Source of the DNA: Bacteroidetes bacterium GWF2_43_63
Lineage (GTDB): Bacteria > Bacteroidota > Bacteroidia > Bacteroidales > DTU049
Assembly: GCA_001769275.1 (NCBI GenBank)
Contig: MEOQ01000009.1
Span: forward strand, 1 to 64,000
Direction of reading: 5' to 3'
Length of the DNA: 64,000 nt
The position numbers and the translations under genes were made by a program. A model generated the notes under the pieces. The model ran no database searches, had not been told where the DNA came from, and was given only the letters and a program-made list of their open reading frames with translations. Positions 1 to 64,000 of the stretch are shown here, piece by piece; within the stretch, counting starts at the first letter, position 1; every line of letters starts with the position of its first letter.

Positions 1-180
1 GTAAGGCTTGTGAACTCGAGGAACTCTGTTAACCAAAAGCAAGCAACCATGTATGCTCAATAATACATGCTCTTTGAAAGGTTTCGAACACTCATGATTA
101 CAAATCCGCGCCAGTGATCTCGCTAGTTGCACAACGCTCAATGCACAATGTTAGAGGTGCCGAAGGCGTAAAAGAAAGCT

Positions 181-206
181 GCGACTTGTCACGTTTTACG
201 TGAAGC
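181..206. repeat. 26-bp local repeat, copy 1
   Basis: Matches 291-316 with one mismatch. Each copy contains the perfect palindrome TCACGT-TTT-ACGTGA. A looser relative of the same palindromic words sits inside the interrupted repeat at 57385-57421. Confidence 0.75.
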
Positions 207-290
207 TCCATCCGATACTCCTCCGCCTCTGGCGGAGTAAACTCCGGAGTTAAACAATAATAGCCTCGGACGAAGTCCCAGGGGAGTTGT

Positions 291-316
291 GCGACATGTC
301 ACGTTTTACGTGAAGC
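291..316. repeat. 26-bp local repeat, copy 2
   Basis: Second copy of the repeat at 181-206, with the same TCACGT-TTT-ACGTGA palindrome. The copies are 110 bp apart in non-coding sequence. Confidence 0.75.
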
Positions 317-331
317 ACCGTTGAGTTGGAA

Positions 332-356
332 GGTCACGCGTCGGAGACGCGCGCCC
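332..356. repeat. Dispersed GC-rich palindromic repeat, copy 1
   Basis: GGTCACGCGTC followed by GGAGACGCGCGCCCA. The same element occurs at 21655-21681 and 22782-22808 (inverted orientation, 2 bp longer) and, split by an insertion, at 57373-57437. The core is the inverted repeat CGCGTC/GACGCG, so the element resembles a REP-type sequence. All copies are intergenic. Confidence 0.8.
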
Positions 357-482
357 AACGTAGGCGACGTAAAAACATGCGGTACAATGCACAACGATAA
401 CGCACAATGCCTCATTCCTGACGACTTTTGCCTATCGACTGACGACTTATCCCTTACTGGCTACTGGCCACTTACCACTATT

Positions 483-1163
483 TTATCCCTTATCTGAGAT
501 CTTGCTGAGTGCGTCTTTATTAAGAATCGAAATCTGACCTGCATCGAATGCAATTATTCTATCATGGCTCATTTCCGATAAAACTCGGCTGACGCTTTCG
601 CGCGAAGTGCCGATCAGATCGCCCATTTCGCCACGCGTGAGTGGCATGTTGAATTCATCGCTTTCGAATAATTTCTCTGAAAAGCATAAAATTGTTTCTG
701 CAACTAATCCGGGAATCTGTTTTTGAGCAAGACTTGCATACCGGAAATAGTCGTTCAGTTCATTTCGACACAACTCAACAATAAGCTCGTAGGCAAATTT
801 GCCGTTGCTGAAAATCAGATTGCGAAATATCCCAAGATCGATGAAACAAACTTCAGCATTGTTGATGGCAGTAACGGAAAACTGATTTATTTTCTCTCCA
901 AAATTAGTAGGCAAACCCAGAAAAGTCGGTGCTTTCACAACACGCAGAATTTTATCACGCGTGGGACCCTGCATATGCACTTTAGCCATGCCTTTGCGCA
1001 AATACGCCACATTGAGCGACAATGCATTTTGTTTGATGATAGACTCACCTTTTTTAAAATGTACCGAAACGCTATTGTTTTCAAGATCCTGAAACTCATC
1101 ATTGCTGAGATGACAGGTCGCGGCAGCTTTAAGCTTACAATCTTTGCAGTTATGTGATATCAT
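483..1163 (-). CDS. Crp/Fnr-family transcriptional regulator
   Basis: A 226-residue cyclic-nucleotide-binding-fold regulator with a C-terminal winged helix-turn-helix. The N-terminus has Cys6, Cys9 and Cys17 in a CxxC-x7-C arrangement, which in this superfamily can bind an Fe-S cluster or sense redox state; whether it does so here is inference. The recognition helix reads GTSRESVSRVL near residue 187. This is the Arg-Glu-x3-Arg pattern that E. coli CRP uses to read TGTGA. The gene diverges from the dsrE2-tusA-hdr operon, and two TGTGA-N6-TCACA-like sites lie in the shared intergenic region, so it probably controls both itself and that operon. The effector is unknown. Confidence 0.88.
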   Translation of the reverse strand: MISHNCKDCKLKAAATCHLSNDEFQDLENNSVSVHFKKGESIIKQNALSLNVAYLRKGMAKVHMQGPTRDKILRVVKAPTFLGLPTNFGEKINQFSVTAINNAEVCFIDLGIFRNLIFSNGKFAYELIVELCRNELNDYFRYASLAQKQIPGLVAETILCFSEKLFESDEFNMPLTRGEMGDLIGTSRESVSRVLSEMSHDRIIAFDAGQISILNKDALSKISDKG

Positions 1164-1206
1164 ATCGTTATTATTTATTGGTAAATATACAAAAAAAAAT
1201 CATATC

Positions 1207-1222
1207 TGTGACTTTTATCACG
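1207..1222. promoter_or_regulatory. Candidate Crp-type operator 1
   Basis: TGTGA-CTTTTA-TCACG differs from the CRP consensus TGTGA-N6-TCACA at one base. Its centre is 22 bp (two helical turns) from that of the site at 1229-1244. It lies between the regulator start (1163) and the DsrE2 promoter box (1277-1284). Confidence 0.65.
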
Positions 1223-1228
1223 CTCCAT

Positions 1229-1244
1229 TGTGGTGGATTTCACA
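1229..1244. promoter_or_regulatory. Candidate Crp-type operator 2
   Basis: TGTGG-TGGATT-TCACA has one mismatch to TGTGA-N6-TCACA. It sits about 55 bp upstream of the start site expected from the -7 box at 1277-1284, a plausible activator position. It overlaps a further palindrome, TTCACA-N6-TGTGAA (1239-1256). Confidence 0.65.
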
Positions 1245-1276
1245 CTTTCATGTGAATTTAGAGAATATAAGAAGCT

Positions 1277-1284
1277 TACATTTG
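1277..1284 (+). promoter_or_regulatory. Bacteroidota -7 box for the dsrE2-tusA-hdr operon
   Basis: TACATTTG matches TAnnTTTG exactly and lies 21 bases before ATG 1305. It excludes the longer reading frame that would begin upstream at 1230. Confidence 0.65.
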
Positions 1285-1304
1285 TCTATTCCAAATCAAC
1301 AACC

Positions 1305-1850
1305 ATGAACGAAGAATTCGAAAAACAATTTTTAGAGCTCCAGAAAAAAGTCGGCAAAATTGAAAAAGGAACCAAAGACCAGTTGACCATGGTCGTTTTT
1401 TCAGGAGATCTTGATAAACAGATTGCAGCCATGATTATCTCCACCGGTGCTGCAGCCTTTGATATGAAAGTGAAGCTTTTCTTTACTTTTTGGGCCACTG
1501 CTGCCCTGCGTGATCCAAAGAAAAAAGTCGGAGGAAAGAATTTCCTTGGAAAAATGTTCGGCATGATGCTCCCAAAAGGCGCTGGCAAACTGAAATTATC
1601 GAAAATGCACATGATGGGAATGGGTGCGTCAATGATCAAAGGTTTAATGAAAAAGAAAAAAGTGGCTTCCTTGCCTGAAATGTTCAAAACCGCTGGAGAA
1701 CTCGGTGTTGAAATCAATGTTTGCGAAATGTCGATGGATCTGATGGGCTTCAAACCCGAGGAACTCATCGATTATCCGCACATGAAAATCTGCGGTGTGG
1801 CTACATTCCTGGCCGATGCTGCCGAAAGTAAAGTTCAAATGTTCATTTAA
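1305..1850 (+). CDS. dsrE2: DsrE2-like sulfur-relay protein
   Basis: A 181-residue DsrE/DsrF-superfamily protein. The pattern INVCEMSMDLMGFKPEEL around Cys140 matches DsrE2 proteins, whose conserved Cys carries sulfur as a persulfide or thiosulfonate; Cys163 is a second thiol. The middle segment (residues 75-120) is rich in Met, Gly and Lys, as in the DsrE2 group. ATG 1305 is chosen because a -7 box lies at 1277-1284. The gene is followed 17 bases later by a tusA-like gene. TusA-DsrE2 pairs are known sulfur-transfer partners in sulfur-oxidising bacteria and archaea. First gene of the operon that continues into the Hdr/Qmo-like subunits. Confidence 0.85.
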   Translation: MNEEFEKQFLELQKKVGKIEKGTKDQLTMVVFSGDLDKQIAAMIISTGAAAFDMKVKLFFTFWATAALRDPKKKVGGKNFLGKMFGMMLPKGAGKLKLSKMHMMGMGASMIKGLMKKKKVASLPEMFKTAGELGVEINVCEMSMDLMGFKPEELIDYPHMKICGVATFLADAAESKVQMFI

Positions 1851-1867
1851 TTAAAACAAACAATATC

Positions 1868-2119
1868 ATGACAAACGAAGAATTGAAAGCGCTGACCGCG
1901 AACCAGACTGTGGATGCACGTGGAACAGCTTGCCCGGGCCCGCTGCTCGCAGCTAAAAAAGCCATGGGGGAAATCGAATCCGGCGAAATTATGGAAATCC
2001 TCTCATCGGACGAAGGAACTAAACACGATATTCCGAAATGGTGCGAGAAAATGGAACATGAGTTTCTCGGAATCGTGGAAGAAGACAGCTATTCAAGACT
2101 ATTCCTGCGTAAAGCATAG
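1868..2119 (+). CDS. tusA: TusA/SirA-family sulfur carrier
   Basis: An 83-residue TusA-fold protein. The signature DARGTACPGPL places the active thiol at Cys22 in the CPGP motif, which carries persulfide sulfur. Length and motif are complete. It lies 17 bases after dsrE2 and about 100 bases before the mvhD-like gene. In sulfur oxidisers with Hdr-like (sHdr) clusters, TusA and DsrE deliver sulfur to the Hdr complex; a similar role is inferred here. TusA also serves tRNA thiolation in other bacteria, but the neighbourhood argues for sulfur energy metabolism. Confidence 0.85.
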   Translation: MTNEELKALTANQTVDARGTACPGPLLAAKKAMGEIESGEIMEILSSDEGTKHDIPKWCEKMEHEFLGIVEEDSYSRLFLRKA

Positions 2120-2219
2120 TAACGTATAAGCCCGTCAGGGCCTCATTTCATGTGATTGTTGACGACAGAAAAACTGACTGTCATAGTAGGTTATTGTCCG
2201 GTAATTAATATTTCAGCAT

Positions 2220-2660
2220 ATGGAAAACACAGCTTTCCGACCCAAAATCCTGGTCTTTTCTACTGATAAGATTTCTGATCCGGGAATCGATCAGGCGGGA
2301 CTTCGCAAAATTCATTATTCACCTTCGGTGTATGTTATAAGTATGCCCTGCTCTTCCGGCATCAAGCCGCGCTGGATTATGCATGCCCTGGAACAGGGCT
2401 TTGACGGCGTATTCATTGCGGCCGACGGCCACGAATGTTCCTACAGTCCGCAATGTCCGGAGCATACCAATAAAATTATCACCGACACGCAGGATCTGAT
2501 GAGGGCGAAAAACATCAGCCCAAAACGCATCCGTATGGCAGCTATATGCTCGGTATGTGCAGAGCCGTTTGCCGGGCACATGGAAAATTTTGCAAAGATT
2601 CTGGGTGAAATCGGAAGCATTACCAATGAACTGGGATCATCTTCAACCAACGAAAAATAA
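2220..2660 (+). CDS. MvhD/FrhD-like iron-sulfur protein
   Basis: A 146-residue protein of the 'hydrogenase iron-sulfur subunit' family (MvhD), which passes electrons to HdrA through a [2Fe-2S] cluster. Visible Cys are at 44, 73, 79, 110 and 113, in the order usual for the family after its first motif. The N-terminal CxxC normally found near residue 12 is absent: that segment reads FSTDKISDPG. Cluster ligation may therefore differ. It ends 5 bases before the HdrA-like gene. In Desulfovibrio the MvhD domain is fused to QmoB; here it is a separate protein. No hydrogenase gene is present, so the usual hydrogenase partner is missing. Confidence 0.75.
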   Translation: MENTAFRPKILVFSTDKISDPGIDQAGLRKIHYSPSVYVISMPCSSGIKPRWIMHALEQGFDGVFIAADGHECSYSPQCPEHTNKIITDTQDLMRAKNISPKRIRMAAICSVCAEPFAGHMENFAKILGEIGSITNELGSSSTNEK

Positions 2661-2665
2661 AGATC

Positions 2666-5410
2666 ATGCAGGAAGAAAAGAAAATATTTGACACATTGGT
2701 GATCGGCGGCGGTATTGCAGGTCAGGAAGCTGCACTGAGTCTCGCCGGTATGGAAAACCAGGTGCTGATGGTCGAAAAAGGACTTTCGATCGGTGGCAAG
2801 ATGATTCAACTCAGTAAGGTCTTCCCTACCCTTGACTGCGCAGCCTGCATTACCACACCTAAAATGTCGGAAACAGCCAGACATGAGAATATTCATCTTA
2901 TGCTCAACAGCGAGATCAATTCTGTGGTAAAAAACGATCATGGTTTTGAAGTCAATTTCACAAAAAACCCACGGTATATTATTGCCGAAAACTGCACCGG
3001 ATGCCAGTTGTGTGAGGTTGCCTGCCCTGAAGTGCGCAGCGATGAATACAATACCAATCTGGCGGGACGTAAAGTAGCATATATTCCATTTTCACTGGCG
3101 AATCCGCGTATTGCAACCATCGATCGACAAGATGTTTCAGCGCCCTGCATCAATGAATGTCCGGGCGGTGTGAAACCCTATGGCTATATTACATTGGTTC
3201 GTAATGGCCAGTACGAAGATGCTATGAAATTACACATGGAGGACATTCCCCTTCCGGGAAGCCTTGGGCGCGCTTGTTACGCACCTTGTCAGAACGCCTG
3301 CACACGCGCAAGTCTGGAAGCACCGGTTGATATACGTCAGATTAAAAGATTTTTTGCAGAAGACTTTTACAATAAATTTCCTGATGCTCCTGCCGTAAAC
3401 ATTGAAAAAAAATCCGGAAGAAAAATTGCCGTTATTGGCTCCGGTCCGGCCGGTCTCACAGCCGCATACCAACTTGCTTTGAAAGGTCATCAGGTGAAAA
3501 TTTTCGAAGCCGCACCTGTTGCAGGCGGAATGCTGGCGCTCACGCTACCTGAATATCGACTTCCGAAAACCGTGGTGGCACGCGATGTTCAGAATATAAC
3601 CGCGCTGGGCATTGAAATTGAGCTCAATCATAAAGTTGAAGATCTGAATAAACTGAAATCCGAAGGATTTGATGCTGTCTTTGTTTCCGTCGGCACACAC
3701 CACACAGGATCACTCGGTGTTGAGGGATCTGATCTTAAAGGAATTGTATCATGTCTCGATTTTTTACGCGAAGCCAATATCGGACAAAAACAAGATCTGC
3801 GCGGAAAAAAAGTAATGGTGATTGGTGGTGGAAATACAGCCATCGATGCGGCCCGTACATCGCTGCGACTCGGTGCTGAAAAAGTGACCGTGGTCTATCG
3901 TCGCAGCCGCGCCGAAATGCCATGCTTCGCTCCCGAAATTCACGAAGCTGAAGAAGAAGGTGTTCAGATTGCGATTCTGCGCAATCCAACACGTTTTATG
4001 GGCGAAAACGGGGTACTGAGAAAAGCTGAACTTATTAAAATGGAACTCTCCGAACCCGATGCCAGTGGTCGTAAAAAACCAGTCCCTGTCAATGGTTCAG
4101 AATATCTTGAAGACGTTGATTTGGTCATCGAAGCCATCGGACTGCAATCATCTGCAACAGTTTTCTCAGGCCAGATTGAGCTGGATAAGACCGGAGTAAT
4201 AAAAACGAATGATAAAACACTGCAAACGTCGGTTCCGCATATTTTTGCCGGAGGCGATAGTGTGAGCGGCGCTTCAACAATTATCGAAGCTGCCGGTATG
4301 GGAAAACGTGCTGCATTTTATCTCGATAAATTTCTTGCCGGCGAAAATCCGGATGCTTATGAATTCGGAGATAAACTCCCGGCTGTAGATAAATTCAAAG
4401 TACTGAGCCGCCCCGGTATTGAATACAAACGCCCGCTGGCACACAAGCTGCGCAGCCCTGAGGAACGAAAAAAAGATTTTCTCGACGCCGAACTCACCTA
4501 CTCCGAAGCGGAAGTAAAACTTAGTACAGAGCGCTGCCTCGACTGCAGCAACTGTCGCGAATGTCATCAGTGTGTAACCGCTTGTCCGGCTTATGCCATC
4601 GACTTTTCTCAGAAAAAAGAAGTTGTAACTGCAGAAGCAAAATCGGTGATTATCTCTACGGGTTTCAAACTTTTTCCACCATCCGGCAAGCCCGAATATG
4701 GCTACGAAAAATACCCGAATGTAATCGACTCCCTGCAAATGGATCGCCTGATTGCACCAACGCGTCCGTACAACAACGTACTGCGTCCCGGCGATGGAAA
4801 AACACCTGATAATATTGCGTATGTTTTATGTACCGGATCGCGTGATTCAAGTATCGAAAATCACGCATGCGGACTTGAATGTTCGAACAATCCAATTTGT
4901 TCTCAAATCTGTTGCATGTATTCCATCAAACAGGCACAGCTGCTGATGGGCGCTCTGCCATTGGCTGATATCACTATTTACTATATGGATATCCGTGCTT
5001 TTGGAAAAGGTTATGAGGAATTTTTTGTTCAGTCCAAAGGAATGGGCGTGAGTTTCATCAAAGGGAAAATTGCAAAAATAAACGAAAAGGAAGATGGCAG
5101 CGGCGATCTGATTCTTCGCTACGAAGATGTGACCACCGGCACTTACAAAGAAGCCAAACATGATTTGGTCGTTCTGTCTGTTGGAGTTCTTCCCGATAAA
5201 ACAATTCCGCAGATGTTTACCAATGCTAATCTTGAACTTGATGAATTCAACTACGTGAAACAACCCGATGAAATGCTGAATCCTGCTAAAACCAGTATTG
5301 AAGGGGTCTTTGTTGCTGGTACTGCATGCGGCCCAAAAGATATTCCGGACTCAATTCTGTCAGCCGGATGTGCCGCAGCAGAAGTTGCATCATATTTAAA
5401 AACAGTTTAA
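2666..5410 (+). CDS. HdrA/QmoA-like flavoprotein with inserted GltD/NfnB-type NAD(P)H oxidoreductase
   Basis: A 914-residue fusion. Residues 1-150 are the first half of an HdrA/QmoA-like protein: FAD motif GGGIAG (14-19), the family segment FPTLDCAACITTPKM and a [4Fe-4S] motif at Cys110-Cys120. Residues about 153-620 are a complete GltD/NfnB-like module: Cys 161, 165, 204, 208 and 212 for Fe-S clusters, FAD motif GSGPAG (258-263) and NAD(P) motif GGGNTA (387-392). HdrA resumes with a Cys-rich motif (Cys 624, 627, 630, 633, 636, 640) and runs to residue 914. The insert-free paralog at 20020-21468 marks both junctions. The protein should carry two FADs and several Fe-S clusters and could bifurcate or confurcate electrons with NAD(P)H. 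This mechanism is inferred. Confidence 0.9.
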   Translation: MQEEKKIFDTLVIGGGIAGQEAALSLAGMENQVLMVEKGLSIGGKMIQLSKVFPTLDCAACITTPKMSETARHENIHLMLNSEINSVVKNDHGFEVNFTKNPRYIIAENCTGCQLCEVACPEVRSDEYNTNLAGRKVAYIPFSLANPRIATIDRQDVSAPCINECPGGVKPYGYITLVRNGQYEDAMKLHMEDIPLPGSLGRACYAPCQNACTRASLEAPVDIRQIKRFFAEDFYNKFPDAPAVNIEKKSGRKIAVIGSGPAGLTAAYQLALKGHQVKIFEAAPVAGGMLALTLPEYRLPKTVVARDVQNITALGIEIELNHKVEDLNKLKSEGFDAVFVSVGTHHTGSLGVEGSDLKGIVSCLDFLREANIGQKQDLRGKKVMVIGGGNTAIDAARTSLRLGAEKVTVVYRRSRAEMPCFAPEIHEAEEEGVQIAILRNPTRFMGENGVLRKAELIKMELSEPDASGRKKPVPVNGSEYLEDVDLVIEAIGLQSSATVFSGQIELDKTGVIKTNDKTLQTSVPHIFAGGDSVSGASTIIEAAGMGKRAAFYLDKFLAGENPDAYEFGDKLPAVDKFKVLSRPGIEYKRPLAHKLRSPEERKKDFLDAELTYSEAEVKLSTERCLDCSNCRECHQCVTACPAYAIDFSQKKEVVTAEAKSVIISTGFKLFPPSGKPEYGYEKYPNVIDSLQMDRLIAPTRPYNNVLRPGDGKTPDNIAYVLCTGSRDSSIENHACGLECSNNPICSQICCMYSIKQAQLLMGALPLADITIYYMDIRAFGKGYEEFFVQSKGMGVSFIKGKIAKINEKEDGSGDLILRYEDVTTGTYKEAKHDLVVLSVGVLPDKTIPQMFTNANLELDEFNYVKQPDEMLNPAKTSIEGVFVAGTACGPKDIPDSILSAGCAAAEVASYLKTV

Positions 5411-5420
5411 ATCAGACAAT

Positions 5421-7409
5421 ATGAATAATAAGATAGGTGTCTATATTTGTCATTGCGGCGGCAATATCTCCGATTATGTTGATGTAGCTGAAGTGCAACG
5501 TCTGATGAAGGACGAAGATGGTGTGGTGATTTCCAAACATGTGATGTTTGCCTGCGCCGACTCCAATCAAAAGGAAATGATTGAAGATATTGAATCGCAG
5601 AATCTCGATGCCATAGTTGTAGCATCGTGTTCTCCAAAACTGCACACACACACGTTTCGCGGCGTTGCTGAGCGCGCTGGTTTGAATAAATACAACTACA
5701 TTCAGGCAAATATCCGTGAACAATGCTCATGGCCGCACAGCGACAAACCACTGGATGCAACGCATAAAGCAGTAGGACTCATCCGTGCTGCCATCAAAAA
5801 AGCAGCGTTGTCCGAAGCGCTTGAAACCATTGAGATCGAAGCGAAAGACGCATCACTTGTTATTGGTGCTGGTGTTGCCGGAATGAAGGCTGCAATTGAA
5901 CTTGCAGGCATCGGCAACCAGGTTTTTCTGATCGAAAAAGAAGCGCATGTTGGTGGAAAACTACTTGAAAATGGAAAACTTTTTCCTACCAGTCAAAATG
6001 GAAAAGAACTTGCAGCCGGCTTACTGAGCCAGATTAAAGCCAATCCGAAAATCACGTTGTTTACTGAAACCGAAGTCGAAAAAGTTTCGGGCAGTGTCGG
6101 AAATTTTTCTGTTGATGTGAAAGTTCGCATGGCCGGAACCAACACAGAGACTATGACTCTGGCCGTTGGTTCTGTGCTTGTTGCAACCGGATATGCACAT
6201 TATCAGCCCAAAGAAAGTGAATACGGCTATGGTCTGTCAGACCGTGTGATTACACTTCCCGAGCTGAAAAAGCGCATAGAAGAAAACAACGGTGTAATCA
6301 CGCACAATGGCAAACCAGTGAAATCGCTTGCTTTTGTCTATTGCGTAGGAAGCCGACAAAGTAAAGGTGAAAATAAATATTGCTCACGCATGTGCTGCTC
6401 GTCGGCCATTCATACCTCGCTGCTGCTGAAGGAAAGCAACCGCGATATGAAAATTCTGCATTTGTACCGCGACATCCGCACCTACGGAAAACAGGAAATC
6501 ATGTATGAGAAATCATCGAAACAGGGCGATATCTATCTGAAGTTTGAAGAAAAAGAAGCGCCTGTTGTTGATGTGGTCAACAATACCATCACAGTAAAAC
6601 TGAAAGATTATCTCACACAAAAAAAAGAAATTGAATTTCAACCCGACATGCTGGTGCTTGTAACCGGAGCCGTTGCGCGCGAAGACAGTGCAGATGTTTC
6701 AGCGAAATTCAAAATTCCCCGCGGCGCTGATAAATTTTTCAACGAAATCCATCCTAAACTGAAGCCGGTTGAAACAGTCATAAACGGTGTGTTTATCGGT
6801 GGTTCATGCCAGGGACCGAAAAACATAAGCGAGTCGGTACAATCCTCTTCGTCGGCTGTATCAAAAATTGCTGCATTAATTAAAGACGGACTTGTTCAAC
6901 TTGAACCGATCATCGCCCGCGTAAACGCTGATGCTTGCTTGTGGTGCGGTAAATGTGCCGCTGTTTGCGAGTACGACGCATTGAAAGAAATGACGTTTAA
7001 CGGAAAACAAATTGCCGAAGTAAACCCTGCAACCTGCAAGGGATGCGGTATTTGCACACCCGTTTGTCCAACCGATGCGCTGGAAGTAATCATGTACACC
7101 AATTCCGAAATGGAATCGATGATTGACGGATTTATGGAAAACGTTGTACTGGAGCCATCGACCGAAGACACGGAAGAAGAATCTGTTGCCAGTGGACCGG
7201 TGAAAATGAAGGAGCATCCGCAACTTTGGCGTCAGATTGCAGCCAGCATTGCTACAGAACACAAGACCATACCTGAAATTGCACAAACCATTGGTATGGA
7301 CAAGGACCTTGTGACCTGGCATGTGATGACTATGAATAAGTACAACGTGCTCATGGCCGATGGAATGGACAGCAAAGAACAGTATTACTATTACAAATTA
7401 AAAAATTAG
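5421..7409 (+). CDS. HdrA/QmoB-like flavin and iron-sulfur subunit
   Basis: A 662-residue HdrA-family protein. The N-terminal domain (1-135) has the HdrA start ICHCGGNI (Cys10, Cys12) with further Cys at 45, 70 and 102. The FAD motif GAGVAG is at 149-154, followed by the conserved family segments. Two [4Fe-4S] ferredoxin motifs are at 506-516 and 539-549. Residues about 596-662 form an unusual C-terminal extension that looks like a small winged helix (IPEIAQTIGMDKDLVTWHV). QmoB of sulfate reducers instead ends in an MvhD domain, which here is a separate gene. It starts 10 bases after the fused HdrA gene and ends 5 bases before the qmoC-like gene. Likely central electron-distributing subunit of the complex. 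Confidence 0.87.
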   Translation: MNNKIGVYICHCGGNISDYVDVAEVQRLMKDEDGVVISKHVMFACADSNQKEMIEDIESQNLDAIVVASCSPKLHTHTFRGVAERAGLNKYNYIQANIREQCSWPHSDKPLDATHKAVGLIRAAIKKAALSEALETIEIEAKDASLVIGAGVAGMKAAIELAGIGNQVFLIEKEAHVGGKLLENGKLFPTSQNGKELAAGLLSQIKANPKITLFTETEVEKVSGSVGNFSVDVKVRMAGTNTETMTLAVGSVLVATGYAHYQPKESEYGYGLSDRVITLPELKKRIEENNGVITHNGKPVKSLAFVYCVGSRQSKGENKYCSRMCCSSAIHTSLLLKESNRDMKILHLYRDIRTYGKQEIMYEKSSKQGDIYLKFEEKEAPVVDVVNNTITVKLKDYLTQKKEIEFQPDMLVLVTGAVAREDSADVSAKFKIPRGADKFFNEIHPKLKPVETVINGVFIGGSCQGPKNISESVQSSSSAVSKIAALIKDGLVQLEPIIARVNADACLWCGKCAAVCEYDALKEMTFNGKQIAEVNPATCKGCGICTPVCPTDALEVIMYTNSEMESMIDGFMENVVLEPSTEDTEEESVASGPVKMKEHPQLWRQIAASIATEHKTIPEIAQTIGMDKDLVTWHVMTMNKYNVLMADGMDSKEQYYYYKLKN

Positions 7410-7414
7410 CAGCG

Positions 7415-8494
7415 ATGGCCACGATCAATTTTGAATTTGCTGACGATATAAAAAAATTCGGTGCGAAAGATTTCGACGCGTGTTTCAACTGCGGCACCTG
7501 TACTGCAATCTGCGACTTGTCGGACGGTGACAATTCATTTCCCCGGAAAATGATTCGCTACACCACGCTCGGAATCACAGATGATATAAAAACATCGCTC
7601 GACCCATGGCTGTGCTATTATTGCGGAGACTGCTCTACCAGCTGCCCGCGGCAGGCCGATCCGGGCAACCTGATGATGTCGCTGCGCCGCTGGCTGATGT
7701 CGAAATACGACTGGACCGGACTTTCAGGACTTCTGTATCGTCATATGAGCGCGTACATTGTGGCTTTTTTACTTGTCGTCGGTGGAATCATCGGCGCATA
7801 TATGAGTGATGTATTCACACAGGAAGAATGGCTTCACTACGGACACCTGTTCGAAATGCTTGCTATTGCCGCCATCTTTGTGGTCATTCTACTACCGAAT
7901 ATTATCCGCATGTGGTTTTTCACCGTTTGGAAACCCACAAAAAAATTCAACATCCAGCATCATGTAAAAGCGCTTGGAGACTTGATTATACACATGTTTA
8001 CGCAAAAGCGATCACTCGATTGTGCCGAAGAACGTATAGATAAAGTCTGGTATTATGAGCATTTATTACTGGTTTTCAGTTATCTGTCTTTGTTATTTGT
8101 AACCGTTTTTCTTGATTGGTTCAGCACCGAAAGCGTGTTTGTAAATGTGTTTGGCTATGTGGTTAGCGGAATCATTTTTATTGTCACCACCGATTTTGTA
8201 ATCCGCCGCATTCGTAAGCGCAGCGAAAAAAGTAAATTCTCCCATCCATCGGACTGGTTCTTTGTGATCTGGCTGCTCATGATGGGAATTTCAGCATTCG
8301 CAGTACGCGTACTGATCGATACGAACCTGCTCGAAAACACATTTGGCGTATATTTATTTCACCTGACGGTGTTGGTACAATGGGCGCTCATCATTGTCCC
8401 ATTCGGCAAATGGACCCATTTTCTGTACCGCTCATTCGCCATGTATTTCGAAAAAGTGAAATCGTTTTCGCGACCGGTCGGAAAGAAAAAATAA
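7415..8494 (+). CDS. QmoC-like HdrC/cytochrome b fusion (membrane subunit)
   Basis: A 359-residue protein. The HdrC-like N-terminus has two cysteine motifs, Cys23-26-29-33 (with Asp instead of the usual Pro after the last Cys) and Cys67-70-73-77. The C-terminal half has about six hydrophobic helices, as in NarI/HdrE-type b-type cytochromes, with several His available as heme ligands. This layout is that of QmoC, which connects the soluble Hdr-like flavoproteins to menaquinone. It is the last gene of the operon and is followed by a hairpin terminator. A decayed copy of residues about 265-325 lies at 21486-21672. Confidence 0.87.
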   Translation: MATINFEFADDIKKFGAKDFDACFNCGTCTAICDLSDGDNSFPRKMIRYTTLGITDDIKTSLDPWLCYYCGDCSTSCPRQADPGNLMMSLRRWLMSKYDWTGLSGLLYRHMSAYIVAFLLVVGGIIGAYMSDVFTQEEWLHYGHLFEMLAIAAIFVVILLPNIIRMWFFTVWKPTKKFNIQHHVKALGDLIIHMFTQKRSLDCAEERIDKVWYYEHLLLVFSYLSLLFVTVFLDWFSTESVFVNVFGYVVSGIIFIVTTDFVIRRIRKRSEKSKFSHPSDWFFVIWLLMMGISAFAVRVLIDTNLLENTFGVYLFHLTVLVQWALIIVPFGKWTHFLYRSFAMYFEKVKSFSRPVGKKK

Positions 8495-8519
8495 AGATTC
8501 AAAAAAGCTAAAATATCAA

Positions 8520-8550
8520 AAAAAAAGAGGCCAAAATGGTCTCTTTTTTT
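8520..8550. terminator. Bidirectional terminator between convergent operons
   Basis: Inverted repeat AAAAAAGAGGCCA / TGGTCTCTTTTTT with A-tracts and T-tracts on both sides. It lies between the qmoC-like stop (8494) and the mrp stop (8564), so it can end both transcripts. Confidence 0.75.
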
Positions 8551-8563
8551 GTAAAGGAAGCAA

Positions 8564-9349
8564 TCAAACAAGTTCTGTTGCAATTCTTTCAAAGGACTCA
8601 ATAATGCTTTTATCCGTCTGTTGGAAAACACATTGTCCTTTTTCAGCAGCAACCCCAACTTCGGCAACCAGTGGAATTTGTCCAAGTAGTTTCACATGAC
8701 ATTCCTCTGCAAGTCTTTGTCCACCACCTGATCCGAAAATAAAATACTTTTCATCCGGATGATTGGCCGGTGTAAACCACGACATATTCTCAATTACGCC
8801 AAGGACAGGGATATTCAAATCAGGATTCTGGAACATGGATGCAGCCTTGCGAGCATCATTCAGCGCTATTTCCTGCGGAGTCGTTACTAAAACAGCTCCA
8901 TGAATATTCAGTTTTTGAACGGCGGTAAGCTGAATGTCACCTGTACCGGGAGGAAAATCAATAATCATAAAATCAATTTTCCCCCACTGCGAAAATTCCA
9001 GTAATTGGGTGAATGCATTTGCTACCATTGGCCCGCGCCAGATAAGTCCCTGGCTATTTTCGATAAAAAACCCGATTGACATGATTTTTACCCCGTGTTT
9101 TTCAATAGGCAGAATAATTTGCTTTCCGTCTATTTCATTCGCCAGTGGTTTTTCATTTTCAATTCCAAACATTCGGGGAATCGATGGTCCATAAATATCA
9201 GCGTCAACCAATGCTACTTTGTATCCTTGCCGGGCCAGTGCTACTGCAAGATTGGCCGATACTGTTGATTTTCCTACTCCGCCTTTTCCGGATGCTACAA
9301 CAATAATTTTGGCGACATCGGGCAACGAAAGTTTTTCAAAAGCATCCAT
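8564..9349 (-). CDS. mrp: Mrp/ApbC-type P-loop ATPase, iron-sulfur carrier
   Basis: A 261-residue Mrp/NBP35-family protein. The deviant Walker A motif SGKGGVGKST begins near residue 20, followed by DADIYGPSIPRMFG and FPPGTGD, all typical of Mrp. It lacks the N-terminal DUF59 domain found in many Mrp proteins. The CxxC that ligates Fe-S in most family members is replaced around MSWFTPANHPDEKY, a form I associate with Bacteroidota. It probably carries or delivers Fe-S clusters. Its start overlaps the OsmC stop by one base. It is the last gene of the 17-gene minus-strand run, which fits a role in maturing the many Fe-S proteins nearby. Confidence 0.85.
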   Translation of the reverse strand: MDAFEKLSLPDVAKIIVVASGKGGVGKSTVSANLAVALARQGYKVALVDADIYGPSIPRMFGIENEKPLANEIDGKQIILPIEKHGVKIMSIGFFIENSQGLIWRGPMVANAFTQLLEFSQWGKIDFMIIDFPPGTGDIQLTAVQKLNIHGAVLVTTPQEIALNDARKAASMFQNPDLNIPVLGVIENMSWFTPANHPDEKYFIFGSGGGQRLAEECHVKLLGQIPLVAEVGVAAEKGQCVFQQTDKSIIESFERIATELV

Positions 9350-9753
9350 TACTTTATAATTATTTCATGAGTAATACTAATACCTGCCTGTGAAAAGAGC
9401 ACCCCAACCGGACACGTTTTTTCGGTTGTTTCATAGCACTTTTCAAGTTTCAGCAATTCTTCATCCGATTGAATGCGTAAGAGGATATGAACATCGGTAA
9501 TAGTTGAAGCACCATCTTTTTGATCAGCGTTTACCTCAACGTCCATTTTTTCGAATTGAATGCGCATTTTCTGAGCAACCATTGCGAATATTGTTCCCAC
9601 ACAGCCACTAAGCGACATTACGCATAATTCAAGTGCCGTAGGGCCATTGTTGCTGCCGCCTTTTGCTTCGGGTAAATCGACAACGGTACTGTGATTGCGG
9701 CCATTGTCAACAACCGACTGAAATTGTTTTGTCCAGAGAGAATTTGATTTCAT
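9349..9753 (-). CDS. OsmC-family protein
   Basis: A 134-residue OsmC/Ohr-fold protein. The two reactive Cys typical of the family are visible in SLSGCVG and KTCPVGVL. Family members reduce organic hydroperoxides or act on other thiol-reactive compounds. The closest match in layout is the general OsmC/YhfA type rather than Ohr. It sits 9 bases after the trans-sulfuration lyase and abuts mrp, so it may deal with reactive sulfur or oxidants produced by this pathway; that is inference. Confidence 0.8.
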   Translation of the reverse strand: MKSNSLWTKQFQSVVDNGRNHSTVVDLPEAKGGSNNGPTALELCVMSLSGCVGTIFAMVAQKMRIQFEKMDVEVNADQKDGASTITDVHILLRIQSDEELLKLEKCYETTEKTCPVGVLFSQAGISITHEIIIK

Positions 9754-9762
9754 TGTTTTATT

Positions 9763-10944
9763 TTAAAGGATTTCAAGTGCGTTATTTAAATCAGAAATTA
9801 TATCATCAACATCTTCAATACCAACTGAGAAACGGACCAAATCATCCGTAATTCCGGCGGCCAGTTTATTTTCTTTACTCACCGCTGCATGGGTCATTGA
9901 AGCAGGATGCTGGATCAGCGTTTCGACACCGCCCAACGAAACAGCCAACATAGCAAGATGAACGCTGTCCATTAGTTTTTTCCCGGCATCATAGCCGCCT
10001 TTCAACCCAAAACTCATCATTGAGCCGGAACCATTCATTTGCAATTTTGCCAGTTCATATTGAGGATGATTTGTCAAACCCGGATATCTTATCCACTCAA
10101 CTTTTGGATGTGCCTGCAAAAATTCCGCGACTTTCATTGCGTTTTCCTGTGCCCGGTCAATGCGTATTGAAAGTGTTTTCACACCACGCAAAACCATAAA
10201 AGCCTGTGTTGGATCCATATTGCTGCCAAGATAAACCATAGAGTGCCTGATTTTTTTATACAAATCCTCCCCTTTTGTAACGATGATTCCTCCAACAATA
10301 TCAGCATGTCCGTTTATAAATTTGGTTACTGAATGTAAAACCACATCGGCTCCAAGATCAAGAGGCTTCTGTAAATACGGTGAACAGAAAGTGTTGTCGA
10401 CTACAAGAATCAGATTATATTGTTTAGCAATCTTTGCACATGCTGCAATGTCTGTAATATCCATAGTTGGATTAGCAGGGGTTTCAATATAAAGAACTTT
10501 TGTATTTGATTTAATAGCGGCCACAATATTTTCGATATTGCTTGTGTTTACAAAGCTGGCTTCGACATTGAATCGGGAAAAGTCTTGTTCGAGCAGTCCT
10601 CTTGCCGGACCATAAACAGCATCAGAACTAACAATATGACTGCCTGCATTTAATAAAGCCATGTAAACTGCGCTTATAGCGCCCATACCCGAGCTGGTGG
10701 CAATTCCGTTATAGCCATTTTCAAGTTCAGCAATATTGTGCTCAAGTGCGTTGATGGTTGGATTTCCAATGCGGGTGTAAATATACCCGTCGCTCTTCCC
10801 TGCAAAGCAATCAGCCCCATGTTGGGCGTTCTTGAATCTGAATGTCGAAGTCTGATAAATGGGAACCGATGCGCTTCCAAATTCATCTTCGAATGCACCC
10901 GCATGCACGAGTTTTGTGTTGAAACCTTTGTCTTTTGTTTTCAT
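9763..10944 (-). CDS. PLP-dependent trans-sulfuration enzyme (cystathionine/methionine gamma-lyase family)
   Basis: A 393-residue Cys/Met-metabolism PLP enzyme. The PLP lysine is Lys208 in HSVTKFINGH, the ring-binding Asp is in VVDNTF (Asp183) and YTRIGNPT holds the phosphate-binding Tyr/Arg. The loop reads VYGPARG; methionine gamma-lyases usually have Cys just after YG, so the equivalent position is Pro113 and classical methionine gamma-lyase is less likely. Cystathionine gamma-lyase, homocysteine lyase or a sulfhydrylase remain possible. Its position between hdrB and osmC suggests that it releases or uses sulfide or thiols for the pathway. Confidence 0.85.
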   Translation of the reverse strand: MKTKDKGFNTKLVHAGAFEDEFGSASVPIYQTSTFRFKNAQHGADCFAGKSDGYIYTRIGNPTINALEHNIAELENGYNGIATSSGMGAISAVYMALLNAGSHIVSSDAVYGPARGLLEQDFSRFNVEASFVNTSNIENIVAAIKSNTKVLYIETPANPTMDITDIAACAKIAKQYNLILVVDNTFCSPYLQKPLDLGADVVLHSVTKFINGHADIVGGIIVTKGEDLYKKIRHSMVYLGSNMDPTQAFMVLRGVKTLSIRIDRAQENAMKVAEFLQAHPKVEWIRYPGLTNHPQYELAKLQMNGSGSMMSFGLKGGYDAGKKLMDSVHLAMLAVSLGGVETLIQHPASMTHAAVSKENKLAAGITDDLVRFSVGIEDVDDIISDLNNALEIL

Positions 10945-10970
10945 GTTTTCGTTTTGTATTTCTAAGTTGC

Positions 10971-12035
10971 TTAAACCTTCAAAACTGAAGGTTTTTCGGG
11001 TTGCCCCAAATCTGCATGATTAATTCCTTTATATTTTTCCACGGCATCATATTGAATTCCAAGCTTATCAAGCAAAGGTTCTACAGCCACCTGATGCACC
11101 TGCAATCCAATATCCCATGGATCGTATCCTAAAAGCAAGCCTGCCAATTCCTCGTAGGTAAGGACAGGAATTCCCATTCCGTTTTCGCCGTAGGTAATTC
11201 CCTCCATTTCTGCAATCACATATTGCCAGCGATCGAGAAAATAGGTACAGCCCGGGCAATTGGCAATAATGCAATCGGGCTTATAAGGTTCCATGGAATC
11301 AAATTTCATTTTTGAATTTGCCACAGAATATCCGCGGTTCGATTTAAGCAGATATTGTCTGAATCCAAATCCGCAGCAATGGCGACGTTCTGGATAATCG
11401 ACCTGTGCCCCGCCCCATGCATCAATCATTCCGGCAAGAACATAAGGGAATTCTGCGCCACCAACACCCTTTTCAGGAAATATCTTTGCGTAGTGGCACC
11501 CAACATGATCCACTACTTTCAATTGCTCGCCGGTCTGTTTATTCAGCAATCTATAAGTTGCCTTTGCCGCAATCTCATTGCGGAATTTATAGATCAGATC
11601 GCTGGTATGTGCCAGATTTTTAGGAATTTCAAAGGTCATTCCTGTTGTCTGTTTCAGGATTTCCCGTGCTTGTTTTTCTTTTTCAGGAAAATGCTGCCAG
11701 GTTTCAATCACTTCGGAATATATGCCAAACGACGTGACGCAGGAGCAAACAAAATTTTCGAATCCGGCTTCTGTCATCAATGCAAATTGGCGCGCAACAA
11801 CGGTCATAGTGGTTTCGAACGGAATAACGCCCGAATGATATGCAATGCCAGTGCAAGTGGTTTGGCGCGGATCGTCGAAAATATTTTTACCAAGATCGTT
11901 GGCGAGAATTTTCATGAATAAATCTTCGGCAGCCGGAAAAAAATTCTGTCGAATGCAGCTGCGTGCCAGATAGTAATTGTCATCGGCAATTTCTTTCTGA
12001 TGCTTTTCCCAGTTTTCGTTTTTCTGATATTTCAT
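10971..12035 (-). CDS. HdrB-like CCG-domain protein
   Basis: A 354-residue heterodisulfide-reductase B-like protein. The C-terminal CCG domain is intact (Cys180, Cys220-221, Cys260, Cys263, that is C-x39-CC-x38-CxxC) and should bind a noncubane [4Fe-4S] cluster as in methanogen HdrB. The N-terminal CCG domain is altered: Cys27, then Thr60-Cys61 instead of Cys-Cys, then Cys97-x-Cys99. One catalytic cluster is therefore missing or changed. HdrB is the subunit that cleaves or forms disulfides or handles sulfur substrates. It lies 15 bases after hdrC. With the plus-strand HdrA and QmoC homologs it would complete an HdrABC-type complex. Confidence 0.85.
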   Translation of the reverse strand: MKYQKNENWEKHQKEIADDNYYLARSCIRQNFFPAAEDLFMKILANDLGKNIFDDPRQTTCTGIAYHSGVIPFETTMTVVARQFALMTEAGFENFVCSCVTSFGIYSEVIETWQHFPEKEKQAREILKQTTGMTFEIPKNLAHTSDLIYKFRNEIAAKATYRLLNKQTGEQLKVVDHVGCHYAKIFPEKGVGGAEFPYVLAGMIDAWGGAQVDYPERRHCCGFGFRQYLLKSNRGYSVANSKMKFDSMEPYKPDCIIANCPGCTYFLDRWQYVIAEMEGITYGENGMGIPVLTYEELAGLLLGYDPWDIGLQVHQVAVEPLLDKLGIQYDAVEKYKGINHADLGQPEKPSVLKV

Positions 12036-12050
12036 TTTGTATTCTCCCTT

Positions 12051-12734
12051 CTATTCTCCGTTGTAGGTTTTATTGAAATATTCATCGTGACCACTACTGA
12101 ATTCAATTCCATGATCAGCAGCATAACGAGCCGATGCTTCTTCAATTTTGTTGAATCGTGCTGTTCCACCGGTTGCATCAAAAATTTTCTTTAAGTCAAT
12201 CAGCGATTGCTTTTCCGTGTTGCGCAGTGCTCCTGCTTTGTCCTGCTTATAACTTGCTCCCAAACGATTCAAAACATCGGTTCTGTTTTCACGCATCCAT
12301 TTCCAAATCGGGCCCTGCTCGGGATACATCTCATTGCTGACTTCATCAATGTAAACACAATAGCCATATTCCAAAATGTGATCTCCAACCGTTCGCTTGA
12401 TGGCGAGCTGTCTTCGGCCTTGTTCGCTGTGCATAAACAGACCTGAATCCACCGACAATGCCCGCAAAGACTGAATGATGTAGCATGGCACATTGTCGCG
12501 CGGGCAGCGGGTTTTGCATGATAGGCATTCACCACAACGCCAGATATCATCCTTTTTTAAAAGCTCTTCGAGATCTTTTTCATTTTCTTTCTGAACCAGA
12601 TCGACAATCTGTCGCGGATCGTAATCGCTCACTGCGGCCGCCGGACAAACAGCAGTGCAGGTTCCGCAATTGATGCAGGCCTTCATGCCTTCCTGGTAGC
12701 GAATGTCCTTTTTTAATGCTTCATATAAATTCAT
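12051..12734 (-). CDS. HdrC-like iron-sulfur protein
   Basis: A 227-residue protein with two [4Fe-4S] motifs, Cys20-23-26-30 followed by Pro and Cys67-70-73-77 followed by Pro. The spacing and the segment after the second motif (YIIQSLRALSVDSG) match HdrC, which carries electrons between HdrA and HdrB. The C-terminal 120 residues are longer than in minimal HdrC and are not recognised. It overlaps the stop of the upstream ferredoxin by 4 bases (translational coupling) and lies just before hdrB. Confidence 0.85.
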   Translation of the reverse strand: MNLYEALKKDIRYQEGMKACINCGTCTAVCPAAAVSDYDPRQIVDLVQKENEKDLEELLKKDDIWRCGECLSCKTRCPRDNVPCYIIQSLRALSVDSGLFMHSEQGRRQLAIKRTVGDHILEYGYCVYIDEVSNEMYPEQGPIWKWMRENRTDVLNRLGASYKQDKAGALRNTEKQSLIDLKKIFDATGGTARFNKIEEASARYAADHGIEFSSGHDEYFNKTYNGE

Positions 12735-12997
12735 GATGCACTTCTACTTATTTCAACAATACGAATGGCACCGGTAACACATACAGCCACACATTTGCCG
12801 CACAGATCGCACAGTTCTGTATTGCACTCAAACCGAGTTGGCTTGCACGGAACATCCATCGCAGTACAATACTTTACACAACGTGCACAGCTGTAATTAG
12901 ACACACGACTAATGGCTCTTTTTTCACAAACATTGTAACACAGTCCACAATTGGTGCACAATTGACAATCAATTTCTATAACTTTTTTCACGACCAT
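12731..12997 (-). CDS. Cys-rich ferredoxin-like protein
   Basis: An 88-residue protein with 14 Cys. Two [4Fe-4S] motifs are clear, Cys14-17-20-24 and Cys63-66-69-73. Extra Cys at 11, 37, 40, 44, 51 and 58 lie between them, so a third cluster or a bound metal is possible. The arrangement differs from a simple 2[4Fe-4S] ferredoxin. Its stop overlaps the hdrC start, so it is probably an electron carrier or accessory subunit of the HdrBC module. Confidence 0.8.
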   Translation of the reverse strand: MVVKKVIEIDCQLCTNCGLCYNVCEKRAISRVSNYSCARCVKYCTAMDVPCKPTRFECNTELCDLCGKCVAVCVTGAIRIVEISRSAS

Positions 12998-13024
12998 TGT
13001 TTCACACTCTTTAATAAATCTGTT

Positions 13025-13537
13025 TTAAAATTCTATTCCTTTGCGGGCTTCGACCCCGCGGGAATAATAATGTTTTCTTTCGATCATTTCAGTTACCAGA
13101 TCGGCAATTTCAAATAGCTGCTCCGGGGCATTGCGACCGGTCAAAACAATTTCCATTTCATCGGGTTTTTGCTGCAACATAGCAATCACTTCGTCAAGCG
13201 GAATTAATTTGTAATACAGAGCAATGCAAATTTCATCAAGCACAACCACATCATATTGATTATTGCTGATGATGGCCGATACGCAATTCAAGCCGTTGCG
13301 GGCGGCATCAATGTCTTTCTGTAATGGTTTGTTTTTGATAAAACAATCAAGTCCGAACTGATGAATTTCAATTTCAGGAAAATGTTTCAAGGAATCCAGT
13401 TCAGAATAATGCATTCCTTTGACAAACTGGGCTATATAGGTTTTCTTTCCTGCACCTGCAGCCCGCACTGCAAGCCCAATTGCAGCTGTAGTCTTTCCTT
13501 TGCCATTGCCTGTATATAAATGAATATAGCCTTTCAT
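13025..13537 (-). CDS. cobO: Cob(I)alamin/cobyrinate adenosyltransferase, CobA/CobO/BtuR type
   Basis: A 170-residue protein with P-loop GNGKGKTT near residue 10, the middle motif VVLDEICIALYY and the C-terminal motif ARKGIEF, all diagnostic of CobA/CobO. It adenosylates cobalt corrinoids with ATP. No other cobalamin genes are present in the window, so its location in an Hdr/NifX-type operon is odd. It may serve a corrinoid enzyme encoded elsewhere. It lies 15 bases after the radical SAM gene and 27 before the ferredoxin gene. Confidence 0.88.
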   Translation of the reverse strand: MKGYIHLYTGNGKGKTTAAIGLAVRAAGAGKKTYIAQFVKGMHYSELDSLKHFPEIEIHQFGLDCFIKNKPLQKDIDAARNGLNCVSAIISNNQYDVVVLDEICIALYYKLIPLDEVIAMLQQKPDEMEIVLTGRNAPEQLFEIADLVTEMIERKHYYSRGVEARKGIEF

Positions 13538-13552
13538 GGTTCTGACAATTTT

Positions 13553-14491
13553 TTAGACTTTAAATTTTCTCAAATAATAAAAATGACCGTCATGCTCAAC
13601 CTTTGCGATATAGCCCGAACTAATCATTTCAGAAAGAATTGTTTCATCCGCTTTGTCTTTAATCAAAATCTCACACATCACATCGTCGCGAATTGGATGG
13701 ACAGAGCACATGTTTGCAATGTCTTCAATCACGTTTCCTGTCACACCTACAAAAGTTCCTTCGAATCCGGTTATCAATTCGGTATTGATTCTTTTATCTG
13801 AAAAAATATTCCACGCCCGGTTAATACTGCTTTCGTCAGGCGACTTGACCGATGAATCAGCCGGTGGACGGGTAGGAATTGAAAGATAAGCTACCGAAGG
13901 CGATAACGCAGCTACCAAATCAGCTGTCTGAGCCACACAACCGGCATCATCATTCACCCCCGCAACAAGCATCGTTTCGCTGATCAATAAACCATTGAAC
14001 ATGTCTTTGAAAGCCTGAAGGCCACTCAGATATTTGCTGAATGTAAGACCTTTCGCCGGACGATTCATTTTTTTCCAGACAGCTTCGTCGGGCGCATCTA
14101 CCTTTACCGAAACAAGATCGGCATAATTCAGGTCTTCGCGCACCTGAACATCGAATAGCAACGATGCATTTGTGATTACAGCAATCGGAATTTTAAAATC
14201 TTTCAACCTTAAAATTGTTTTGCCAAGATTCAAATCAAGCGTTGGTTCACCGTTTGCAACAATCGTCAGATAATCGGGCTTGTCGTTTTCTGATAGTAAT
14301 GATAAATGATTCTTTACTTCAGAAAAAATGACGTCCGGCGTAAAAAATGTTTCGCGGTTGATGGTGTAATACTTTGTGATTCCGACCTGACAGTACACAC
14401 ATGAATAGGAGCAGAGTTTCCGCGAAGGGATGTTGTTTATTCCCAGACTCTTTCCCAAACGCCGCGATGGAACAGGCCCAAAGGTAATCAT
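13553..14491 (-). CDS. Radical SAM protein (COG0731-like)
   Basis: A 312-residue protein beginning FGPVPSRRLGKSLGINNIP and carrying the cluster motif CSYSCVYC (C-x3-C-x2-C) near residue 27. This start is characteristic of the COG0731 type of radical SAM protein. The segment VANGEPTLDLNLG is the usual GGE-like strand. The last 60 residues look like a winged-helix tail. The substrate is unknown. Its 4-base overlap with the MinD-ferredoxin gene and its NifX-type neighbours suggest a role in metal-cofactor or protein modification; this is inference. Confidence 0.8.
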   Translation of the reverse strand: MITFGPVPSRRLGKSLGINNIPSRKLCSYSCVYCQVGITKYYTINRETFFTPDVIFSEVKNHLSLLSENDKPDYLTIVANGEPTLDLNLGKTILRLKDFKIPIAVITNASLLFDVQVREDLNYADLVSVKVDAPDEAVWKKMNRPAKGLTFSKYLSGLQAFKDMFNGLLISETMLVAGVNDDAGCVAQTADLVAALSPSVAYLSIPTRPPADSSVKSPDESSINRAWNIFSDKRINTELITGFEGTFVGVTGNVIEDIANMCSVHPIRDDVMCEILIKDKADETILSEMISSGYIAKVEHDGHFYYLRKFKV

Positions 14492-15357
14492 GGTGTTCTG
14501 GTTTTAATGATTTCCCAAACCCGACTGGTGTTTATGCTTACAACAGAATCAGGTGCCCACTCAACATAACTTTTTCCATTGACCATAGCCTCGGTAACAA
14601 CCGGATCAAATGGCAACATGGCAACCACCGGAACATTATTCAGCTTGCAATATTGTTTGATTTCGGTTGTCATTTCATGATTCAGATCATATTTATTAAT
14701 GACAACCATGGCGAAAATTCTAAAGTGAAAGACCGCATCCATGGCGCGTTGCAAATCGTGTAAACCTGAACGGGTAGGCTCCGTTACAATAATCACTTTA
14801 TCTATCCCGGTAATGGTTGAAATAACCGGGCAGCCGATTCCAGGAGGACCGTCATAGAGAATCAGATCATGATCATTTTCGACAGCCATTTGTTTTGATT
14901 TTTCGCGAACCAGACTCACCAGCCGGCCCGAATTCTCTTCGCCCGGAGCCAGCCGTCCGTACACCATGTGACCATATCGGAAAGTACCACTATATAACCT
15001 GCTTTTATCATTATCAATCATGGAAATGGCTTTAAACGGGCAAACCCGCTCACATAAACGACATCCATCGCAGCTGATTTTCGTAATTTCAACCTTGCCA
15101 TCAACTGTAGTTATTGCATCAAACCCGCAGTAATCAATGCATTTCCCACAATTGGTGCAAACAGAATAATCAATCACAGCTTTCTGTCCCGAAACAAAAA
15201 CTTCTTCTTCGGTATGTTGCGGCTGAAAAAGCAAATACTGATTGGCTGCATCCACATCACAATCGGCTAATAAAATATTTTTCGCCAGACTTGCAAGAGA
15301 AGCCGCAAAGCTGCTTTTCCCTGTACCGCCTTTACCACTGATTACTGCTATTTCCAT
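14488..15357 (-). CDS. MinD-superfamily ATPase with inserted ferredoxin domain (copy 2)
   Basis: A 289-residue protein. The deviant Walker A motif SGKGGTGKSS is near residue 8. Two [4Fe-4S] motifs (CTNCGKCIDYC and CDGCRLCERVC) are inserted around residues 65-105, and DGPPGIGCP is the Walker-B region. It is a paralog of the next gene upstream (15348-16226) and the two overlap by 10 bases. Pairs of such ATPases occur in anaerobes next to NifX-type and DUF5320 genes, but their function is not established. Assembly of a metal cluster, in the manner of Mrp/NBP35, is the likely role. Confidence 0.82.
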   Translation of the reverse strand: MEIAVISGKGGTGKSSFAASLASLAKNILLADCDVDAANQYLLFQPQHTEEEVFVSGQKAVIDYSVCTNCGKCIDYCGFDAITTVDGKVEITKISCDGCRLCERVCPFKAISMIDNDKSRLYSGTFRYGHMVYGRLAPGEENSGRLVSLVREKSKQMAVENDHDLILYDGPPGIGCPVISTITGIDKVIIVTEPTRSGLHDLQRAMDAVFHFRIFAMVVINKYDLNHEMTTEIKQYCKLNNVPVVAMLPFDPVVTEAMVNGKSYVEWAPDSVVSINTSRVWEIIKTRTP

Positions 15358-16226
15358 GAGTGCGGAGTCAAAGTGTCAAACAATTGTCGAAATTTTCCCA
15401 ACCAGACTTCGTCCATAGCCGAAATCAATAACCCTTTGGAATAAGTAAGTGCAATTTCGCGTGAAAAAGGAATTTCCATAAGAAGTGGAATTTTCTTCTC
15501 CTTCAAATAATTATAAACATCTGAATTGCCAATTCCAGCGCGGTTTACAACAACACCCATTGGTTTATTCATATCAGCCAGCGTTTCGACTGATTGTTTT
15601 AAATCGCTTAATCCAAATGGCGTTGGTTCGGTTACCAACACAACAAAATCGGCGAGATGAGCGGTTTGAATAAACGGACAGGAAGTGCCCGGTGGCGAAT
15701 CGAACAGGACTACCGAATCAGAACCGGCTTCGGCAATAGCGGCTTTGATCAATTTTACCGATGAGTAAACTCCGATTTTTGTACGACCTTCTATCATCGT
15801 AAATTGGTTAGCCAAATCAAAGCGTTTAACCGTGCCCAAGACACTTTGCTTTTCTGTTATTGCGCTGTCATTGCAAGCAACAAAACAAGCACCACAGCCA
15901 TGACAAAGATCCTCCATAACCTTGATGACCTGTAAGGTTGGAACATGAAAAATTGCATTGTAGGAACAATACTTATGACATCGTCCACAATGGGTGCAAA
16001 TGCTTTCATTAATAACGGGAACCTTTTGTGTAACATCGAAGGATTTTGTCAGGCAACCACTGATAAATAAATGCACATTGGGCTCTTCGGCGTCACAATC
16101 AACAATAGTAACCGGAATTTTTGCCTGCTGCAGCGCATAAAACAAATTAGTTGCAACAAATGTTTTACCTGTTCCACCTTTACCACTGGCGATGGCAATT
16201 TTTATTTTATGGGTTGAATTAATCAT
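15348..16226 (-). CDS. MinD-superfamily ATPase with inserted ferredoxin domain (copy 1)
   Basis: A 292-residue paralog of 14488-15357. Walker A reads SGKGGTGKTF near residue 14. The inserted ferredoxin has CTHCGRCHKYC and CHGCGACFVAC. The switch region is DSPPGTSCP. It overlaps the CGGC-domain gene by 8 bases and the second ATPase by 10 bases, so the three are translationally coupled. The two paralogs may form a heterodimer; this is inferred from family pairing. Confidence 0.82.
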   Translation of the reverse strand: MINSTHKIKIAIASGKGGTGKTFVATNLFYALQQAKIPVTIVDCDAEEPNVHLFISGCLTKSFDVTQKVPVINESICTHCGRCHKYCSYNAIFHVPTLQVIKVMEDLCHGCGACFVACNDSAITEKQSVLGTVKRFDLANQFTMIEGRTKIGVYSSVKLIKAAIAEAGSDSVVLFDSPPGTSCPFIQTAHLADFVVLVTEPTPFGLSDLKQSVETLADMNKPMGVVVNRAGIGNSDVYNYLKEKKIPLLMEIPFSREIALTYSKGLLISAMDEVWLGKFRQLFDTLTPHSWK

Positions 16227-16665
16227 ATTCCAAACGGGTCTTTTTATAGCACAGAGTTGGCTCTGTTAGCCGTTTCCATAAACTATTATTCCATGTACCC
16301 AAAGCCTGATGAGTGAGGAAATATTTTTGTGGAATCGGATGTGTGCCAACAACCACCGTTAATCCGAATTTTTCAGTAATGAATTTTTCGAAATATTCAA
16401 TATTACGGCAAGGCGGATAACCAACCAGCATGCCGGTTGCCAGATGCACATGGGTCACACCGTTTTTTTTCATTTCGACAGGAGCGTATTCAATATTTCC
16501 GCCCGGGCATCCATCACACGTGGTGTATGCTGCAATTTCAACATCCTGGTTTTTATAAATAGAAAAGGCTCCTTCGCGTTTTTGCAGGGATCTGAAACAT
16601 TTTCCACCGGCGCAGGTGTGATAGCGGTTGCAAATAATAATACCAACTTTAATCTTCTCCATCAT
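16219..16665 (-). CDS. CGGC-domain protein
   Basis: A 148-residue protein of the CGGC family (PF08821 type). Cys motifs are visible: CNRYHTCAGGKC near the start, CDGCPGG in the middle (the motif matching the family name) and YPPCRN. The Cys spacing suggests metal binding. Function is unknown in the family. It overlaps its neighbours on both sides (4 and 8 bases), and it recurs beside MinD-ferredoxin ATPases in anaerobes. Confidence 0.8.
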   Translation of the reverse strand: MMEKIKVGIIICNRYHTCAGGKCFRSLQKREGAFSIYKNQDVEIAAYTTCDGCPGGNIEYAPVEMKKNGVTHVHLATGMLVGYPPCRNIEYFEKFITEKFGLTVVVGTHPIPQKYFLTHQALGTWNNSLWKRLTEPTLCYKKTRLEYD

Positions 16666-17561
16666 TGCATTTTTTGCGGATTAAACACATTAAAGCTCCC
16701 TTTTTCAACGCCAAGCCTTTCGGCAATCACATCGCATTTGGCCATCAATAAAAAGAAAATGCGGTTGTCGTTCAGATCGATCAACCCTTCCAGATTGCCC
16801 TGCCCTTTTGAAATAATTAAATCTGCTTTTCTGAATTCCTCGTAAAAATCGACACTGCAGCTGCTAAGAACCGTAGAAGGATTTCCTGACCCATTTGAAA
16901 CTACATCAGCAACAAGGCTCATACAAACCGTTTCGGCATCTTCAAGAGTAACATCATTCAGAATGGGTTTACCTCTTACAGCAAAAGTGACATGGTTGTG
17001 CATCATTGTTTCAATGAACAATTTGTCAAAAACAATTTCGCCGGCATTGTCGCCCAGATACAATATGTTTTTTGCCGTTGAAATACGTGATTTCAGTTCA
17101 ACTGAATGATCAATTGCAAAAGACGTTTTCAGTGCTTTATCAATCGTTTCATTGATATCAAAACTGCTGTGGGCGCCATAATCCATTACATTGCCGGCAA
17201 TCGCCAACCTCAGCGCCATCAAAAAAGAATCGGAAGAAAGCTGCACCTGCGGTTTTATAATTTTATATAATTCAAGAGCAATCGCATTGTTCTCTTTTTT
17301 CTCAGTGAAAAATGGATCACCCTGTCCGACCAAACGACCAAATTCGGCATTGAGCAACTGCTGAATTTGCGGTGCAGGCAAATGTGCATTTTGCTTCCAT
17401 GCAATATCAAAGAAACCAAAAAAACGATCGCGTGTTTTCTGCTTAACCTCGAATTTGTCAAACAATCTGTTGTAGGTTCTCAGAAAACATTGAAGACATC
17501 GTTCATCGATGGGTTTTACGGCATTAGTGCCTGCAGGCTCCGTCGTGAGGGTGCTCATCAT
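16662..17561 (-). CDS. DUF89/ARMT1-like protein
   Basis: A 299-residue protein with the DUF89 signature YLGDNAGEIVFDKL and the N-terminal pair CLQC. The family has a metal-dependent phosphatase or methyltransferase-like fold, proposed to hydrolyse damaged phospho-metabolites. Archaeal-type DUF89 proteins with the CxxC pair are typical of anaerobes. Its start overlaps the end of the NifX-type gene by 38 bases, an unusually long overlap; no later Met would keep the CxxC motif, so this start (or Met2) is favoured. Confidence 0.8.
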   Translation of the reverse strand: MMSTLTTEPAGTNAVKPIDERCLQCFLRTYNRLFDKFEVKQKTRDRFFGFFDIAWKQNAHLPAPQIQQLLNAEFGRLVGQGDPFFTEKKENNAIALELYKIIKPQVQLSSDSFLMALRLAIAGNVMDYGAHSSFDINETIDKALKTSFAIDHSVELKSRISTAKNILYLGDNAGEIVFDKLFIETMMHNHVTFAVRGKPILNDVTLEDAETVCMSLVADVVSNGSGNPSTVLSSCSVDFYEEFRKADLIISKGQGNLEGLIDLNDNRIFFLLMAKCDVIAERLGVEKGSFNVFNPQKMQ

Positions 17562-17895
17562 GATTGCAGTAATTGGCGGTCAGGGTAAGTCTGTTTTTCA
17601 GGAAATCTTCAACCAACTCTGTAGCTGATTTTATGGGGCCTCCAACAAATGCATTAATATTTTGTTCATTAAACAGCATAATAGCCTGTTGACCCATCCC
17701 GCCGGCAATAACGTCGGTAACACCAAATTCAGCTACCCAACGCGGGTATAATCCAGGAACATGCTCAGGAGGAGTTACTTCTTTAAAATCAATAACCCGA
17801 TCATCTTCTGTGTCTACAATTGCAAAAGTCTGACAATGTCCAAAATGTGCACAGAGCACGCCGTTTTCCAAAGGAATGGCAAATTTTCTTTTCAT
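17524..17895 (-). CDS. NifX/NifB-type cofactor-binding protein (copy 3)
   Basis: A 123-residue protein of the dinitrogenase iron-molybdenum cofactor family (PF02579). It contains the conserved CAHFGHCQTFAIVD and GGMGQQAIMLF. ATG 17895 is chosen because the frame upstream runs antiparallel through the DUF5320 gene and has no family similarity. The C-terminal tail is rich in His and Cys (NHDEHPHDGACRH), a possible metal-binding extension. There are no nif structural genes nearby, so the protein probably serves another Fe-S or mixed-metal cofactor. Confidence 0.82.
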   Translation of the reverse strand: MKRKFAIPLENGVLCAHFGHCQTFAIVDTEDDRVIDFKEVTPPEHVPGLYPRWVAEFGVTDVIAGGMGQQAIMLFNEQNINAFVGGPIKSATELVEDFLKNRLTLTANYCNHDEHPHDGACRH

Positions 17896-17914
17896 TTTTT
17901 TCTGTTTAAAAAAT

Positions 17915-17938
17915 GGGGAGGTGAAGAGCATCCTCCCC
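17915..17938 (-). terminator. Hairpin between DUF5320 and NifX-type genes
   Basis: On the minus strand a perfect 7-bp stem, GGGGAGG / CCTCCCC, with a 10-base loop is followed by ATTTTTT. It lies after the DUF5320 stop and 20 bases before ATG 17895. It could be an attenuating terminator inside the operon, or a structure that hides a GGAGG-like ribosome binding site. Confidence 0.5.
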
Positions 17939-17995
17939 TGTTTCAAAAAACCACTTATGAAACTACTCCGGACTCTCCTTCCGAAATTTCGATAA

Positions 17996-18181
17996 CTATT
18001 GTTTTCCTTCTCGGATGCGTTTCCCTTTCCCTTCGCCGCATCCATCTGCTTTTCGACGTTTTCCAAGACCTTTCCCAAGCTTTTCCAGTTTTTCATTGTC
18101 ACTCAGTTTTCCACACTGACCAAGCTTCCGGCCTGTTGCTGAACCCTTACCGTCGGGCCCTGTTCCATCTAATCGTGGCAT
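17996..18181 (-). CDS. DUF5320-like small protein
   Basis: A 61-residue protein starting MPRLDGTGPDGKGSATGRKLGQC, which matches the MPxxDGTGPxGxGxxTGRxxGxC start of DUF5320 proteins. The rest is rich in Gly and Lys. These small proteins are found next to NifX-type and MinD-ferredoxin genes in anaerobes; their function is unknown. It lies 10 bases after the NifX-type gene at 18192 and is easily missed because a longer antisense frame covers it. Confidence 0.8.
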   Translation of the reverse strand: MPRLDGTGPDGKGSATGRKLGQCGKLSDNEKLEKLGKGLGKRRKADGCGEGKGKRIREGKQ

Positions 18182-18191
18182 AGCAATGATT

Positions 18192-18515
18192 TTAAGTGTT
18201 TTCTCTTTTCAACCAGACTAAATAATTGTCAATAACCTCGCTTACAACGCCCGAGTATCCCTGATAAGCCCTTATACCATGTTGTTTGCAGATGTTATCG
18301 GCATAGTCAGGTAGTTTGTATGCAAGCACAACAGTTACTCCTTTTTGTTGCAGTGTCAGTGGAATGTTGTTTTTACAATCACATCCTTCCGGAGTGCAAA
18401 GAATTTCGGAGTCAACAATATTATTTGTTTCATCCACTGAGAAAATGGTGAAAACCTCGCATGAATTCATGAATTCATCCAGAATTTTTCCAGATGTAGG
18501 CACAGCAATTTTCAT
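18192..18515 (-). CDS. NifX/NifB-type cofactor-binding protein (copy 2)
   Basis: A 107-residue PF02579-type protein starting MKIAVPTSGKILDEF. It carries a CDC motif (EGCDCKNN) not seen in the other two copies. A strong Shine-Dalgarno, AGGAGG, lies 8 bases upstream of the ATG, which is rare for Bacteroidota genes and may point to acquisition from another phylum. It is the third gene of the minus-strand operon. The family binds metal clusters during their transfer. Confidence 0.8.
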   Translation of the reverse strand: MKIAVPTSGKILDEFMNSCEVFTIFSVDETNNIVDSEILCTPEGCDCKNNIPLTLQQKGVTVVLAYKLPDYADNICKQHGIRAYQGYSGVVSEVIDNYLVWLKRENT

Positions 18516-18534
18516 AATGGGGTCCTCCTTTTTT

Positions 18535-18855
18535 TTAATGTCGGGTTATTAATTTTATAATGTCTTCATTCTTGATTTCAGGATCTTTAAGGACAATCAT
18601 TTGTATTTTCAAACTATCCAATAACGGCTTAATTTTAAAGCCGAATTCTCCGGAAACAATTTTACCAACATTTTTGGATGCTACAAGTTGCACTGAAGCC
18701 GGGCCTGCTCCTTCTTCTGCGTCCTTATTGGGATTAGGAATAAATTCAACTGATTTTGTTTCAGTATCATAAATTACGAAATATGCACACCGACCAAAAC
18801 GCTGGTCTATCTTTGATTCCAGGGTGTTTCCTGTTGACGAGATGGCTACTTTCAT
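18535..18855 (-). CDS. NifX/NifB-type cofactor-binding protein (copy 1)
   Basis: A 106-residue PF02579-type protein starting MKVAISSTGNTLESKIDQRFGRCAYFVIYD, the canonical opening of this family. It is complete and of normal length. Its start overlaps the stop of the DUF134 regulator gene by 4 bases. It probably binds and ferries a metal cofactor for the proteins of this operon. Confidence 0.85.
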   Translation of the reverse strand: MKVAISSTGNTLESKIDQRFGRCAYFVIYDTETKSVEFIPNPNKDAEEGAGPASVQLVASKNVGKIVSGEFGFKIKPLLDSLKIQMIVLKDPEIKNEDIIKLITRH

Positions 18856-19445
18856 TGTATTGGTTTTTTATTTTTTCTAAATTTTCGACCCTTTCTTCTC
18901 ATGACGATGTTACACGTAGGGCAAATCATATTATTACACGGTTGACCATGCCTGTGCTTTTGTTCAAGTCCGCATTGAGGACATACACAAATATCATCGC
19001 AACTGCTTTCCGATGTCAGCTGCCCACTGATTTCCGAATCATATTCTTCAATATCCTTGCTTCCACACAAAGGACAATTTTTAATAATTATGTCCTTTTG
19101 AGGATTGTTGAAATTGCAATTGCAGGCACCGCAATTGTACCAGTCACTGTCGAAATATACTTTTCCACCCTCAATGGTTATCGGGCGTCCTTCGACAAAT
19201 GCGGTGGCCAGTTTCTGCCGTACTGAGGCATAAATGCGCGAATAGGTCGGCCTCGACACATTCATCAACTCCGATGCCTGATCGTGTGTGTACATATCAT
19301 AATCGCACAAACGTAGCGCCTCATATTCCTCATACAATAAGATGACTGGCGTGGAGACCTTGCCTGACACTTCCTGTCCATAAGGCTTGAAACCCTTTAC
19401 TGCCGGCGGGTTTGAGACTTTTCTGATTCTTTTAATTCTTGGCAT
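18852..19445 (-). CDS. DUF134-family transcriptional regulator with zinc ribbons
   Basis: A 197-residue protein starting MPRIKRIRKVSNPP. Residues about 35-75 form a sigma-like helix-turn-helix (THDQASELMNVSRPTYSRIY), the core of DUF134. The C-terminal half has several CxxC pairs (CGAC, CPLC, CPQC, CPTC), consistent with two zinc ribbons or an Fe-S site. DUF134 genes sit next to NifX-type genes in anaerobes and likely regulate them. As first gene of the 17-gene run with operator-like sites around its promoter, it probably controls the whole operon and itself. Confidence 0.85.
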   Translation of the reverse strand: MPRIKRIRKVSNPPAVKGFKPYGQEVSGKVSTPVILLYEEYEALRLCDYDMYTHDQASELMNVSRPTYSRIYASVRQKLATAFVEGRPITIEGGKVYFDSDWYNCGACNCNFNNPQKDIIIKNCPLCGSKDIEEYDSEISGQLTSESSCDDICVCPQCGLEQKHRHGQPCNNMICPTCNIVMRRKGRKFRKNKKPIQ

Positions 19446-19457
19446 TGAATTTCATTT

Positions 19458-19495
19458 GAGCATTTGTTCGATACAAAGATAGTGAACATTTGCTC
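19458..19495 (-). promoter_or_regulatory. Promoter of the 17-gene operon flanked by twin operator-like sites
   Basis: The -7 box TATCTTTG lies on the minus strand at 19474-19481. It is bracketed by GAGCATTTGTTC (19458-19469, plus strand) and GAGCAAATGTTC (19484-19495, minus strand), both fitting GAGCAnnnGTTC. This arrangement suits autoregulation by the DUF134 protein whose ATG is at 19445. Confidence 0.65.
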
Positions 19496-19536
19496 ATTTC
19501 AAATATTTTTTTTTACTTTGTATGAAATTTTAACAT

Positions 19537-19911
19537 ATGGACTCAATAACAACTCAAACCCGTGTCATTTTTCCTTGCGACCTGAATAATCATGAAACAT
19601 TGTTTGGCGGGAAAGCGCTGATGTGGATGGACGAAGTGGCCTACATAACAGTGTTGCGATATCTCAATCACAACGCTGTCACTATTGCAGTCAATAAACT
19701 GAACTATGCTAATCCGGTGAAGGCCGGCGACATCATTGAGATTTCAGGAATTGTCACAAACGTTGGCAGTGTGAAAATTACAGTACACGTTGAAATACAA
19801 CGGGAAGAAATGGAAACCGGCGGAAAATCGAAGGCCATTGAGGCCGATTTTGTATTTGCCCCAATCGATGAAAATCATAAGCCTGTCCGTGTGCCGGCCG
19901 AGAAAATCTGA
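19537..19911 (+). CDS. Acyl-CoA thioesterase, hotdog fold
   Basis: A 124-residue single hotdog domain. The segments NHETLFGGKALMWMDEVAYI and VTIAVNKLNYANPVKAGDII are characteristic of YciA/BACH-type acyl-CoA thioesterases. It hydrolyses acyl-CoA to free acid and CoA. It diverges from the DUF134 gene and is separated from the second hdrA copy by about 110 bases, so it need not belong to the sulfur system. Confidence 0.85.
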   Translation: MDSITTQTRVIFPCDLNNHETLFGGKALMWMDEVAYITVLRYLNHNAVTIAVNKLNYANPVKAGDIIEISGIVTNVGSVKITVHVEIQREEMETGGKSKAIEADFVFAPIDENHKPVRVPAEKI

Positions 19912-20019
19912 AGCCAATAATTATTAATTGTCGTGGATTGTTTGATTGTTCGGAAAAATCATAATCTTTATGAATAACGATAAAGTCAAGAGAAGTATTC
20001 CAGACTAAATGTAACTGAA

Positions 20020-21468
20020 ATGAAAAGCAAAAAGAAATCGTACGATGCAATTATAATCGGAGGTGGAATAGCCGGTCAGGAAGCAGCTTTGAACCTTGCC
20101 AGTATGAACTTTAACGTTCTGATTGTAGAAAAGGATTTATCCATTGGCGGAAAAATGATTCAACTCAGCAAGGTTTTCCCTACGCTTGACTGTGCTGCTT
20201 GCATAACAACCCCTAAAATGTCTGAAACCCTCAGACACCCGAATATAACAGCGATTCTTTATGCAGAAATTGAAAGCATCGGAAAAACTGAAAACGCATT
20301 TGAAGTCACAATTTCAAAGAAACCGAGATATGTAAAAGAAGAACTCTGTACCGGTTGTCAATTGTGTGAATATGTATGTCCCCAGGTTTTAAGCGACCAG
20401 TACAATTATGATATGGTAGGCCGTAAAGCTATTTTTATTCCGTTTTCTTTGGCCAACCCAAAAGTCGCCGTTATTGATATTGATAACTGCATTCATTGTC
20501 ATCGTTGTGTGAAGGTTTGTGTTTCCAAAGCAATCGATTTTAAACAGCAAAGACAATGTATTTCTGTAACAGCCAAATCGGTGATTTTTGCAACAGGTTT
20601 CAGGTTGATTTCTCCTGAAGCCAGACCCGAATTGGGCTACAGGGAATTCCCAAATGTGATTGATTCGCTGCAAATGGATCGGTTAATTGCGCCAACACGT
20701 CCATACAACGAAATTGTCAGGCCAGGCGATGGAAAAGTCCCCGATAATATTGCGTATGTATTATGTGTGGGTTCAAGAGACTCTTCTGTATCAAATGACC
20801 GCTCAAGTGACCCGAACATGAAAAACCCGATTTGTTCGCAGATTTGTTGTATGTATTCCATCAAGCAGGCTCAACTGCTTACCGGCGCCCTTCCTCTTGT
20901 GGATATCACTGTTTATTATATGGATATCCGTGCTTTTGGCAAAGGCTACGAGGAGTTCTACAATGAGGCAAAAGGTATGGGGATTAATTTCGTAAAAGGA
21001 AAAATCGCACGAATCAATGGCGCAGACGATAATAGCGGCGATCTTATTCTTAGGTATGAGGATGTAGTAAAAGGTGTATTAAAAGAAACAAGACATGACC
21101 TGGTGGTACTTTCCGCAGGGATAAAGCCTGAATCTGCAATTGTCAACGTATTCGAAAATGAAAAACCGGAACTTGATGAATATGGTTTTATCAGGCAGGT
21201 TGACGAATTGCTTAATCCGGCCGCAACAAGCATTGTTGGCGTATTTGCAGCCGGAATGGCCTCAGGGCCAAAAGACATCCCGGATTCCATTTTGTCTGCC
21301 GGTTGCGCTGCAACGGCCGTTGCTTCATATTTAAGGAAACATGCCCCTGTTGATTTTTCTGAACCAGAGGAAGAGAAAACCAAGGACCTTGTTGTCAGTC
21401 CCGGCCAGACAGTACCAGTACAAAATGAAGAATCTGAGCCCTTACATGTTTATGTGAATCAAGAATAG
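20020..21468 (+). CDS. Second HdrA/QmoA-like flavoprotein, without insert
   Basis: A 482-residue paralog of the outer parts of 2666-5410. It has the FAD motif GGGIAG, FPTLDCAACITTPKM, [4Fe-4S] motifs CTGCQLCEYVC and CIHCHRCVKVC and the same C-terminal domain. Where the larger protein carries the GltD/NfnB module, this one runs directly from LANPKVAVIDIDNC into the second Fe-S motif, so it shows the ancestral layout. The C-terminal 40 residues are an added acidic tail. It may be an alternative subunit used when NAD(P)H is not the partner. A qmoC remnant follows immediately, and no qmoB copy is left. Confidence 0.87.
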   Translation: MKSKKKSYDAIIIGGGIAGQEAALNLASMNFNVLIVEKDLSIGGKMIQLSKVFPTLDCAACITTPKMSETLRHPNITAILYAEIESIGKTENAFEVTISKKPRYVKEELCTGCQLCEYVCPQVLSDQYNYDMVGRKAIFIPFSLANPKVAVIDIDNCIHCHRCVKVCVSKAIDFKQQRQCISVTAKSVIFATGFRLISPEARPELGYREFPNVIDSLQMDRLIAPTRPYNEIVRPGDGKVPDNIAYVLCVGSRDSSVSNDRSSDPNMKNPICSQICCMYSIKQAQLLTGALPLVDITVYYMDIRAFGKGYEEFYNEAKGMGINFVKGKIARINGADDNSGDLILRYEDVVKGVLKETRHDLVVLSAGIKPESAIVNVFENEKPELDEYGFIRQVDELLNPAATSIVGVFAAGMASGPKDIPDSILSAGCAATAVASYLRKHAPVDFSEPEEEKTKDLVVSPGQTVPVQNEESEPLHVYVNQE

Positions 21469-21485
21469 ATAAGAGTACCCGTAAA

Positions 21486-21672
21486 AAAGATTCGCAGTGA
21501 GAAAAGTAAATTCTCTCATCCATCAGACTGGTTCTTTGTGATCTGGCTGCTCATGATGGGAATTTCCGCATTCGCAGTACGCGTACTGATCGATGCCAAC
21601 CAGCTCGAAAACACATTTGGCGTATATTTATTTCACCTGACGGTACTTGTACAATGGGCGCGCGTCTCCTGA
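21486..21672 (+). pseudogene. Remnant of a duplicated qmoC-like gene
   Basis: About 60 codons closely match the region of the qmoC-like gene around 8211-8393, including KSKFSHPSDWFFVIWLLMMG and ENTFGVYLFHLTVLVQWA. The frame stays open but has no start and ends at a TGA inside the palindromic repeat. The last shared bases, TGGGCGC, are common to qmoC and to that repeat. It shows that a second copy of the cluster existed and was deleted. Confidence 0.88.
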
Positions 21673-21681
21673 CGCGTGACC
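21655..21681. repeat. Dispersed GC-rich palindromic repeat, copy 2
   Basis: TGGGCGCGCGTCTCCTGACGCGTGACC, identical to 22782-22808 over 27 bp and inverted relative to 332-356. It forms the right edge of the qmoC remnant. Confidence 0.85.
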
Positions 21682-21734
21682 AGATGGAAATATTTCTGAT
21701 GACTCACTAAAATCAACACTATTAAAATAATTTC

Positions 21735-21753
21735 TACCTTTGATACTATCAAA
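21735..21753 (+). promoter_or_regulatory. fic promoter with overlapping palindrome
   Basis: The -7 box TACCTTTG (21735-21742) overlaps a perfect 15-bp palindrome TTTGATA-C-TATCAAA (21739-21753). A protein bound there would block the promoter. The fic start is at 21766. Confidence 0.55.
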
Positions 21754-21765
21754 TGATACTACCCA

Positions 21766-22740
21766 ATGAAGTTATTTACAGCTCCGTCATTCACCATCAC
21801 CGCCCGGATCCTTGAACTCGTGGCTTCATTGTCAGAAAAGTCCGGAGCCATCAATGCGCTGTTTCTTAACAAAATCCCACAAAATATTCATGAAGAAAAC
21901 CGCATTGAAAGCATTATTTCGAGTCTTTTGCTCGATGGAAGCAATCTGACCCGGGCCCAAATGGATCGAGTCCTCTCTGAAAACTTTGCAGATAATGATA
22001 ATAAGGATTTCTTGGAAATAAGCAACGCTGCAATGGCATATGAGAAAATCGGACAATGGCATCCCTACAGCTATTCGTCGTTCTGCGCTGCCCATCAAAT
22101 GCTGATGGACGGGCTGAGTGATACCGCCGGAGAGTTGCGCACCGACACGGTTGGCATCAAGATGTATCGAAAAAAAATCATGACGGCTCCCGATCCGAAA
22201 CAATTGGAATCGCTGCTCGAAAATCTGTTTTCATATGTAAAAACAAGCCGTGACCTATTGTTGGTGCGTAGCTGCGTATTCTATTATGAGATATCTTTTA
22301 TCCATCCGTTCGATCAGGGCAACGGCCGCCTGGCGCGACTCTGGCTCAAGGTGCTGCTCAACGAATACAACCCTGTATTCGGGTCGATAGCGATTGAATC
22401 GTTTATGCTCGCACAAAAACAGCAGCTGCACGATGTACTGTCGCGTTGCACCCGCTCAGGAAAATCGACATTGTTTATTGAATTCATGCTGAGCCTGATT
22501 GATGAAGCACTCGGAAAACTGCTCCTGGAGCGGCCGCCTGTCATCTCATCCGATGACCGTATCCATGCTTTTCGCAACAGCTTCACCCATGAAATGTTCA
22601 CCCGCAAAGACTACATTCAATTTTTCAGGAATATTTCAACGGCCACCGCCAGCCGCGATCTGCAATCAGCCACCGAAGCGGGTACCATTCACAAGACAGG
22701 CGATAAAAACCAAACAATTTACCGGTTCAGAGCCAAATAA
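21766..22740 (+). CDS. Fic-family protein (putative AMP transferase)
   Basis: A 324-residue Fic protein. The active-site motif HPFDQGNGRLAR starts at His180 and is complete, so nucleotide transfer to a target protein is expected. The N-terminal inhibitory helix, normally S/T-x3-E-G/N, reads SLLLDG at residues 53-58; the inhibitory Glu is replaced by Asp57. The C-terminal 70 residues look like a winged helix (YIQFFRNISTATASRDLQ), which could bind its own operator. It lies between two copies of the same palindromic repeat, suggesting an accessory insertion. Confidence 0.87.
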   Translation: MKLFTAPSFTITARILELVASLSEKSGAINALFLNKIPQNIHEENRIESIISSLLLDGSNLTRAQMDRVLSENFADNDNKDFLEISNAAMAYEKIGQWHPYSYSSFCAAHQMLMDGLSDTAGELRTDTVGIKMYRKKIMTAPDPKQLESLLENLFSYVKTSRDLLLVRSCVFYYEISFIHPFDQGNGRLARLWLKVLLNEYNPVFGSIAIESFMLAQKQQLHDVLSRCTRSGKSTLFIEFMLSLIDEALGKLLLERPPVISSDDRIHAFRNSFTHEMFTRKDYIQFFRNISTATASRDLQSATEAGTIHKTGDKNQTIYRFRAK

Positions 22741-22781
22741 ATTATAGGGGTCAGTTGCTGGTAAAATTTCACCTGCTAATC

Positions 22782-22808
22782 TGGGCGCGCGTCTCCTGAC
22801 GCGTGACC
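22782..22808. repeat. Dispersed GC-rich palindromic repeat, copy 3
   Basis: Same 27 bases as 21655-21681 and in the same orientation, so the two copies frame the fic gene as direct repeats. Confidence 0.85.
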
Positions 22809-22834
22809 AATAACCAATAACTGTTAACCATTAA

Positions 22835-25105
22835 CTATTTCACAAGGATTTCATCCACAAACACCCACGACTTCAATCCGGCGTATGGATGCCATTCCGG
22901 AAGGGTTTTCGTTGCGGCAATATTGAATTTAATGTATCTCGTTTTCTTCCCTGAGACGTCAAAAATAAACGATTTCATCATGGGCTCACTTTGCAGATTG
23001 TCAGATGAAATCAGCGTTACAGGGCCATCGTACTTTTGCCCATCCTTCGATAATCTGCATGAAACGCTGACTGGATGTAATATCCACGATTTCGGATATT
23101 GAAGTGAACTAATTTCTATAGTGTCAACCGAAGTAACCGAGCCAAGATCGAGCACAATTTCAACATCTGTTGCTTCCCAACCAAGCCAATTGATTTTGTA
23201 ATCTTCAGTGCCTTTCACTCCATTGGTGAGCGTGGCTGGTCCAGCCGCTTTGTACTTAGGGTCTGGCTCAGGACTGCACGTAATCTTTTTTTGAAATGCA
23301 AGATTTCCTTTAGTGCTGACATGGATGTTCCTATACGTGTTCACGTACCAAATCTTGAATGTAAGCCCGTTTTCATTGAATTCAGAGACATTATTCTGCG
23401 TACAGATATGTCTGAATTGTTCCAGCATTGTTGTCATCCTGGTTTTCAAAACCCACTCTCCATCAACGTTTTCGTACCATCCACGCGGACCAAACAAGTC
23501 GGTTTTGGCAATTTCCATCTCGGCATACATAATTGGAAGCCGCGCAATCTGAACTCTTGAAAGCAGTGCTGAATCAGATGCGACAGCACTTTCAGCATAG
23601 TCGAAAAATTGATTATACTTGGTCAGATTTTCCGTTGAAAGATAGGTTTCAGCTGCTTGTACCGGATTTCCGTAAATATCCAGAAACTGCTTGTAGCGCA
23701 AACATTCGCTGTGCAGTAAGTCAAAATACTTACGGATCCCAACAGAAGCATCGCCATAATAATACTTCATGAAATCATCAATGATTGCGTTGGCATCTGC
23801 ATCCGGATTCCATAAAAGCTTGCTCAACAGGTATGTTTTTAGCTCAGAGAATTCAACTCCGTGCTTTGCATTGCATTGCTGGAAATTCGCAATCACATTG
23901 TTCTTCGTGAAATACTGAAGGTTGGGCTGCAAAGTGTGAAACAGCGGAAATGGCGTCAGATACGATGAAAACTGCACTTCATAATCCCACATCATAATAT
24001 TATTACTGATTCTGCCCCACCCTTCCATGTCTTCGCGAAACGAGGCTGCACCAGGATCTTCAGCTATCGGGTACGTGCGGTTTAATTCGATCGAACACAG
24101 CGTAATCATCACATTGCTGTCGGGTTTTGTGATCAGCGGCGGCTTTCGGGTGTACTGATAGGCAAGCGTGGTAATAGTTTTGTCTGGAAATTCTTTGGCA
24201 ACAGCATTCACAAACCTCAGCATTAAGCCAGCCGGAGAGCCTTCCTGCAAATCAATGGACTGGCATTTTTCACATTGACAATACTCGTAATTGTCGTTCT
24301 GACTCACTGACCAATATTTAATTTTTGGATGAGCAGACATCTCTTCTTTAAGTTTTTTCAGCGTGATTTTCAGTACTTCGGGATTGGTCAAACACAGCTG
24401 TCCGTGCGCCACCCGATTGCCATTCACCAATGCAAAATATTCAGGATGTTCATCGAAATATATTTCAGGAGGCACCAATTTGTTGAATGTATGCACATAG
24501 TAACCTTGCCAATCTGGCTCGCGCCAACGGTCTTCAATGGTATTCAGTTTTCTGAAATATTTAAAGGTAGTGTCGTTGGCGAATGGACCGTTCACAATAC
24601 GAATGGTAGCAGGCGGAATCTGAATTTCGTTGATGGGATTTAAAATAATATCTGTCATTACTGGCATGTATTCAGCTCCTGGAGCCAGCATACGCACCCC
24701 CAGATAATCTTCAAGAAACCCGGTCACTCCGTAAATCACCCCCATGCCGCTTCCGCCTGTAATGTAAATGTTGTTATCGGATGTTAGAATACAATATCCG
24801 TCTTCTTTAAGCAATTCTGCCGATTCTGAGCAAAATCCGCGAGGAAAAGTTGCCAGAACAAAAGCAGGATGTTTGGCCTTTGGGTCAGAATCACGGTAAA
24901 CGGGCAATTGCGCGCCGCTTATTCTAAAAAGATAGTGCTGAAGGATTTCGCTGGCTTCAATTTCATTTACCGTTGCTGTTGAGCTGAGAATGATGCTGTA
25001 TCTGCTTTTCCCGTTTTCGATCAGGCGTAATTCGCTGCTGCCCAATACCGCCGATGATAGAAATATACAAATCAGAAATGCGATTTGGGGCAATCTTGTT
25101 TTCAT
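22835..25105 (-). CDS. Secreted DUF4838 protein with C-terminal discoidin-like domain
   Basis: A 756-residue exported protein with a signal peptide at residues 1-22. Residues about 30-140 resemble the N-terminal domain of alpha-glucuronidases. The middle carries the DUF4838 signature SVSQND...YCQCEKCQ followed by GSPAGLMLRFVN and TLAYQYTRKPP. The last 150 residues resemble an F5/8 (discoidin) carbohydrate-binding domain. DUF4838 proteins are thought to act on polysaccharides, but no activity is established. No SusC/D genes are beside it. Confidence 0.8.
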   Translation of the reverse strand: MKTRLPQIAFLICIFLSSAVLGSSELRLIENGKSRYSIILSSTATVNEIEASEILQHYLFRISGAQLPVYRDSDPKAKHPAFVLATFPRGFCSESAELLKEDGYCILTSDNNIYITGGSGMGVIYGVTGFLEDYLGVRMLAPGAEYMPVMTDIILNPINEIQIPPATIRIVNGPFANDTTFKYFRKLNTIEDRWREPDWQGYYVHTFNKLVPPEIYFDEHPEYFALVNGNRVAHGQLCLTNPEVLKITLKKLKEEMSAHPKIKYWSVSQNDNYEYCQCEKCQSIDLQEGSPAGLMLRFVNAVAKEFPDKTITTLAYQYTRKPPLITKPDSNVMITLCSIELNRTYPIAEDPGAASFREDMEGWGRISNNIMMWDYEVQFSSYLTPFPLFHTLQPNLQYFTKNNVIANFQQCNAKHGVEFSELKTYLLSKLLWNPDADANAIIDDFMKYYYGDASVGIRKYFDLLHSECLRYKQFLDIYGNPVQAAETYLSTENLTKYNQFFDYAESAVASDSALLSRVQIARLPIMYAEMEIAKTDLFGPRGWYENVDGEWVLKTRMTTMLEQFRHICTQNNVSEFNENGLTFKIWYVNTYRNIHVSTKGNLAFQKKITCSPEPDPKYKAAGPATLTNGVKGTEDYKINWLGWEATDVEIVLDLGSVTSVDTIEISSLQYPKSWILHPVSVSCRLSKDGQKYDGPVTLISSDNLQSEPMMKSFIFDVSGKKTRYIKFNIAATKTLPEWHPYAGLKSWVFVDEILVK

Positions 25106-25307
25106 TTATCAAAGAAAATAATAATTTCCCTTCTGAAATCCCGATTTTACCCATTTAAGGCCATTAGTTATTAAATGCTTTCAACAACATATTAACAGGT
25201 TTTCAACAATTTATTTTGGTTTTCTAATGGCGAAAATTCTGAAACTTTCTGATAATAAAGATATTAACCTGGCGGCTCAGTAAATTTTGTTGAAAAACAG
25301 AGATCTT

Positions 25308-25625
25308 TTAAAAGAAAATTCCGGCTCCTGGCATCAGACCGAGCAATATAGCTCCCAATGCGCATAGTATTCCAATAACAGAATGACTGATCTTTGTTTT
25401 TACAACCGGGGCAATGCAGAGAATAAAGCCTGCTACTGCCGTTACAATAATCACATTTCCTATCAAAGTCTGCGTATTTTGCATTTCTTGATGAACCAAA
25501 AAACTCAATTCGTCATATTTTTTCTCTATAGCATTAACTTTTGGTATATAAATATATCGGTTGTACAAGCCTGAAGCAAGGCTCATCAATAACAGAAATA
25601 GACCTGGAATAAAAAGTGTTTTCAT
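25308..25625 (-). CDS. Small membrane protein, paralog 1
   Basis: A 105-residue protein with an N-terminal hydrophobic helix and two more after a central loop. It starts MKTLFIPGLFLLL, like paralog 3 (26191-26532). ATG 25625 is preferred over 25646 because the -7 box TATATTTG at 25658-25665 would leave almost no leader for the latter. It lacks the Cys in the loop seen in the other two. Function unknown. Confidence 0.6.
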   Translation of the reverse strand: MKTLFIPGLFLLLMSLASGLYNRYIYIPKVNAIEKKYDELSFLVHQEMQNTQTLIGNVIIVTAVAGFILCIAPVVKTKISHSVIGILCALGAILLGLMPGAGIFF

Positions 25626-25657
25626 TGCTTTATGAATTAAATTCACTTCGACTAATG

Positions 25658-25665
25658 CAAATATA
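25658..25665 (-). promoter_or_regulatory. -7 box for small membrane protein paralog 1
   Basis: TATATTTG on the minus strand, 33 bases before ATG 25625. Exact match to TAnnTTTG. Confidence 0.5.
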
Positions 25666-25801
25666 TTTCATATATAACGCATAATAACTAACACGTGTTA
25701 TTATTTTTGAACAATTCTTTCAACAATTTTCTTTGAAATTCACAGGAGCCTCATCCGCACAGAATATTCTTCTCCGTTCTTTGGTATTTCAAACCTTATC
25801 A

Positions 25802-26132
25802 CTAGTTCGAAAAGTAACCGCTAGCATCAAAAATGTGCGTAGCTTGTGCTAAACCCAGCAACAAGCCAAAGATTCCGATCAGGATTCTGAAAAAATTCAG
25901 CACTCTTTTTCTATTCTCCTCCGGAATATAACACAACACCAGTGCCGTTGTACTGACGAAAATTGTAATTATTCCGAAAGTAACCTGGCTAGATTGGGTG
26001 TCGTTGCAAACGGGGGCATTGAAAGTCATACACTCGTTTGCATGATGGCACTGACGACAAAAACTGATTATACAGTCCGGTTGCCATGCTGACAAGGGAA
26101 AGGATAAATCCGATAACTGAATGGTTCTTTAT
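25802..26132 (-). pseudogene. Small membrane protein, paralog 2, frameshifted
   Basis: The C-terminal part (TTALVLCYIP ... LLLGLAQATHIFDASGYF) matches paralog 3 (LLIGLMQATHMFDYTGYF). The matching N-terminal part (VIGFILSLVSMATGLYNQF) is in a different frame, between about 26120 and 26060. The position of the start codon is ATA (26132-26130) where paralog 3 has ATG. It is a decayed gene unless the frameshift is a sequencing error. Confidence 0.65.
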
Positions 26133-26190
26133 TGATTATTTCTGTCAACTGATTCAGATTTCAAGTAAAATTATTCACATCAAGGACGTT

Positions 26191-26532
26191 TTATTTAACA
26201 AAATAACCGGTATAATCGAACATATGTGTTGCTTGCATCAGACCAATCAGAACAGCAATAACAGAAAGCAGAATACCAAAGTAAGCAAGATAGCTTTTCT
26301 TTTGTCTGATGGTTGGCCACAAACAAAGAATGAAAGCCAGTACGCCTGCAAGTATGGCCGTCTGGCCCAGCAAAATCTGCATGTCCTGAGTAGTGTCACA
26401 GTCTCGCTGACTCAGGATGTCAGTCTTACACATATGAGCATGATAAGCAGTCACATAGGTCAACTGATTATATATGCCAACTGCAATACCCAGCAGTGCA
26501 ATGACAAAACCGGTAATAGATAAAGTTTTCAT
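26191..26532 (-). CDS. Small membrane protein, paralog 3
   Basis: A 113-residue protein with hydrophobic helices at about residues 5-22, 52-72 and 80-102. The loop between the first two has two Cys (HMCKTD, RDCDTT). It ends MQATHMFDYTGYFVK, shared with paralog 2. A -7 box, TATCTTTG, lies at 26571-26578. The three tandem genes have the same orientation and likely arose by duplication. Function unknown. Confidence 0.65.
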   Translation of the reverse strand: MKTLSITGFVIALLGIAVGIYNQLTYVTAYHAHMCKTDILSQRDCDTTQDMQILLGQTAILAGVLAFILCLWPTIRQKKSYLAYFGILLSVIAVLIGLMQATHMFDYTGYFVK

Positions 26533-26570
26533 GTCAGTTTAGTTTAATCAGCAAATTATTTCGCCTAATA

Positions 26571-26578
26571 CAAAGATA
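26571..26578 (-). promoter_or_regulatory. -7 box for small membrane protein paralog 3
   Basis: TATCTTTG on the minus strand, 39 bases before ATG 26532. Confidence 0.55.
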
Positions 26579-26679
26579 ATCTATTTAACACGACTATATT
26601 ATCAAACCAATCACTTTTATTTTTGCTGTTAAACTATTATCGATTTTTACAATATGAATATTTCATCGATTTTTTTCAC

Positions 26680-26687
26680 TACTTTTG
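26680..26687 (+). promoter_or_regulatory. -7 box for clpS run
   Basis: TACTTTTG, exact match to TAnnTTTG. It lies only 16 bases before the GTG start at 26704, so the leader would be about 10 bases. Confidence 0.55.
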
Positions 26688-26703
26688 AAAAAAGAAATTA
26701 GCC

Positions 26704-26979
26704 GTGGTAAAGGAAAGAGAAAAAATTGTCCCTGATTCTCAGAAAACAGTAGATCCTGTAAAAAGCCTGATTCTGATCAATGATGATGTCAATTCTTTTG
26801 ATCATGTTATTGAGTCACTTATTGATGTTTGCAACCACAACGAGGAGCAGGCTGAACAATGTGCAATGATAACGCATCTCAAAGGCAAATGTCCGATTAG
26901 AAAAGGTGATCGGGATGCATTGCTGCAGATCAAACAGCAGCTATCTGAACGAATGCTTTCGACTGTTATTAGTGAATAA
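26704..26979 (+). CDS. clpS: ClpS, adaptor of the ClpAP/ClpCP protease
   Basis: A 91-residue protein with the ClpS fold signature LILINDDVNSFDHVIESLIDV. ClpS binds N-degron substrates and hands them to the Clp ATPase. The start is GTG at 26704; no internal Met would keep the fold. The conserved substrate-pocket Asn-Asp-Asp is present. It is first in a plus-strand run with an M48 protease, NfeD and FloA. Confidence 0.85.
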   Translation: MVKEREKIVPDSQKTVDPVKSLILINDDVNSFDHVIESLIDVCNHNEEQAEQCAMITHLKGKCPIRKGDRDALLQIKQQLSERMLSTVISE

Positions 26980-26990
26980 ACTTTAGTATT

Positions 26991-27794
26991 ATGATAAAAA
27001 GAATTTCAGTACTCATTATTTTAGCAGTACTTTTTGTTGATTGCACGCGCGTTCCGGTAACTCGCCGCAAACAATTCCGCATGCTCCCCGAGAGTATGAT
27101 TAACAACATGAGTTTGATCGCTTATAATGATTTTATTGCTGCAAATCCGGCTGTTCCCACTACAGATTCCCGCACCCAGCAAGTGGTTGGTGTAGGTCAA
27201 AAACTTCAAAATGCAACAATCACATATTTAAAAAAGCACGGCTATGGCAAAAGGGTAAAGCAATTCTCCTGGGCATTTACACTGGTCGATGACCCGATGG
27301 TGAACGCATTCTGCTTGCCTGGAGGAAAGATTGTTGTTTATTCAGGGATCCTTCCAGTCACAAAAACCGATGCCGGCCTGGCCACAGTGCTGAGTCACGA
27401 AATAGCTCACGCAGTTGCCCGTCACGGAAACGAGCGAATGAGTCAACAACTGGCCGTTGCAATGGGCGGTGTTGCACTTTCTGTTGCCATGCAAAACAAT
27501 CCTCAGGAAACACAGAATGTCTTCAATTCGGTCTATGGAATCGGTGGAACGCTTGGAATTCTGGCCTATTCGCGCAAACATGAGTACGAAGCCGATAAAA
27601 TCGGAATGGTCTTTATGGCGTTGGCTGGTTTCGATCCGGCCGAATCTGTCGTATTCTGGGAACGAATGTCAGCAAGCGGTGCCGGTGCCAATATTCCGCA
27701 GTTCCTGAGTACACACCCCACCGACGATAATCGCATTGCCGCAATGAAAGAATTTCTTCCGACGGCAAAAACATATTATAAGCCCGCTCAATAA
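26991..27794 (+). CDS. M48-family metalloprotease, probable lipoprotein
   Basis: A 267-residue protein. Residues 1-18 form a signal peptide ending in the lipobox-like LFVDC, so it is probably lipid-anchored; Asp before the Cys is unusual. The zinc motif HEIAHAVARH and the third ligand in EYEADKIG are complete. It resembles LoiP/YggG-type peptidases, which degrade misfolded envelope proteins. It lies 11 bases after clpS and 6 bases before the nfeD gene. Confidence 0.87.
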   Translation: MIKRISVLIILAVLFVDCTRVPVTRRKQFRMLPESMINNMSLIAYNDFIAANPAVPTTDSRTQQVVGVGQKLQNATITYLKKHGYGKRVKQFSWAFTLVDDPMVNAFCLPGGKIVVYSGILPVTKTDAGLATVLSHEIAHAVARHGNERMSQQLAVAMGGVALSVAMQNNPQETQNVFNSVYGIGGTLGILAYSRKHEYEADKIGMVFMALAGFDPAESVVFWERMSASGAGANIPQFLSTHPTDDNRIAAMKEFLPTAKTYYKPAQ

Positions 27795-27800
27795 AACACT

Positions 27801-28265
27801 ATGGATTGGACTCTGATTATTACCCTGATTTCTGCCGGCATTGTTCTGATAATGCTTGAGATTTTTCTCCTTCCCGGAATGATTGCTGGCATTATTGGCG
27901 GTGCGGCAGTATTGTTTGGTATTTACGAGTCCTACGCTGTGTACGGATCCGAAGCTGGAATAATCACAACTGTTGTTACTCTGGCTGTTACGGTTATTCT
28001 TCTCATCCTTTTATTTAGGTCGAACACCTGGAAAAAAGCTGCGCTGAATGATTCGATCGACAGCAAAATGAACACGGAAAGCGACAACCTGAGCCCGGGC
28101 GATGAGGGCAAAACAATCACCCGTCTTTATCCAATTGGAAAAGCGGAAATCAACAATGAGACCTACGAAGTTCAAAGTCTGACCGGAATTATCGAAGCAG
28201 AATCTGATATTGTCGTTACCAAAATTGAAGGATATAAAATCTTTGTCAAACCCAAAAACACATAA
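27801..28265 (+). CDS. NfeD-like membrane protein
   Basis: A 154-residue short NfeD: two or three hydrophobic helices at residues 5-75, then a C-terminal OB-fold domain (GDEGKTITRLYPIGKAEI). Short NfeD proteins are encoded beside flotillin-like proteins and act with them in membrane microdomains. Here the next gene, floA, begins 3 bases after the stop. Confidence 0.85.
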   Translation: MDWTLIITLISAGIVLIMLEIFLLPGMIAGIIGGAAVLFGIYESYAVYGSEAGIITTVVTLAVTVILLILLFRSNTWKKAALNDSIDSKMNTESDNLSPGDEGKTITRLYPIGKAEINNETYEVQSLTGIIEAESDIVVTKIEGYKIFVKPKNT

Positions 28266-28268
28266 CCA

Positions 28269-29282
28269 ATGAATTTACTTTTCGTTTTTCTAAACTCCAA
28301 TGCTGAGGTCGGAATTTATTTCGCCATCGGCATTGGTGCCCTCATCGCTTTATGGCTGCTGTTTTACCTGATTCCGGTTGGTCTCTGGTTCAACGCCTTG
28401 CTGTCTGGCGTTCGTGTTTCTCTAATTCAGCTTATTCTGATGAGATGGAGAAAAGTTCCGCCTGCAATTATCGTCAACGCGCTGATCACTTCTTTCAAAG
28501 CTGGTATTCCGCTCAACCGGAATGAGCTCGAAGCTCACTTCCTGGCTGGTGGTCGCGTGAAAAATGTTATCAATGCACTTATCTCAGCAGATAAAGCCAA
28601 TATCCCACTCGATTTCAAATCGGCTACGGCCATCGATCTGGCTGGCCGCGATGTGTTTGAAGCTGTGACGATGAGTGTTAACCCAAAAGTAATCAATACT
28701 CCTCCGGTTACCGCTGTTGCCAAAGATGGTATCCAGCTGATTGCAAAAGCGCGTGTTACGGTCCGTGCTAATATCCGCCAGCTGGTGGGTGGTGCCGGCG
28801 AAGAAACTGTTCTTGCCCGCGTTGGTGAAGGTATTGTGACTTCAATCGGTTCTTCTTTTAGTCATAAAGAAGTGCTTGAAAATCCTGATAAAATTTCAAA
28901 GGTTGTGCTTGCCCGCGGTCTTGATGCCGGAACAGCTTTCGAAATTCTTTCCATCGACATCGCTGACATTGATGTTGGCAAAAACATCGGTGCTATCCTG
29001 CAGATGGATCAGGCGCAGGCAGACAAAAATATTGCTCAGGCAAAAGCTGAAGAACGTCGCGCAATGGCCGTTGCTCTTGAACAGGAAATGATCGCCAAAG
29101 CGCAGGAAGCCCGCGCAAAAGTGATCGAGGCTGAAGCCGAAATTCCCAAAGCTATGGCGGAAGCATTTCGCAGCGGCAATATGGGAATCATGGATTATTA
29201 CAAAATGAAAAATATTCAGGCCGATACCGATATGAGGCAAAATATTTCCAAACCTGGCCCACAAGGCCCTGAACCAAAATAA
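28269..29282 (+). CDS. floA: Flotillin-like protein FloA
   Basis: A 337-residue FloA/YqfA protein. An N-terminal membrane hairpin (residues 14-45) is followed by a PHB/SPFH domain with [26 protein letters not shown] and an Ala/Glu-rich coiled coil near residues 250-310. FloA organises membrane microdomains. Length and motifs are standard. Last gene of the clpS-M48-nfeD-floA run, followed by a terminator. Confidence 0.92.
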
Positions 29283-29305
29283 GAATTTTTGATTTGTTCG
29301 AATGA

Positions 29306-29340
29306 AACTCCTGTTACGAAAACAACAGGAGTTTTTTTAT
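29306..29340. terminator. Terminator after floA
   Basis: Inverted repeat AACTCCTGTT / AACAGGAGTT with an 8-base loop followed by T7. It sits between convergent floA and murD-like genes; the T-tract favours the plus strand. Confidence 0.8.
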
Positions 29341-29341
29341 G

Positions 29342-30688
29342 CTACAATGCTTCAACGCATTTCCGGAAATCATCGCCACGATACTCGAAATTGATGTATT
29401 TGTCATAGCTTGCTGCGGCCGGTGACAACATGCAAACCCTGCCCTCACGAGTATTTCTGGAAGCCACTGCCACTGCATCCTGCATAGAATCTACAAAATA
29501 CAATTTTATTCTTGTTCTGATTTTTCCCATCAGTTCGCCGATCAGCTTACCTACCTCGCCCATCAGAACTAGATTCAGAACGTCGCTCTTTGAAAGAAAA
29601 TCAATCAACTCCGAATAATCAATGCCCCGGTTGAATCCACCGAGAATAATGGTATCAGTCGCAGGATATGCCTTTAGAGCCGCTATGGCCGATTGCGGAA
29701 TGGTTGAGATCGAGTCATTGATATACTTCACTCTGTACACCTCCCGGATAAATTCAAGGCGGTGCGGAAGTGGTTTAAAGGAATACAAGGCTTTTATTGC
29801 ATCCTGCAATTCAAGACCAGCTTCGATAACGGCACCAATTGCGGCGGAGATATTGCTCAAGTTGTGTGCGCCCTGCAATGGTAATTTGCTTAAATCAATG
29901 CACTCGCTAAAATGATTTTTGTTGAAATCAAAAGTGATTTCATTATTGATAGCGCCAAATCCAGTGATTTGACCTGAACATTGCTTTTGATAATCTATCC
30001 AGTTGTGACCAATCCATTCAACAGGGATAAACATACGGCCGCCCCATTTTTGATATAGACCTATATTCCATTTGGCTCTGGCATATGCCCGAAAATCTTG
30101 ATAATGATCGAGATGTTCTGGGAAAACATTCAGCAAAACTGCAATGGATGGTGAATGATAAACCGTTTCCAGCTGATGGCTCGACAATTCAGCAACAATG
30201 GTTTTCTTTTCCGCATTGGGTAATTCATCAAAAAACGGAAGACCTATATTGCCGGCCAGCAGCGCGTTTCGTCCGTTGCTCACCAGCAGGTGATGAATTA
30301 ATGTTGCAGTTGTGCTTTTGCCTTTTGTGCCTGTTATACCTATTACTTTATGTTCGAAAAAACGCAATAATAAACCAGTCTGCGAGGACAATTTATCCGA
30401 TTTGGCCCATTTCTCAGAGACTTCTTTCAAACTGATTCCTGGCGTTTTTATCATCAGATCGAAATTGTCCGGATCACCTAAATATCCTTCACCACTCAGT
30501 TTCTGCAATTCCATTCCGGCAAATTCTTCAGGAAGAATTATTTCCTGTTTGTCTCCAATGGTTATTTGAGCATCCGGCACAAATTGTTTCAAAAACCGCA
30601 GTGTGCTCACCCCTTCACGTCCGAAACCAGCTATCAGGATACGAGATTCCTTAAGGTATTCAATCAGATTATTCAGCTCCGGATACAT
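29342..30688 (-). CDS. murD2: MurD-type Mur ligase (probably MurD2, L-glutamate-adding)
   Basis: A 448-residue Mur ligase with ATP loop GTKGKSTTA and the family segments ELSSHQLE and HRLEFI. ATG 30688 is chosen; sequence before it belongs to the end of the neighbouring gene, which it overlaps by 20 bases. MurD adds glutamate to UDP-MurNAc-L-Ala. Because it is coupled to a MurL-like gene, it is likely the MurD2 variety known from Xanthomonas, which adds L-Glu that MurL then epimerises. The choice between D-Glu and L-Glu cannot be read from motifs and rests on the neighbour. Confidence 0.8.
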   Translation of the reverse strand: MYPELNNLIEYLKESRILIAGFGREGVSTLRFLKQFVPDAQITIGDKQEIILPEEFAGMELQKLSGEGYLGDPDNFDLMIKTPGISLKEVSEKWAKSDKLSSQTGLLLRFFEHKVIGITGTKGKSTTATLIHHLLVSNGRNALLAGNIGLPFFDELPNAEKKTIVAELSSHQLETVYHSPSIAVLLNVFPEHLDHYQDFRAYARAKWNIGLYQKWGGRMFIPVEWIGHNWIDYQKQCSGQITGFGAINNEITFDFNKNHFSECIDLSKLPLQGAHNLSNISAAIGAVIEAGLELQDAIKALYSFKPLPHRLEFIREVYRVKYINDSISTIPQSAIAALKAYPATDTIILGGFNRGIDYSELIDFLSKSDVLNLVLMGEVGKLIGELMGKIRTRIKLYFVDSMQDAVAVASRNTREGRVCMLSPAAASYDKYINFEYRGDDFRKCVEAL

Positions 30689-32045
30689 TATGCAGTATTT
30701 TTTCGTAAAACATTGAAAGATTATGTTCTTTATTCCAAAAATGAAGACTATTCGAAACCGGCTTATCAGGCCATTTTTCATAAACTGAAAGCAGATACGG
30801 TAATGTTTTTTCCTTTGAGTAGAATTTCCGAATGGCAAGCTGGATCGCCTCGTTCACTTCCGAAACTGTTCCGACACATTCAAATGGTTTGATCGGCACT
30901 TTCCCGGTAAGCTCTTCAAATGCGGTCTCCAACGATTCATTATTGTATAAATCTGAACCAAAAATTTCAATCCTTTTTTCAGGAGATAAAAATGGAGACA
31001 AAATTATGTTGGCAAATAAACACTTCGGACATTTTCCACACCAAATGTCTTCTTTACTTCCTGCATTGCAACTACGGAAAACCGCATGGTAGGCCGTCAT
31101 TTGTGAAAACAATTTTGCAATCTGCAATTCAGTGAGCGGTCGCAGAAATGAAAAATAATTAAATCCGTCCGAAACATTTTGTGCGTAATATTCCCTGAAA
31201 TCCTGCTCAAATTCAAATGATTTTGAATACTGATGATTCACATCGGTACCAGGAATAGTGCTTTCATTGGCGCTTGATTCGTTGGACAACGCAATATCAG
31301 AAATCCCTGTCATCCGCGCTATCAGCAAGGTGTAGAAAGCGAGCATGGCACTGAATGGCGTATGTCCGTTCAGAAAACCGTTGTCGTTCATTTTGAGCAA
31401 TGTCGGATCGATGGTTCGTTTTACTGAAACAAAAGCTTCCATGCCTATTCCTGACATTTTTACCGTATTCAAGGTCGCTCCGCGCGGATTGATGATCAGA
31501 GGAATTACATTGCGTCCGCCATTTTTTATCAGCTCCAGTGTAACCGGTGAATCCTTGCCGCCTCCGATAGGAACAAGTGTTGAAAAATTATCAGCCGCCT
31601 GAAATTCGAAATCAGTCAGCTCTTTTTCACCCGAATTGATCCATAAAAAATCTTTTGCCGTAGTCTTGATCGAATTAATGTAAAAGAACTCACCCAGACC
31701 ATTATACCACAGCTTTTTCCACCATTTAATCTGGTTTTCAGCTAGTTTATACGGTTTGATTTCGACCAAAGGAGAACATGTTGGCTTCCAGTAGCTGATC
31801 AGTTCAATCATTCCAATATGAAAAATCAGGTTATCCAGATCAGCGGCCGGAATGTTTCTTAGGAACGGAACATGCTGAAAATCAATCTCCGACGCCGGAC
31901 GAAAATGCCATTCATCACCAATATGAAAATGAAAACTAAATGAAATGCCACAATCTGTCAGTCTGTAATCAAATGACTCATAAGTAAATACAGGAAATTT
32001 TTTCCTGAATTCAACAAAATCGCAGTTTTTTTCAACAATTTTCAT
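30669..32045 (-). CDS. murL: MurL-like UDP-MurNAc-L-Ala-L-Glu epimerase
   Basis: A 458-residue protein with a PP-loop-like motif IGGGKDSPVTLE near the middle and a C-terminal CGKCPKCLFANI motif. Both, and the adjacency to a MurD ligase, match MurL, which uses ATP to invert L-Glu to D-Glu on the peptidoglycan precursor. ATG 32045 is preferred over 32078, because the -7 box TACTTTTG at 32076-32083 lies on top of the earlier start. It overlaps the ligase gene by 20 bases. If right, this organism can make D-Glu without a glutamate racemase. Confidence 0.75.
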   Translation of the reverse strand: MKIVEKNCDFVEFRKKFPVFTYESFDYRLTDCGISFSFHFHIGDEWHFRPASEIDFQHVPFLRNIPAADLDNLIFHIGMIELISYWKPTCSPLVEIKPYKLAENQIKWWKKLWYNGLGEFFYINSIKTTAKDFLWINSGEKELTDFEFQAADNFSTLVPIGGGKDSPVTLELIKNGGRNVIPLIINPRGATLNTVKMSGIGMEAFVSVKRTIDPTLLKMNDNGFLNGHTPFSAMLAFYTLLIARMTGISDIALSNESSANESTIPGTDVNHQYSKSFEFEQDFREYYAQNVSDGFNYFSFLRPLTELQIAKLFSQMTAYHAVFRSCNAGSKEDIWCGKCPKCLFANIILSPFLSPEKRIEIFGSDLYNNESLETAFEELTGKVPIKPFECVGTVSEVNEAIQLAIRKFYSKEKTLPYLLSVYEKWPDKPVSNSLHFWNKEHNLSMFYEKILHNVSGAE

Positions 32046-32075
32046 TTTGGAATAACTTTTGACAAGTTCCGTCGT

Positions 32076-32083
32076 CAAAAGTA
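32076..32083 (-). promoter_or_regulatory. -7 box for murL-murD2
   Basis: TACTTTTG on the minus strand, 30 bases before ATG 32045. It decides the start of murL. Confidence 0.6.
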
Positions 32084-32114
32084 CTAAAGAATCACCACTT
32101 ATAAAACACGAGCC

Positions 32115-32687
32115 ATGTTCGAAATTAAATCCAATGCAGTTGCGCCGGCCACCGGAAGGGTTCTGATCTCAGAGCCGCTGCTGCAGGATTTTTATTTCCG
32201 CCGCTCAGCTGTATTGCTGGTCGATCATGGCGAAGATGGCTCATTTGGAGTCATTATGAATAAACCAATCAAAACAAATATCAGTGAAATCATGCCCGAT
32301 CTGGGTGATTTCGACGCGCCATTGTATATAGGCGGACCGGTTGATCCGAAGAACGTTTTCTTCATTCACTCGCATGGCAATATCATCGAAGGCAGCGAAC
32401 ATATCGGAGACGATTTATTCTGGGGTGGCCGCATTACCAGCGTGGTTGATAATATTCTGGCTGGTCATATTTCGCCCGATACCATTCGCTTTTTTCTCGG
32501 CTATTCGGGCTGGGACGCCCATCAACTTGAGGAAGAACTTAAGAAAAATGCATGGGCTGTAACAATCCCGAAATTGAATGAACTGATTCAAATGAAACCT
32601 GAACAGATCTGGTCGGGTCTCGTGAAACAACTCGGCAACGAATACAGTTTCTGGACGCATCTGCCTGCAGATCCGCAGTTTAATTAG
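32115..32687 (+). CDS. YqgE/AlgH-family protein (UPF0301)
   Basis: A 190-residue protein with the conserved FYFRRSAVLLVDH, GVIMNKP, YIGGPV and FLGYSGWDAHQLEEEL segments of the YqgE/AlgH family. Length is normal. Molecular function is unsettled; some members affect alginate or other regulation. It diverges from the murL gene and is followed by about 150 bases before the helicase gene. Confidence 0.92.
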   Translation: MFEIKSNAVAPATGRVLISEPLLQDFYFRRSAVLLVDHGEDGSFGVIMNKPIKTNISEIMPDLGDFDAPLYIGGPVDPKNVFFIHSHGNIIEGSEHIGDDLFWGGRITSVVDNILAGHISPDTIRFFLGYSGWDAHQLEEELKKNAWAVTIPKLNELIQMKPEQIWSGLVKQLGNEYSFWTHLPADPQFN

Positions 32688-32827
32688 GCGTAAGACATGA
32701 GGCGATAGGTGACATGTTAATGTCGCTACTGATTTGAAGTCAGTTTTATACGATTGTTCATTTCTAATTAATTTTTTATAAAGTCGACGGCTTCTTTTGG
32801 CTGCGATTGCTTCATTTTATTTCGGAG

Positions 32828-32835
32828 TATCTTTG
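32828..32835 (+). promoter_or_regulatory. -7 box immediately before the helicase start
   Basis: TATCTTTG ends only 4 bases before ATG 32840, so the mRNA would be leaderless or nearly so. The same spacing is seen at 40911-40918. Confidence 0.6.
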
Positions 32836-32839
32836 CAGG

Positions 32840-34162
32840 ATGACTCACACGACCAACATTATTTCAGCAGCCATTGAAAACCTGCACATCGAAAAGCTCA
32901 ACGCAATGCAGGTTGAGGCCATTGATTCCATTGAAAAGAATCAAGATACAGTACTTCTGGCGCCAACTGGTTCCGGGAAGACCATCGGATTTTTGCTTCC
33001 CATTCTCAAATTGCTTGATGCCAATAAAGATCAAATTCAAGCACTTGTTTTAACGCCGTCGCGCGAGTTGGCAATTCAAATTGAGCAGGTTTTTAAATCA
33101 ATGAAAACTGGCTTCCGGTCTTTGTGTTGCTATGGTGGACATTCTGTTTCAACTGAGAAAAAAAGTTTGCAGGCAAACCCCGCACTTCTGATTGGTACGC
33201 CCGGTCGTATTGCAGATCACATCAGGCGCGGACATATCAATACAACAGGCATTCACACACTGGTGCTCGATGAATTTGATAAAAGCCTGGAGTTTGGTTT
33301 TGAAAGAGAAATGCGTTTCATCATTGAACTACTTGAAAAATTGCAAAAACGCATACTCACTTCGGCCACACATTCCCTCGCCATCCCGGATTTTACGGGC
33401 ATGCAAAACCCGGTTGAGTTAAATTATCTCACTGCTGAAGCGGCCGAAGGGCTGACTCTTAAAGTGGTTATGTCAGATAGTCTTGAAAAAACGGATACAT
33501 TGTTTCGGCTGCTTTGCCATTTGGGCAATCATTCTACGATGGTGTTCTGCAATCACCGCGAAGCCGTGGAAAGAATCAGCCGGTTTTTGGCGGACCGACA
33601 GCTTGAGAACGACATCTTTCACGGAGGGCTGGAACAGGATGAGCGCGAACGCGTGCTGATTAAATTTCACAATGGCAGCGTCCGGATTTTGATCACCACC
33701 GACCTTGCCTCACGTGGGCTCGATATTCCATTGGTTGAAAATATTATTCACTATCAATTGCCATCAACCGAGACAGCATTTACCCACCGCAACGGACGTA
33801 CCGCCAGAATGCATGCACAGGGAAATGCGTTTCTCTTGCTCGCTGGTGAGGAAAAACTTCCGGTATATATTAATGAAAAGCCTCCCATAGAGCCATTACC
33901 CGAAGAAACAGTTGTTCCGAAACCTTCCGATTGGCAAACAATTTATATCAGTGCTGGCAAAAAAGATAAAGTAAATAAAGTGGACATTGTCGGGCTTTTG
34001 CTTCAAAAAGGCAAATTAAAAAAAGAAGAACTCGGATTGATTAATGTGCTTGATTTTGTTTCGTTTGCCGCTGTAAAAAGTAATAAAGTCCCTGAATTGC
34101 TTCGTCTGCTGCGCGACGAGCCGCTGAAAAAGAAAAAAGTAAAAATTGCAGTGGCGAGATAG
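32840..34162 (+). CDS. DEAD-box RNA helicase, DbpA-like
   Basis: A 440-residue helicase. Motifs in order are Q-motif LNAMQ, I APTGSGKT, Ia TPSREL, Ib GTPGR, II DEFD (variant of DEAD), III SAT, and VI HRNGRTAR. The last 75 residues resemble the DbpA RNA-binding domain (ISAGKKDKVNKVDIVGLLL), which directs the helicase to 23S rRNA. ATG 32840 is chosen because a -7 box overlaps the longer frame starting at 32807. Likely role is ribosome assembly. Confidence 0.9.
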   Translation: MTHTTNIISAAIENLHIEKLNAMQVEAIDSIEKNQDTVLLAPTGSGKTIGFLLPILKLLDANKDQIQALVLTPSRELAIQIEQVFKSMKTGFRSLCCYGGHSVSTEKKSLQANPALLIGTPGRIADHIRRGHINTTGIHTLVLDEFDKSLEFGFEREMRFIIELLEKLQKRILTSATHSLAIPDFTGMQNPVELNYLTAEAAEGLTLKVVMSDSLEKTDTLFRLLCHLGNHSTMVFCNHREAVERISRFLADRQLENDIFHGGLEQDERERVLIKFHNGSVRILITTDLASRGLDIPLVENIIHYQLPSTETAFTHRNGRTARMHAQGNAFLLLAGEEKLPVYINEKPPIEPLPEETVVPKPSDWQTIYISAGKKDKVNKVDIVGLLLQKGKLKKEELGLINVLDFVSFAAVKSNKVPELLRLLRDEPLKKKKVKIAVAR

Positions 34163-34374
34163 CTGCAAAAATTTGTGCGTTGTGCGTTGATCTCCCCGAC
34201 ATTCTACCGTCAGCAAGAACAGGTTGATATTGCAGCTTTGCTGACGTGGAATCGTCGGGAAGTCAGAGTCTGTAGCACCCAACGATTCCGGGACCGCTCC
34301 TTTTCACAAATCAATGTCTGTTCACGCTTCCAGCGTGATAAACTCCCGCCAGAATGTTGGGTGCGTTGCGCACA

Positions 34375-37314
34375 CTACGCTCTCGGATCACCGCGAAGCT
34401 CCATCTTGGCCATCTTTTCCACCTGCAGATTCAATGCACCGAAATCGTTAATTACCTTTCCATACAGCAGATACACACCGTTTCCGCGGAAAGGATATTT
34501 TCGCAAACTGTCGGGGAAATGCACCGTCTCGAAAAAATTCCCTTCGAAATCAATGAAGCTGGCAAAATACATTTTCTCGTTTTTCTTTGTGCGAACGGGT
34601 TTGATGGTAACCAGCGGCGCAATCATGCGCACATATTTTCCTTCTGCATCTTTCATACCCGACGCATGAATCTCGCCCCGAAAGCTCGTTTTCAGCAGAT
34701 CGAACCACGTGTATGTCACCGGAAAGCCCAGTAGTTCAATTTCATCATAGGCATCTTCGAGCTGCGACGTTTCAAGCGGTGGCAAATTTGGCAACTGGTG
34801 CGACGAAGCAAACAGCTGTCCCGATGCTTCGGGTGTTTTTCGCGCATCTTGCCCGGCCAATGTTTCCCACAACAATTCGGGTTTTGTTTTGCCGGTAAAA
34901 ATAAATGCACCTGTGCGAATCAGCAGCACCAGCTGCTCGCGGGCAATATGTATACGCGACACAAAATCGGCCATGTCGGCGAAAGGCCCGTTACAAAGCC
35001 GTTCTTCGAGCACCGGACGAATGAAATTTTCCTCGAGTCCCTGCACATGAATAAAGCCGATACGAATATTATTCCCTTTCACCGTTGTGATGTAATCACC
35101 AGTGTTTATGCAGGGAAGCAGCACATTGGCCCCGCTTCGGCGCGCTTCGGAGAAATACACCCAGCTGCGGTAATAACCGCCGAAATTGTTGATGACAGCT
35201 GTCATGAACTCCACCGGATAATGCGCTTTCAGAAAAAGACTCTGATAACTCTCGACCGCAAATGAGGCTGAATGCGCCTTTGAGAAAGAATAACCCGAAA
35301 AGGATTCTATCTGTCGCCACAATTCCCTGGTGACTTCTTCGGGGCGACCCATTTTCGCTGCGCCTTCGTGGAAGCCGTTTACAATGCGCATCATTTCTTC
35401 CTTGCTGCGATATTTGCCACTCATGGCGCGGCGCAATACGTCGGCTTCGGCCAGATCGAGTCCGGCGTAATGATGCACCACTTTCAATACATCTTCCTGA
35501 TAGACCATGACACCGTAGGTTTCGTGCAGCAATTCTTCGAGCACCGGATGCAGGTACTGAAACGACTGTGGATTGTGGTAGCGCCGGATGTATTCCTGCA
35601 TCATCCCCGACGACGAAACACCCGGGCGAATAATAGAGCTGGCCGCTACTAGCGTGAGATAGTCGCGGCAATCGAGTTTTTTCAGCAGACTACGCATGGC
35701 CGGACTTTCGACATAAAAACAACCGATGGTCTCCCCTTTTTCGATCTGTGCCGCAATAGCCGGATCTCGCTTGAATGCAGGGATATCGTGAATGTCGATT
35801 TTCTCGCGTCGGTTCTGCGCAATAAATTTCACTGCATCGCCGATATGCCCAATGCCGCGCTGACTCAGGATATCGAACTTTTCGTAGCCCAGATCCTCGG
35901 CTACATACATATCCCACTGCACCGTCGGCATACCTTTAGGCGGCCGATCCAGCGCTGAATACATTGTTATTGGATCTTCGCTTACCAGCACGCCGCCCGC
36001 GTGAATGCTGCGCAGATTCGGAAAGTCGCGTATGGCTTCGCCCACAGAAACGATTTTCCGGATAATATCGTCATCGGCTTTGAGTGTTTTGCGCTCTTCA
36101 ACGAGTGCATCAATCTCAGTTTTCGGAAGTCCGTACACTTTGCCGAGCTCGCGATAGACCGACTTATCGCGGAAAGTCTGCATCATTCCCAACAACGCAG
36201 TGTGTTTCGATCCGTAGCGTTTGAAAATATAATCCTGCACATAAGTCCGGTCTTTCCACGAAAAATCAATATCAAAATCGGGCGGGCTGGTACGCTTCGG
36301 GTTGATGAAACGCTCGAAATAAAGATCAAGTTCTACCGGATCGACATTGGTGATATAAAGGCAATACGCTACAATGCTGTTGGCGCCGCTTCCCCGCCCT
36401 ACATGATAGAATCCGCGCGACATGGAATAGCGCACAATGTCCCATGCCATGAGGAAATACGACGAAAATCCAAGCCGGTCGATGATTTCAAGTTCCTTGC
36501 GAATGCGCTCCAGCACTTGCTTCGACTTGTTGGGATAGCGCGCCGGGAATCCATCCATGGCCAGTTTTTCGAGCAACAATTTATCGTCGTAGCGGCTGCC
36601 GGTAAATGTTTTTTTGTTGCGCACCACGCCCATTTCAACATCGGCGGAGCAGTCGCGCAGCAGATTTTCGGCATTGGCAAGCAGGTCGGGACATTCAGAA
36701 AATGCTTCGTATGCAGCTTTGCGGTCGGGCATAATTTCATCATTCATGGCCAGCTGCGATGATTTCAGGTTCGAGAGCAGCGTGTTGTTGTCGATGGCTC
36801 GCAGATGACAATGCGTATCGTAATCAGTTTCTGATCCGAACGTGACCGGCCACCAGGCAACCATGCGTCCACGCACTTTGCGGTCGTTGAGCACACGCAG
36901 CTGCGGCACCTGCGACGGCCGCACGGCAATGTATTCGTTGGCCCTGAGCTGCTTTGGCGTATTTTCGTTCCACGGATACAGTACAAAAACCTGATTGAAC
37001 GGCGGCGCAAAATCGGCCGGCTGGGTTTCCGTCATATTGCACTGCGTCAGGTATTCGTTTATTTCCTGAAAGCCGCTCATGTTGCGGGCCATACAGACAT
37101 ACAGCAAGCGACTGCCGCGCCGGAATTCCATGCCCACCATGCCTTCGATGCGCTCGCTGCGGCATTGTTTGATGAAATCGACCCAGCCCGTACAATTGTT
37201 GATGTCGGCCAGCAGCACCTTCGGAAATCCGCATGCAGCTGCCAGCGAAGCCACTGTTGAGGGCGCCAGCATGCCGAAGCGCAGGCTGTAATATGAGCGA
37301 CAGTGGAGGATCAT
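34375..37314 (-). CDS. Short DNA polymerase III alpha subunit paralog (DnaE-like)
   Basis: A 979-residue C-family polymerase, shorter than housekeeping DnaE (about 1,160-1,250). Catalytic aspartates are intact in PPDFDIDFSWKDR and in VQWDMYVAEDLG. The N-terminal PHP domain has lost metal ligands: where E. coli DnaE has HLRVHSDYS, this protein has ILHCRSYYS. A helix-hairpin and an OB-fold-like domain follow near the C-terminus (GEIHASGMKDAEGKYVRMI). Such paralogs usually act in error-prone or repair synthesis. No imuA or imuB gene is adjacent. There is no visible ribosome binding site. Confidence 0.87.
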   Translation of the reverse strand: MILHCRSYYSLRFGMLAPSTVASLAAACGFPKVLLADINNCTGWVDFIKQCRSERIEGMVGMEFRRGSRLLYVCMARNMSGFQEINEYLTQCNMTETQPADFAPPFNQVFVLYPWNENTPKQLRANEYIAVRPSQVPQLRVLNDRKVRGRMVAWWPVTFGSETDYDTHCHLRAIDNNTLLSNLKSSQLAMNDEIMPDRKAAYEAFSECPDLLANAENLLRDCSADVEMGVVRNKKTFTGSRYDDKLLLEKLAMDGFPARYPNKSKQVLERIRKELEIIDRLGFSSYFLMAWDIVRYSMSRGFYHVGRGSGANSIVAYCLYITNVDPVELDLYFERFINPKRTSPPDFDIDFSWKDRTYVQDYIFKRYGSKHTALLGMMQTFRDKSVYRELGKVYGLPKTEIDALVEERKTLKADDDIIRKIVSVGEAIRDFPNLRSIHAGGVLVSEDPITMYSALDRPPKGMPTVQWDMYVAEDLGYEKFDILSQRGIGHIGDAVKFIAQNRREKIDIHDIPAFKRDPAIAAQIEKGETIGCFYVESPAMRSLLKKLDCRDYLTLVAASSIIRPGVSSSGMMQEYIRRYHNPQSFQYLHPVLEELLHETYGVMVYQEDVLKVVHHYAGLDLAEADVLRRAMSGKYRSKEEMMRIVNGFHEGAAKMGRPEEVTRELWRQIESFSGYSFSKAHSASFAVESYQSLFLKAHYPVEFMTAVINNFGGYYRSWVYFSEARRSGANVLLPCINTGDYITTVKGNNIRIGFIHVQGLEENFIRPVLEERLCNGPFADMADFVSRIHIAREQLVLLIRTGAFIFTGKTKPELLWETLAGQDARKTPEASGQLFASSHQLPNLPPLETSQLEDAYDEIELLGFPVTYTWFDLLKTSFRGEIHASGMKDAEGKYVRMIAPLVTIKPVRTKKNEKMYFASFIDFEGNFFETVHFPDSLRKYPFRGNGVYLLYGKVINDFGALNLQVEKMAKMELRGDPRA

Positions 37315-37756
37315 GACTGAACGACTATATATTAATCAAATAACGAGACTACAATATAATCATTTCATTTTATAAACCAAAAAAAAGGTTGTCTCAAAGA
37401 ATGCAGCTTCTTCAAAAACAATATTCCATCGTCCAGAAGCGACATAGAAGCGAAAGGATATGGAATCGTTGTTTGTGAAGAAGTTACGACGATTCCATAT
37501 TTCGACCAAAATACTATGTATACATTCAAATCGGCCGGAACGATGGAATATCGTAACGAATTTTAATTTTGAGAAAGCCCCTTTAGTTTATAGTCGAAAC
37601 TTTGTATGATATTGAATATTTTGTCGATTATAGTCGACAGATTTTTCGGTTCCAAAAATCGTTTTATCGCTGGAGGAGTATGGCTGGGATACCTATAAAC
37701 ATGGCATTCGCTGGATGAATATCAAGGATTTTTTGCTCTCCAAAAAGTTGGGTTAG
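37315..37756. other. Intergenic region with a MITE-like element and a short coding remnant
   Basis: Contains the inverted-repeat element at 37387-37581. After it, one plus-strand frame at 37634-37756 is open for 40 codons without a start (EEYGWDTYKHGIRWMNIKDF near its end) and stops just before the M15 gene. This could be the tail of a lost gene, but I do not recognise the family. Confidence 0.4.
37387..37581. mobile_element. MITE-like element, copy 1
   Basis: About 195 bp, with imperfect terminal repeats GGTTGTCTCAAAG at the left and TTTTGAGAAAGCCCC at the right; their complement resembles termini of insertion sequences beginning GG..TGTCTCAAA. Inside is a perfect 12-bp inverted repeat ATATGGAATCGT (37458-37469) / ACGATTCCATAT (37489-37500). 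The part at 37483-37556 is related, inverted, to 46650-46727. There is no transposase. Confidence 0.55.
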
Positions 37757-38530
37757 CTATTTCCAGCAAACCGAATCCACCCCCAGCACATAGTTTTCGA
37801 TGACACGCACGGAGAATACGGTTTCATCGCCATCGAAGCCCTCGATATCGAGGTTGTTGATTTGTTTCTGATATGATTGCTGAAATTTATACGCGACAGG
37901 GACATAGCTCCAGTGCCATTCTTCGGGCTGGAAGCCGGTTTTGCGCGATTCGCCAAATGGGGTATAAGGCCTGCAAAAGCCGAAATGCGCCGCATGCGTT
38001 TCGAGCCACTGCAAGACTTTGATTCCTGTTGCTGTTTTGAAATAGGCCGGATCAACGCTGTTAAAGTCTATATCGGCACCCCAATGGTGGCGCGATGTTC
38101 CGGGCATGCTACTGTATTTCAAAATCACTTTTGCACGTTCCACTTCGTCGGGATAAGCCGTGTTGAGCAGCTTTCCGCCCACATACTGACGTCCGTTCCA
38201 TTTGTTTTCCCAGATCATTTTCTGATGCTCGAAAGTGCGCGTAGCCGAGACAATGGTTAGCGTGATTCCATCTTTCAGCGCACTATCACGCATGGCTATG
38301 AATGCGTTGTACACATCAGTGCGCAGATAAATCCCGATTTTCAGAGTGTATTTACTGCTGATCAGCGAGAAATCCTTTTCTGCAGCCGGATTGAATTTCC
38401 CAAGCAAATATTTTTTTTGAATAGTGTCAAATTCTGCTTTATTAACAAGCGCTGAATCAATTGTATAAACCTGCGCACCAAGCGGGTTCCAGAAAGCAAA
38501 AAACAATATTAGTATTCCTAGATTTTTCAT
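37757..38530 (-). CDS. M15-family D-Ala-D-Ala carboxypeptidase-like protein
   Basis: A 257-residue exported protein (signal peptide residues 1-19). The zinc motif SRHHWGADIDF and the second site EEWHWSYVP match VanY-type M15B peptidases. The extra Trp and Asp follow the HxxGxxxD pattern. It trims peptidoglycan stem peptides in the periplasm. No neighbours in the same operon. Confidence 0.87.
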   Translation of the reverse strand: MKNLGILILFFAFWNPLGAQVYTIDSALVNKAEFDTIQKKYLLGKFNPAAEKDFSLISSKYTLKIGIYLRTDVYNAFIAMRDSALKDGITLTIVSATRTFEHQKMIWENKWNGRQYVGGKLLNTAYPDEVERAKVILKYSSMPGTSRHHWGADIDFNSVDPAYFKTATGIKVLQWLETHAAHFGFCRPYTPFGESRKTGFQPEEWHWSYVPVAYKFQQSYQKQINNLDIEGFDGDETVFSVRVIENYVLGVDSVCWK

Positions 38531-38732
38531 TTTCGCGTCCGCACTTGCAATGATTTTGCCATGATGGCTTGTGATGAAATTATCTGCAAATGTAAGGAAT
38601 GAAAATACAATTATTTAAAGTATCATTTGGTCGATATTGAAATATCACCATAAACACGCTGCCCATGCCGGCTTCAATAGAATATTCCGAAATATTATCA
38701 CTCAGTTTACAAAGATTAATAGATAAAAAATG

Positions 38733-38740
38733 TATATTTG
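38733..38740 (+). promoter_or_regulatory. -7 box for pepD
   Basis: TATATTTG, 32 bases before ATG 38773. It excludes the upstream frame start at 38665. Confidence 0.6.
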
Positions 38741-38772
38741 GCAATCAAAAAAAGCATCTGAAAATAATTACT

Positions 38773-40227
38773 ATGGAAAACGTTTTTCAAAACCTGAAGC
38801 CCGAAAAAGTCTGGCAATATTTTGCCGAAATCTGCGAAATTCCTCATCCTTCGAAGAAGGAAGAAAAGATGGTAAAATATCTGATCGATTTCGGAAAGCA
38901 CCATAATCTTGAAACTATCACCGACGAAGTCGGCAACGTTGTAATCCGCAAACCAGCCACACCCGGATTTGAAAACAAACCCTGGGTTGCGCTGCAGAGT
39001 CACATTGACATGGTTTGTGAAAAAGAAGCCGGCAGCTCTTTTAATTTTGATACAGACCCCATTATTCCCCGTATTGACGGAGAATGGGTGAAAGCCACCG
39101 GAACCACTCTGGGCGCCGATGACGGAATTGGTGTTGCTGCACAACTCGCATTGCTGGATGCCACTGACATTGAGCATGGACCCATCGAATGCCTTTTCAC
39201 TGTGGATGAAGAAACAGGACTTACAGGTGCTTTTGCATTAAAGCCCGAAATGCTGAAAAGCCGCATCCTGCTTAATCTTGACAGCGAAGACGAAGGTGAA
39301 ATTTTCATTGGCTGTGCCGGTGGAAAAGATACGGTTGGAACACGCTATTATACATCAGAGCCCGCTCCCGAAGGGATGACCGCGGTTCAGATTACAGTTG
39401 GCGGACTCAAAGGCGGACATTCGGGCGATGATATTCACCGCGGACTCGGTAATGCCAATAAAATCCTTGGCAGAGCTTTGTGGGAAATCAGCAGTGATTA
39501 TCCATCTGCCAGACTCGCTTCGTTTGACGGAGGCAACCTGCGCAATGCCATTGCACGCGATGCCGTTGCAGTGATTCTGATTCCTGCTGGCAAAGAAAAA
39601 GAAGTTTTTTCTTACATTGAAAATTTAGACAAAACGGTTAAAGCCGAATATAAAATTACCGATCCGTTGGTGCATGTTGAGATAAAAAATGCTGATAATC
39701 CGGGACAAGTGGTTGACAGCAAAACGGCAAACAAGCTGATTGATCTGATTTATGCCATGCCGCACGGTGTCATTGCGTGGGCGCAGGATATCGAAGGATT
39801 TGTTGAAACATCAACCAATCTGGCATCGATAAAAATGAGCAATAATACAATTACTATTTCCACAAGCCAGCGCAGTTCGGTTGCGTCGGCAAAGCAGAAT
39901 ATCTGCAATGCAGTAGCTGCAACTTTCCGTATGGCTGGATTTGAATTTAAGCATGGCGATGGATATCCTGGCTGGACGCCTGATCCGAACAGTGCTATTC
40001 TGAAAATTACTGTTGAGCAGTTTGAAAAACAATTTGGATACAAACCTGTGGTTCGCGCTATTCATGCGGGTCTTGAATGTGGCCTGTTCAGCGAAAAAAT
40101 CCCGGGAATGGATATGGTATCCTTTGGACCCACACTCCGTGGTGTTCACAGTCCTGACGAAAAGCTGCTTATTCCTACAGTTGAGCGATTCTGGAATCTC
40201 ATTCTGAATACTTTGCAGAACGTATAA
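38773..40227 (+). CDS. pepD: Aminoacyl-histidine dipeptidase (PepD, M20 family)
   Basis: A 484-residue cytosolic Zn peptidase. Typical segments are EICEIPHPSKKEEKM, LQSHIDMVCEK (metal ligand His), GTTLGADDGIGVA (bridging Asp) and FTVDEETGLTGA (catalytic Glu-Glu). The C-terminal AIHAGLECGLF carries the last metal His. Length and motifs fit PepD, which hydrolyses Xaa-His and other dipeptides. The start is set by the -7 box at 38733-38740. Confidence 0.93.
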   Translation: MENVFQNLKPEKVWQYFAEICEIPHPSKKEEKMVKYLIDFGKHHNLETITDEVGNVVIRKPATPGFENKPWVALQSHIDMVCEKEAGSSFNFDTDPIIPRIDGEWVKATGTTLGADDGIGVAAQLALLDATDIEHGPIECLFTVDEETGLTGAFALKPEMLKSRILLNLDSEDEGEIFIGCAGGKDTVGTRYYTSEPAPEGMTAVQITVGGLKGGHSGDDIHRGLGNANKILGRALWEISSDYPSARLASFDGGNLRNAIARDAVAVILIPAGKEKEVFSYIENLDKTVKAEYKITDPLVHVEIKNADNPGQVVDSKTANKLIDLIYAMPHGVIAWAQDIEGFVETSTNLASIKMSNNTITISTSQRSSVASAKQNICNAVAATFRMAGFEFKHGDGYPGWTPDPNSAILKITVEQFEKQFGYKPVVRAIHAGLECGLFSEKIPGMDMVSFGPTLRGVHSPDEKLLIPTVERFWNLILNTLQNV

Positions 40228-40249
40228 TCATTCAATTAGAACTATTCAA

Positions 40250-40281
40250 AAAAGCTGTTCGCATTCCGGACAGCTTTTTTT
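40250..40281 (+). terminator. Terminator after pepD
   Basis: Inverted repeat AAAGCTGTTCG / CGGACAGCTTT with one mismatch and a 5-base loop, followed by a T-tract. Confidence 0.75.
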
Positions 40282-40306
40282 GTTTATTTAGCTTCGTTAA
40301 ACAAAT

Positions 40307-40906
40307 TTAAAACTGTGGTGTCACATAATTTTCAGGGTGCGCTGGTGTGCATTCCGCAAAATACTCCGACATTATTTTCATATCAGCCGCATAGTTTCCG
40401 CTTGGATTAACAACTTTGCCAACAAATCCAAATTTCCTTTTATAGTCGAGATAGGTAAGAATCATCGGCACTTTGGCCTGCACGGCAATGCGGTAAAAAC
40501 CTTTTTTCCAATGCGGATTTGGTTTGCGTGTGCCTTCGGGCGTAATACCCAACACAAGCTCATCGTATTTTGCAAACTGCTGAGTCATTTGTTCGGCAAT
40601 ATTTCCGGGATTTTTTCGATCCACCGGAATGCCGCCCCAGGCGCGGATTATGAGATTGAGCGGAAAAACAAAAGATTCCTTTTTAATCATGAATCGAACC
40701 CGGATATCGAGTGCGTTGTAACAAAGTCGACCGAGAATAAAATCCCAGTTCGACGTGTGCGGAGCGACTACCATGACTGCCTTTGTAATGTCTTTTGATA
40801 CAGCATAATTATATTTCCAGCCACAAAGACGAAGTATTGCCTTTGCAATAATTATTCTTGGCCAACGGATCCATTTCCAGCGGTTACGACTTTTTGTTAG
40901 TGCCAT
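40307..40906 (-). CDS. PlsC-like 1-acylglycerol-3-phosphate acyltransferase
   Basis: A 199-residue acyltransferase. The H-x4-D motif reads HTSNWD and the substrate motif reads TPEGTRK. It is shorter than standard PlsC (about 240) and lacks a long N-terminal helix, like a small class of PlsC-like proteins. It acylates lysophosphatidic acid or a related lipid at the inner membrane. The N-terminal 80 codons and promoter are duplicated at 42817-43090. The -7 box TATCTTTG lies 4 bases before the ATG. Confidence 0.85.
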   Translation of the reverse strand: MALTKSRNRWKWIRWPRIIIAKAILRLCGWKYNYAVSKDITKAVMVVAPHTSNWDFILGRLCYNALDIRVRFMIKKESFVFPLNLIIRAWGGIPVDRKNPGNIAEQMTQQFAKYDELVLGITPEGTRKPNPHWKKGFYRIAVQAKVPMILTYLDYKRKFGFVGKVVNPSGNYAADMKIMSEYFAECTPAHPENYVTPQF

Positions 40907-40910
40907 AGTG

Positions 40911-40918
40911 CAAAGATA
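40911..40918 (-). promoter_or_regulatory. -7 box immediately before plsC-like start
   Basis: TATCTTTG on the minus strand, separated from ATG 40906 by 4 bases, suggesting a leaderless mRNA. A copy with identical spacing is at 43082-43089. Confidence 0.6.
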
Positions 40919-40971
40919 GGATAAAGCAGAAAATTGCGGATATCAGATTAATAAATCCAATTTTTGTTATC

Positions 40972-42747
40972 TCACTGCTTAACGAAACTAATTTTCATTG
41001 GTCCATATTCTGTCATGGCCCGAATAAAATATACTCCTGGCGAAAGAGCTAATACTGAAATCCCCAGTTTCTCACCAGCAAGCAAATTCCCAACTTTGAT
41101 GCCTGTAGACTGCCCGGAGGTGTGTAAAATCTCGGCATCAGACAAGTCCTTCATGGCATTAATGTAAATCATATTTTCGGTTGGGTTAGGGAAAACAGAA
41201 AAACAATTTTGATTGGTGAAATCGTTAATTCCCTGAATTAATATTTCAATTGTATCAGAGTCGCTGCAGCCACCTATTGATTCAACAACCGACAAATAGC
41301 CAATACTGCCATATTGCCACAATACCTGCACGCTATCAGTTCCCTGCCCTGAAGCAATTATGCCATGAGTCACGTTCCATAAGTATTGCGCTCCTGCATG
41401 GTAGTCGCAATTGTAGTTTTCAATTGAAAGTGCATCCGGAGAATCGTTTCCGTTTATCGTTGTTCCGATGTTGTTATTGGAAACTGTAAGTGGAAAAGGG
41501 TAAATGCTGGTGCACCCGTATGCATCAGTAAGATACAATCTGTAAAAATATGTACCAGCTGCTACTCCTGAAATAATCCATTGCCCGGATGGCAACTGCA
41601 TTGCACCAGGACCTGTAATTGTTGTATCCGTTATGTGCGAAAAACCTATTAAATTACCCCCATTAAGTTTCATTTGTGCTTTGAAAATATAACCATTATC
41701 CTGACCATAATCATCAGTAATTCTCAAAATCCAGTTCCCATTTATATGGCACCCTGCGTTATAGAAACCGATAAAAAATTGATCCGGGTACAGATAATTA
41801 TAATTGATAACTGTATCAGTGAATGGAACAGGAGATGCTCCATCATCCAAATCGTTCAATGTTCCTGTAGAAGGATAATTTTCAGACCAGCAATATAGGA
41901 ATCCGGTTCCTGGCGGATTCGCCGAACTAAGGCATACCGGCGAATTGTCAGATTCATTTGGTATACCTAAAAAACTATCACCACCATGGTCACCGTAATC
42001 CAACCAAACCGAATGCCCATCGGGACATGTAAGACTAAAGGACAGATCACCAGCCCAGGAATGTTCAATCTCAATACAAACACCCTCAATACTTGTCGGA
42101 CCTATCAACGCTGCTCCTGATCCTGTGTTTACAGGGATTGGAATATCTATATAACCAGGAGGACAGCTTGGTCCATCAGGGATAAATAAAGCAGTGTCAA
42201 CTGAAAAGACAAAACCATCGGAAACTGTGTCATGCGGATTAATTACAATATTATTGGTTGAATCACTTCCAATTGAAATGAAAAATGTGTCTGAGGAACA
42301 AATATATAAATTATCAAAATTCATCTCTACCATGGGAGAAGCTGATACACAAACAATAATCCGGCAAGTATCACTTGAACAATTGTTGCTGTCAACCAAA
42401 TACAACTGAACTTCATAAATTCCGGAAACAGCGTATGTGTGGGTTTGTACCCGATTGGTGTCAATTGTTCCATCGTCGAAATTCCAAATGAATAAGACAT
42501 TCAAACTGTCTTGATGGTAATTGATGTCATTCTGGGGAAAAACGTCGACTCCGGATCCATCGGCAGCGAAGACAACCAGTTCGCTCTGACATAAATAAAC
42601 AATTGAGTTGCTGCCCGGAATTACTGACATTTGCGATGAATCAATCTTTGCATTGATCATTTGACAAGGGTACCTGAATTCCGGATTTTGAGCGTTTAAC
42701 GATATTAGCCCTAATATTGAAATCAGAAATGTAGAAAATTTTGACAT
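40972..42747 (-). CDS. Secreted PKD/P-domain protein with type IX sorting domain (copy 1)
   Basis: A 591-residue protein. It has a signal peptide (1-20), then a PKD-like domain with WNFDDGTIDTN and THTYAVSGIYEVQLYLVD, then a proprotein-convertase P-like domain (EIEHSWAGDLSFSLTCPDG), then another Ig-like part. The end, FSVFPNPTENMIYINAM ... LSPGVYFIRA, is a type IX sorting domain. ATG 42747 gives MSKFSTFLISILGL as signal start. It is a full-length paralog of 43143-44918 (same length). Function is probably adhesive. Confidence 0.85.
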   Translation of the reverse strand: MSKFSTFLISILGLISLNAQNPEFRYPCQMINAKIDSSQMSVIPGSNSIVYLCQSELVVFAADGSGVDVFPQNDINYHQDSLNVLFIWNFDDGTIDTNRVQTHTYAVSGIYEVQLYLVDSNNCSSDTCRIIVCVSASPMVEMNFDNLYICSSDTFFISIGSDSTNNIVINPHDTVSDGFVFSVDTALFIPDGPSCPPGYIDIPIPVNTGSGAALIGPTSIEGVCIEIEHSWAGDLSFSLTCPDGHSVWLDYGDHGGDSFLGIPNESDNSPVCLSSANPPGTGFLYCWSENYPSTGTLNDLDDGASPVPFTDTVINYNYLYPDQFFIGFYNAGCHINGNWILRITDDYGQDNGYIFKAQMKLNGGNLIGFSHITDTTITGPGAMQLPSGQWIISGVAAGTYFYRLYLTDAYGCTSIYPFPLTVSNNNIGTTINGNDSPDALSIENYNCDYHAGAQYLWNVTHGIIASGQGTDSVQVLWQYGSIGYLSVVESIGGCSDSDTIEILIQGINDFTNQNCFSVFPNPTENMIYINAMKDLSDAEILHTSGQSTGIKVGNLLAGEKLGISVLALSPGVYFIRAMTEYGPMKISFVKQ

Positions 42748-42807
42748 GGTAATCTTTTTTGCAAACAAATTCTAAATTAATTAAAATTTGTTTATCGGAT
42801 TATTCAG

Positions 42808-42815
42808 CAAATATA
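42808..42815 (-). promoter_or_regulatory. -7 box for PKD/P-domain protein copy 1
   Basis: TATATTTG on the minus strand, 60 bases before ATG 42747. It lies just downstream of the truncated plsC copy. Confidence 0.45.
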
Positions 42816-42816
42816 A

Positions 42817-43077
42817 TTATTTAAATTTGCACAAAACAACAAAAGATTCCTTTTTAATCATGAATCGAACCCGGATATCGAGTGCATTGTAGCACAGTCG
42901 ACCGAGAATAAAATCCCAGTTCGAAGTATGCGGAGCTACCACCATGACTGCCTTTGTTATATCTTTTGATACAGCATAATTATATCTCCAGCCACAAAGA
43001 CGAAGTATTGCTTTTGCAATAATTATTCTAGGCCAACGTATAAATTTCCAGCGATTACGACTTTTTGTGAGTGCCAT
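42817..43077 (-). pseudogene. Truncated copy of the plsC-like gene
   Basis: The first 80 codons are nearly identical to the acyltransferase at 40307-40906, including HTSNWD, and the promoter box (43082-43089) is copied too. The frame then runs into unrelated sequence (VLCKFK) and stops. The EGTR motif is lost, so it cannot be active. It is the scar of a tandem duplication of plsC plus the PKD/P-domain gene. Confidence 0.88.
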
Positions 43078-43142
43078 AGTGCAAAGATAGAACAATGAAA
43101 TTAATCAGTTGCAGACAACCTTGTCGACCAAAAGCCAATCGA

Positions 43143-44918
43143 TCATTGTTTCATGAAAATTATTTCTTTGCGGCTTCCTTTATTAAAACCACGAATGAAA
43201 TAAATTCCTGGCGACAGATTGGAAACAGGGACATACGTTTTCGAACCAGGTAAAACATTTCCTATATGAATTCCTGTTGATTGTCCGGAAATATCAAATA
43301 TTTCAATATCTGAAATGGTTTGCAGAGCATCAATGCAGAGCGTGTTTTCAACAGGATTGGGGGATACTGACAAATAATCATTTGCATTCAATTCGTTCAA
43401 TCCTACTATGCTGACATAAAGAGAATCAAAATCTGTACAATTCCCAATGGTTTCTGCCACCTGAATTAACCCGGTGCCGCTGTTTTGCCACAAAACCTGA
43501 ATGCTGTCTGTCCCTTGGCCATTAACAACGTTTCCATTGGTCACTGTCCACAAATAATCAGCTCCCTGATGATAATCAGTGTTGTAACTTTCAATCATTG
43601 ATACATCTGTTGTACCATTTCCGTGAATTTCAGTTGCGAAATCATTTGCAGTGAATGTAACTGGAAATGGATACGAATAATTATTTCCAAGTGAATCATG
43701 CAAAACAAGATGATATTGAAATGTTCCTGCGGGAATTCCGGTAATGGCCCATTGTCCACCGGGTAATTGAACAATACCGGGACCAGTAATTATAGTGTCG
43801 GTCAAAACCGCAGCAGTATCAGTTGAATTGTTTTTCAGACTCATCTGTATCCCAAACAAATATCCATTATCATATACCCATGAGTCCGTTATTGTTAAAG
43901 TCCATATCCCATCAAGATGACAACCTCCGCTAGCAAATCCTACCAAGGAATTTTCAGGGTAAATATAACCTGTATTGTTTATCGTGTCAGTAGGAGGGAT
44001 TGGATTTGTCCCGGCGTCTAAATTATTCATGATTCCCTGATGATTATAATAATCACTCCAGCAGTAGAGCCAACCAGTTCCCGGCGGATTTGCAGCTGAG
44101 TCACAGGTGGGGGTTCCATCGGTCGTATTAGCAATACCCAGATTACTACTGCCACTGTTGTCATACGAATCAAGAACAACTGTTATACTATCGGGACACG
44201 TGAGTTGAAATGATAAATCGCCAGCGAAGGAATGTTCCATATTGACACAGACCGATCTGATGGCATCCGGACCCACAATTGTTGCCGGGTTTCCGGTATT
44301 AACCAAGAAGGGAACGTTTACAGACAATGTTGAACAGGATGGCCCATCGGGAATAAATAACGTCGTATCTTTGTACAGAAACACATCCTGGCCGGTCTGT
44401 TCCTGAGGCACAATGGAAATATTGTTTGCAGTGTCACTGCCTATTGATATGAATAAGGTATCGGAAATACAATAGAAGTCGCTGAAATTGAAACTTACCT
44501 GAGGGGGAGCAATTGTCAATACTGAAAATCTCAGCGTATCGCTGCTGCAATTATTATTATCAACAATATTCATACTGACAATAAAATGCCCGGGAGTTTG
44601 ATATGAATGCGAAACAAACGGACCTACCTCAACAGTTCCATCACCGAAATCCCACATATAATACACATTGGAACTGCTTTGATGATAATTACGATCGTTC
44701 TCTGCAAAAATATTGTGTTCATCAGTTTCGGCAGCAAAATCCATTGCCTGATCTATAAAAAGATGAAAAGCAGCATTTGAGTCCGGTTTAATTGACATTC
44801 GCATAAAATCAAGCTGTGGATGAATCCTCTGGCAAGGGATGACATTTACGGCATTCTGCGCTTGTAGTAAAACAACTGAGAATATCAGCAATCCTGAAAA
44901 AATGACTTTGAATATCAT
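43143..44918 (-). CDS. Secreted PKD/P-domain protein with type IX sorting domain (copy 2)
   Basis: A 591-residue paralog of 40972-42747 with the same order: signal peptide, PKD-like domain (MWDFGDGTVEVG, VSHSYQTPGHFIVSM), P-like domain (NMEHSFAGDLSFQLTCPD), Ig-like region and sorting domain (LSVSPNPVENTLCIDAL ... LSPGIYFIRGF). Long stretches are shared with copy 1, but divergence is clear, so the duplication is not recent. It is transcribed from a back-to-back promoter shared with the C69 gene (44961-44984). Confidence 0.85.
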   Translation of the reverse strand: MIFKVIFSGLLIFSVVLLQAQNAVNVIPCQRIHPQLDFMRMSIKPDSNAAFHLFIDQAMDFAAETDEHNIFAENDRNYHQSSSNVYYMWDFGDGTVEVGPFVSHSYQTPGHFIVSMNIVDNNNCSSDTLRFSVLTIAPPQVSFNFSDFYCISDTLFISIGSDTANNISIVPQEQTGQDVFLYKDTTLFIPDGPSCSTLSVNVPFLVNTGNPATIVGPDAIRSVCVNMEHSFAGDLSFQLTCPDSITVVLDSYDNSGSSNLGIANTTDGTPTCDSAANPPGTGWLYCWSDYYNHQGIMNNLDAGTNPIPPTDTINNTGYIYPENSLVGFASGGCHLDGIWTLTITDSWVYDNGYLFGIQMSLKNNSTDTAAVLTDTIITGPGIVQLPGGQWAITGIPAGTFQYHLVLHDSLGNNYSYPFPVTFTANDFATEIHGNGTTDVSMIESYNTDYHQGADYLWTVTNGNVVNGQGTDSIQVLWQNSGTGLIQVAETIGNCTDFDSLYVSIVGLNELNANDYLSVSPNPVENTLCIDALQTISDIEIFDISGQSTGIHIGNVLPGSKTYVPVSNLSPGIYFIRGFNKGSRKEIIFMKQ

Positions 44919-44960
44919 TGCTTTATTATTTTAATTTATTATCCTGTTAAGGATTTTATG

Positions 44961-44984
44961 CAAATTTAATTTTTTTTAGATTTG
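44961..44984. promoter_or_regulatory. Back-to-back -7 boxes
   Basis: TAAATTTG on the minus strand (44961-44968) serves the PKD/P-domain gene at 44918. TAGATTTG on the plus strand (44977-44984) serves the C69 gene. Only 8 bases lie between the two boxes, so initiation at one may interfere with the other. Confidence 0.6.
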
Positions 44985-45001
44985 TGCTCCAATTTTTAAT
45001 A

Positions 45002-46618
45002 ATGAGAAAGTCCATTCTTTTTACCTTCGTATTATCTGGATTATTACATCTGGTAATCTCAGCTCAAACCGATGAATACCCGCTCAGCGAAAGCTGCACC
45101 AGTATTATGGCCGGTAAAAACGCCACCACCGATGGCTCGGTCATTACCAGTCATACCTGCGACGGCAAATATCGCTCATGGCTCAACATTGTTCCGGCTG
45201 CCACATTTGACGAAAAAGCTATGTTGGATATTCAATCGGGCACCATGCATACCGAGACGCCATGGGATACTCGTGGTGTTGAAACCAAAGGAAAAATAAA
45301 ACAAGTAAAGCAAACTTATGCCTACTTAAATGTTGCTTATCCATGCATGAACGAAAAACAGCTCATCATTGGCGAAAGCACCATTTCGGGCCGCAAGGAA
45401 CTGGTGAATAATAAAGGACTTTTTCTGATTGAAAATCTCGAAGCCATAGTGCTTCAACGCTGCAGCACCGCTCGCGATGCGATAAAGCTCATGGGCGAAC
45501 TGGTTAAAGAATTCGGCTATGCCGATGGTGGAGAATGTATCACCATTGCTGATAAAAAAGAAGTCTGGGTGTTTGAAATTTTCGGTGAAGGTCCTGATAA
45601 AATCGGCGCGGTGTGGGCTGCACAGCGTATTCCTGATGACCATGTGGGCGTTTGTGCCAACATCAGCCGCATCAGCGAAATTGATCTGAAAAACAAAGAT
45701 TATTTTATGGCTTCGGATAATGTTTTCAGCGTCGCCAAAAAAATGGGCTTCTGGGATGGCAAGGAGCCTTTTAAATTCTGGAAAGCCTACAGCGGAAGCA
45801 AACCGTTTCAGATCCGTGAATATTTCATTCTTTCCTGTCTGGCCCCATCACTCAATCTTGACTTTAACGCCGACGAACTTCCGTTCTCTGTAAAACCCGA
45901 TAAACAAGTGTCGGTGCGCGATGTTATGGCTCTGCTCCGCTCCACTTTCGAAGGTACACAATGGGACATGACCCGGAATCTGAAAATGGTGACATCGAAT
46001 AAAAACGAAGCCGGTGAAACCGTCACCGACACCATCACCTCGCCCTACGCCAACCCCTGGATGAAGCGCGAAATGATGGGTATGTTGAATTATCAGGAAG
46101 AAGGAACCATAAAATTCCAACGCACCTGCGCCGTTGCCTGGTGCGGATATAGTTTTGTCGGACAGTGCCGCGACTGGCTCCCCGACGAAGTGGGCGGCGT
46201 TTGCTGGTTTTCGTTCGACAATCCTGCCGAAAGTCCGCGCATTCCAATTTTTGCAGGCACACTTTCTTTGCCGCAATCATTCAACTATTCCGGACAGTTT
46301 GCATTCAACGAACAATCGGCACACTGGCAATATCGTCAGGCCAACCGCCTGGCAACAGTGCGCTGGGGCGATGGCCGCAAGCTGATTGAGCCGGCATTGA
46401 TGCAATACGAAGACAAAGCCTTTGCTGAGCTGCCCGATGTTGAAAAGCGCGCCGCAGAACTGCTGAAAGAAGATCAGGCCAACGCTGCAGCCGGTCATCC
46501 AACACAAAAATGCCGCGAATATCTGACCCGCTACACCGCCGATTTTCACGCATCATCGGCTGCCAAATGGCTCGAGTTGCGCAATCAGCTGTGGACGGAT
46601 TTGAAATTGTCGTTTTGA
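45002..46618 (+). CDS. Secreted C69-family dipeptidase
   Basis: A 538-residue protein of the peptidase C69 (PepD-like, Ntn-hydrolase) family. A signal peptide spans residues 1-20. The family catalytic Cys is visible in SESCTSIMAGKNATTDGS shortly after it. Other typical segments are NNKGLFLIEN, ECITIADKKEVWVFEI and AWCGYSFVGQCRDWLP. It degrades dipeptides outside the cytoplasm. ATG 45002 is preferred over the GTG at 44984, which lies in the -7 box. Confidence 0.87.
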   Translation: MRKSILFTFVLSGLLHLVISAQTDEYPLSESCTSIMAGKNATTDGSVITSHTCDGKYRSWLNIVPAATFDEKAMLDIQSGTMHTETPWDTRGVETKGKIKQVKQTYAYLNVAYPCMNEKQLIIGESTISGRKELVNNKGLFLIENLEAIVLQRCSTARDAIKLMGELVKEFGYADGGECITIADKKEVWVFEIFGEGPDKIGAVWAAQRIPDDHVGVCANISRISEIDLKNKDYFMASDNVFSVAKKMGFWDGKEPFKFWKAYSGSKPFQIREYFILSCLAPSLNLDFNADELPFSVKPDKQVSVRDVMALLRSTFEGTQWDMTRNLKMVTSNKNEAGETVTDTITSPYANPWMKREMMGMLNYQEEGTIKFQRTCAVAWCGYSFVGQCRDWLPDEVGGVCWFSFDNPAESPRIPIFAGTLSLPQSFNYSGQFAFNEQSAHWQYRQANRLATVRWGDGRKLIEPALMQYEDKAFAELPDVEKRAAELLKEDQANAAAGHPTQKCREYLTRYTADFHASSAAKWLELRNQLWTDLKLSF

Positions 46619-46649
46619 ACTTCCTGAGGATATCTCAGAATAACAGATT

Positions 46650-46727
46650 GTTACGGCATTCCACCGTTCCGGCGGATGGTTTACGGTTTTTTCACTGTTT
46701 ATGAGCCGGAACATGGAATCGTCGTTT
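46650..46727. repeat. Diverged partial copy of the MITE-like element
   Basis: GTTACG-x2-ATTCCA-x-CGTTCCGGC-x-GAT and then ATGGAATCGTCGT match the complement of 37483-37556. The terminal repeats are not recognisable, so this is a decayed or partial copy. Confidence 0.5.
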
Positions 46728-47215
46728 GATTTTTGAAACATTGTTATTTACACAACATGACATTGCGATCACCATTTATCATATTGTTTTTCATCGTCTG
46801 TTCAACAATAGCTCATTGTCAGAAAACCATAAACCGGATTGAATTTTGAAGCTCAATAGCTGCGTTAATCAGCGTGCGACAAATACTACTCTGATTGTCA
46901 ATTATTTAATTCAATAATTCATTTTCTTTCCGTCTTTTCAAGACATTTTACTTTATTTCTTTCCGAAATTTCATGACATATTCACAGTTATAATTAGTCA
47001 ATCAAATTTATTGGATGGGTTTTATTGAAATAGATACTGGTCAGAAAACCATCCGGGTGATAAATGCCGCCGAGGTTATGCTTGGCCGCAAACAGAAAAA
47101 ATAATCACAACACGTCGCAGGAATTTGAACACATCCGGAAGCAATAGATTACATTTTTTCGTACGAATATTTGTAATAGCACTTATTCAATAGATAATTA
47201 CTATTATTATCCTTG

Positions 47216-47223
47216 TAAATTTG
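47216..47223 (+). promoter_or_regulatory. -7 box for DUF2231 gene
   Basis: TAAATTTG, 22 bases before ATG 47245. It overlaps the alternative start at 47221 and so rules that out. Confidence 0.55.
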
Positions 47224-47244
47224 CTGATTGAAAATTCCATCACT

Positions 47245-47682
47245 ATGAACTCCGTCACTTTTCATCCCATGGTTGTCCACTTCTCCGTTGCACTGGTGAT
47301 TGTGGGCTTTGTTATTGACTTCTTCTACATTTTTGTAGCCCGGAAAGACTGGCGCAAAACAAGCAGCTTGTTTCTGATGATACTGGCGTTGCTGGCGGTT
47401 TTCTTTTCGTGGTTCACCGGCGAATACTACTCACGCAGCTACGATGGTGTTGGACGCGACGTAAAAGATGAGCACGAACTGTTTTCATGGATTACCATCT
47501 ATATTTTCGGCGCCGCTACAGCTGTGCGATTCGTGGCCATTTATCTGAAAAAAGATTTTGCACTTCTGAAATATTTCTATTTTGCGCTCATGCTGGCGGC
47601 AGTCATTGCCATTGGGTACTGTGGCTATCTGGGCGGTAATCTGGTATATGAGCTTCAGCACGATTTACGTCCGGGCCAATAA
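47245..47682 (+). CDS. DUF2231 membrane protein
   Basis: A 145-residue protein with four hydrophobic helices. It starts MNSVTFHPMVVHFSVALVI; the HPMVVHF motif is the signature of DUF2231, which resembles cytochrome b561-type membrane proteins. His residues in helices 1 and 3 could bind heme or metal. It lies 27 bases before the TonB-type receptor gene. Function is unknown. Confidence 0.85.
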   Translation: MNSVTFHPMVVHFSVALVIVGFVIDFFYIFVARKDWRKTSSLFLMILALLAVFFSWFTGEYYSRSYDGVGRDVKDEHELFSWITIYIFGAATAVRFVAIYLKKDFALLKYFYFALMLAAVIAIGYCGYLGGNLVYELQHDLRPGQ

Positions 47683-47709
47683 TTTCAAACTTTTATCTAC
47701 TGATATTAC

Positions 47710-50127
47710 ATGCGCTCATTTCCCTTCAGACTCCTTATAATCGCTTCATTGCTTGTTTCCAGCTATGCTACGGCTTGGTCGCAGGATGTTACTTTTCAAA
47801 TCAGAAATAAATCAAGAGAGCCATTAATTGGCTCCACCGTAAAACTTTCTGCTGAAAAAGATTCAACAAAAATGTTTCTGGCCGCGGCCGACGTGAATGG
47901 TGTTGCGGTATTGAAAAATATTCCCGACGGCATGTACAATGTTGTGGTAAGTTATATTGGCTACACTCCGTTTCGGAAAACCATCGCTGTGAATCCGCAG
48001 CACCGCAGTTTTACCTTCACACCCGAAGAAAATTCTCTTTCGCTCAACGAAGTGACCATCTCTGCCGACCGCCCATTTATCCGGCAGGAAGATGATAAAA
48101 TGATTGTTGATCCGGCGCCCATGATAGGCATCAGCACCAACACGCTTGAAGTAATTGAAGCAACGCCCGGCATTTATGTTGATTATGACGCCGGCATATT
48201 TCTTTCGGCCACAACACCAGCTGTCATTTACATCAACGGACGGGAACAAAAACTCAGCAACCAGGATATGATGAATCTGTTGCGCAATCTGCCTCCCGGA
48301 AGCATTGAACGCATTGAAATACTGCGAACACCTTCGACCAAATATGACGCTGCAAGCTCAGGTGGAATCGTAAATGTTGTGCTGAAAAAAGGATTGGAAA
48401 TTGGTCGTTTTGGAAATATAAATGTTGGAATGAATCAGGGGAAATACGGCAACCGCACTGCCGGCGCCAGTTTCAACAATAGTGGCGATAAAACAACGTT
48501 GTATATCAATGTCGGGTATCATCGTCATGACCGACTCGACGAGATGAATACCGTTCGCAGTATTGCAACGGATACCACGCTGAATCAGCGATCCGAAACC
48601 AGACAAACCTCCGATGATTTCTTCGCTGGCTACGGATTTACTTTTGATCCCAACGATAAAAACGGCTTTTCATACGATGGCCGGCTTAACTTCGGAATTC
48701 GGAATTCGGATGTTGTAAATAATAGTTTTTTTGCAGAAGAATCAGGCACACATCTTGCCGAAAGCGAAGACTGGATCAATACTTCAGGCAATCGCTTCAG
48801 TCTGTCGCAGGATTTCGGATACCGGTACAAAATCGACACTCTTGATTCGGAATGGGACACCAGACTGGGCTTTGATTTCAACCAGAATCAATCGGATCAG
48901 GAATACCACACGGCCTATACTTTCCCGTTCGATACGATTATTTCAGGCATCGGAAAAAGCCCTCAGCAGCGAGGTTTGCTGCAACTTCAATCAGATTTGA
49001 CCTACAAACTAAAAAATGGCATCAAAACCGAATCAGGTATAAAAGGCTCGTTGCAGCAATACAACAGCGATGCAACATTTTTCGGCATTGAAAACAACGT
49101 TCAGATTCCCGATTCAGGCCGAAGCAACGCATATACATTCAACGAGGGAATTTTCGCAGCATACACGCAGGCCTCCAAAACCATTTGGGGAGGACTGATA
49201 TTGAAAGCCGGATGCAGACTTGAATACACTTACATGAATGGAAAACAAAAAGTACCCACCGATACCAGTTTTATTGTAAAACGTGCCGATTTATTTCCAT
49301 ATGTGTATATCAGCCGCGATTTGCCAACCCTGCTGCCCAACATCATTCCGATCAAGCTCAGAACTTTTCTCATTTATCGCCGCACCATTGCACGACCCGA
49401 ATACGGACAGCTCAATCCATCGCGTGAATACCTGGACCCGTTTCTGTATGAAGCAGGAAACCCTGAGTTGAAGCCGCAATTCTCCAATAATATTGAGTTC
49501 AACATCAGCTACGAAGATATGCCAATACTTGCCTTTGGTATCAATTACACGCAGGATATATTTTCGGACGTTGTATATGAAGATGAACAACAAAACGGCG
49601 TGGCAGTGATGACCTACGACAATCTTGGAAAGAATACGGAAAAATATATGCGCGCCATGATTGGCATTCCGCCGGGTGGAAAATACTTTTTTGCACTGGG
49701 TGCACAATATAATCTGAATGATTATGCAGGTTTTTACGAAGGCGAGCCATTATCATACAAACGAGGCAGTTGGCGTTTCTTTACTTTCCATTCGCTCAAA
49801 CTGGCCCGAAATACTAAGTTTACCGTGAATGGATTTATGATGGTAAATGGCTCCCGTGGTTTTTATGAGCTCGAAAACTTCGGCTCGCTGAACTGCGGAC
49901 TTTCACAAACCTTTATGAATCAGAAAATGATCATTACTCTCAATGCCCGTGACTTATTAGGAACAATGAACACCGCTTTTAAACTTACGCAAGGTTCCCT
50001 GCCCTCTTATGGCGAACGTTACCGCGATAGCCGGCGTTTTGGAATCAATATCCGATACAATTTCGGACTTGGTAAAAAGGAAAAGCAGAACGGATTAAAC
50101 GATCTTGACGAGAATAACAGCCAATAA
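47710..50127 (+). CDS. TonB-dependent-receptor-like outer membrane beta-barrel protein
   Basis: An 805-residue protein with a signal peptide (1-25), a carboxypeptidase-regulatory-like domain (residues about 30-110), a plug-like domain (residues 130-220, with RIEILRTPSTKYDAASSGGIVNVVLKK split over the plug end) and a C-terminal beta barrel. This layout is the 'outer membrane beta-barrel family protein' of Bacteroidota, often regulated with DUF2231-type or redox genes. It lacks a SusD partner. The ligand is unknown. Confidence 0.87.
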   Translation: MRSFPFRLLIIASLLVSSYATAWSQDVTFQIRNKSREPLIGSTVKLSAEKDSTKMFLAAADVNGVAVLKNIPDGMYNVVVSYIGYTPFRKTIAVNPQHRSFTFTPEENSLSLNEVTISADRPFIRQEDDKMIVDPAPMIGISTNTLEVIEATPGIYVDYDAGIFLSATTPAVIYINGREQKLSNQDMMNLLRNLPPGSIERIEILRTPSTKYDAASSGGIVNVVLKKGLEIGRFGNINVGMNQGKYGNRTAGASFNNSGDKTTLYINVGYHRHDRLDEMNTVRSIATDTTLNQRSETRQTSDDFFAGYGFTFDPNDKNGFSYDGRLNFGIRNSDVVNNSFFAEESGTHLAESEDWINTSGNRFSLSQDFGYRYKIDTLDSEWDTRLGFDFNQNQSDQEYHTAYTFPFDTIISGIGKSPQQRGLLQLQSDLTYKLKNGIKTESGIKGSLQQYNSDATFFGIENNVQIPDSGRSNAYTFNEGIFAAYTQASKTIWGGLILKAGCRLEYTYMNGKQKVPTDTSFIVKRADLFPYVYISRDLPTLLPNIIPIKLRTFLIYRRTIARPEYGQLNPSREYLDPFLYEAGNPELKPQFSNNIEFNISYEDMPILAFGINYTQDIFSDVVYEDEQQNGVAVMTYDNLGKNTEKYMRAMIGIPPGGKYFFALGAQYNLNDYAGFYEGEPLSYKRGSWRFFTFHSLKLARNTKFTVNGFMMVNGSRGFYELENFGSLNCGLSQTFMNQKMIITLNARDLLGTMNTAFKLTQGSLPSYGERYRDSRRFGINIRYNFGLGKKEKQNGLNDLDENNSQ

Positions 50128-50457
50128 TATAATGTTATTCAAACATAATCAAGAATAAAAATCGTTTTGGCATAAATCGAATGTTTTTTGCAACTCCGGT
50201 CCACCTTTCTGCGTCGCGGAATGCGACCTATCGCCAGCTATGATCAACGAGCATTTCCGCAACGCAGAGAGCACGCGCTGCAAGGCGCCCAATAATTATC
50301 AGGATCGATTGAAGACTTGCTTCATAAAAAATCAATGTATTCGCATTGTTGCATTTGTTTAATATGTCATAAAATATATTTTGGCGATATAATTATTTCA
50401 TTTAACGGATTAAATTTATTATATTTGTGATACATTAAAAACACAGGAGGATCCATT
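50128..50457. other. Intergenic region before cytidylate-kinase-like genes
   Basis: About 330 bases. Only the -7 box TATATTTG at 50420-50427 and the AGGAGG ribosome binding site at 50445-50450 stand out. A GC-rich patch around 50205-50295 has no clear structure. Confidence 0.45.
50420..50427 (+). promoter_or_regulatory. -7 box for first cytidylate-kinase-like gene
   Basis: TATATTTG, followed by an AGGAGG Shine-Dalgarno 7 bases before ATG 50458. Confidence 0.6.
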
Positions 50458-51084
50458 ATGAAAGCTTCAGAAACACTGATTATCACAATCAGCCGGCAGC
50501 TTGGAGCTGGCGGAGCCTACATAGGGCAACAAGTTGCAAGAAAGCTGAATATCCATTATGCCGACCATGAAATCATCCGTAAAGCTGCCGAAAAGCTATC
50601 GGTTAAAGAAGAAGATATTGCAAAACGCGATGAAAAAATACAACCATTTTGGGAAACAATGTTGCTGAGTTCGGGCTATACCCCGGAGTTTTATGTACCA
50701 ATCAGCATTAAATACGCGCCGACTGATGCCGAAATGTTTGAAGTCGAGACCAACATAATGCACAAGCTGGCCGAAAATATCGATGCTGTGATTATTGGTC
50801 GTGGCGGTTTTCATGTTTTCAAAGATCGGCCAAAAACTTTGCGCGTATTTCTGTATGCTTCAAAAGAGTACCGCATGGACAGAGTCATGACAGAGCATAA
50901 CCTGAATGAAAAAGAAGCACTGGAGGCCATTAACGATAGTGACCGAGCCAGGGCAAAATACATTGAGGCCTTTACAGGTGCAGACTGGAACGATGCAAGG
51001 AATTTTGACCTTTCGCTCAATACCGGAAAATTGGGTCTTGAAAAATCGATCGAAGCCATTTTGGCCATTGCCAAGCTGATATAA
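50458..51084 (+). CDS. Cytidylate-kinase-like protein (copy 1)
   Basis: A 208-residue P-loop-type kinase of the cytidylate-kinase-like family (PF13189 type). It opens ITISRQLGAGGAYIGQQVA and has VIIGRGGFHVF and the lid region RMDRVMTE. It is not the housekeeping Cmk. A strong AGGAGG precedes the start, unlike most genes in this window. The tandem paralog at 51210-51845 shares the layout. Substrate unknown. Confidence 0.82.
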   Translation: MKASETLIITISRQLGAGGAYIGQQVARKLNIHYADHEIIRKAAEKLSVKEEDIAKRDEKIQPFWETMLLSSGYTPEFYVPISIKYAPTDAEMFEVETNIMHKLAENIDAVIIGRGGFHVFKDRPKTLRVFLYASKEYRMDRVMTEHNLNEKEALEAINDSDRARAKYIEAFTGADWNDARNFDLSLNTGKLGLEKSIEAILAIAKLI

Positions 51085-51156
51085 CGACATCTGTCCAAAT
51101 ATGACTAATGTGACAATATGGTCATTTAAACTCATATTAAATTAGGTATGTCTAAT

Positions 51157-51173
51157 TATATTTGCTATCTTTG
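51157..51173 (+). promoter_or_regulatory. Two adjacent -7 boxes for second cytidylate-kinase-like gene
   Basis: TATATTTG (51157-51164) and TATCTTTG (51166-51173) are one base apart, so two start sites 9 bases apart are possible. The coding start is 51210, preceded by GAGGAGG. Confidence 0.55.
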
Positions 51174-51209
51174 TAAAAATGTCAAAACCTTTAAAGAGGA
51201 GGCAACAAC

Positions 51210-51845
51210 ATGAAAACAACTAATCCTTTGATCATTACAATCAGCCGCCAAATGGGCAGCGGCGGGGCCTATATCGGTCAAAAGCTGGCCAAAAAACTTA
51301 AAATTCATTATGCCGACCGGGAAATAATCCGCAAGGCTGCTGAAACGCTTTCTGTGTCCGAAGAAGATCTGGAAAGCATGGATGAAAAATCACAGACCTG
51401 GTGGGACTACATCCAAATGTCGAGCAGATATGCGGTTGATGTTTACATTCCACCAGTCCAGAAATTCGCACCAACGGATCTTGAGTTATACAAAGCTGAA
51501 AGTGAAATTCTGATGGATATTGCGAAAGAATGTTCTGCGGTAATCATTGGTCGGTGCGGTTTTCATGTGCTCGATGGACATCCGAATCTGGTGAAAATTC
51601 TTTTGCATGCTGATAAGGATTACAGGGTGAAGCGAATCATGGACCTCTATTCTGTTTCAATCAAAACTGCTGAAAAAATGATTGACGACAGCGACAAGAA
51701 AAGATGTTCCTATATCAAAAAATTCGCAAAGAAAGACTGGATGGATGCAGGGAACTATCACCTATGCATCGACACAAGCAAAATCGGCATTGACAAAGCG
51801 CTCGACCTGATTCTTGAATATATCCCCTCAGCTAAAAAGCATTAA
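51210..51845 (+). CDS. Cytidylate-kinase-like protein (copy 2)
   Basis: A 211-residue paralog of 50458-51084. It opens ITISRQMGSGGAYIGQKLA and has VIIGRCGFHVL. It has its own promoter and a GAGGAGG ribosome binding site, so it is regulated separately. The pair is divergent enough that different substrates are possible. Confidence 0.82.
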   Translation: MKTTNPLIITISRQMGSGGAYIGQKLAKKLKIHYADREIIRKAAETLSVSEEDLESMDEKSQTWWDYIQMSSRYAVDVYIPPVQKFAPTDLELYKAESEILMDIAKECSAVIIGRCGFHVLDGHPNLVKILLHADKDYRVKRIMDLYSVSIKTAEKMIDDSDKKRCSYIKKFAKKDWMDAGNYHLCIDTSKIGIDKALDLILEYIPSAKKH

Positions 51846-51960
51846 AACCTGGATTTTGTGTAGCACATGGTTGCCCATCTGTATACCTGATTGAGTGGGC
51901 TTCTGTGATTGTCTTGACTGTTCAGTATAGCAGATAAAGTGTTTTGACAAATGCATTTTG

Positions 51961-51968
51961 TAATTTTG
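51961..51968 (+). promoter_or_regulatory. -7 box for lipoprotein gene
   Basis: TAATTTTG, 13 bases before ATG 51981. It excludes the upstream Met at 51951. Confidence 0.5.
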
Positions 51969-51980
51969 CAAAAAAAACCA

Positions 51981-52628
51981 ATGAGATACTTGTCGATTCT
52001 TGTACTTGTACTGTTTATTGCTGCCTGCGGAAATAAGGAGAAAAAAGAGGAAGTGATCCTGAAGCTCAACCCCACTGACACACTCGATAAACTTCTTTCT
52101 ATAAAGAATGAAGCAGAGCTGATTGAGAAATTCGGAAACGATAATGTGACCTGGGATACCGTGTATGGCGCTGAGGGCGCTGTTTCTATGGCAACACTCC
52201 TCTACAAGGGTACCTGTGATCAGGTTGAAATAACCTGGAAAAATATAAAAAACAAAACTGAGATTTCGAAAGTGACGTTAAGTGCTTTGTACGACGAAAA
52301 GCAAGAAAAACTAATCACATTTTCGCACTGGAAAACCAGTTTCGGAATAAGGCTTGGCACGTCGTTGAAAGAGCTGGAAACAATGAATGAAGTTCCCTTT
52401 ATTTTCTTTGGTTTTGGCTGGGACTATGGTGGTATTGTTTCCGAGTTCAATAGTGGAAAACTGACTACACTTCCCATTTCTCTACAACTTGGAATCACTG
52501 ATGTTGTGAAAGACGGAAATAATCCTGATTACGAAATGTTGATGGGCGACAATGAATTCAATTCGGATGATGCTGAAGCCCAGCGCCTGAATCCGGTGGT
52601 GATTTCGATCAGTGTTTTGAAGAAATAA
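51981..52628 (+). CDS. Lipoprotein of unknown function
   Basis: A 215-residue protein with a signal peptide and lipobox FIAAC (Cys near residue 16), followed by a Lys/Glu-rich linker. No recognised domain; the middle contains repeated beta-strand-like segments (TEISKVTLSALYDEKQEK). It lies 12 bases before a small membrane protein gene, so they may act together. Confidence 0.7.
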   Translation: MRYLSILVLVLFIAACGNKEKKEEVILKLNPTDTLDKLLSIKNEAELIEKFGNDNVTWDTVYGAEGAVSMATLLYKGTCDQVEITWKNIKNKTEISKVTLSALYDEKQEKLITFSHWKTSFGIRLGTSLKELETMNEVPFIFFGFGWDYGGIVSEFNSGKLTTLPISLQLGITDVVKDGNNPDYEMLMGDNEFNSDDAEAQRLNPVVISISVLKK

Positions 52629-52640
52629 TTCAGTAATCTT

Positions 52641-52985
52641 ATGAACAAAACTTTAGCCGGGTTTTTAGCCGGATTTGCTGCCGGAATTATTGATCTGATT
52701 CCGATGATTATTCAGAAACTCACATGGGATGCCAATCTGGCTGCATTTTCAATGTGGCTGGCCGTGGGCTTTTTTACTGCTCACGTATCATTCAGAATGC
52801 ATCCTGTTTTGAAAGGAATAATAATCGCCTTCATTTGTCTTCTGCCAACTGCATTTATTATTGGATGGAATATGCCTGAATCGCTCATTCCTATTTCGGG
52901 CATGACACTCATTCTCGGCGCCCTGACAGGATTGCTGGTACATTGGATGACAAAAGAAAAATTTGAGAATCCGATAATAAAATAA
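52641..52985 (+). CDS. Small membrane protein
   Basis: A 114-residue protein with four hydrophobic helices separated by short loops (first, LAGFLAGFAAGIIDLIPMII; last, ISGMTLILGALTGLLVHW). No family recognised. Probably co-transcribed with the lipoprotein gene 12 bases upstream. Confidence 0.65.
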   Translation: MNKTLAGFLAGFAAGIIDLIPMIIQKLTWDANLAAFSMWLAVGFFTAHVSFRMHPVLKGIIIAFICLLPTAFIIGWNMPESLIPISGMTLILGALTGLLVHWMTKEKFENPIIK

Positions 52986-53010
52986 ACAATTAAAGCGAAA
53001 ACTTTTACCG

Positions 53011-53517
53011 CTACAGCAGAATGGTCAGTCCGATTCTGGCTCCCATATAGGTGCTCATAGCGTTTAGCTGAAAATCGAGGCCGAATTTCTCATTAAAAAA
53101 CATGCGGTATCCAAATTGAGCCCCGAAAACAGCTCCGGTTTCGACACTTCCTCCATAGAGTGCAGGAGATTCGGCCATGGCATAACCACCGCTAAAACCA
53201 CCATACAAATCGGAGCTTGTATAATCGCGCAGCTTAAACATATTGTTGAAATGGAAATTTACATTCCCCAAAACAGTGATAATGCTGTGATTATACATTG
53301 TATTGCCGAAGTTTTCGTTGAAAAACCGGTATGAAGCATCAACACCGAGTGAGAGATTTTCAGCAATGCCAAGATCAGCACCAACATAAGCAGGAATGCC
53401 CTGGTTGGTATAACCGGTGCCAAGGTTAAGCTGCAATCGTCCGGATTCGAGTGGATACTGAGCGTTTGCAAACCCAATCATTCCAATCAGTAAAGCAAAT
53501 GTAAATAGCTTCTTCAT
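53011..53517 (-). CDS. Small outer-membrane beta-barrel protein
   Basis: A 168-residue protein with a signal peptide (1-19) and alternating beta strands with Gly/Tyr turns (LQLNLGTGYTNQG, GFSGGYAMAES). It ends in LTILL, resembling a barrel C-terminus. It fits the general porin-like or OmpW-like small barrels of Bacteroidota. Function is unknown. Confidence 0.7.
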   Translation of the reverse strand: MKKLFTFALLIGMIGFANAQYPLESGRLQLNLGTGYTNQGIPAYVGADLGIAENLSLGVDASYRFFNENFGNTMYNHSIITVLGNVNFHFNNMFKLRDYTSSDLYGGFSGGYAMAESPALYGGSVETGAVFGAQFGYRMFFNEKFGLDFQLNAMSTYMGARIGLTILL

Positions 53518-53646
53518 AAAAAATCATTTAAAAGATTTTTGAAAAATGTTTCAACAAACATACATAAATTCATGTAATAGTGCAATAAAAACAGCAGACG
53601 TTTCACGAATATTGTCAACTATTTCACAATAAAAGATGCAGTAATA

Positions 53647-54873
53647 TCAACCTTTGGATTTGTTGAGAAATGTGTTTTTGCACATTATAACGGTGCCGAA
53701 AATCATAAACAATGCAGGAACAACATAGTAACGGGAGCCACAGTACACAAATATTGCCTGAACCCCAATAATATAAGCAGGAAGAAGCAAGGAAAAAAGT
53801 ATCAACGTTTTCGATTTAACGCTCATTGGTCTACTGAAAATACGGAAAACAGAAAAAATGGAAATCAGAAGCCAGCAATAAAACACAATCCGGAAGATTA
53901 TCCCATCTGCACCGAAAGAAAACTTTTTTAATCTCCACAAAAAAGCTTCAATAGCATCTTTCGGGTGTTCTATGATAAAATTAGTAACCTCACGCTTCAA
54001 TATCTGATCCCGATCTTTCCATTTGCCATTATCAGGAATTGAGAGAAGTCTTATACCCTCTTCTCTTTTGGAGACTGGTATTTCATTCCATCTGTCAGAA
54101 TAATATGTGGCTTTAAGGTCAATATATTCATTAAACGAGCAAAATAATGTTATTGCGCTGTATGTTCCCTGTGTATATCTGGAATCGCCATAGTTTGAGT
54201 AAGAAACAGCCGAGGTAATGACAAGGGCAATGATTGGAATGCCCAATACAGGAGCCAGAAGTCGAAACATTTTTTTTCGAAATAAAATGAGCATAACAGC
54301 TATCAATGCACAAAGTATTAACGCCGGGAGAAGCAAAGGCCGGATAATTAAAAAACCGAAAAGTGAAAGACCCAGCAGAATGCCATTTAGTAATGTGTAA
54401 TTACTGACGTACATCAATAGAGTCAAAACAACCAGAACAGATGAAAGAAACAACGATACCTCAACCCCATAAATAATAAAGGATGGTAATACTACCGGGA
54501 TCAAAAAAACCAATATGATCGACGTTAATAAGGATGTTTCTGCCAACCTGAATACCCTGAATGAAAAAAATATTGCTGCAAAAAAAATGATTTTGTTGAA
54601 CAATAGCCCGGATAATCCAATCAAGCTGAACAAACTAATCAATAATGGATGCCCGATGGGAGGCAAAATATAGTCGTTGCGGATGTTATCAATATACCCA
54701 ACTCCATTAAGTAGATTATTACCAAGCCCGAAATACAAATTGGCGTCAGGCCCCGGAGAAAGGAAATTTTCCAGTATCGTAAGTACAACGGCAATGCAAA
54801 TGCCGGTTAGGTACCAGACTCTTTCCCTGCTTGGTTTATAATTCAATATTGAAGTAAATTTACTCTTCATCAT
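53647..54873 (-). CDS. Polytopic membrane protein, GT-C-like glycosyltransferase candidate
   Basis: A 408-residue protein with about nine to ten hydrophobic helices. After the first helix it has SPGPDANLYFGLGNNLLNGVGY, the Asp-containing loop typical of GT39/ArnT-like transferases that use lipid-linked sugars. It overlaps the GT2 gene (54860-55819) by 14 bases. That neighbour would make the lipid-linked sugar, so the pair likely glycosylates an envelope component. The specific donor and acceptor are unknown. Confidence 0.65.
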   Translation of the reverse strand: MMKSKFTSILNYKPSRERVWYLTGICIAVVLTILENFLSPGPDANLYFGLGNNLLNGVGYIDNIRNDYILPPIGHPLLISLFSLIGLSGLLFNKIIFFAAIFFSFRVFRLAETSLLTSIILVFLIPVVLPSFIIYGVEVSLFLSSVLVVLTLLMYVSNYTLLNGILLGLSLFGFLIIRPLLLPALILCALIAVMLILFRKKMFRLLAPVLGIPIIALVITSAVSYSNYGDSRYTQGTYSAITLFCSFNEYIDLKATYYSDRWNEIPVSKREEGIRLLSIPDNGKWKDRDQILKREVTNFIIEHPKDAIEAFLWRLKKFSFGADGIIFRIVFYCWLLISIFSVFRIFSRPMSVKSKTLILFSLLLPAYIIGVQAIFVYCGSRYYVVPALFMIFGTVIMCKNTFLNKSKG

Positions 54874-55819
54874 CCATTTTCTTAGGAATGGAGCTTATAT
54901 CAATCTGTATTGCCTGAAGAATAAACTGTATTCCAAGAATAATAGGCAGGATAGACAGCATGATTGTCCCGGTTGAATTAATTTCCTGATGCATGGAACC
55001 GTATATCCAGCGATAAATTCCAAACAAAGTTCCAAAAATAAACATGGGCAAACCTGTAATAATGTAAACAGAAGCCATGTTGAAATCAAATAGAAAAAAT
55101 TTGTAGAAAATACGTTTGAAAAAGCGTTTTGTTAACAGAAACGGGAATTTCAGCAGTATATTCCCAACCCGGAGCGAGCTCTTTTCATCACCGTAAATGG
55201 ATGGCATAGCAATGTCTCTGACTACACAATTGTAAATATTCAAATGCACGAGCATATCCGACTCGAAAAAATACCTTTTTGAAAGGTGTTCAAACCGAAG
55301 TTTTTTTAATGCCCTGATGGAAATGGCAGTATATCCATTTGTCGGATCCATGACATTCCAATACCCGGAACAGACTTTTAGAATAAATGACAGCATACTG
55401 TTACCGAAGAGACGGATTTTGGGCATGTTTCTAAGTGTCTCCGGATTACTGAATCGGCAACCTTTTGTATAGTCTGCCTTGTTTTTCTTCAAAGGTTCAA
55501 TCAAAGCGGGAATAAAACCCGGGTCCATCTGCCCGTCACCATCCATTTTTATGACAATATCGCAATTCTTATCCATTGCGGCGTAATATCCTGAAATTAC
55601 AGCCCCCCCGACTCCCTGGTTTTTCTCATGAAAGATCACTTGTATCCTGGGGTCATTCACAGCAATCTGCTGGGCAATCATTCCGCTTTTTTCAGGACAC
55701 ATATCATCAACGACTATAATGTGATCGATAGAGGCCGGCAAAGTCGCTATTACCTGCGCAATATGACTGGAGACCTTGTAGCTCGGAATTACTATTGCGA
55801 TGGAGTTGTTTTCGACCAT
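54860..55819 (-). CDS. Glycosyltransferase family 2, polyprenyl-phosphate sugar synthase-like
   Basis: A 319-residue GT2 enzyme. It has the nucleotide-sugar strand IVVDDMCPEKSG, the DxD-type KMDGDGQMDP and the acceptor segment YTAISIRALKKL. Two C-terminal hydrophobic helices (residues about 245-310) fit DPM1/GtrB-like enzymes that load sugar on polyprenyl phosphate. A -7 box TATTTTTG lies on the minus strand at 55843-55850. It is translationally coupled to the membrane protein downstream. Confidence 0.85.
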   Translation of the reverse strand: MVENNSIAIVIPSYKVSSHIAQVIATLPASIDHIIVVDDMCPEKSGMIAQQIAVNDPRIQVIFHEKNQGVGGAVISGYYAAMDKNCDIVIKMDGDGQMDPGFIPALIEPLKKNKADYTKGCRFSNPETLRNMPKIRLFGNSMLSFILKVCSGYWNVMDPTNGYTAISIRALKKLRFEHLSKRYFFESDMLVHLNIYNCVVRDIAMPSIYGDEKSSLRVGNILLKFPFLLTKRFFKRIFYKFFLFDFNMASVYIITGLPMFIFGTLFGIYRWIYGSMHQEINSTGTIMLSILPIILGIQFILQAIQIDISSIPKKMDDEE

Positions 55820-55842
55820 AATTGGGTAGTTGATATTATTTG

Positions 55843-55850
55843 CAAAAATA
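55843..55850 (-). promoter_or_regulatory. -7 box for glycosyltransferase pair
   Basis: TATTTTTG on the minus strand, 23 bases before ATG 55819. Confidence 0.5.
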
Positions 55851-56019
55851 ATGAAAACAATTGACTGGGTTTTGTGTATTCTGTAGCAAGCACAAAAATA
55901 TATAAGTAATTGATATTGTTTTCATTTCAACCAATACCTCAACCAATACTTTTACAATTAAATCAATCACCAAAATCATCCATTGCAATAAAAGGCTTCA
56001 TCGAAAAAGAAAAATTCAC

Positions 56020-56027
56020 TATTTTTG
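56020..56027 (+). promoter_or_regulatory. -7 box for rubrerythrin gene
   Basis: TATTTTTG, 25 bases before ATG 56053. Confidence 0.6.
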
Positions 56028-56052
56028 TCCTTAAATACTTAAACAAAAATCC

Positions 56053-56625
56053 ATGAGCATAAAAGGAACAAAAACCGAACAGAATCTGCTGAAAGCATTT
56101 GCTGGTGAATCACAGGCTGCACGCCGCTATAAAATGTTTGCCAAAATAGCAATCAAAGAAGGATATCAACAAATCGCCGCTATTTTTGAAGAAACAGCTA
56201 GTCAGGAAGATCAGCACAGTAAGCGCTTTTTCGAGTTTCTCGAAGGTGGAATGGTTGAAATAACAGCATCGTATCCGGCTGGCATTTTGGGAACAACTGC
56301 AGAAAACCTCGAGGCTGCTGCCGGCGGTGAAAATGAGGAATGGACGGAGCTCTATCCTGAATTTGCGAGAATTGCCGAAGAAGAAGGATTCAAAAAAGTT
56401 GCATCTGCATTTAAACTGATCGCTACTGTTGAAGCTGAACATGAAAAGCGCTACCGCAAGCTTTTGAAAAATATTGCTGACGGAAAAGTGTTTGAAGAAG
56501 AGGAAGAAGTTGAATGGATGTGCCGCAAATGCGGATACGTTCATAAAGGCAAAAAAGCTCTGAAAAACTGTCCTGCATGTGAACATCCGATTGACTATCA
56601 GGAACGCAGAGCTACCAATTATTAG
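56053..56625 (+). CDS. rbr: Rubrerythrin
   Basis: A 190-residue rubrerythrin. The diiron four-helix domain has EESQ-like ligands (FAGESQAARRY, ETASQEDQHSKRF, TVEAEHEKRY) and the C-terminal rubredoxin-like domain has CRKCGYVHKG and CPACEHP. It reduces hydrogen peroxide in anaerobes, with electrons from rubredoxin-type donors. Monocistronic. Fits an organism that lives with little oxygen. Confidence 0.95.
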   Translation: MSIKGTKTEQNLLKAFAGESQAARRYKMFAKIAIKEGYQQIAAIFEETASQEDQHSKRFFEFLEGGMVEITASYPAGILGTTAENLEAAAGGENEEWTELYPEFARIAEEEGFKKVASAFKLIATVEAEHEKRYRKLLKNIADGKVFEEEEEVEWMCRKCGYVHKGKKALKNCPACEHPIDYQERRATNY

Positions 56626-56871
56626 AATTTGAAAGATAAAATAAAAACTGGCCCATGATTTATACTACAGAAATTAGAGGGGCAGTTTTTATTTTTAGTG
56701 GCTTTGTACCTGGTAATAGTTTTCTGACAGATAAATTTCATCCCAAATTCTGGTCTGAATATTTGCATAAGTCATCGGGTCAATGCTCGCTTCCGACCGG
56801 AGATTGCGAATAAAAACAAGTAGATTTCATTTTTTTTCAGAATTTTTTGGTCAGATATAAAAAAAACGCTG

Positions 56872-56879
56872 TATATTTG
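56872..56879 (+). promoter_or_regulatory. -7 box for rplS
   Basis: TATATTTG, 32 bases before ATG 56912. Confidence 0.6.
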
Positions 56880-56911
56880 CACTTTCTTTTGAAAAAGCAA
56901 AATTCGAGACT

Positions 56912-57268
56912 ATGAACAAGGGACAACTGATAAAATTCGTCGAGAATCAACTTATTGACAGCAAACAATTTCCGATGTTTAAATCGGGTGATACTGTCAC
57001 TATTAAGTATAAAATTACTGAGGGAAACAAAGAACGTATCCAGGCATTTCAGGGTATTGTTCTTCAGATTTCGGGCAAAGGCCCCAACAAAACCTTTACT
57101 GTTCGCAAAATTTCGAACAATATTGGTGTTGAGCGTATTTTCCCGTTCTCAAGCCCATTCATTGATGGCATAGATGTGAACAAACACGGCGTTGTACGTC
57201 GCTCACGCATCTACTATCTGCGCGAACTGCGTGGAAAGAAAGCCCGTATCAAGGAAAAGAAATACTAA
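56912..57268 (+). CDS. rplS: 50S ribosomal protein L19
   Basis: A 118-residue L19. The characteristic [49 protein letters not shown] and [17 protein letters not shown] are all present, and the length is normal. In many bacteria rplS follows rpsP-rimM-trmD; here it stands alone, as usual in Bacteroidota. Followed by a strong terminator. Confidence 0.97.
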
Positions 57269-57286
57269 GATATTTTTGCGCTTTGC

Positions 57287-57314
57287 AAAAAGCCGGCTTT
57301 TGCCGGCTTTTTTT
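57287..57314 (+). terminator. Terminator after rplS
   Basis: Perfect stem AAAAGCCGGC / GCCGGCTTTT with a 4-base loop, then a T-tract. Confidence 0.88.
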
Positions 57315-57645
57315 GTTGCTTTTTACACTTACATGTCACGGATTTCAAACCCGCCCCATGTAAAAATGTTCCGGTCACGCGTCAACGTAAAACGCTTACC
57401 ACATTTCACGTGGTTGCAAGCAGGAGACGCGCGCCCAATTGCAGGGTGTAAACGAAGTGCGAGAGCAAAATTCAGCTTAAAGCTTTAAATATTAAGGGCT
57501 AAAAATCTGTACCATCTTTAAGCGTTAAGCTTGCCATGCACTGAGCAATGACGACCTCTCTGCATCGAGGCGCGAAGCGACACGATCTGAGTGCGTCGTT
57601 TGTACATTACTTTGTGCACCTTGCATTGCGCGACGCAGGCCCCAA
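57315..57645. other. Intergenic region with interrupted repeat
   Basis: About 330 bases between rplS and the convergent GH2 gene. It holds the split copy of the dispersed repeat (57373-57437) and otherwise low-information sequence. No gene seen. Confidence 0.5.
57373..57437. repeat. Dispersed GC-rich palindromic repeat, copy 4, interrupted
   Basis: GGTCACGCGTCA (57373-57384) and AGGAGACGCGCGCCCA (57422-57437) are the two halves of the element seen uninterrupted at 332-356. Between them are 37 bases that contain ACGTAAAACG and TTCACGTGG, words related to the palindrome in the 181-206 repeat. One repeat family appears to have inserted in or recombined with the other. Confidence 0.75.
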
Positions 57646-59661
57646 CTACTTCACACCAATCCGCATCACCTCAAATCCTGTAGGACGATAGATCACAACA
57701 TCGCTTGCTGTAGTCGAGAAATCAATTTTTATTTCAACCCCGGGTTTTAGCTTCACAATGTCTATCCGGGTATCTCCTGCCTGAATGTAATAATCGCTGA
57801 CCGTATACGATGGAATGCCTGTATTCCCTGCAATGGTCATCGATACATCATTCCCGTTCACGATTATATCTTTCAAAATGATGGGAGAACTAATTTCTTT
57901 CATTACATAATACGAAGGTTTCGGATTCAGCTTCACATCGCAAATACCGTGAATTCGCTGCGGGTAACGATAGGTAGAGTCTTCTCCAAAATGCGTACGG
58001 TAATCGTTCAGACAAAAATAGATTGCTCCGGCAACATAGTCTTTGCTGCCGTAAATCCTGATCTGTTCAACCATTTCCGTGGCACGTCGCTCATCTCCTC
58101 CTTTAAACTTCGGCTCACATATTCCCCACTCTGAAATGGTGACTGGTTTTTCAGGATACATGCCGTGAATGCGGTCAAGCGCTGCGGGGATTGAATCGAG
58201 GTTAAATCCGTACCAGGTTGTGTTGTATTCGTTATACATAATCATGTCGTAGCGCGGAGAGGCATCCGGCAAGATGTTTTCAGGCCCTGGCACTTCATGG
58301 TGAACTGCATTTGAAATATAGGCCACCAGACGCGAATTATCAAGTTTCCGGGCGTATTTTTCCATAGTATCCAACCCTTTGATGTTGGTTTCTTCGTGGC
58401 TGGAAATCTCATTACCAAGTCCCCAGATGATTATGCTGGGATGATTGTAGTGAGCGTCGATCATTTCGTCGAGATGTTGCAAGGCGATGGGCAGTAAAGT
58501 GTCGCTAAGATGCGTTTCGTAGCCCCAGAGCGGGACTTCTTCCATGATCAGAATTCCATTGCGGTCGCACCAGTCGAAAAACTTTTCGCTTTGCTGCCAG
58601 TGACAACGGGCAAAAACACAATTGGCATTTTTCATCAACGTGAGGCCTTTATTCAGATTCTCGTCGGTCTGCGCAAGTCCGTGTTCCATATCCTCGCCAG
58701 CGGTCCACTCCATGCCCATAAGCCGCATGGGCTCGCCATTCAGCACATATCGGTTGTTTTCAATTTTTATACTACGGAAACCAAAAACGGTACTCAGTTC
58801 ATCTTTAGGTTTCTTGCCTTCAAACAGGGTGATATCGATCCGATATAGATTTGGCGAATCAAAATGCCAGAGTTTAGCTTTTTTCAGATTGACACTTGTC
58901 AAAAAACGACCATCGCTGAACTTCCCTTTCAGCTTGCCTTTGAAAACAATATTCTGTGTTTTCTGATTCTCTTCAGTAATTACCGCCTGGAACCAGGTCT
59001 TACTGCAGTTTATTTTTGAAAAGTCAATGAATGGAATTGAAATTTCTGCCCGACCACCATCACCGGCAGGAATGCCGTTTACATGAATAGTGCGCATGGC
59101 CTGAGGCTCAGTGAAAATCATATTCACACTACGAATAATTCCCCCGTCGTGCGACCAGTCGAAGCTCTTCATGTAAGGAATGCTTTTTTTCGATGGCTCA
59201 TTATTGGTGTAAACCGTCAGTGTGTTTTCGCCTGGCTGAATGTAAGGCGTGATGTCAATTGTGAATGGAGTGTATCCAGCACCGAAATGCTCCCCAGCCT
59301 TTTTACCATTTACATAAACAATTGCATCGTGATTCACTGCTTCGAAGCGTAGCCGCACAATTTTATTCATCTGATTTTTGGAAATCTGGAATTTCCGGTC
59401 GTACCAGCCCGCACCCCAATAAGTGTAATAACCTTCGTTCATATTAAAGGAGTGTGGTACAGTGGCGGGACGCTTTCCGCGCGCCGGCAGGCCATTTTCG
59501 CCCCAGCCAAGCCTGAGCCCCCTGGTATCGGGATCGACAACAAAATTCCACTCTCCATCAAGCGAAACGATATCGCGGTTCTGCGCTGTAGAAATAGAAG
59601 GAAATGAAAATATGAAAGCGCAAAGCGCAATCAGACATATAATAAGCTTTTTCATAATCAT
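57646..59661 (-). CDS. Secreted glycoside hydrolase family 2 protein
   Basis: A 671-residue exported GH2 enzyme with a signal peptide (1-26). It has a sugar-binding domain (residues 40-200), an Ig-like domain and a TIM barrel. The acid/base is in GLGNEISSHEE (NE pair) and the nucleophile in ISEWG. It resembles beta-glucuronidase or beta-galactosidase-type enzymes; substrate cannot be told from motifs. It is shorter than LacZ, without the C-terminal domain 5. The start may be Met3 (59655). No polysaccharide utilisation genes lie beside it. Confidence 0.87.
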   Translation of the reverse strand: MIMKKLIICLIALCAFIFSFPSISTAQNRDIVSLDGEWNFVVDPDTRGLRLGWGENGLPARGKRPATVPHSFNMNEGYYTYWGAGWYDRKFQISKNQMNKIVRLRFEAVNHDAIVYVNGKKAGEHFGAGYTPFTIDITPYIQPGENTLTVYTNNEPSKKSIPYMKSFDWSHDGGIIRSVNMIFTEPQAMRTIHVNGIPAGDGGRAEISIPFIDFSKINCSKTWFQAVITEENQKTQNIVFKGKLKGKFSDGRFLTSVNLKKAKLWHFDSPNLYRIDITLFEGKKPKDELSTVFGFRSIKIENNRYVLNGEPMRLMGMEWTAGEDMEHGLAQTDENLNKGLTLMKNANCVFARCHWQQSEKFFDWCDRNGILIMEEVPLWGYETHLSDTLLPIALQHLDEMIDAHYNHPSIIIWGLGNEISSHEETNIKGLDTMEKYARKLDNSRLVAYISNAVHHEVPGPENILPDASPRYDMIMYNEYNTTWYGFNLDSIPAALDRIHGMYPEKPVTISEWGICEPKFKGGDERRATEMVEQIRIYGSKDYVAGAIYFCLNDYRTHFGEDSTYRYPQRIHGICDVKLNPKPSYYVMKEISSPIILKDIIVNGNDVSMTIAGNTGIPSYTVSDYYIQAGDTRIDIVKLKPGVEIKIDFSTTASDVVIYRPTGFEVMRIGVK

Positions 59662-59723
59662 GAAATTGAAAATATAAAAGAGAGAACAAACCTACATTTT
59701 TTTTCAAAATAAATCAACCCTGA

Positions 59724-59758
59724 AAAAAAACAGGCTGTCCGTTTTGTGACGAACAGCC
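59724..59758 (-). terminator. Terminator after DUF6340 gene
   Basis: On the minus strand GGCTGTTCGT / ACGGACAGCC (one mismatch, 6-base loop) followed by a T-tract. Confidence 0.7.
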
Positions 59759-59779
59759 CGATTGACAGTGATTTTTATT

Positions 59780-60826
59780 CTAGTTTCCCGATTCAGGAAG
59801 CTGCTCTTTCAGCTTTTCAACCTCCATCAAACGAATATTAAGCTGATTGATGTACGCTCTTTCTTTTTTAAGCATGTGGTCTTTGTAAGCTCTGTTAGCC
59901 CATTCGAGCGCGATGTTGAGCTCGCCTTCCATTTCAGCAGCCAGAGCCATGTTGTGGCAAGCGCGGCCGGCAATTTTCGGGTCAGGACTTTTGGCCGACT
60001 GAGACCAAAGCACTACAGCTTCTTTCCAGTTATTCACTTTCACGAATTTCTTGGCACTCTTCAGACGATCGTCACCTTTTTTATAATAAATGCGTGAAAC
60101 ACGAACCCAGTTGGGTGAAATCCGAATGCCCATCATTTCACCGGCGAAGTATCCTGCATCGTTTATGGCATTGCGCTTTGAAGGTAGTTTTCGAAATGCA
60201 TCTTCGGGTGAATTTCCAACGGTGTTCCATCCTTTATCATCATAAAAAACATCCTGATCAATAATCTTTTTGTTGACATTGTCATACAAACGCCAGCCGG
60301 CATTGACTCTGATGTTCAGGTCTTCCATAAATTCCGTGACCATTACATTTTCGCCATTGACCGCACGCTCCACCTGACGTGAACGCGAGGTACGGCGAAT
60401 ATCGCTGTCGAAAGTTTCAAGCGAAACAATGGCATCGACATTATATTTTTTGCATAGTGCGTCCACTTCAGCCCAGGAGAGGGGGACAGGAAATTCCTTG
60501 GTGCCCGTGCCACGCAAGTCTTCACCTTCCATCAGTTGCGCTTTGAAACGCGGATTGGTGTTCACCTTAAACGCAAGTCCTTTACAAACATTATAAGAAC
60601 CTTCGCGGTCGGCAGCAATGGATTCTCCGGTAATAAAACCTTCAAGAAAATTAGACCAACCCTCGCCCTTGGCTGGCAGACTGCGATTGAGGACTCCCAC
60701 ACTTTGAATGTGCTGTGGGACTGTGATCTGAGCGGGCACCAAAACGTTGGTGTATACAGTTGCTGTTTTGCATGAATAAAGTGAAACAGCGATAACTGCA
60801 AGCAGTAGAAGAGTAATTGTTTTCAT
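59780..60826 (-). CDS. DUF6340-like lipoprotein
   Basis: A 348-residue protein with a signal peptide and lipobox (VSLYSC). It contains the segments DALCKKYNVDAIVSLETFDSD and AGWRLYDNVNKKIIDQ typical of DUF6340 proteins of Bacteroidota, and a TPR-like helical part at the C-terminus (ACHNMALAAEMEGELNIALEWANRAY). ATG 60826 is chosen because the -7 box (60851-60858) overlaps the earlier Met at 60853. Function unknown; likely envelope-associated. Confidence 0.8.
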   Translation of the reverse strand: MKTITLLLLAVIAVSLYSCKTATVYTNVLVPAQITVPQHIQSVGVLNRSLPAKGEGWSNFLEGFITGESIAADREGSYNVCKGLAFKVNTNPRFKAQLMEGEDLRGTGTKEFPVPLSWAEVDALCKKYNVDAIVSLETFDSDIRRTSRSRQVERAVNGENVMVTEFMEDLNIRVNAGWRLYDNVNKKIIDQDVFYDDKGWNTVGNSPEDAFRKLPSKRNAINDAGYFAGEMMGIRISPNWVRVSRIYYKKGDDRLKSAKKFVKVNNWKEAVVLWSQSAKSPDPKIAGRACHNMALAAEMEGELNIALEWANRAYKDHMLKKERAYINQLNIRLMEVEKLKEQLPESGN

Positions 60827-60850
60827 GGTAGATGTTTTTCTGGGCTTGCC

Positions 60851-60858
60851 CAAAATTA
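60851..60858 (-). promoter_or_regulatory. -7 box for DUF6340 gene
   Basis: TAATTTTG on the minus strand, 24 bases before ATG 60826; it decides the start. Confidence 0.55.
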
Positions 60859-60918
60859 TACCAATTTCCTTACATGAAAAGAAAAATAATGCTTAAAGAA
60901 TATATAAGATTGTAATGC

Positions 60919-60945
60919 AAAAAAAAAGCCGGCATAAGCCGGCTT
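60919..60945 (-). terminator. Terminator after Omp28-like gene
   Basis: On the minus strand AAGCCGGC / GCCGGCTT with a 4-base loop followed by a T-tract. Confidence 0.82.
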
Positions 60946-60967
60946 AATAATTTGTTGATTAACTCTG

Positions 60968-62902
60968 TTAATGAGTTACTACGAAAGAACTTGTTGATGA
61001 CGTACCGTTATGCTGAACACTAACGAAATAAATTCCGTTGATGAATGCTGCGGTATTAATCTGAATTGTATTTACACCTGCAGTCAGTTTTTCAGATGAA
61101 GAATAAACTGTTTCGCCCAATGTGTTTGAAACTGTTACCAATGCATCGTCAGCAGACTGAACATTGAATTTAATGGTTGTTGCGTCATCGGCCGGATTCG
61201 GGAAAACAACAAAACCAGCGTTTTCTTCATTGTCATTTATGCTGACAGTGTTTGATATGTTAATGTCATCAAGGAAAAGGTTGTTTCCATATCCGCTGGT
61301 TGCCCTGAAACGAACAAGAACACTGCTTTCTCCGTCATATGCCGATAAATTGACACTAATAAACTTCCAATGTGCTGCAAGAACTGTTGTGTATGCTGAT
61401 TCACTGGCAGTGGTAGTTGCAAGTTGCGAACCCGATTTATTCCACACGGTTGCCCATGTTGCGCCGCAGTCTGTTGAAACATCAACCTGAAGTTTATCGG
61501 AATATGAAGAACTGTATTGGCGATGAGCATAATTGAATGTAAGAACAGAATTTGTGATAGATGAAAAATCCATTGGATAGCTTACGATGTCGTCAATCCC
61601 AGAAGAAATGTTGAACCAATTGATGAATGCGCTTCCACCTGCAAAGCAACCCTGAGTGCTGCGTGTCCAGTTGGTGCCATTATTATCATCGCTCAGAGTC
61701 CAATCGGCCGGAGGGAAGGTGGTTGAAGTAAATGGCTGTGTTACAGGAGCTGTAATGCTTGAAACAAATGTTACGAAAGTGGCTGACACTTCATCGTTAA
61801 CAAATGAATAATCGGTTGTACTGTTAGGATCAGAGACGCTTACTTCAAAAACATGTGCTCCGTTTGTTGAAGGAGTAAAAGCAGGGAATGTAATGATGGT
61901 GTCATCTCCGGCAACAAGTGATCCGGTGAAAGCGATTGGAGTTTGAGCAACACCATTGATTGAATAATTAATATTAGCAGTGGTTATTGTTGCTAATCCG
62001 TTGTTATACAATCTCACTGATGGACTAAAAGGAGTCGTGCCACATGACATTGAAGGAATGCTGTCAAGGTCAGCAACACCAGCATCGAGTGGGAACGGTA
62101 CTTTAAATTCATCACCACTCAGAATTTCCTTGTTTCCCTGCGAAACAAAAGCAACCAGCTTTAAATTATATAATTCAGCGGGAATAGTTCCGTATGTTGC
62201 AGGTACAGTATATACAAAAGCGGTGTCAAAAAATGTTCCCGCGGTAGTTGTGGGAATTGTGATACCCCATTGACCAAAAATAAGATGCCGCAGCATGTGC
62301 ATATGATAGTAGCTGGAACCTGTAATATAATCGGGATTATATGAAGATCCGGACTGTGGCCCGACAACATAATCCTGAAGAACGGCAATATTAAGTTTAT
62401 TTGTCGCAGTAGCTTCAGTTGCTGTATGATAAACTTCAACAAGTATTGAAAGTTCACGGGTAGCTTCATTCATTGTAGCATCGATGGCTACATTCACAGG
62501 AGATGTTTGAGCAAGCATGGTATTGGCAGCTGATGTCCATGAACCACGGTCCAAAGCTATATTAGTTCCTGAAAACACATGACGGTTAACAGTTCCTGAA
62601 GGATAACCGGTCAATCCGGTTTGACTTGCCAGCGCATCGCCAAAAGCAGTCCTGTAATCAGGTTGTCCTGAACTTGGAACTGAATAAGATCCCTGATGAA
62701 TGTTGATTGGAAACACATCGCCCGGATTCGCGGTGGCTAATTCATTGGCAATCCGATGTCCATCAGGACAATACGGACAATTGATACCGGTATATTCTTC
62801 CAGAACAACGTTCTTTGGGGCAGGAATTGTGCTCACAATTGTTTGTGCCATCACTGTCATGCCAAAGCTCAAAAGCAATGCAAAGGTTAAAACATGTTTC
62901 AT
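60968..62902 (-). CDS. Secreted Omp28-related protein with type IX sorting domain
   Basis: A 644-residue protein. After a signal peptide (1-19) comes a thioredoxin-like Omp28 domain with the redox-type motif CPYC in EEYTGINCPYCPDGH. A middle part has an adhesin-like 'choice-of-anchor J' jelly-roll (FTSTTFPPADWTLSDDNNGTNW, SSYSDKLQVDVSTDCGATW). The end, FVVFPNPADDATTIKFNV ... NGIYFVSVQH, is a type IX sorting domain. ATG 62902 follows from the -7 box at 62939-62946. Possibly a surface thiol protein or adhesin. Confidence 0.85.
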   Translation of the reverse strand: MKHVLTFALLLSFGMTVMAQTIVSTIPAPKNVVLEEYTGINCPYCPDGHRIANELATANPGDVFPINIHQGSYSVPSSGQPDYRTAFGDALASQTGLTGYPSGTVNRHVFSGTNIALDRGSWTSAANTMLAQTSPVNVAIDATMNEATRELSILVEVYHTATEATATNKLNIAVLQDYVVGPQSGSSYNPDYITGSSYYHMHMLRHLIFGQWGITIPTTTAGTFFDTAFVYTVPATYGTIPAELYNLKLVAFVSQGNKEILSGDEFKVPFPLDAGVADLDSIPSMSCGTTPFSPSVRLYNNGLATITTANINYSINGVAQTPIAFTGSLVAGDDTIITFPAFTPSTNGAHVFEVSVSDPNSTTDYSFVNDEVSATFVTFVSSITAPVTQPFTSTTFPPADWTLSDDNNGTNWTRSTQGCFAGGSAFINWFNISSGIDDIVSYPMDFSSITNSVLTFNYAHRQYSSSYSDKLQVDVSTDCGATWATVWNKSGSQLATTTASESAYTTVLAAHWKFISVNLSAYDGESSVLVRFRATSGYGNNLFLDDINISNTVSINDNEENAGFVVFPNPADDATTIKFNVQSADDALVTVSNTLGETVYSSSEKLTAGVNTIQINTAAFINGIYFVSVQHNGTSSTSSFVVTH

Positions 62903-62938
62903 ATTACTGTGTGGTTTTGTTTTATTATTTTGACCGTT

Positions 62939-62946
62939 CAAAAGTA
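62939..62946 (-). promoter_or_regulatory. -7 box for Omp28-like gene
   Basis: TACTTTTG on the minus strand, 36 bases before ATG 62902. Confidence 0.55.
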
Positions 62947-63210
62947 CTATCATACAGACAGAAAACCAAATGAAAAGTTGCAGAATTCTGTAAATATACA
63001 GTTTTCGACCTGTGTTTTATTCAAAATGTCATATTTTGTTACAAACATGAAATTAAAACGGATTTTTCATGATGAAAAAAAGGTGTTAGATTTAGTAATA
63101 CACTATACGAACGTTTTTTTTAGTTTTGGAGAAACAGGTAAAAATGTGGTCTTTTTATCAATAATCTAAGCATGTTGGAAAATTTTCAACTCCAGTTCAA
63201 ATACAAATAG

Positions 63211-63218
63211 TATTTTTG
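63211..63218 (+). promoter_or_regulatory. -7 box for last type IX cargo gene
   Basis: TATTTTTG, 18 bases before ATG 63237. Confidence 0.55.
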
Positions 63219-63236
63219 AAATCAAAAAGCAAAAAT

Positions 63237-63971
63237 ATGAAAATGAAATCTGCTCTACTTTTTCTGTCATTTATTGTTGTGACAATATCAACAATGGGAC
63301 AGAACCTTTCGCTTTCAACCGACAATGGGCCTCTGGCTATGGATGAAACAATATACATCTGGGGCGATTCAGGACAGTATAGCACAATTTATTGCTACCT
63401 GCATGTAACCAACAACAGTGCAGCCGATATTGATGTACTGGTGAAAAAAACAGAAGTTGATATACTTGCCGGAACCGAAAATTCATTCTGTTGGGGAAAT
63501 TGCTACCTGCCAATTGTTTTTGTATCCCCGGATTTTATTACCATTGGAGCTGGACAAACCAACGAGTTAAGTTTCTCAGGCGATTATATGCCCAAAGGTC
63601 AGGTAGGTTTGTCAACCATTCTCTATACTTTTTTCAATAAAAGTAATTCAGCCGATTCAGTGGCAGTAAATGTTGTGTTTGGCTCAGGAACAGCCTCCAT
63701 TGATGGCATCGAAGCCGAAAATGCATTGGCAGCCTATCCGAATCCGGCTACGTCGCAGGTTAATTTCACCTATCAATCAGAAAACATGCAGGATCAGGCT
63801 CAACTTATTATTATGTCAGCTGCCGGATCTGAAGTTTATCGTGCTGAAATGCCGAACGACAATTCGCCGTTTTCGATTGACGTAAGCAACTTCAATTCAG
63901 GTGTTTACTATTATTCTGTATTGATCAACGGTCGAACCAGTGAAGTGCGCAAGTTAGTCGTGATGCACTAA
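63237..63971 (+). CDS. Secreted protein with type IX sorting domain
   Basis: A 244-residue protein with a signal peptide (residues 1-19, ending GQN), an Ig-like beta domain (residues 25-145) containing two Cys (SFCWGNCYLP) and a sorting domain (LAAYPNPATSQVNFTYQ ... FNSGVYYYSVLINGR). The shape is that of a small exported cargo of type IX secretion. Start is fixed by the -7 box at 63211-63218. Function unknown. Confidence 0.8.
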   Translation: MKMKSALLFLSFIVVTISTMGQNLSLSTDNGPLAMDETIYIWGDSGQYSTIYCYLHVTNNSAADIDVLVKKTEVDILAGTENSFCWGNCYLPIVFVSPDFITIGAGQTNELSFSGDYMPKGQVGLSTILYTFFNKSNSADSVAVNVVFGSGTASIDGIEAENALAAYPNPATSQVNFTYQSENMQDQAQLIIMSAAGSEVYRAEMPNDNSPFSIDVSNFNSGVYYYSVLINGRTSEVRKLVVMH

Positions 63972-64000
63972 TCTGAAGAATACATTTCCTTTTCCGAATT

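Follow-up and report, generated by a model that had tools for sequence, protein, structure and literature searches.

In the window, a 64,000-nucleotide stretch of the genome of Bacteroidetes bacterium GWF2_43_63, a single 914-residue chain is an HdrA-like flavoprotein interrupted at about residues 153–625 by a GltD/NfnB-type module. This bacterial form stands in a conserved operon order, DsrE2–TusA–FlpD–fusion–QmoB-like–QmoC-like (Table 1), is widespread, and has close relatives with an insert-free HdrA. The reading that we put forward, with evenly balanced confidence, is that the fusion is a bacterial variant of the type III HdrAs, in which a StnC-like NADPH-oxidising module sits in a QmoA-like HdrA and may be where NADPH enters a Qmo-like membrane complex that trades electrons with menaquinone and with TusA-bound sulfane sulfur.

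Table 1. Features of the fusion gene and its surroundings, in positions of the window. Each operon count is given over those loci, of the best 80 of 308, that either extend far enough to hold the gene or were found to carry it.
Feature	Position	Strand	Remarks
Divergent Crp/Fnr-type regulator	483..1163	-	Crp/Fnr homologue ≤3.4 kb upstream in 38/65 loci
DsrE2-like sulfur carrier	1305..1850	+	PF13686; near fusion in 63/69 loci
TusA sulfur carrier, CPGP motif	1868..2119	+	PF01206; 74/74 loci; CPxP in 72/72 complete TusA proteins
FlpD/MvhD	2220..2660	+	PF02662; 74/74 loci
HdrA/GltD fusion gene	2666..5410	+	single ORF, 914 aa
HdrA N-terminal part, residues 1–152: FAD-binding TrxR-like half with C58/C61, first [4Fe–4S] motif	2666..3121	+	
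First [4Fe–4S] motif of inserted ferredoxin domain, C110/113/116/120	2993..3025	+	72/72 fusions
Inserted GltD/StnC-type module, about residues 153–625: C161, C165, C204, C208, C212, C624, FAD site, putative NADP(H) site	3122..4540	+	
GGGNTA dinucleotide-binding motif, residues 387–392	3824..3841	+	A392 72/72, R412/R413 72/72
HdrA C-terminal part, residues 626–914, stop included	4541..5410	+	
Second [4Fe–4S] motif, C630/633/636/640	4553..4585	+	72/72 fusions
K755, aligned to Lys409 of 5odc HdrA	4928..4930	+	72/72
QmoB-like HdrA paralogue: HdrA N-terminal domain, FAD domain, two C-terminal [4Fe–4S] motifs	5421..7409	+	74/74 loci
QmoC-like: HdrC-type dicluster domain and hydrophobic segments, invariant H216, H316, H335	7415..8494	+	67/67 loci
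HdrB-like (10971–12035) and HdrC-like (12051–12734) genes, possible partners	10971..12734	-	
Insert-free HdrA paralogue, 482 aa	20020..21468	+	66% identical to fusion outside insert

The module is positioned between the two [4Fe–4S] motifs of the HdrA inserted ferredoxin domain, both of which are retained. The HdrA models of NCBIfam match the flanking HdrA parts and its GltD/PRK12771 models the middle of the fusion, where Pfam places Fer4_20 and Pyr_redox domains; the PDB relatives are NfnABC/StnC/NfnB chains for residues 155–565 and methanogen HdrA for residues 624–908. In an AlphaFold model of the fusion (mean pLDDT 84.5, pTM 0.79, 40 sequences), the predicted structure of residues 157–640 matches Nfn-ABC and StnC with Z scores of 48.6 and 47.2 over 472 and 470 residues, and the predicted fusion matches methanogen HdrA with a Z score of 38.2 over 414 aligned residues in the range 7–914; pLDDT is low at residues 51–63 (including C58/C61), 697–703, 728–744, and 778–781. 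The first-pass annotation, made from the sequence without database searches, had described one HdrA-like chain split by a full GltD/NfnB module with its own cysteine motifs, FAD site, and NAD(P) site, and this description is borne out by the reading frame, the domain models, the PDB relatives, and the structure match, and by the cysteine ligands and GGGN(T/V)A motif kept in 72 sequences. Alignment with the insert-free paralogue, which had been said to set the junctions precisely at residues 150 and 620, places the insert close by, at about residues 153–625, with junctions good to a few residues; the right junction is uncertain by a few residues, since RCLxC of the module directly abuts the HdrA ferredoxin motif CxxCxxCxxxC. 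The stretch before RCLDC (residues 593–616) aligns by phmmer with residues 8–31 of the NfnB N-terminus at −2.0 bits, which is a hint only, and this stretch also follows the GltD domain in StnC-like and PRK12771-like proteins, as it does in the fusion. If that alignment is right, the cysteines at the two ends of the module would belong to a single cluster region, an arrangement well suited to placement within a ferredoxin loop.

A scan of one genome per species (84,980 species) gave 308 stretches encoding a relative, the best 80 of which were kept. In 72 of these best 80 of 308 loci, the N part, the module, and the C part are ordered in one frame, with a few of these frames incomplete at one end; six of the other eight (L072, L080, L089, L090, L096, and L097) are truncated where their contig stops, and the remaining two (L063 and L098) are divided over two frames. 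The count of loci from other genomes with the same single-frame insertion thus stands at 72, and a misassembly, the concern raised when the gene was first annotated, or a gene-prediction artefact is ruled out by these independent loci, which include the complete genome of Petrimonas sp. IBARAKI (L094); we found no point in favour of an artefact and regard its probability as negligible. By label, 71 of the best 80 of 308 loci belong to Bacteroidota (Paludibacter, Petrimonas, Proteiniphilum, Draconibacterium, and others), three to Aminicenantes, and one each to Acidobacteria, Spirochaetes, Deltaproteobacteria, and Actinomycetota, with two labelled ‘bacterium’.

Whole-genome searches, with a match counted at E ≤ 1e-125, found a match in 3/395 genomes of the window's phylum (the window's own, G270, and G321), in 26/297 genomes of the phylum of the Aminicenantes record (24 near-whole-query; 3 of the 26 already in the 84,980-species scan), and in 16/296 genomes of the phylum of the Actinomycetota record (12 near-whole-query; one already in that scan), and absences in these phylum-wide searches carry little weight because the best 2–4 candidates per genome were scored. 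Among 12 genomes of the window's family, including the window's, the full fusion occurs in the window's genome only. Of 15 plasmid records with a match, none reached 80% coverage of the query at any place, and all 15 best places are in the GltD region only. A search of 34 of the genomes that contain the 80 loci, with the insert-free paralogue as query (E ≤ 1e-60), gave no separate insert-free copy of the close class, every further full-length match being 34–43% identical. Among these genomes, that of the window is unusual in carrying both forms.

Conservation was counted over 72 sequences, i.e., the window, 69 complete open reading frames from the best-80 loci, L101, and L102. Cysteines 58, 61, 110, 113, 116, 120, 161, 165, 204, 208, 212, 624, 630, 633, 636, and 640 are present in 72/72 and C627 in 71/72, and R298, R412, R413, and K755 are each present in 72/72. 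K755 aligns with Lys409 of the 5odc HdrA, which is reported to hydrogen bond to N5 of its FAD (PMC6405883). Lys409 and E356 together are described as the mark of a bifurcating HdrA flavin (PMC9430772), and this mark is partly kept in the fusions, since the equivalent of E356 (5odc numbering) is Asp in 64/72 and Glu in 8/72.

Within the module, K227 (72/72) aligns with K170 of StnC and stands where the two NfnB chains compared have Glu, so that the Glu ligand of the NfnB proximal [4Fe–4S] cluster is not found. The GltD domain of StnC is reported to oxidise NADPH, with K170 and C114 tuning the proximal cluster and with a non-bifurcating FAD (PMC10482914); the position of C114 is occupied by Pro, Ala, or Val in the fusions (residue 171). 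By these aligned residues, the module is closer to StnC, with its NADPH entry and reportedly non-bifurcating flavin, than to NfnB. Given K227 and the StnC-like residues, the module is best read as an NADPH entry, and the HdrA flavin is the candidate bifurcating site. Two bifurcating flavins in one chain, the module FAD acting as in NfnB alongside the HdrA FAD, as PMC9012536 considers for ANME-1, could draw on R298, which aligns with NfnB Arg187, the arginine near N5 of the bifurcating FAD. However, this match does not discriminate between bifurcating and non-bifurcating flavins because StnC has the Arg too, there reported to make no contact with N5 (PMC10482914), and the replacement of the NfnB Glu ligand by K227 in 72/72 makes two bifurcating flavins quite improbable.

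The nucleotide motif of the module is GGGN(T/V)A, with A392 in 72/72. Together with R412/R413, arginines that we take to be a sign of NADP(H) preference, this motif would favour NADP(H) over NAD(H). The underlying rule, which sets GxGxxG against GxGxxA-type motifs for NAD and NADP, is applied here as in PMC12054007.

The first-pass annotation knew of no characterised HdrA with a GltD-type module at this site, and here published descriptions run counter to it. ANME-1 archaea are described with the same kind of NfnB insertion in HdrA (PMC9012536). Type III HdrA is described as HdrA with an inserted GltD, from nine archaeal sequences and two insertion events, with NADH proposed (PMC12054007). In Moorella thermoacetica, the TrxR-like domain of HdrA is described as interrupted by GltD, and this HdrA is reported to oxidise NADH at 190 U/mg with benzyl viologen, even though purification of the complete Moorella complex did not succeed; 0.5 U/mg is reported for Sporomusa HdrA, for which the same source lists no GltD domain (PMC9430772). 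By these accounts, the GltD-inserted HdrA architecture is known and was once assayed, and prior characterisation thus extends largely to the architecture and not to this operon type. What appears to be new is the bacterial TusA/Qmo-operon form, the splice itself being known in archaea and an acetogen, and no description of a TusA/DsrE2/Qmo-like operon with a GltD-inserted HdrA was found in the openly licensed PubMed Central literature searched.

The likeness to type III HdrA (HdrA9–11 of ANME-1 and Bathyarchaeota) is close: as described, these HdrAs likewise carry a GltD/NfnB module within the inserted ferredoxin domain, and NAD(P)H entry is proposed for them, and the fusion has both the TrxR-like FAD core with the counterpart of K409 (K755, 72/72) and the module in the inserted ferredoxin domain with both motifs kept in 72/72. 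Their published descriptions, however, set the nine archaeal sequences apart by a domain pattern most like HdrA1 of type I and by a GxGxxG motif, from which a preference for NAD is argued (PMC12054007). The fusion is bacterial, lacks the HdrA1-like N-terminal domain and C-terminal ferredoxin in its own chain, both being in the QmoB-like neighbour, has the GxGxxA-type motif, and stands in a TusA/Qmo-like operon. The Moorella HdrA is described with the same GltD-interrupted TrxR-like domain and differs in its length (about 1487 aa), a second HdrA-like half, and a cluster with MetVF and MvhD; a class of about 1480–1530 aa (L101, L163, and L165–L167) is similar to it in length. The GltD domain of StnC/Nfn-ABC (8oh5, 9bov, and 9n5u) shares the fold (Z 46–49), the Lys at the proximal cluster, and RCLxC after the GltD domain; in StnC, GltD is joined to NuoG/FdhF-like domains and a HydBC-type bifurcating partner, whereas in the fusion it is joined to HdrA.

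The operon also occurs with an insert-free HdrA, in the order TusA–FlpD–HdrA–QmoB–QmoC, in two genomes of the window's family (G010/L099 and G001/L100) and, elsewhere in this phylum, in two genomes of a second family (G270/L109 and G050/L110). In these operons, the place of DsrE2 is taken by a more distantly related DsrE-like gene (by Pfam in L099 and L109, by eye in L100), which is placed after qmoC in L109/L110; the short C-terminal tail of the QmoB-like protein is a separate open reading frame in L100 and L109, and rhodanese and YeeE/YedE genes lie near L100. Scanning of the operon proteins gave no CCG (HdrB-type) domain, and HdrBC-like genes are near the fusion in L054, L068, and L086 as well as in the window.

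The QmoABC complex of sulfate reducers combines, as this operon does, an HdrA-like pair with an HdrC/cytochrome-b-type membrane subunit. The operon differs in that its QmoC-like protein scores 160.7 bits with the qmoC model, below the cut-off of 300, and in its separate FlpD, its TusA and DsrE2, and its putative NADPH module; AprA, the Qmo partner in AprAB, was over the cut-off in 0/9 genomes, of which three (G000, G406, and G407) carry this type of fusion. The operon content does not include the sHdr set hdrC1B1A-hyp-hdrC2B2. Of the trio YedE, TusA, and DsrE that marks YTD, TusA and DsrE2 are present and PF04143 has no match in G000; G001 has a PF04143 match close to its insert-free copy. We rejected an assignment to Qmo, NfnB, sHdr, or YTD on these marks and those of the module.

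Among 69 complete QmoB-like proteins, 68 have the HdrA N-terminal motif, 67 the two C-terminal ferredoxin motifs, and three a CxxCxxCxxxC before residue 450. Equivalents of C58/C61 and K755 are absent from the QmoB of the window and from the 10 loci displayed of 25 aligned. The fusion is the mirror image, with C58/C61 and K755 and without the N-terminal domain. Such domain complementarity has been used to argue for HdrA heterodimers in ANME (PMC9012536), and a heterodimer of the fusion and the QmoB-like protein is therefore predicted. C61 falls at position 197 of 9sfi_A and is taken here as Cys197 of PMC9012536, an assignment that follows the 9sfi_A numbering rather than the sequence used there. 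The complementary domains of the two subunits would be new as far as our searches reach.

From these features, we infer that NADPH, rather than NADH, would reduce the module FAD and that electrons would pass through the module [4Fe–4S] clusters and the two HdrA ferredoxin clusters to the HdrA FAD at K755, and onward by way of the QmoB-like N-terminal cluster domain (with C61 of the fusion) and the HdrC-like domain of QmoC to menaquinone. FlpD and the C-terminal ferredoxin of QmoB could form a further port, and TusA and DsrE2 would tie the complex to protein-bound sulfane sulfur. The earlier suggestion that the module could bring NAD(P)H to an HdrA-type complex is supported. On the side of an NADPH port are K227 in 72/72, the NADPH entry of StnC, the structure match of residues 157–640, the operon counts, the domain complementarity, and the sulfur genes at L100; on the other side are the mostly Asp equivalent of E356, the lack of a CCG domain, the lack of a YeeE/YedE, AprA, or DsrC match in the window's genome, and, in the published accounts, the NAD preference argued for archaeal type III and the NADH oxidation by Moorella HdrA (PMC12054007, PMC9430772).

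A plain NAD(P)H:menaquinone oxidoreductase without bifurcation, with TusA and DsrE2 only delivering sulfur for other uses, would fit the likeness of the module to the non-bifurcating StnC and the mostly Asp equivalent of E356. Yet the linkage is tight for a bystander (TusA in 74/74 loci, DsrE2 in 63/69), and the whole HdrA ferredoxin domain and K755 are kept, so we consider this alternative unlikely.

For the NADPH port, we would guess that TusA-persulfide is the substrate and that the direction is reduction by NADPH and menaquinol together, or the reverse. HdrA chemistry is reversible, which counts for an oxidative direction in which the complex would take electrons from protein-bound sulfane sulfur or thiols and share them between menaquinone and NADP+. 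TusA and DsrE2 are described as acting in the cytoplasmic sulfur trafficking of sulfur oxidisers, and YedE–TusA–DsrE clusters are noted in sulfur-reducing and disproportionating anaerobes (PMC8528874). Searches of the window's genome gave no match for YeeE/YedE, AprA, or DsrC, which argues against the known sulfate and reverse-Dsr routes. With no known route beyond sulfane sulfur found by the markers AprA and DsrC, and with an operon devoid of the sHdr set, the oxidative direction is a minor possibility.

Trees of the HdrA core nest both the insert-free L099/L100 and the paralogue in the window among the fusions. The branch of this paralogue is starred in all four core trees and that of L099/L100 in one only (96/82), not in the other three. 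A single clade of 30 fusions against 5 insert-free rows was rejected by the AU test (p 0.0013). Compared with ten other GltD domains and with the L101 and L102 modules, the modules of this operon type, 30 in number, group as a single clade (100/100). The simplest reading within this operon type is a single gain with two or more losses. In a wider core tree of 41 insert-bearing and 14 insert-free rows, with five QmoB-like neighbours and three second-copy fusion rows left out, the starred branches force at least 7 state changes, and this least number is unchanged when the eight rows are included. Long branches remain in the trees, and L075 is placed differently in the core and module trees.

Two HdrAs of about 1130 residues suggest exchange of the module between HdrAs. 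Their flanks (L164 vs. L144) are 70% identical and their modules 50%, whereas the L164 module shares 63% identity with the modules of L128 (same genome) and L124, where the flanks share 47%, and the L144 module shares 60% identity with the L140 module, where the flanks share 44%. The contrast between module and flanks is sharp on the right side (residues 401–623 vs. the C flank) and not at the left boundary. The locus of L164 is an HdrC–HdrB–HdrA–FlpD–hydrogenase operon. Judged from sequence comparison and trees, one and the same site has seen repeated gain or loss of the module, which also seems to have passed from one HdrA paralogue to another. Both would be new as far as our searches reach; no description of such exchange was found in the openly licensed PubMed Central literature searched. 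We propose tentatively, and as unlikely taken whole, that the GltD module behaves as a cassette exchanged among HdrA paralogues at a fixed loop between the two ferredoxin motifs. In the TusA operon, this cassette would equip a membrane-bound complex that draws on NADPH to drive electrons from menaquinol onto the sulfane sulfur bound to TusA, which would be a sulfur respiration by electron confurcation (or its reverse) of a kind not yet described.

The GltD-inserted HdrA, for which published counts are small, is now found in many Bacteroidota and in genomes labelled Aminicenantes, Acidobacteria, Actinomycetota, Spirochaetes, and Deltaproteobacteria, where it goes together with sulfur carriers and a membrane subunit. 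The insert-free operon copies in two relatives from the window's family are a natural control for what the putative NADPH module adds, and the repeated gain, loss, and apparent exchange at one site would show how redox modules are wired into HdrA.

Module sequences suggest that the GltD-type module has apparently been swapped between HdrA paralogues, a pattern that involves the two ~1130-residue HdrAs L164 (G669:C13) and L144 (G936:C192), together with L128, from the same genome as L164, and L140. The HdrA of L164 lies in a hydrogenase-type HdrABC operon, and its module resembles those of the Qmo-type fusions, one of which is encoded in the same genome.

The insert (window 3122-4540) terminates in the stretch EERKKDF...RCLxC, to which the N-terminus of NfnB aligns weakly. 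Compared with NfnB, the motif order at this end could reflect a possible circular shift, which StnC-like proteins would share.

The same GltD insert is carried by a class of HdrAs of ~1480–1530 aa, i.e., L101 (G270:C4), L163 and L165-L167, and the reported length of the GltD-interrupted HdrA of Moorella thermoacetica is similar. The second half of the L101 HdrA is QmoB-like; QmoC-like and FlpD genes adjoin this locus, and hydrogenase genes were identified by eye beside it.

In two related loci, L063 (9073-11742) and L098 (9001-11734), the fusion gene is broken into two frames, which may represent sequencing errors or decayed copies. The C-terminal tail of the window QmoB resembles, by eye, a winged-helix domain, and in the insert-free operons (L100, L109) its equivalent is a separate small ORF placed between qmoB and qmoC.

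Coordinates of the QmoB tail, its equivalents and the genes near the operon
Feature	Locus	Coordinates	Strand	Basis
QmoB C-terminal tail (about residues 596-661)	window	7206-7406		
Separate small ORF, QmoB tail	L100	6582-6854		
Separate small ORF, QmoB tail	L109	10727-11041		
Genes for an Mrp-like ATPase, OsmC-like and gamma-lyase-like proteins, HdrB, HdrC, a small ferredoxin, cobA, radical SAM, two MinD-type ferredoxin-ATPases and MrpORP-like	window	8564-19445	-	partly by eye

Elsewhere in the window (40972-44918 and 60968-63971), the encoded proteins have ends that look like type IX secretion sorting sequences, consistent with a Bacteroidota genome. The minus-strand genes are possibly linked in function to the nearby operon.
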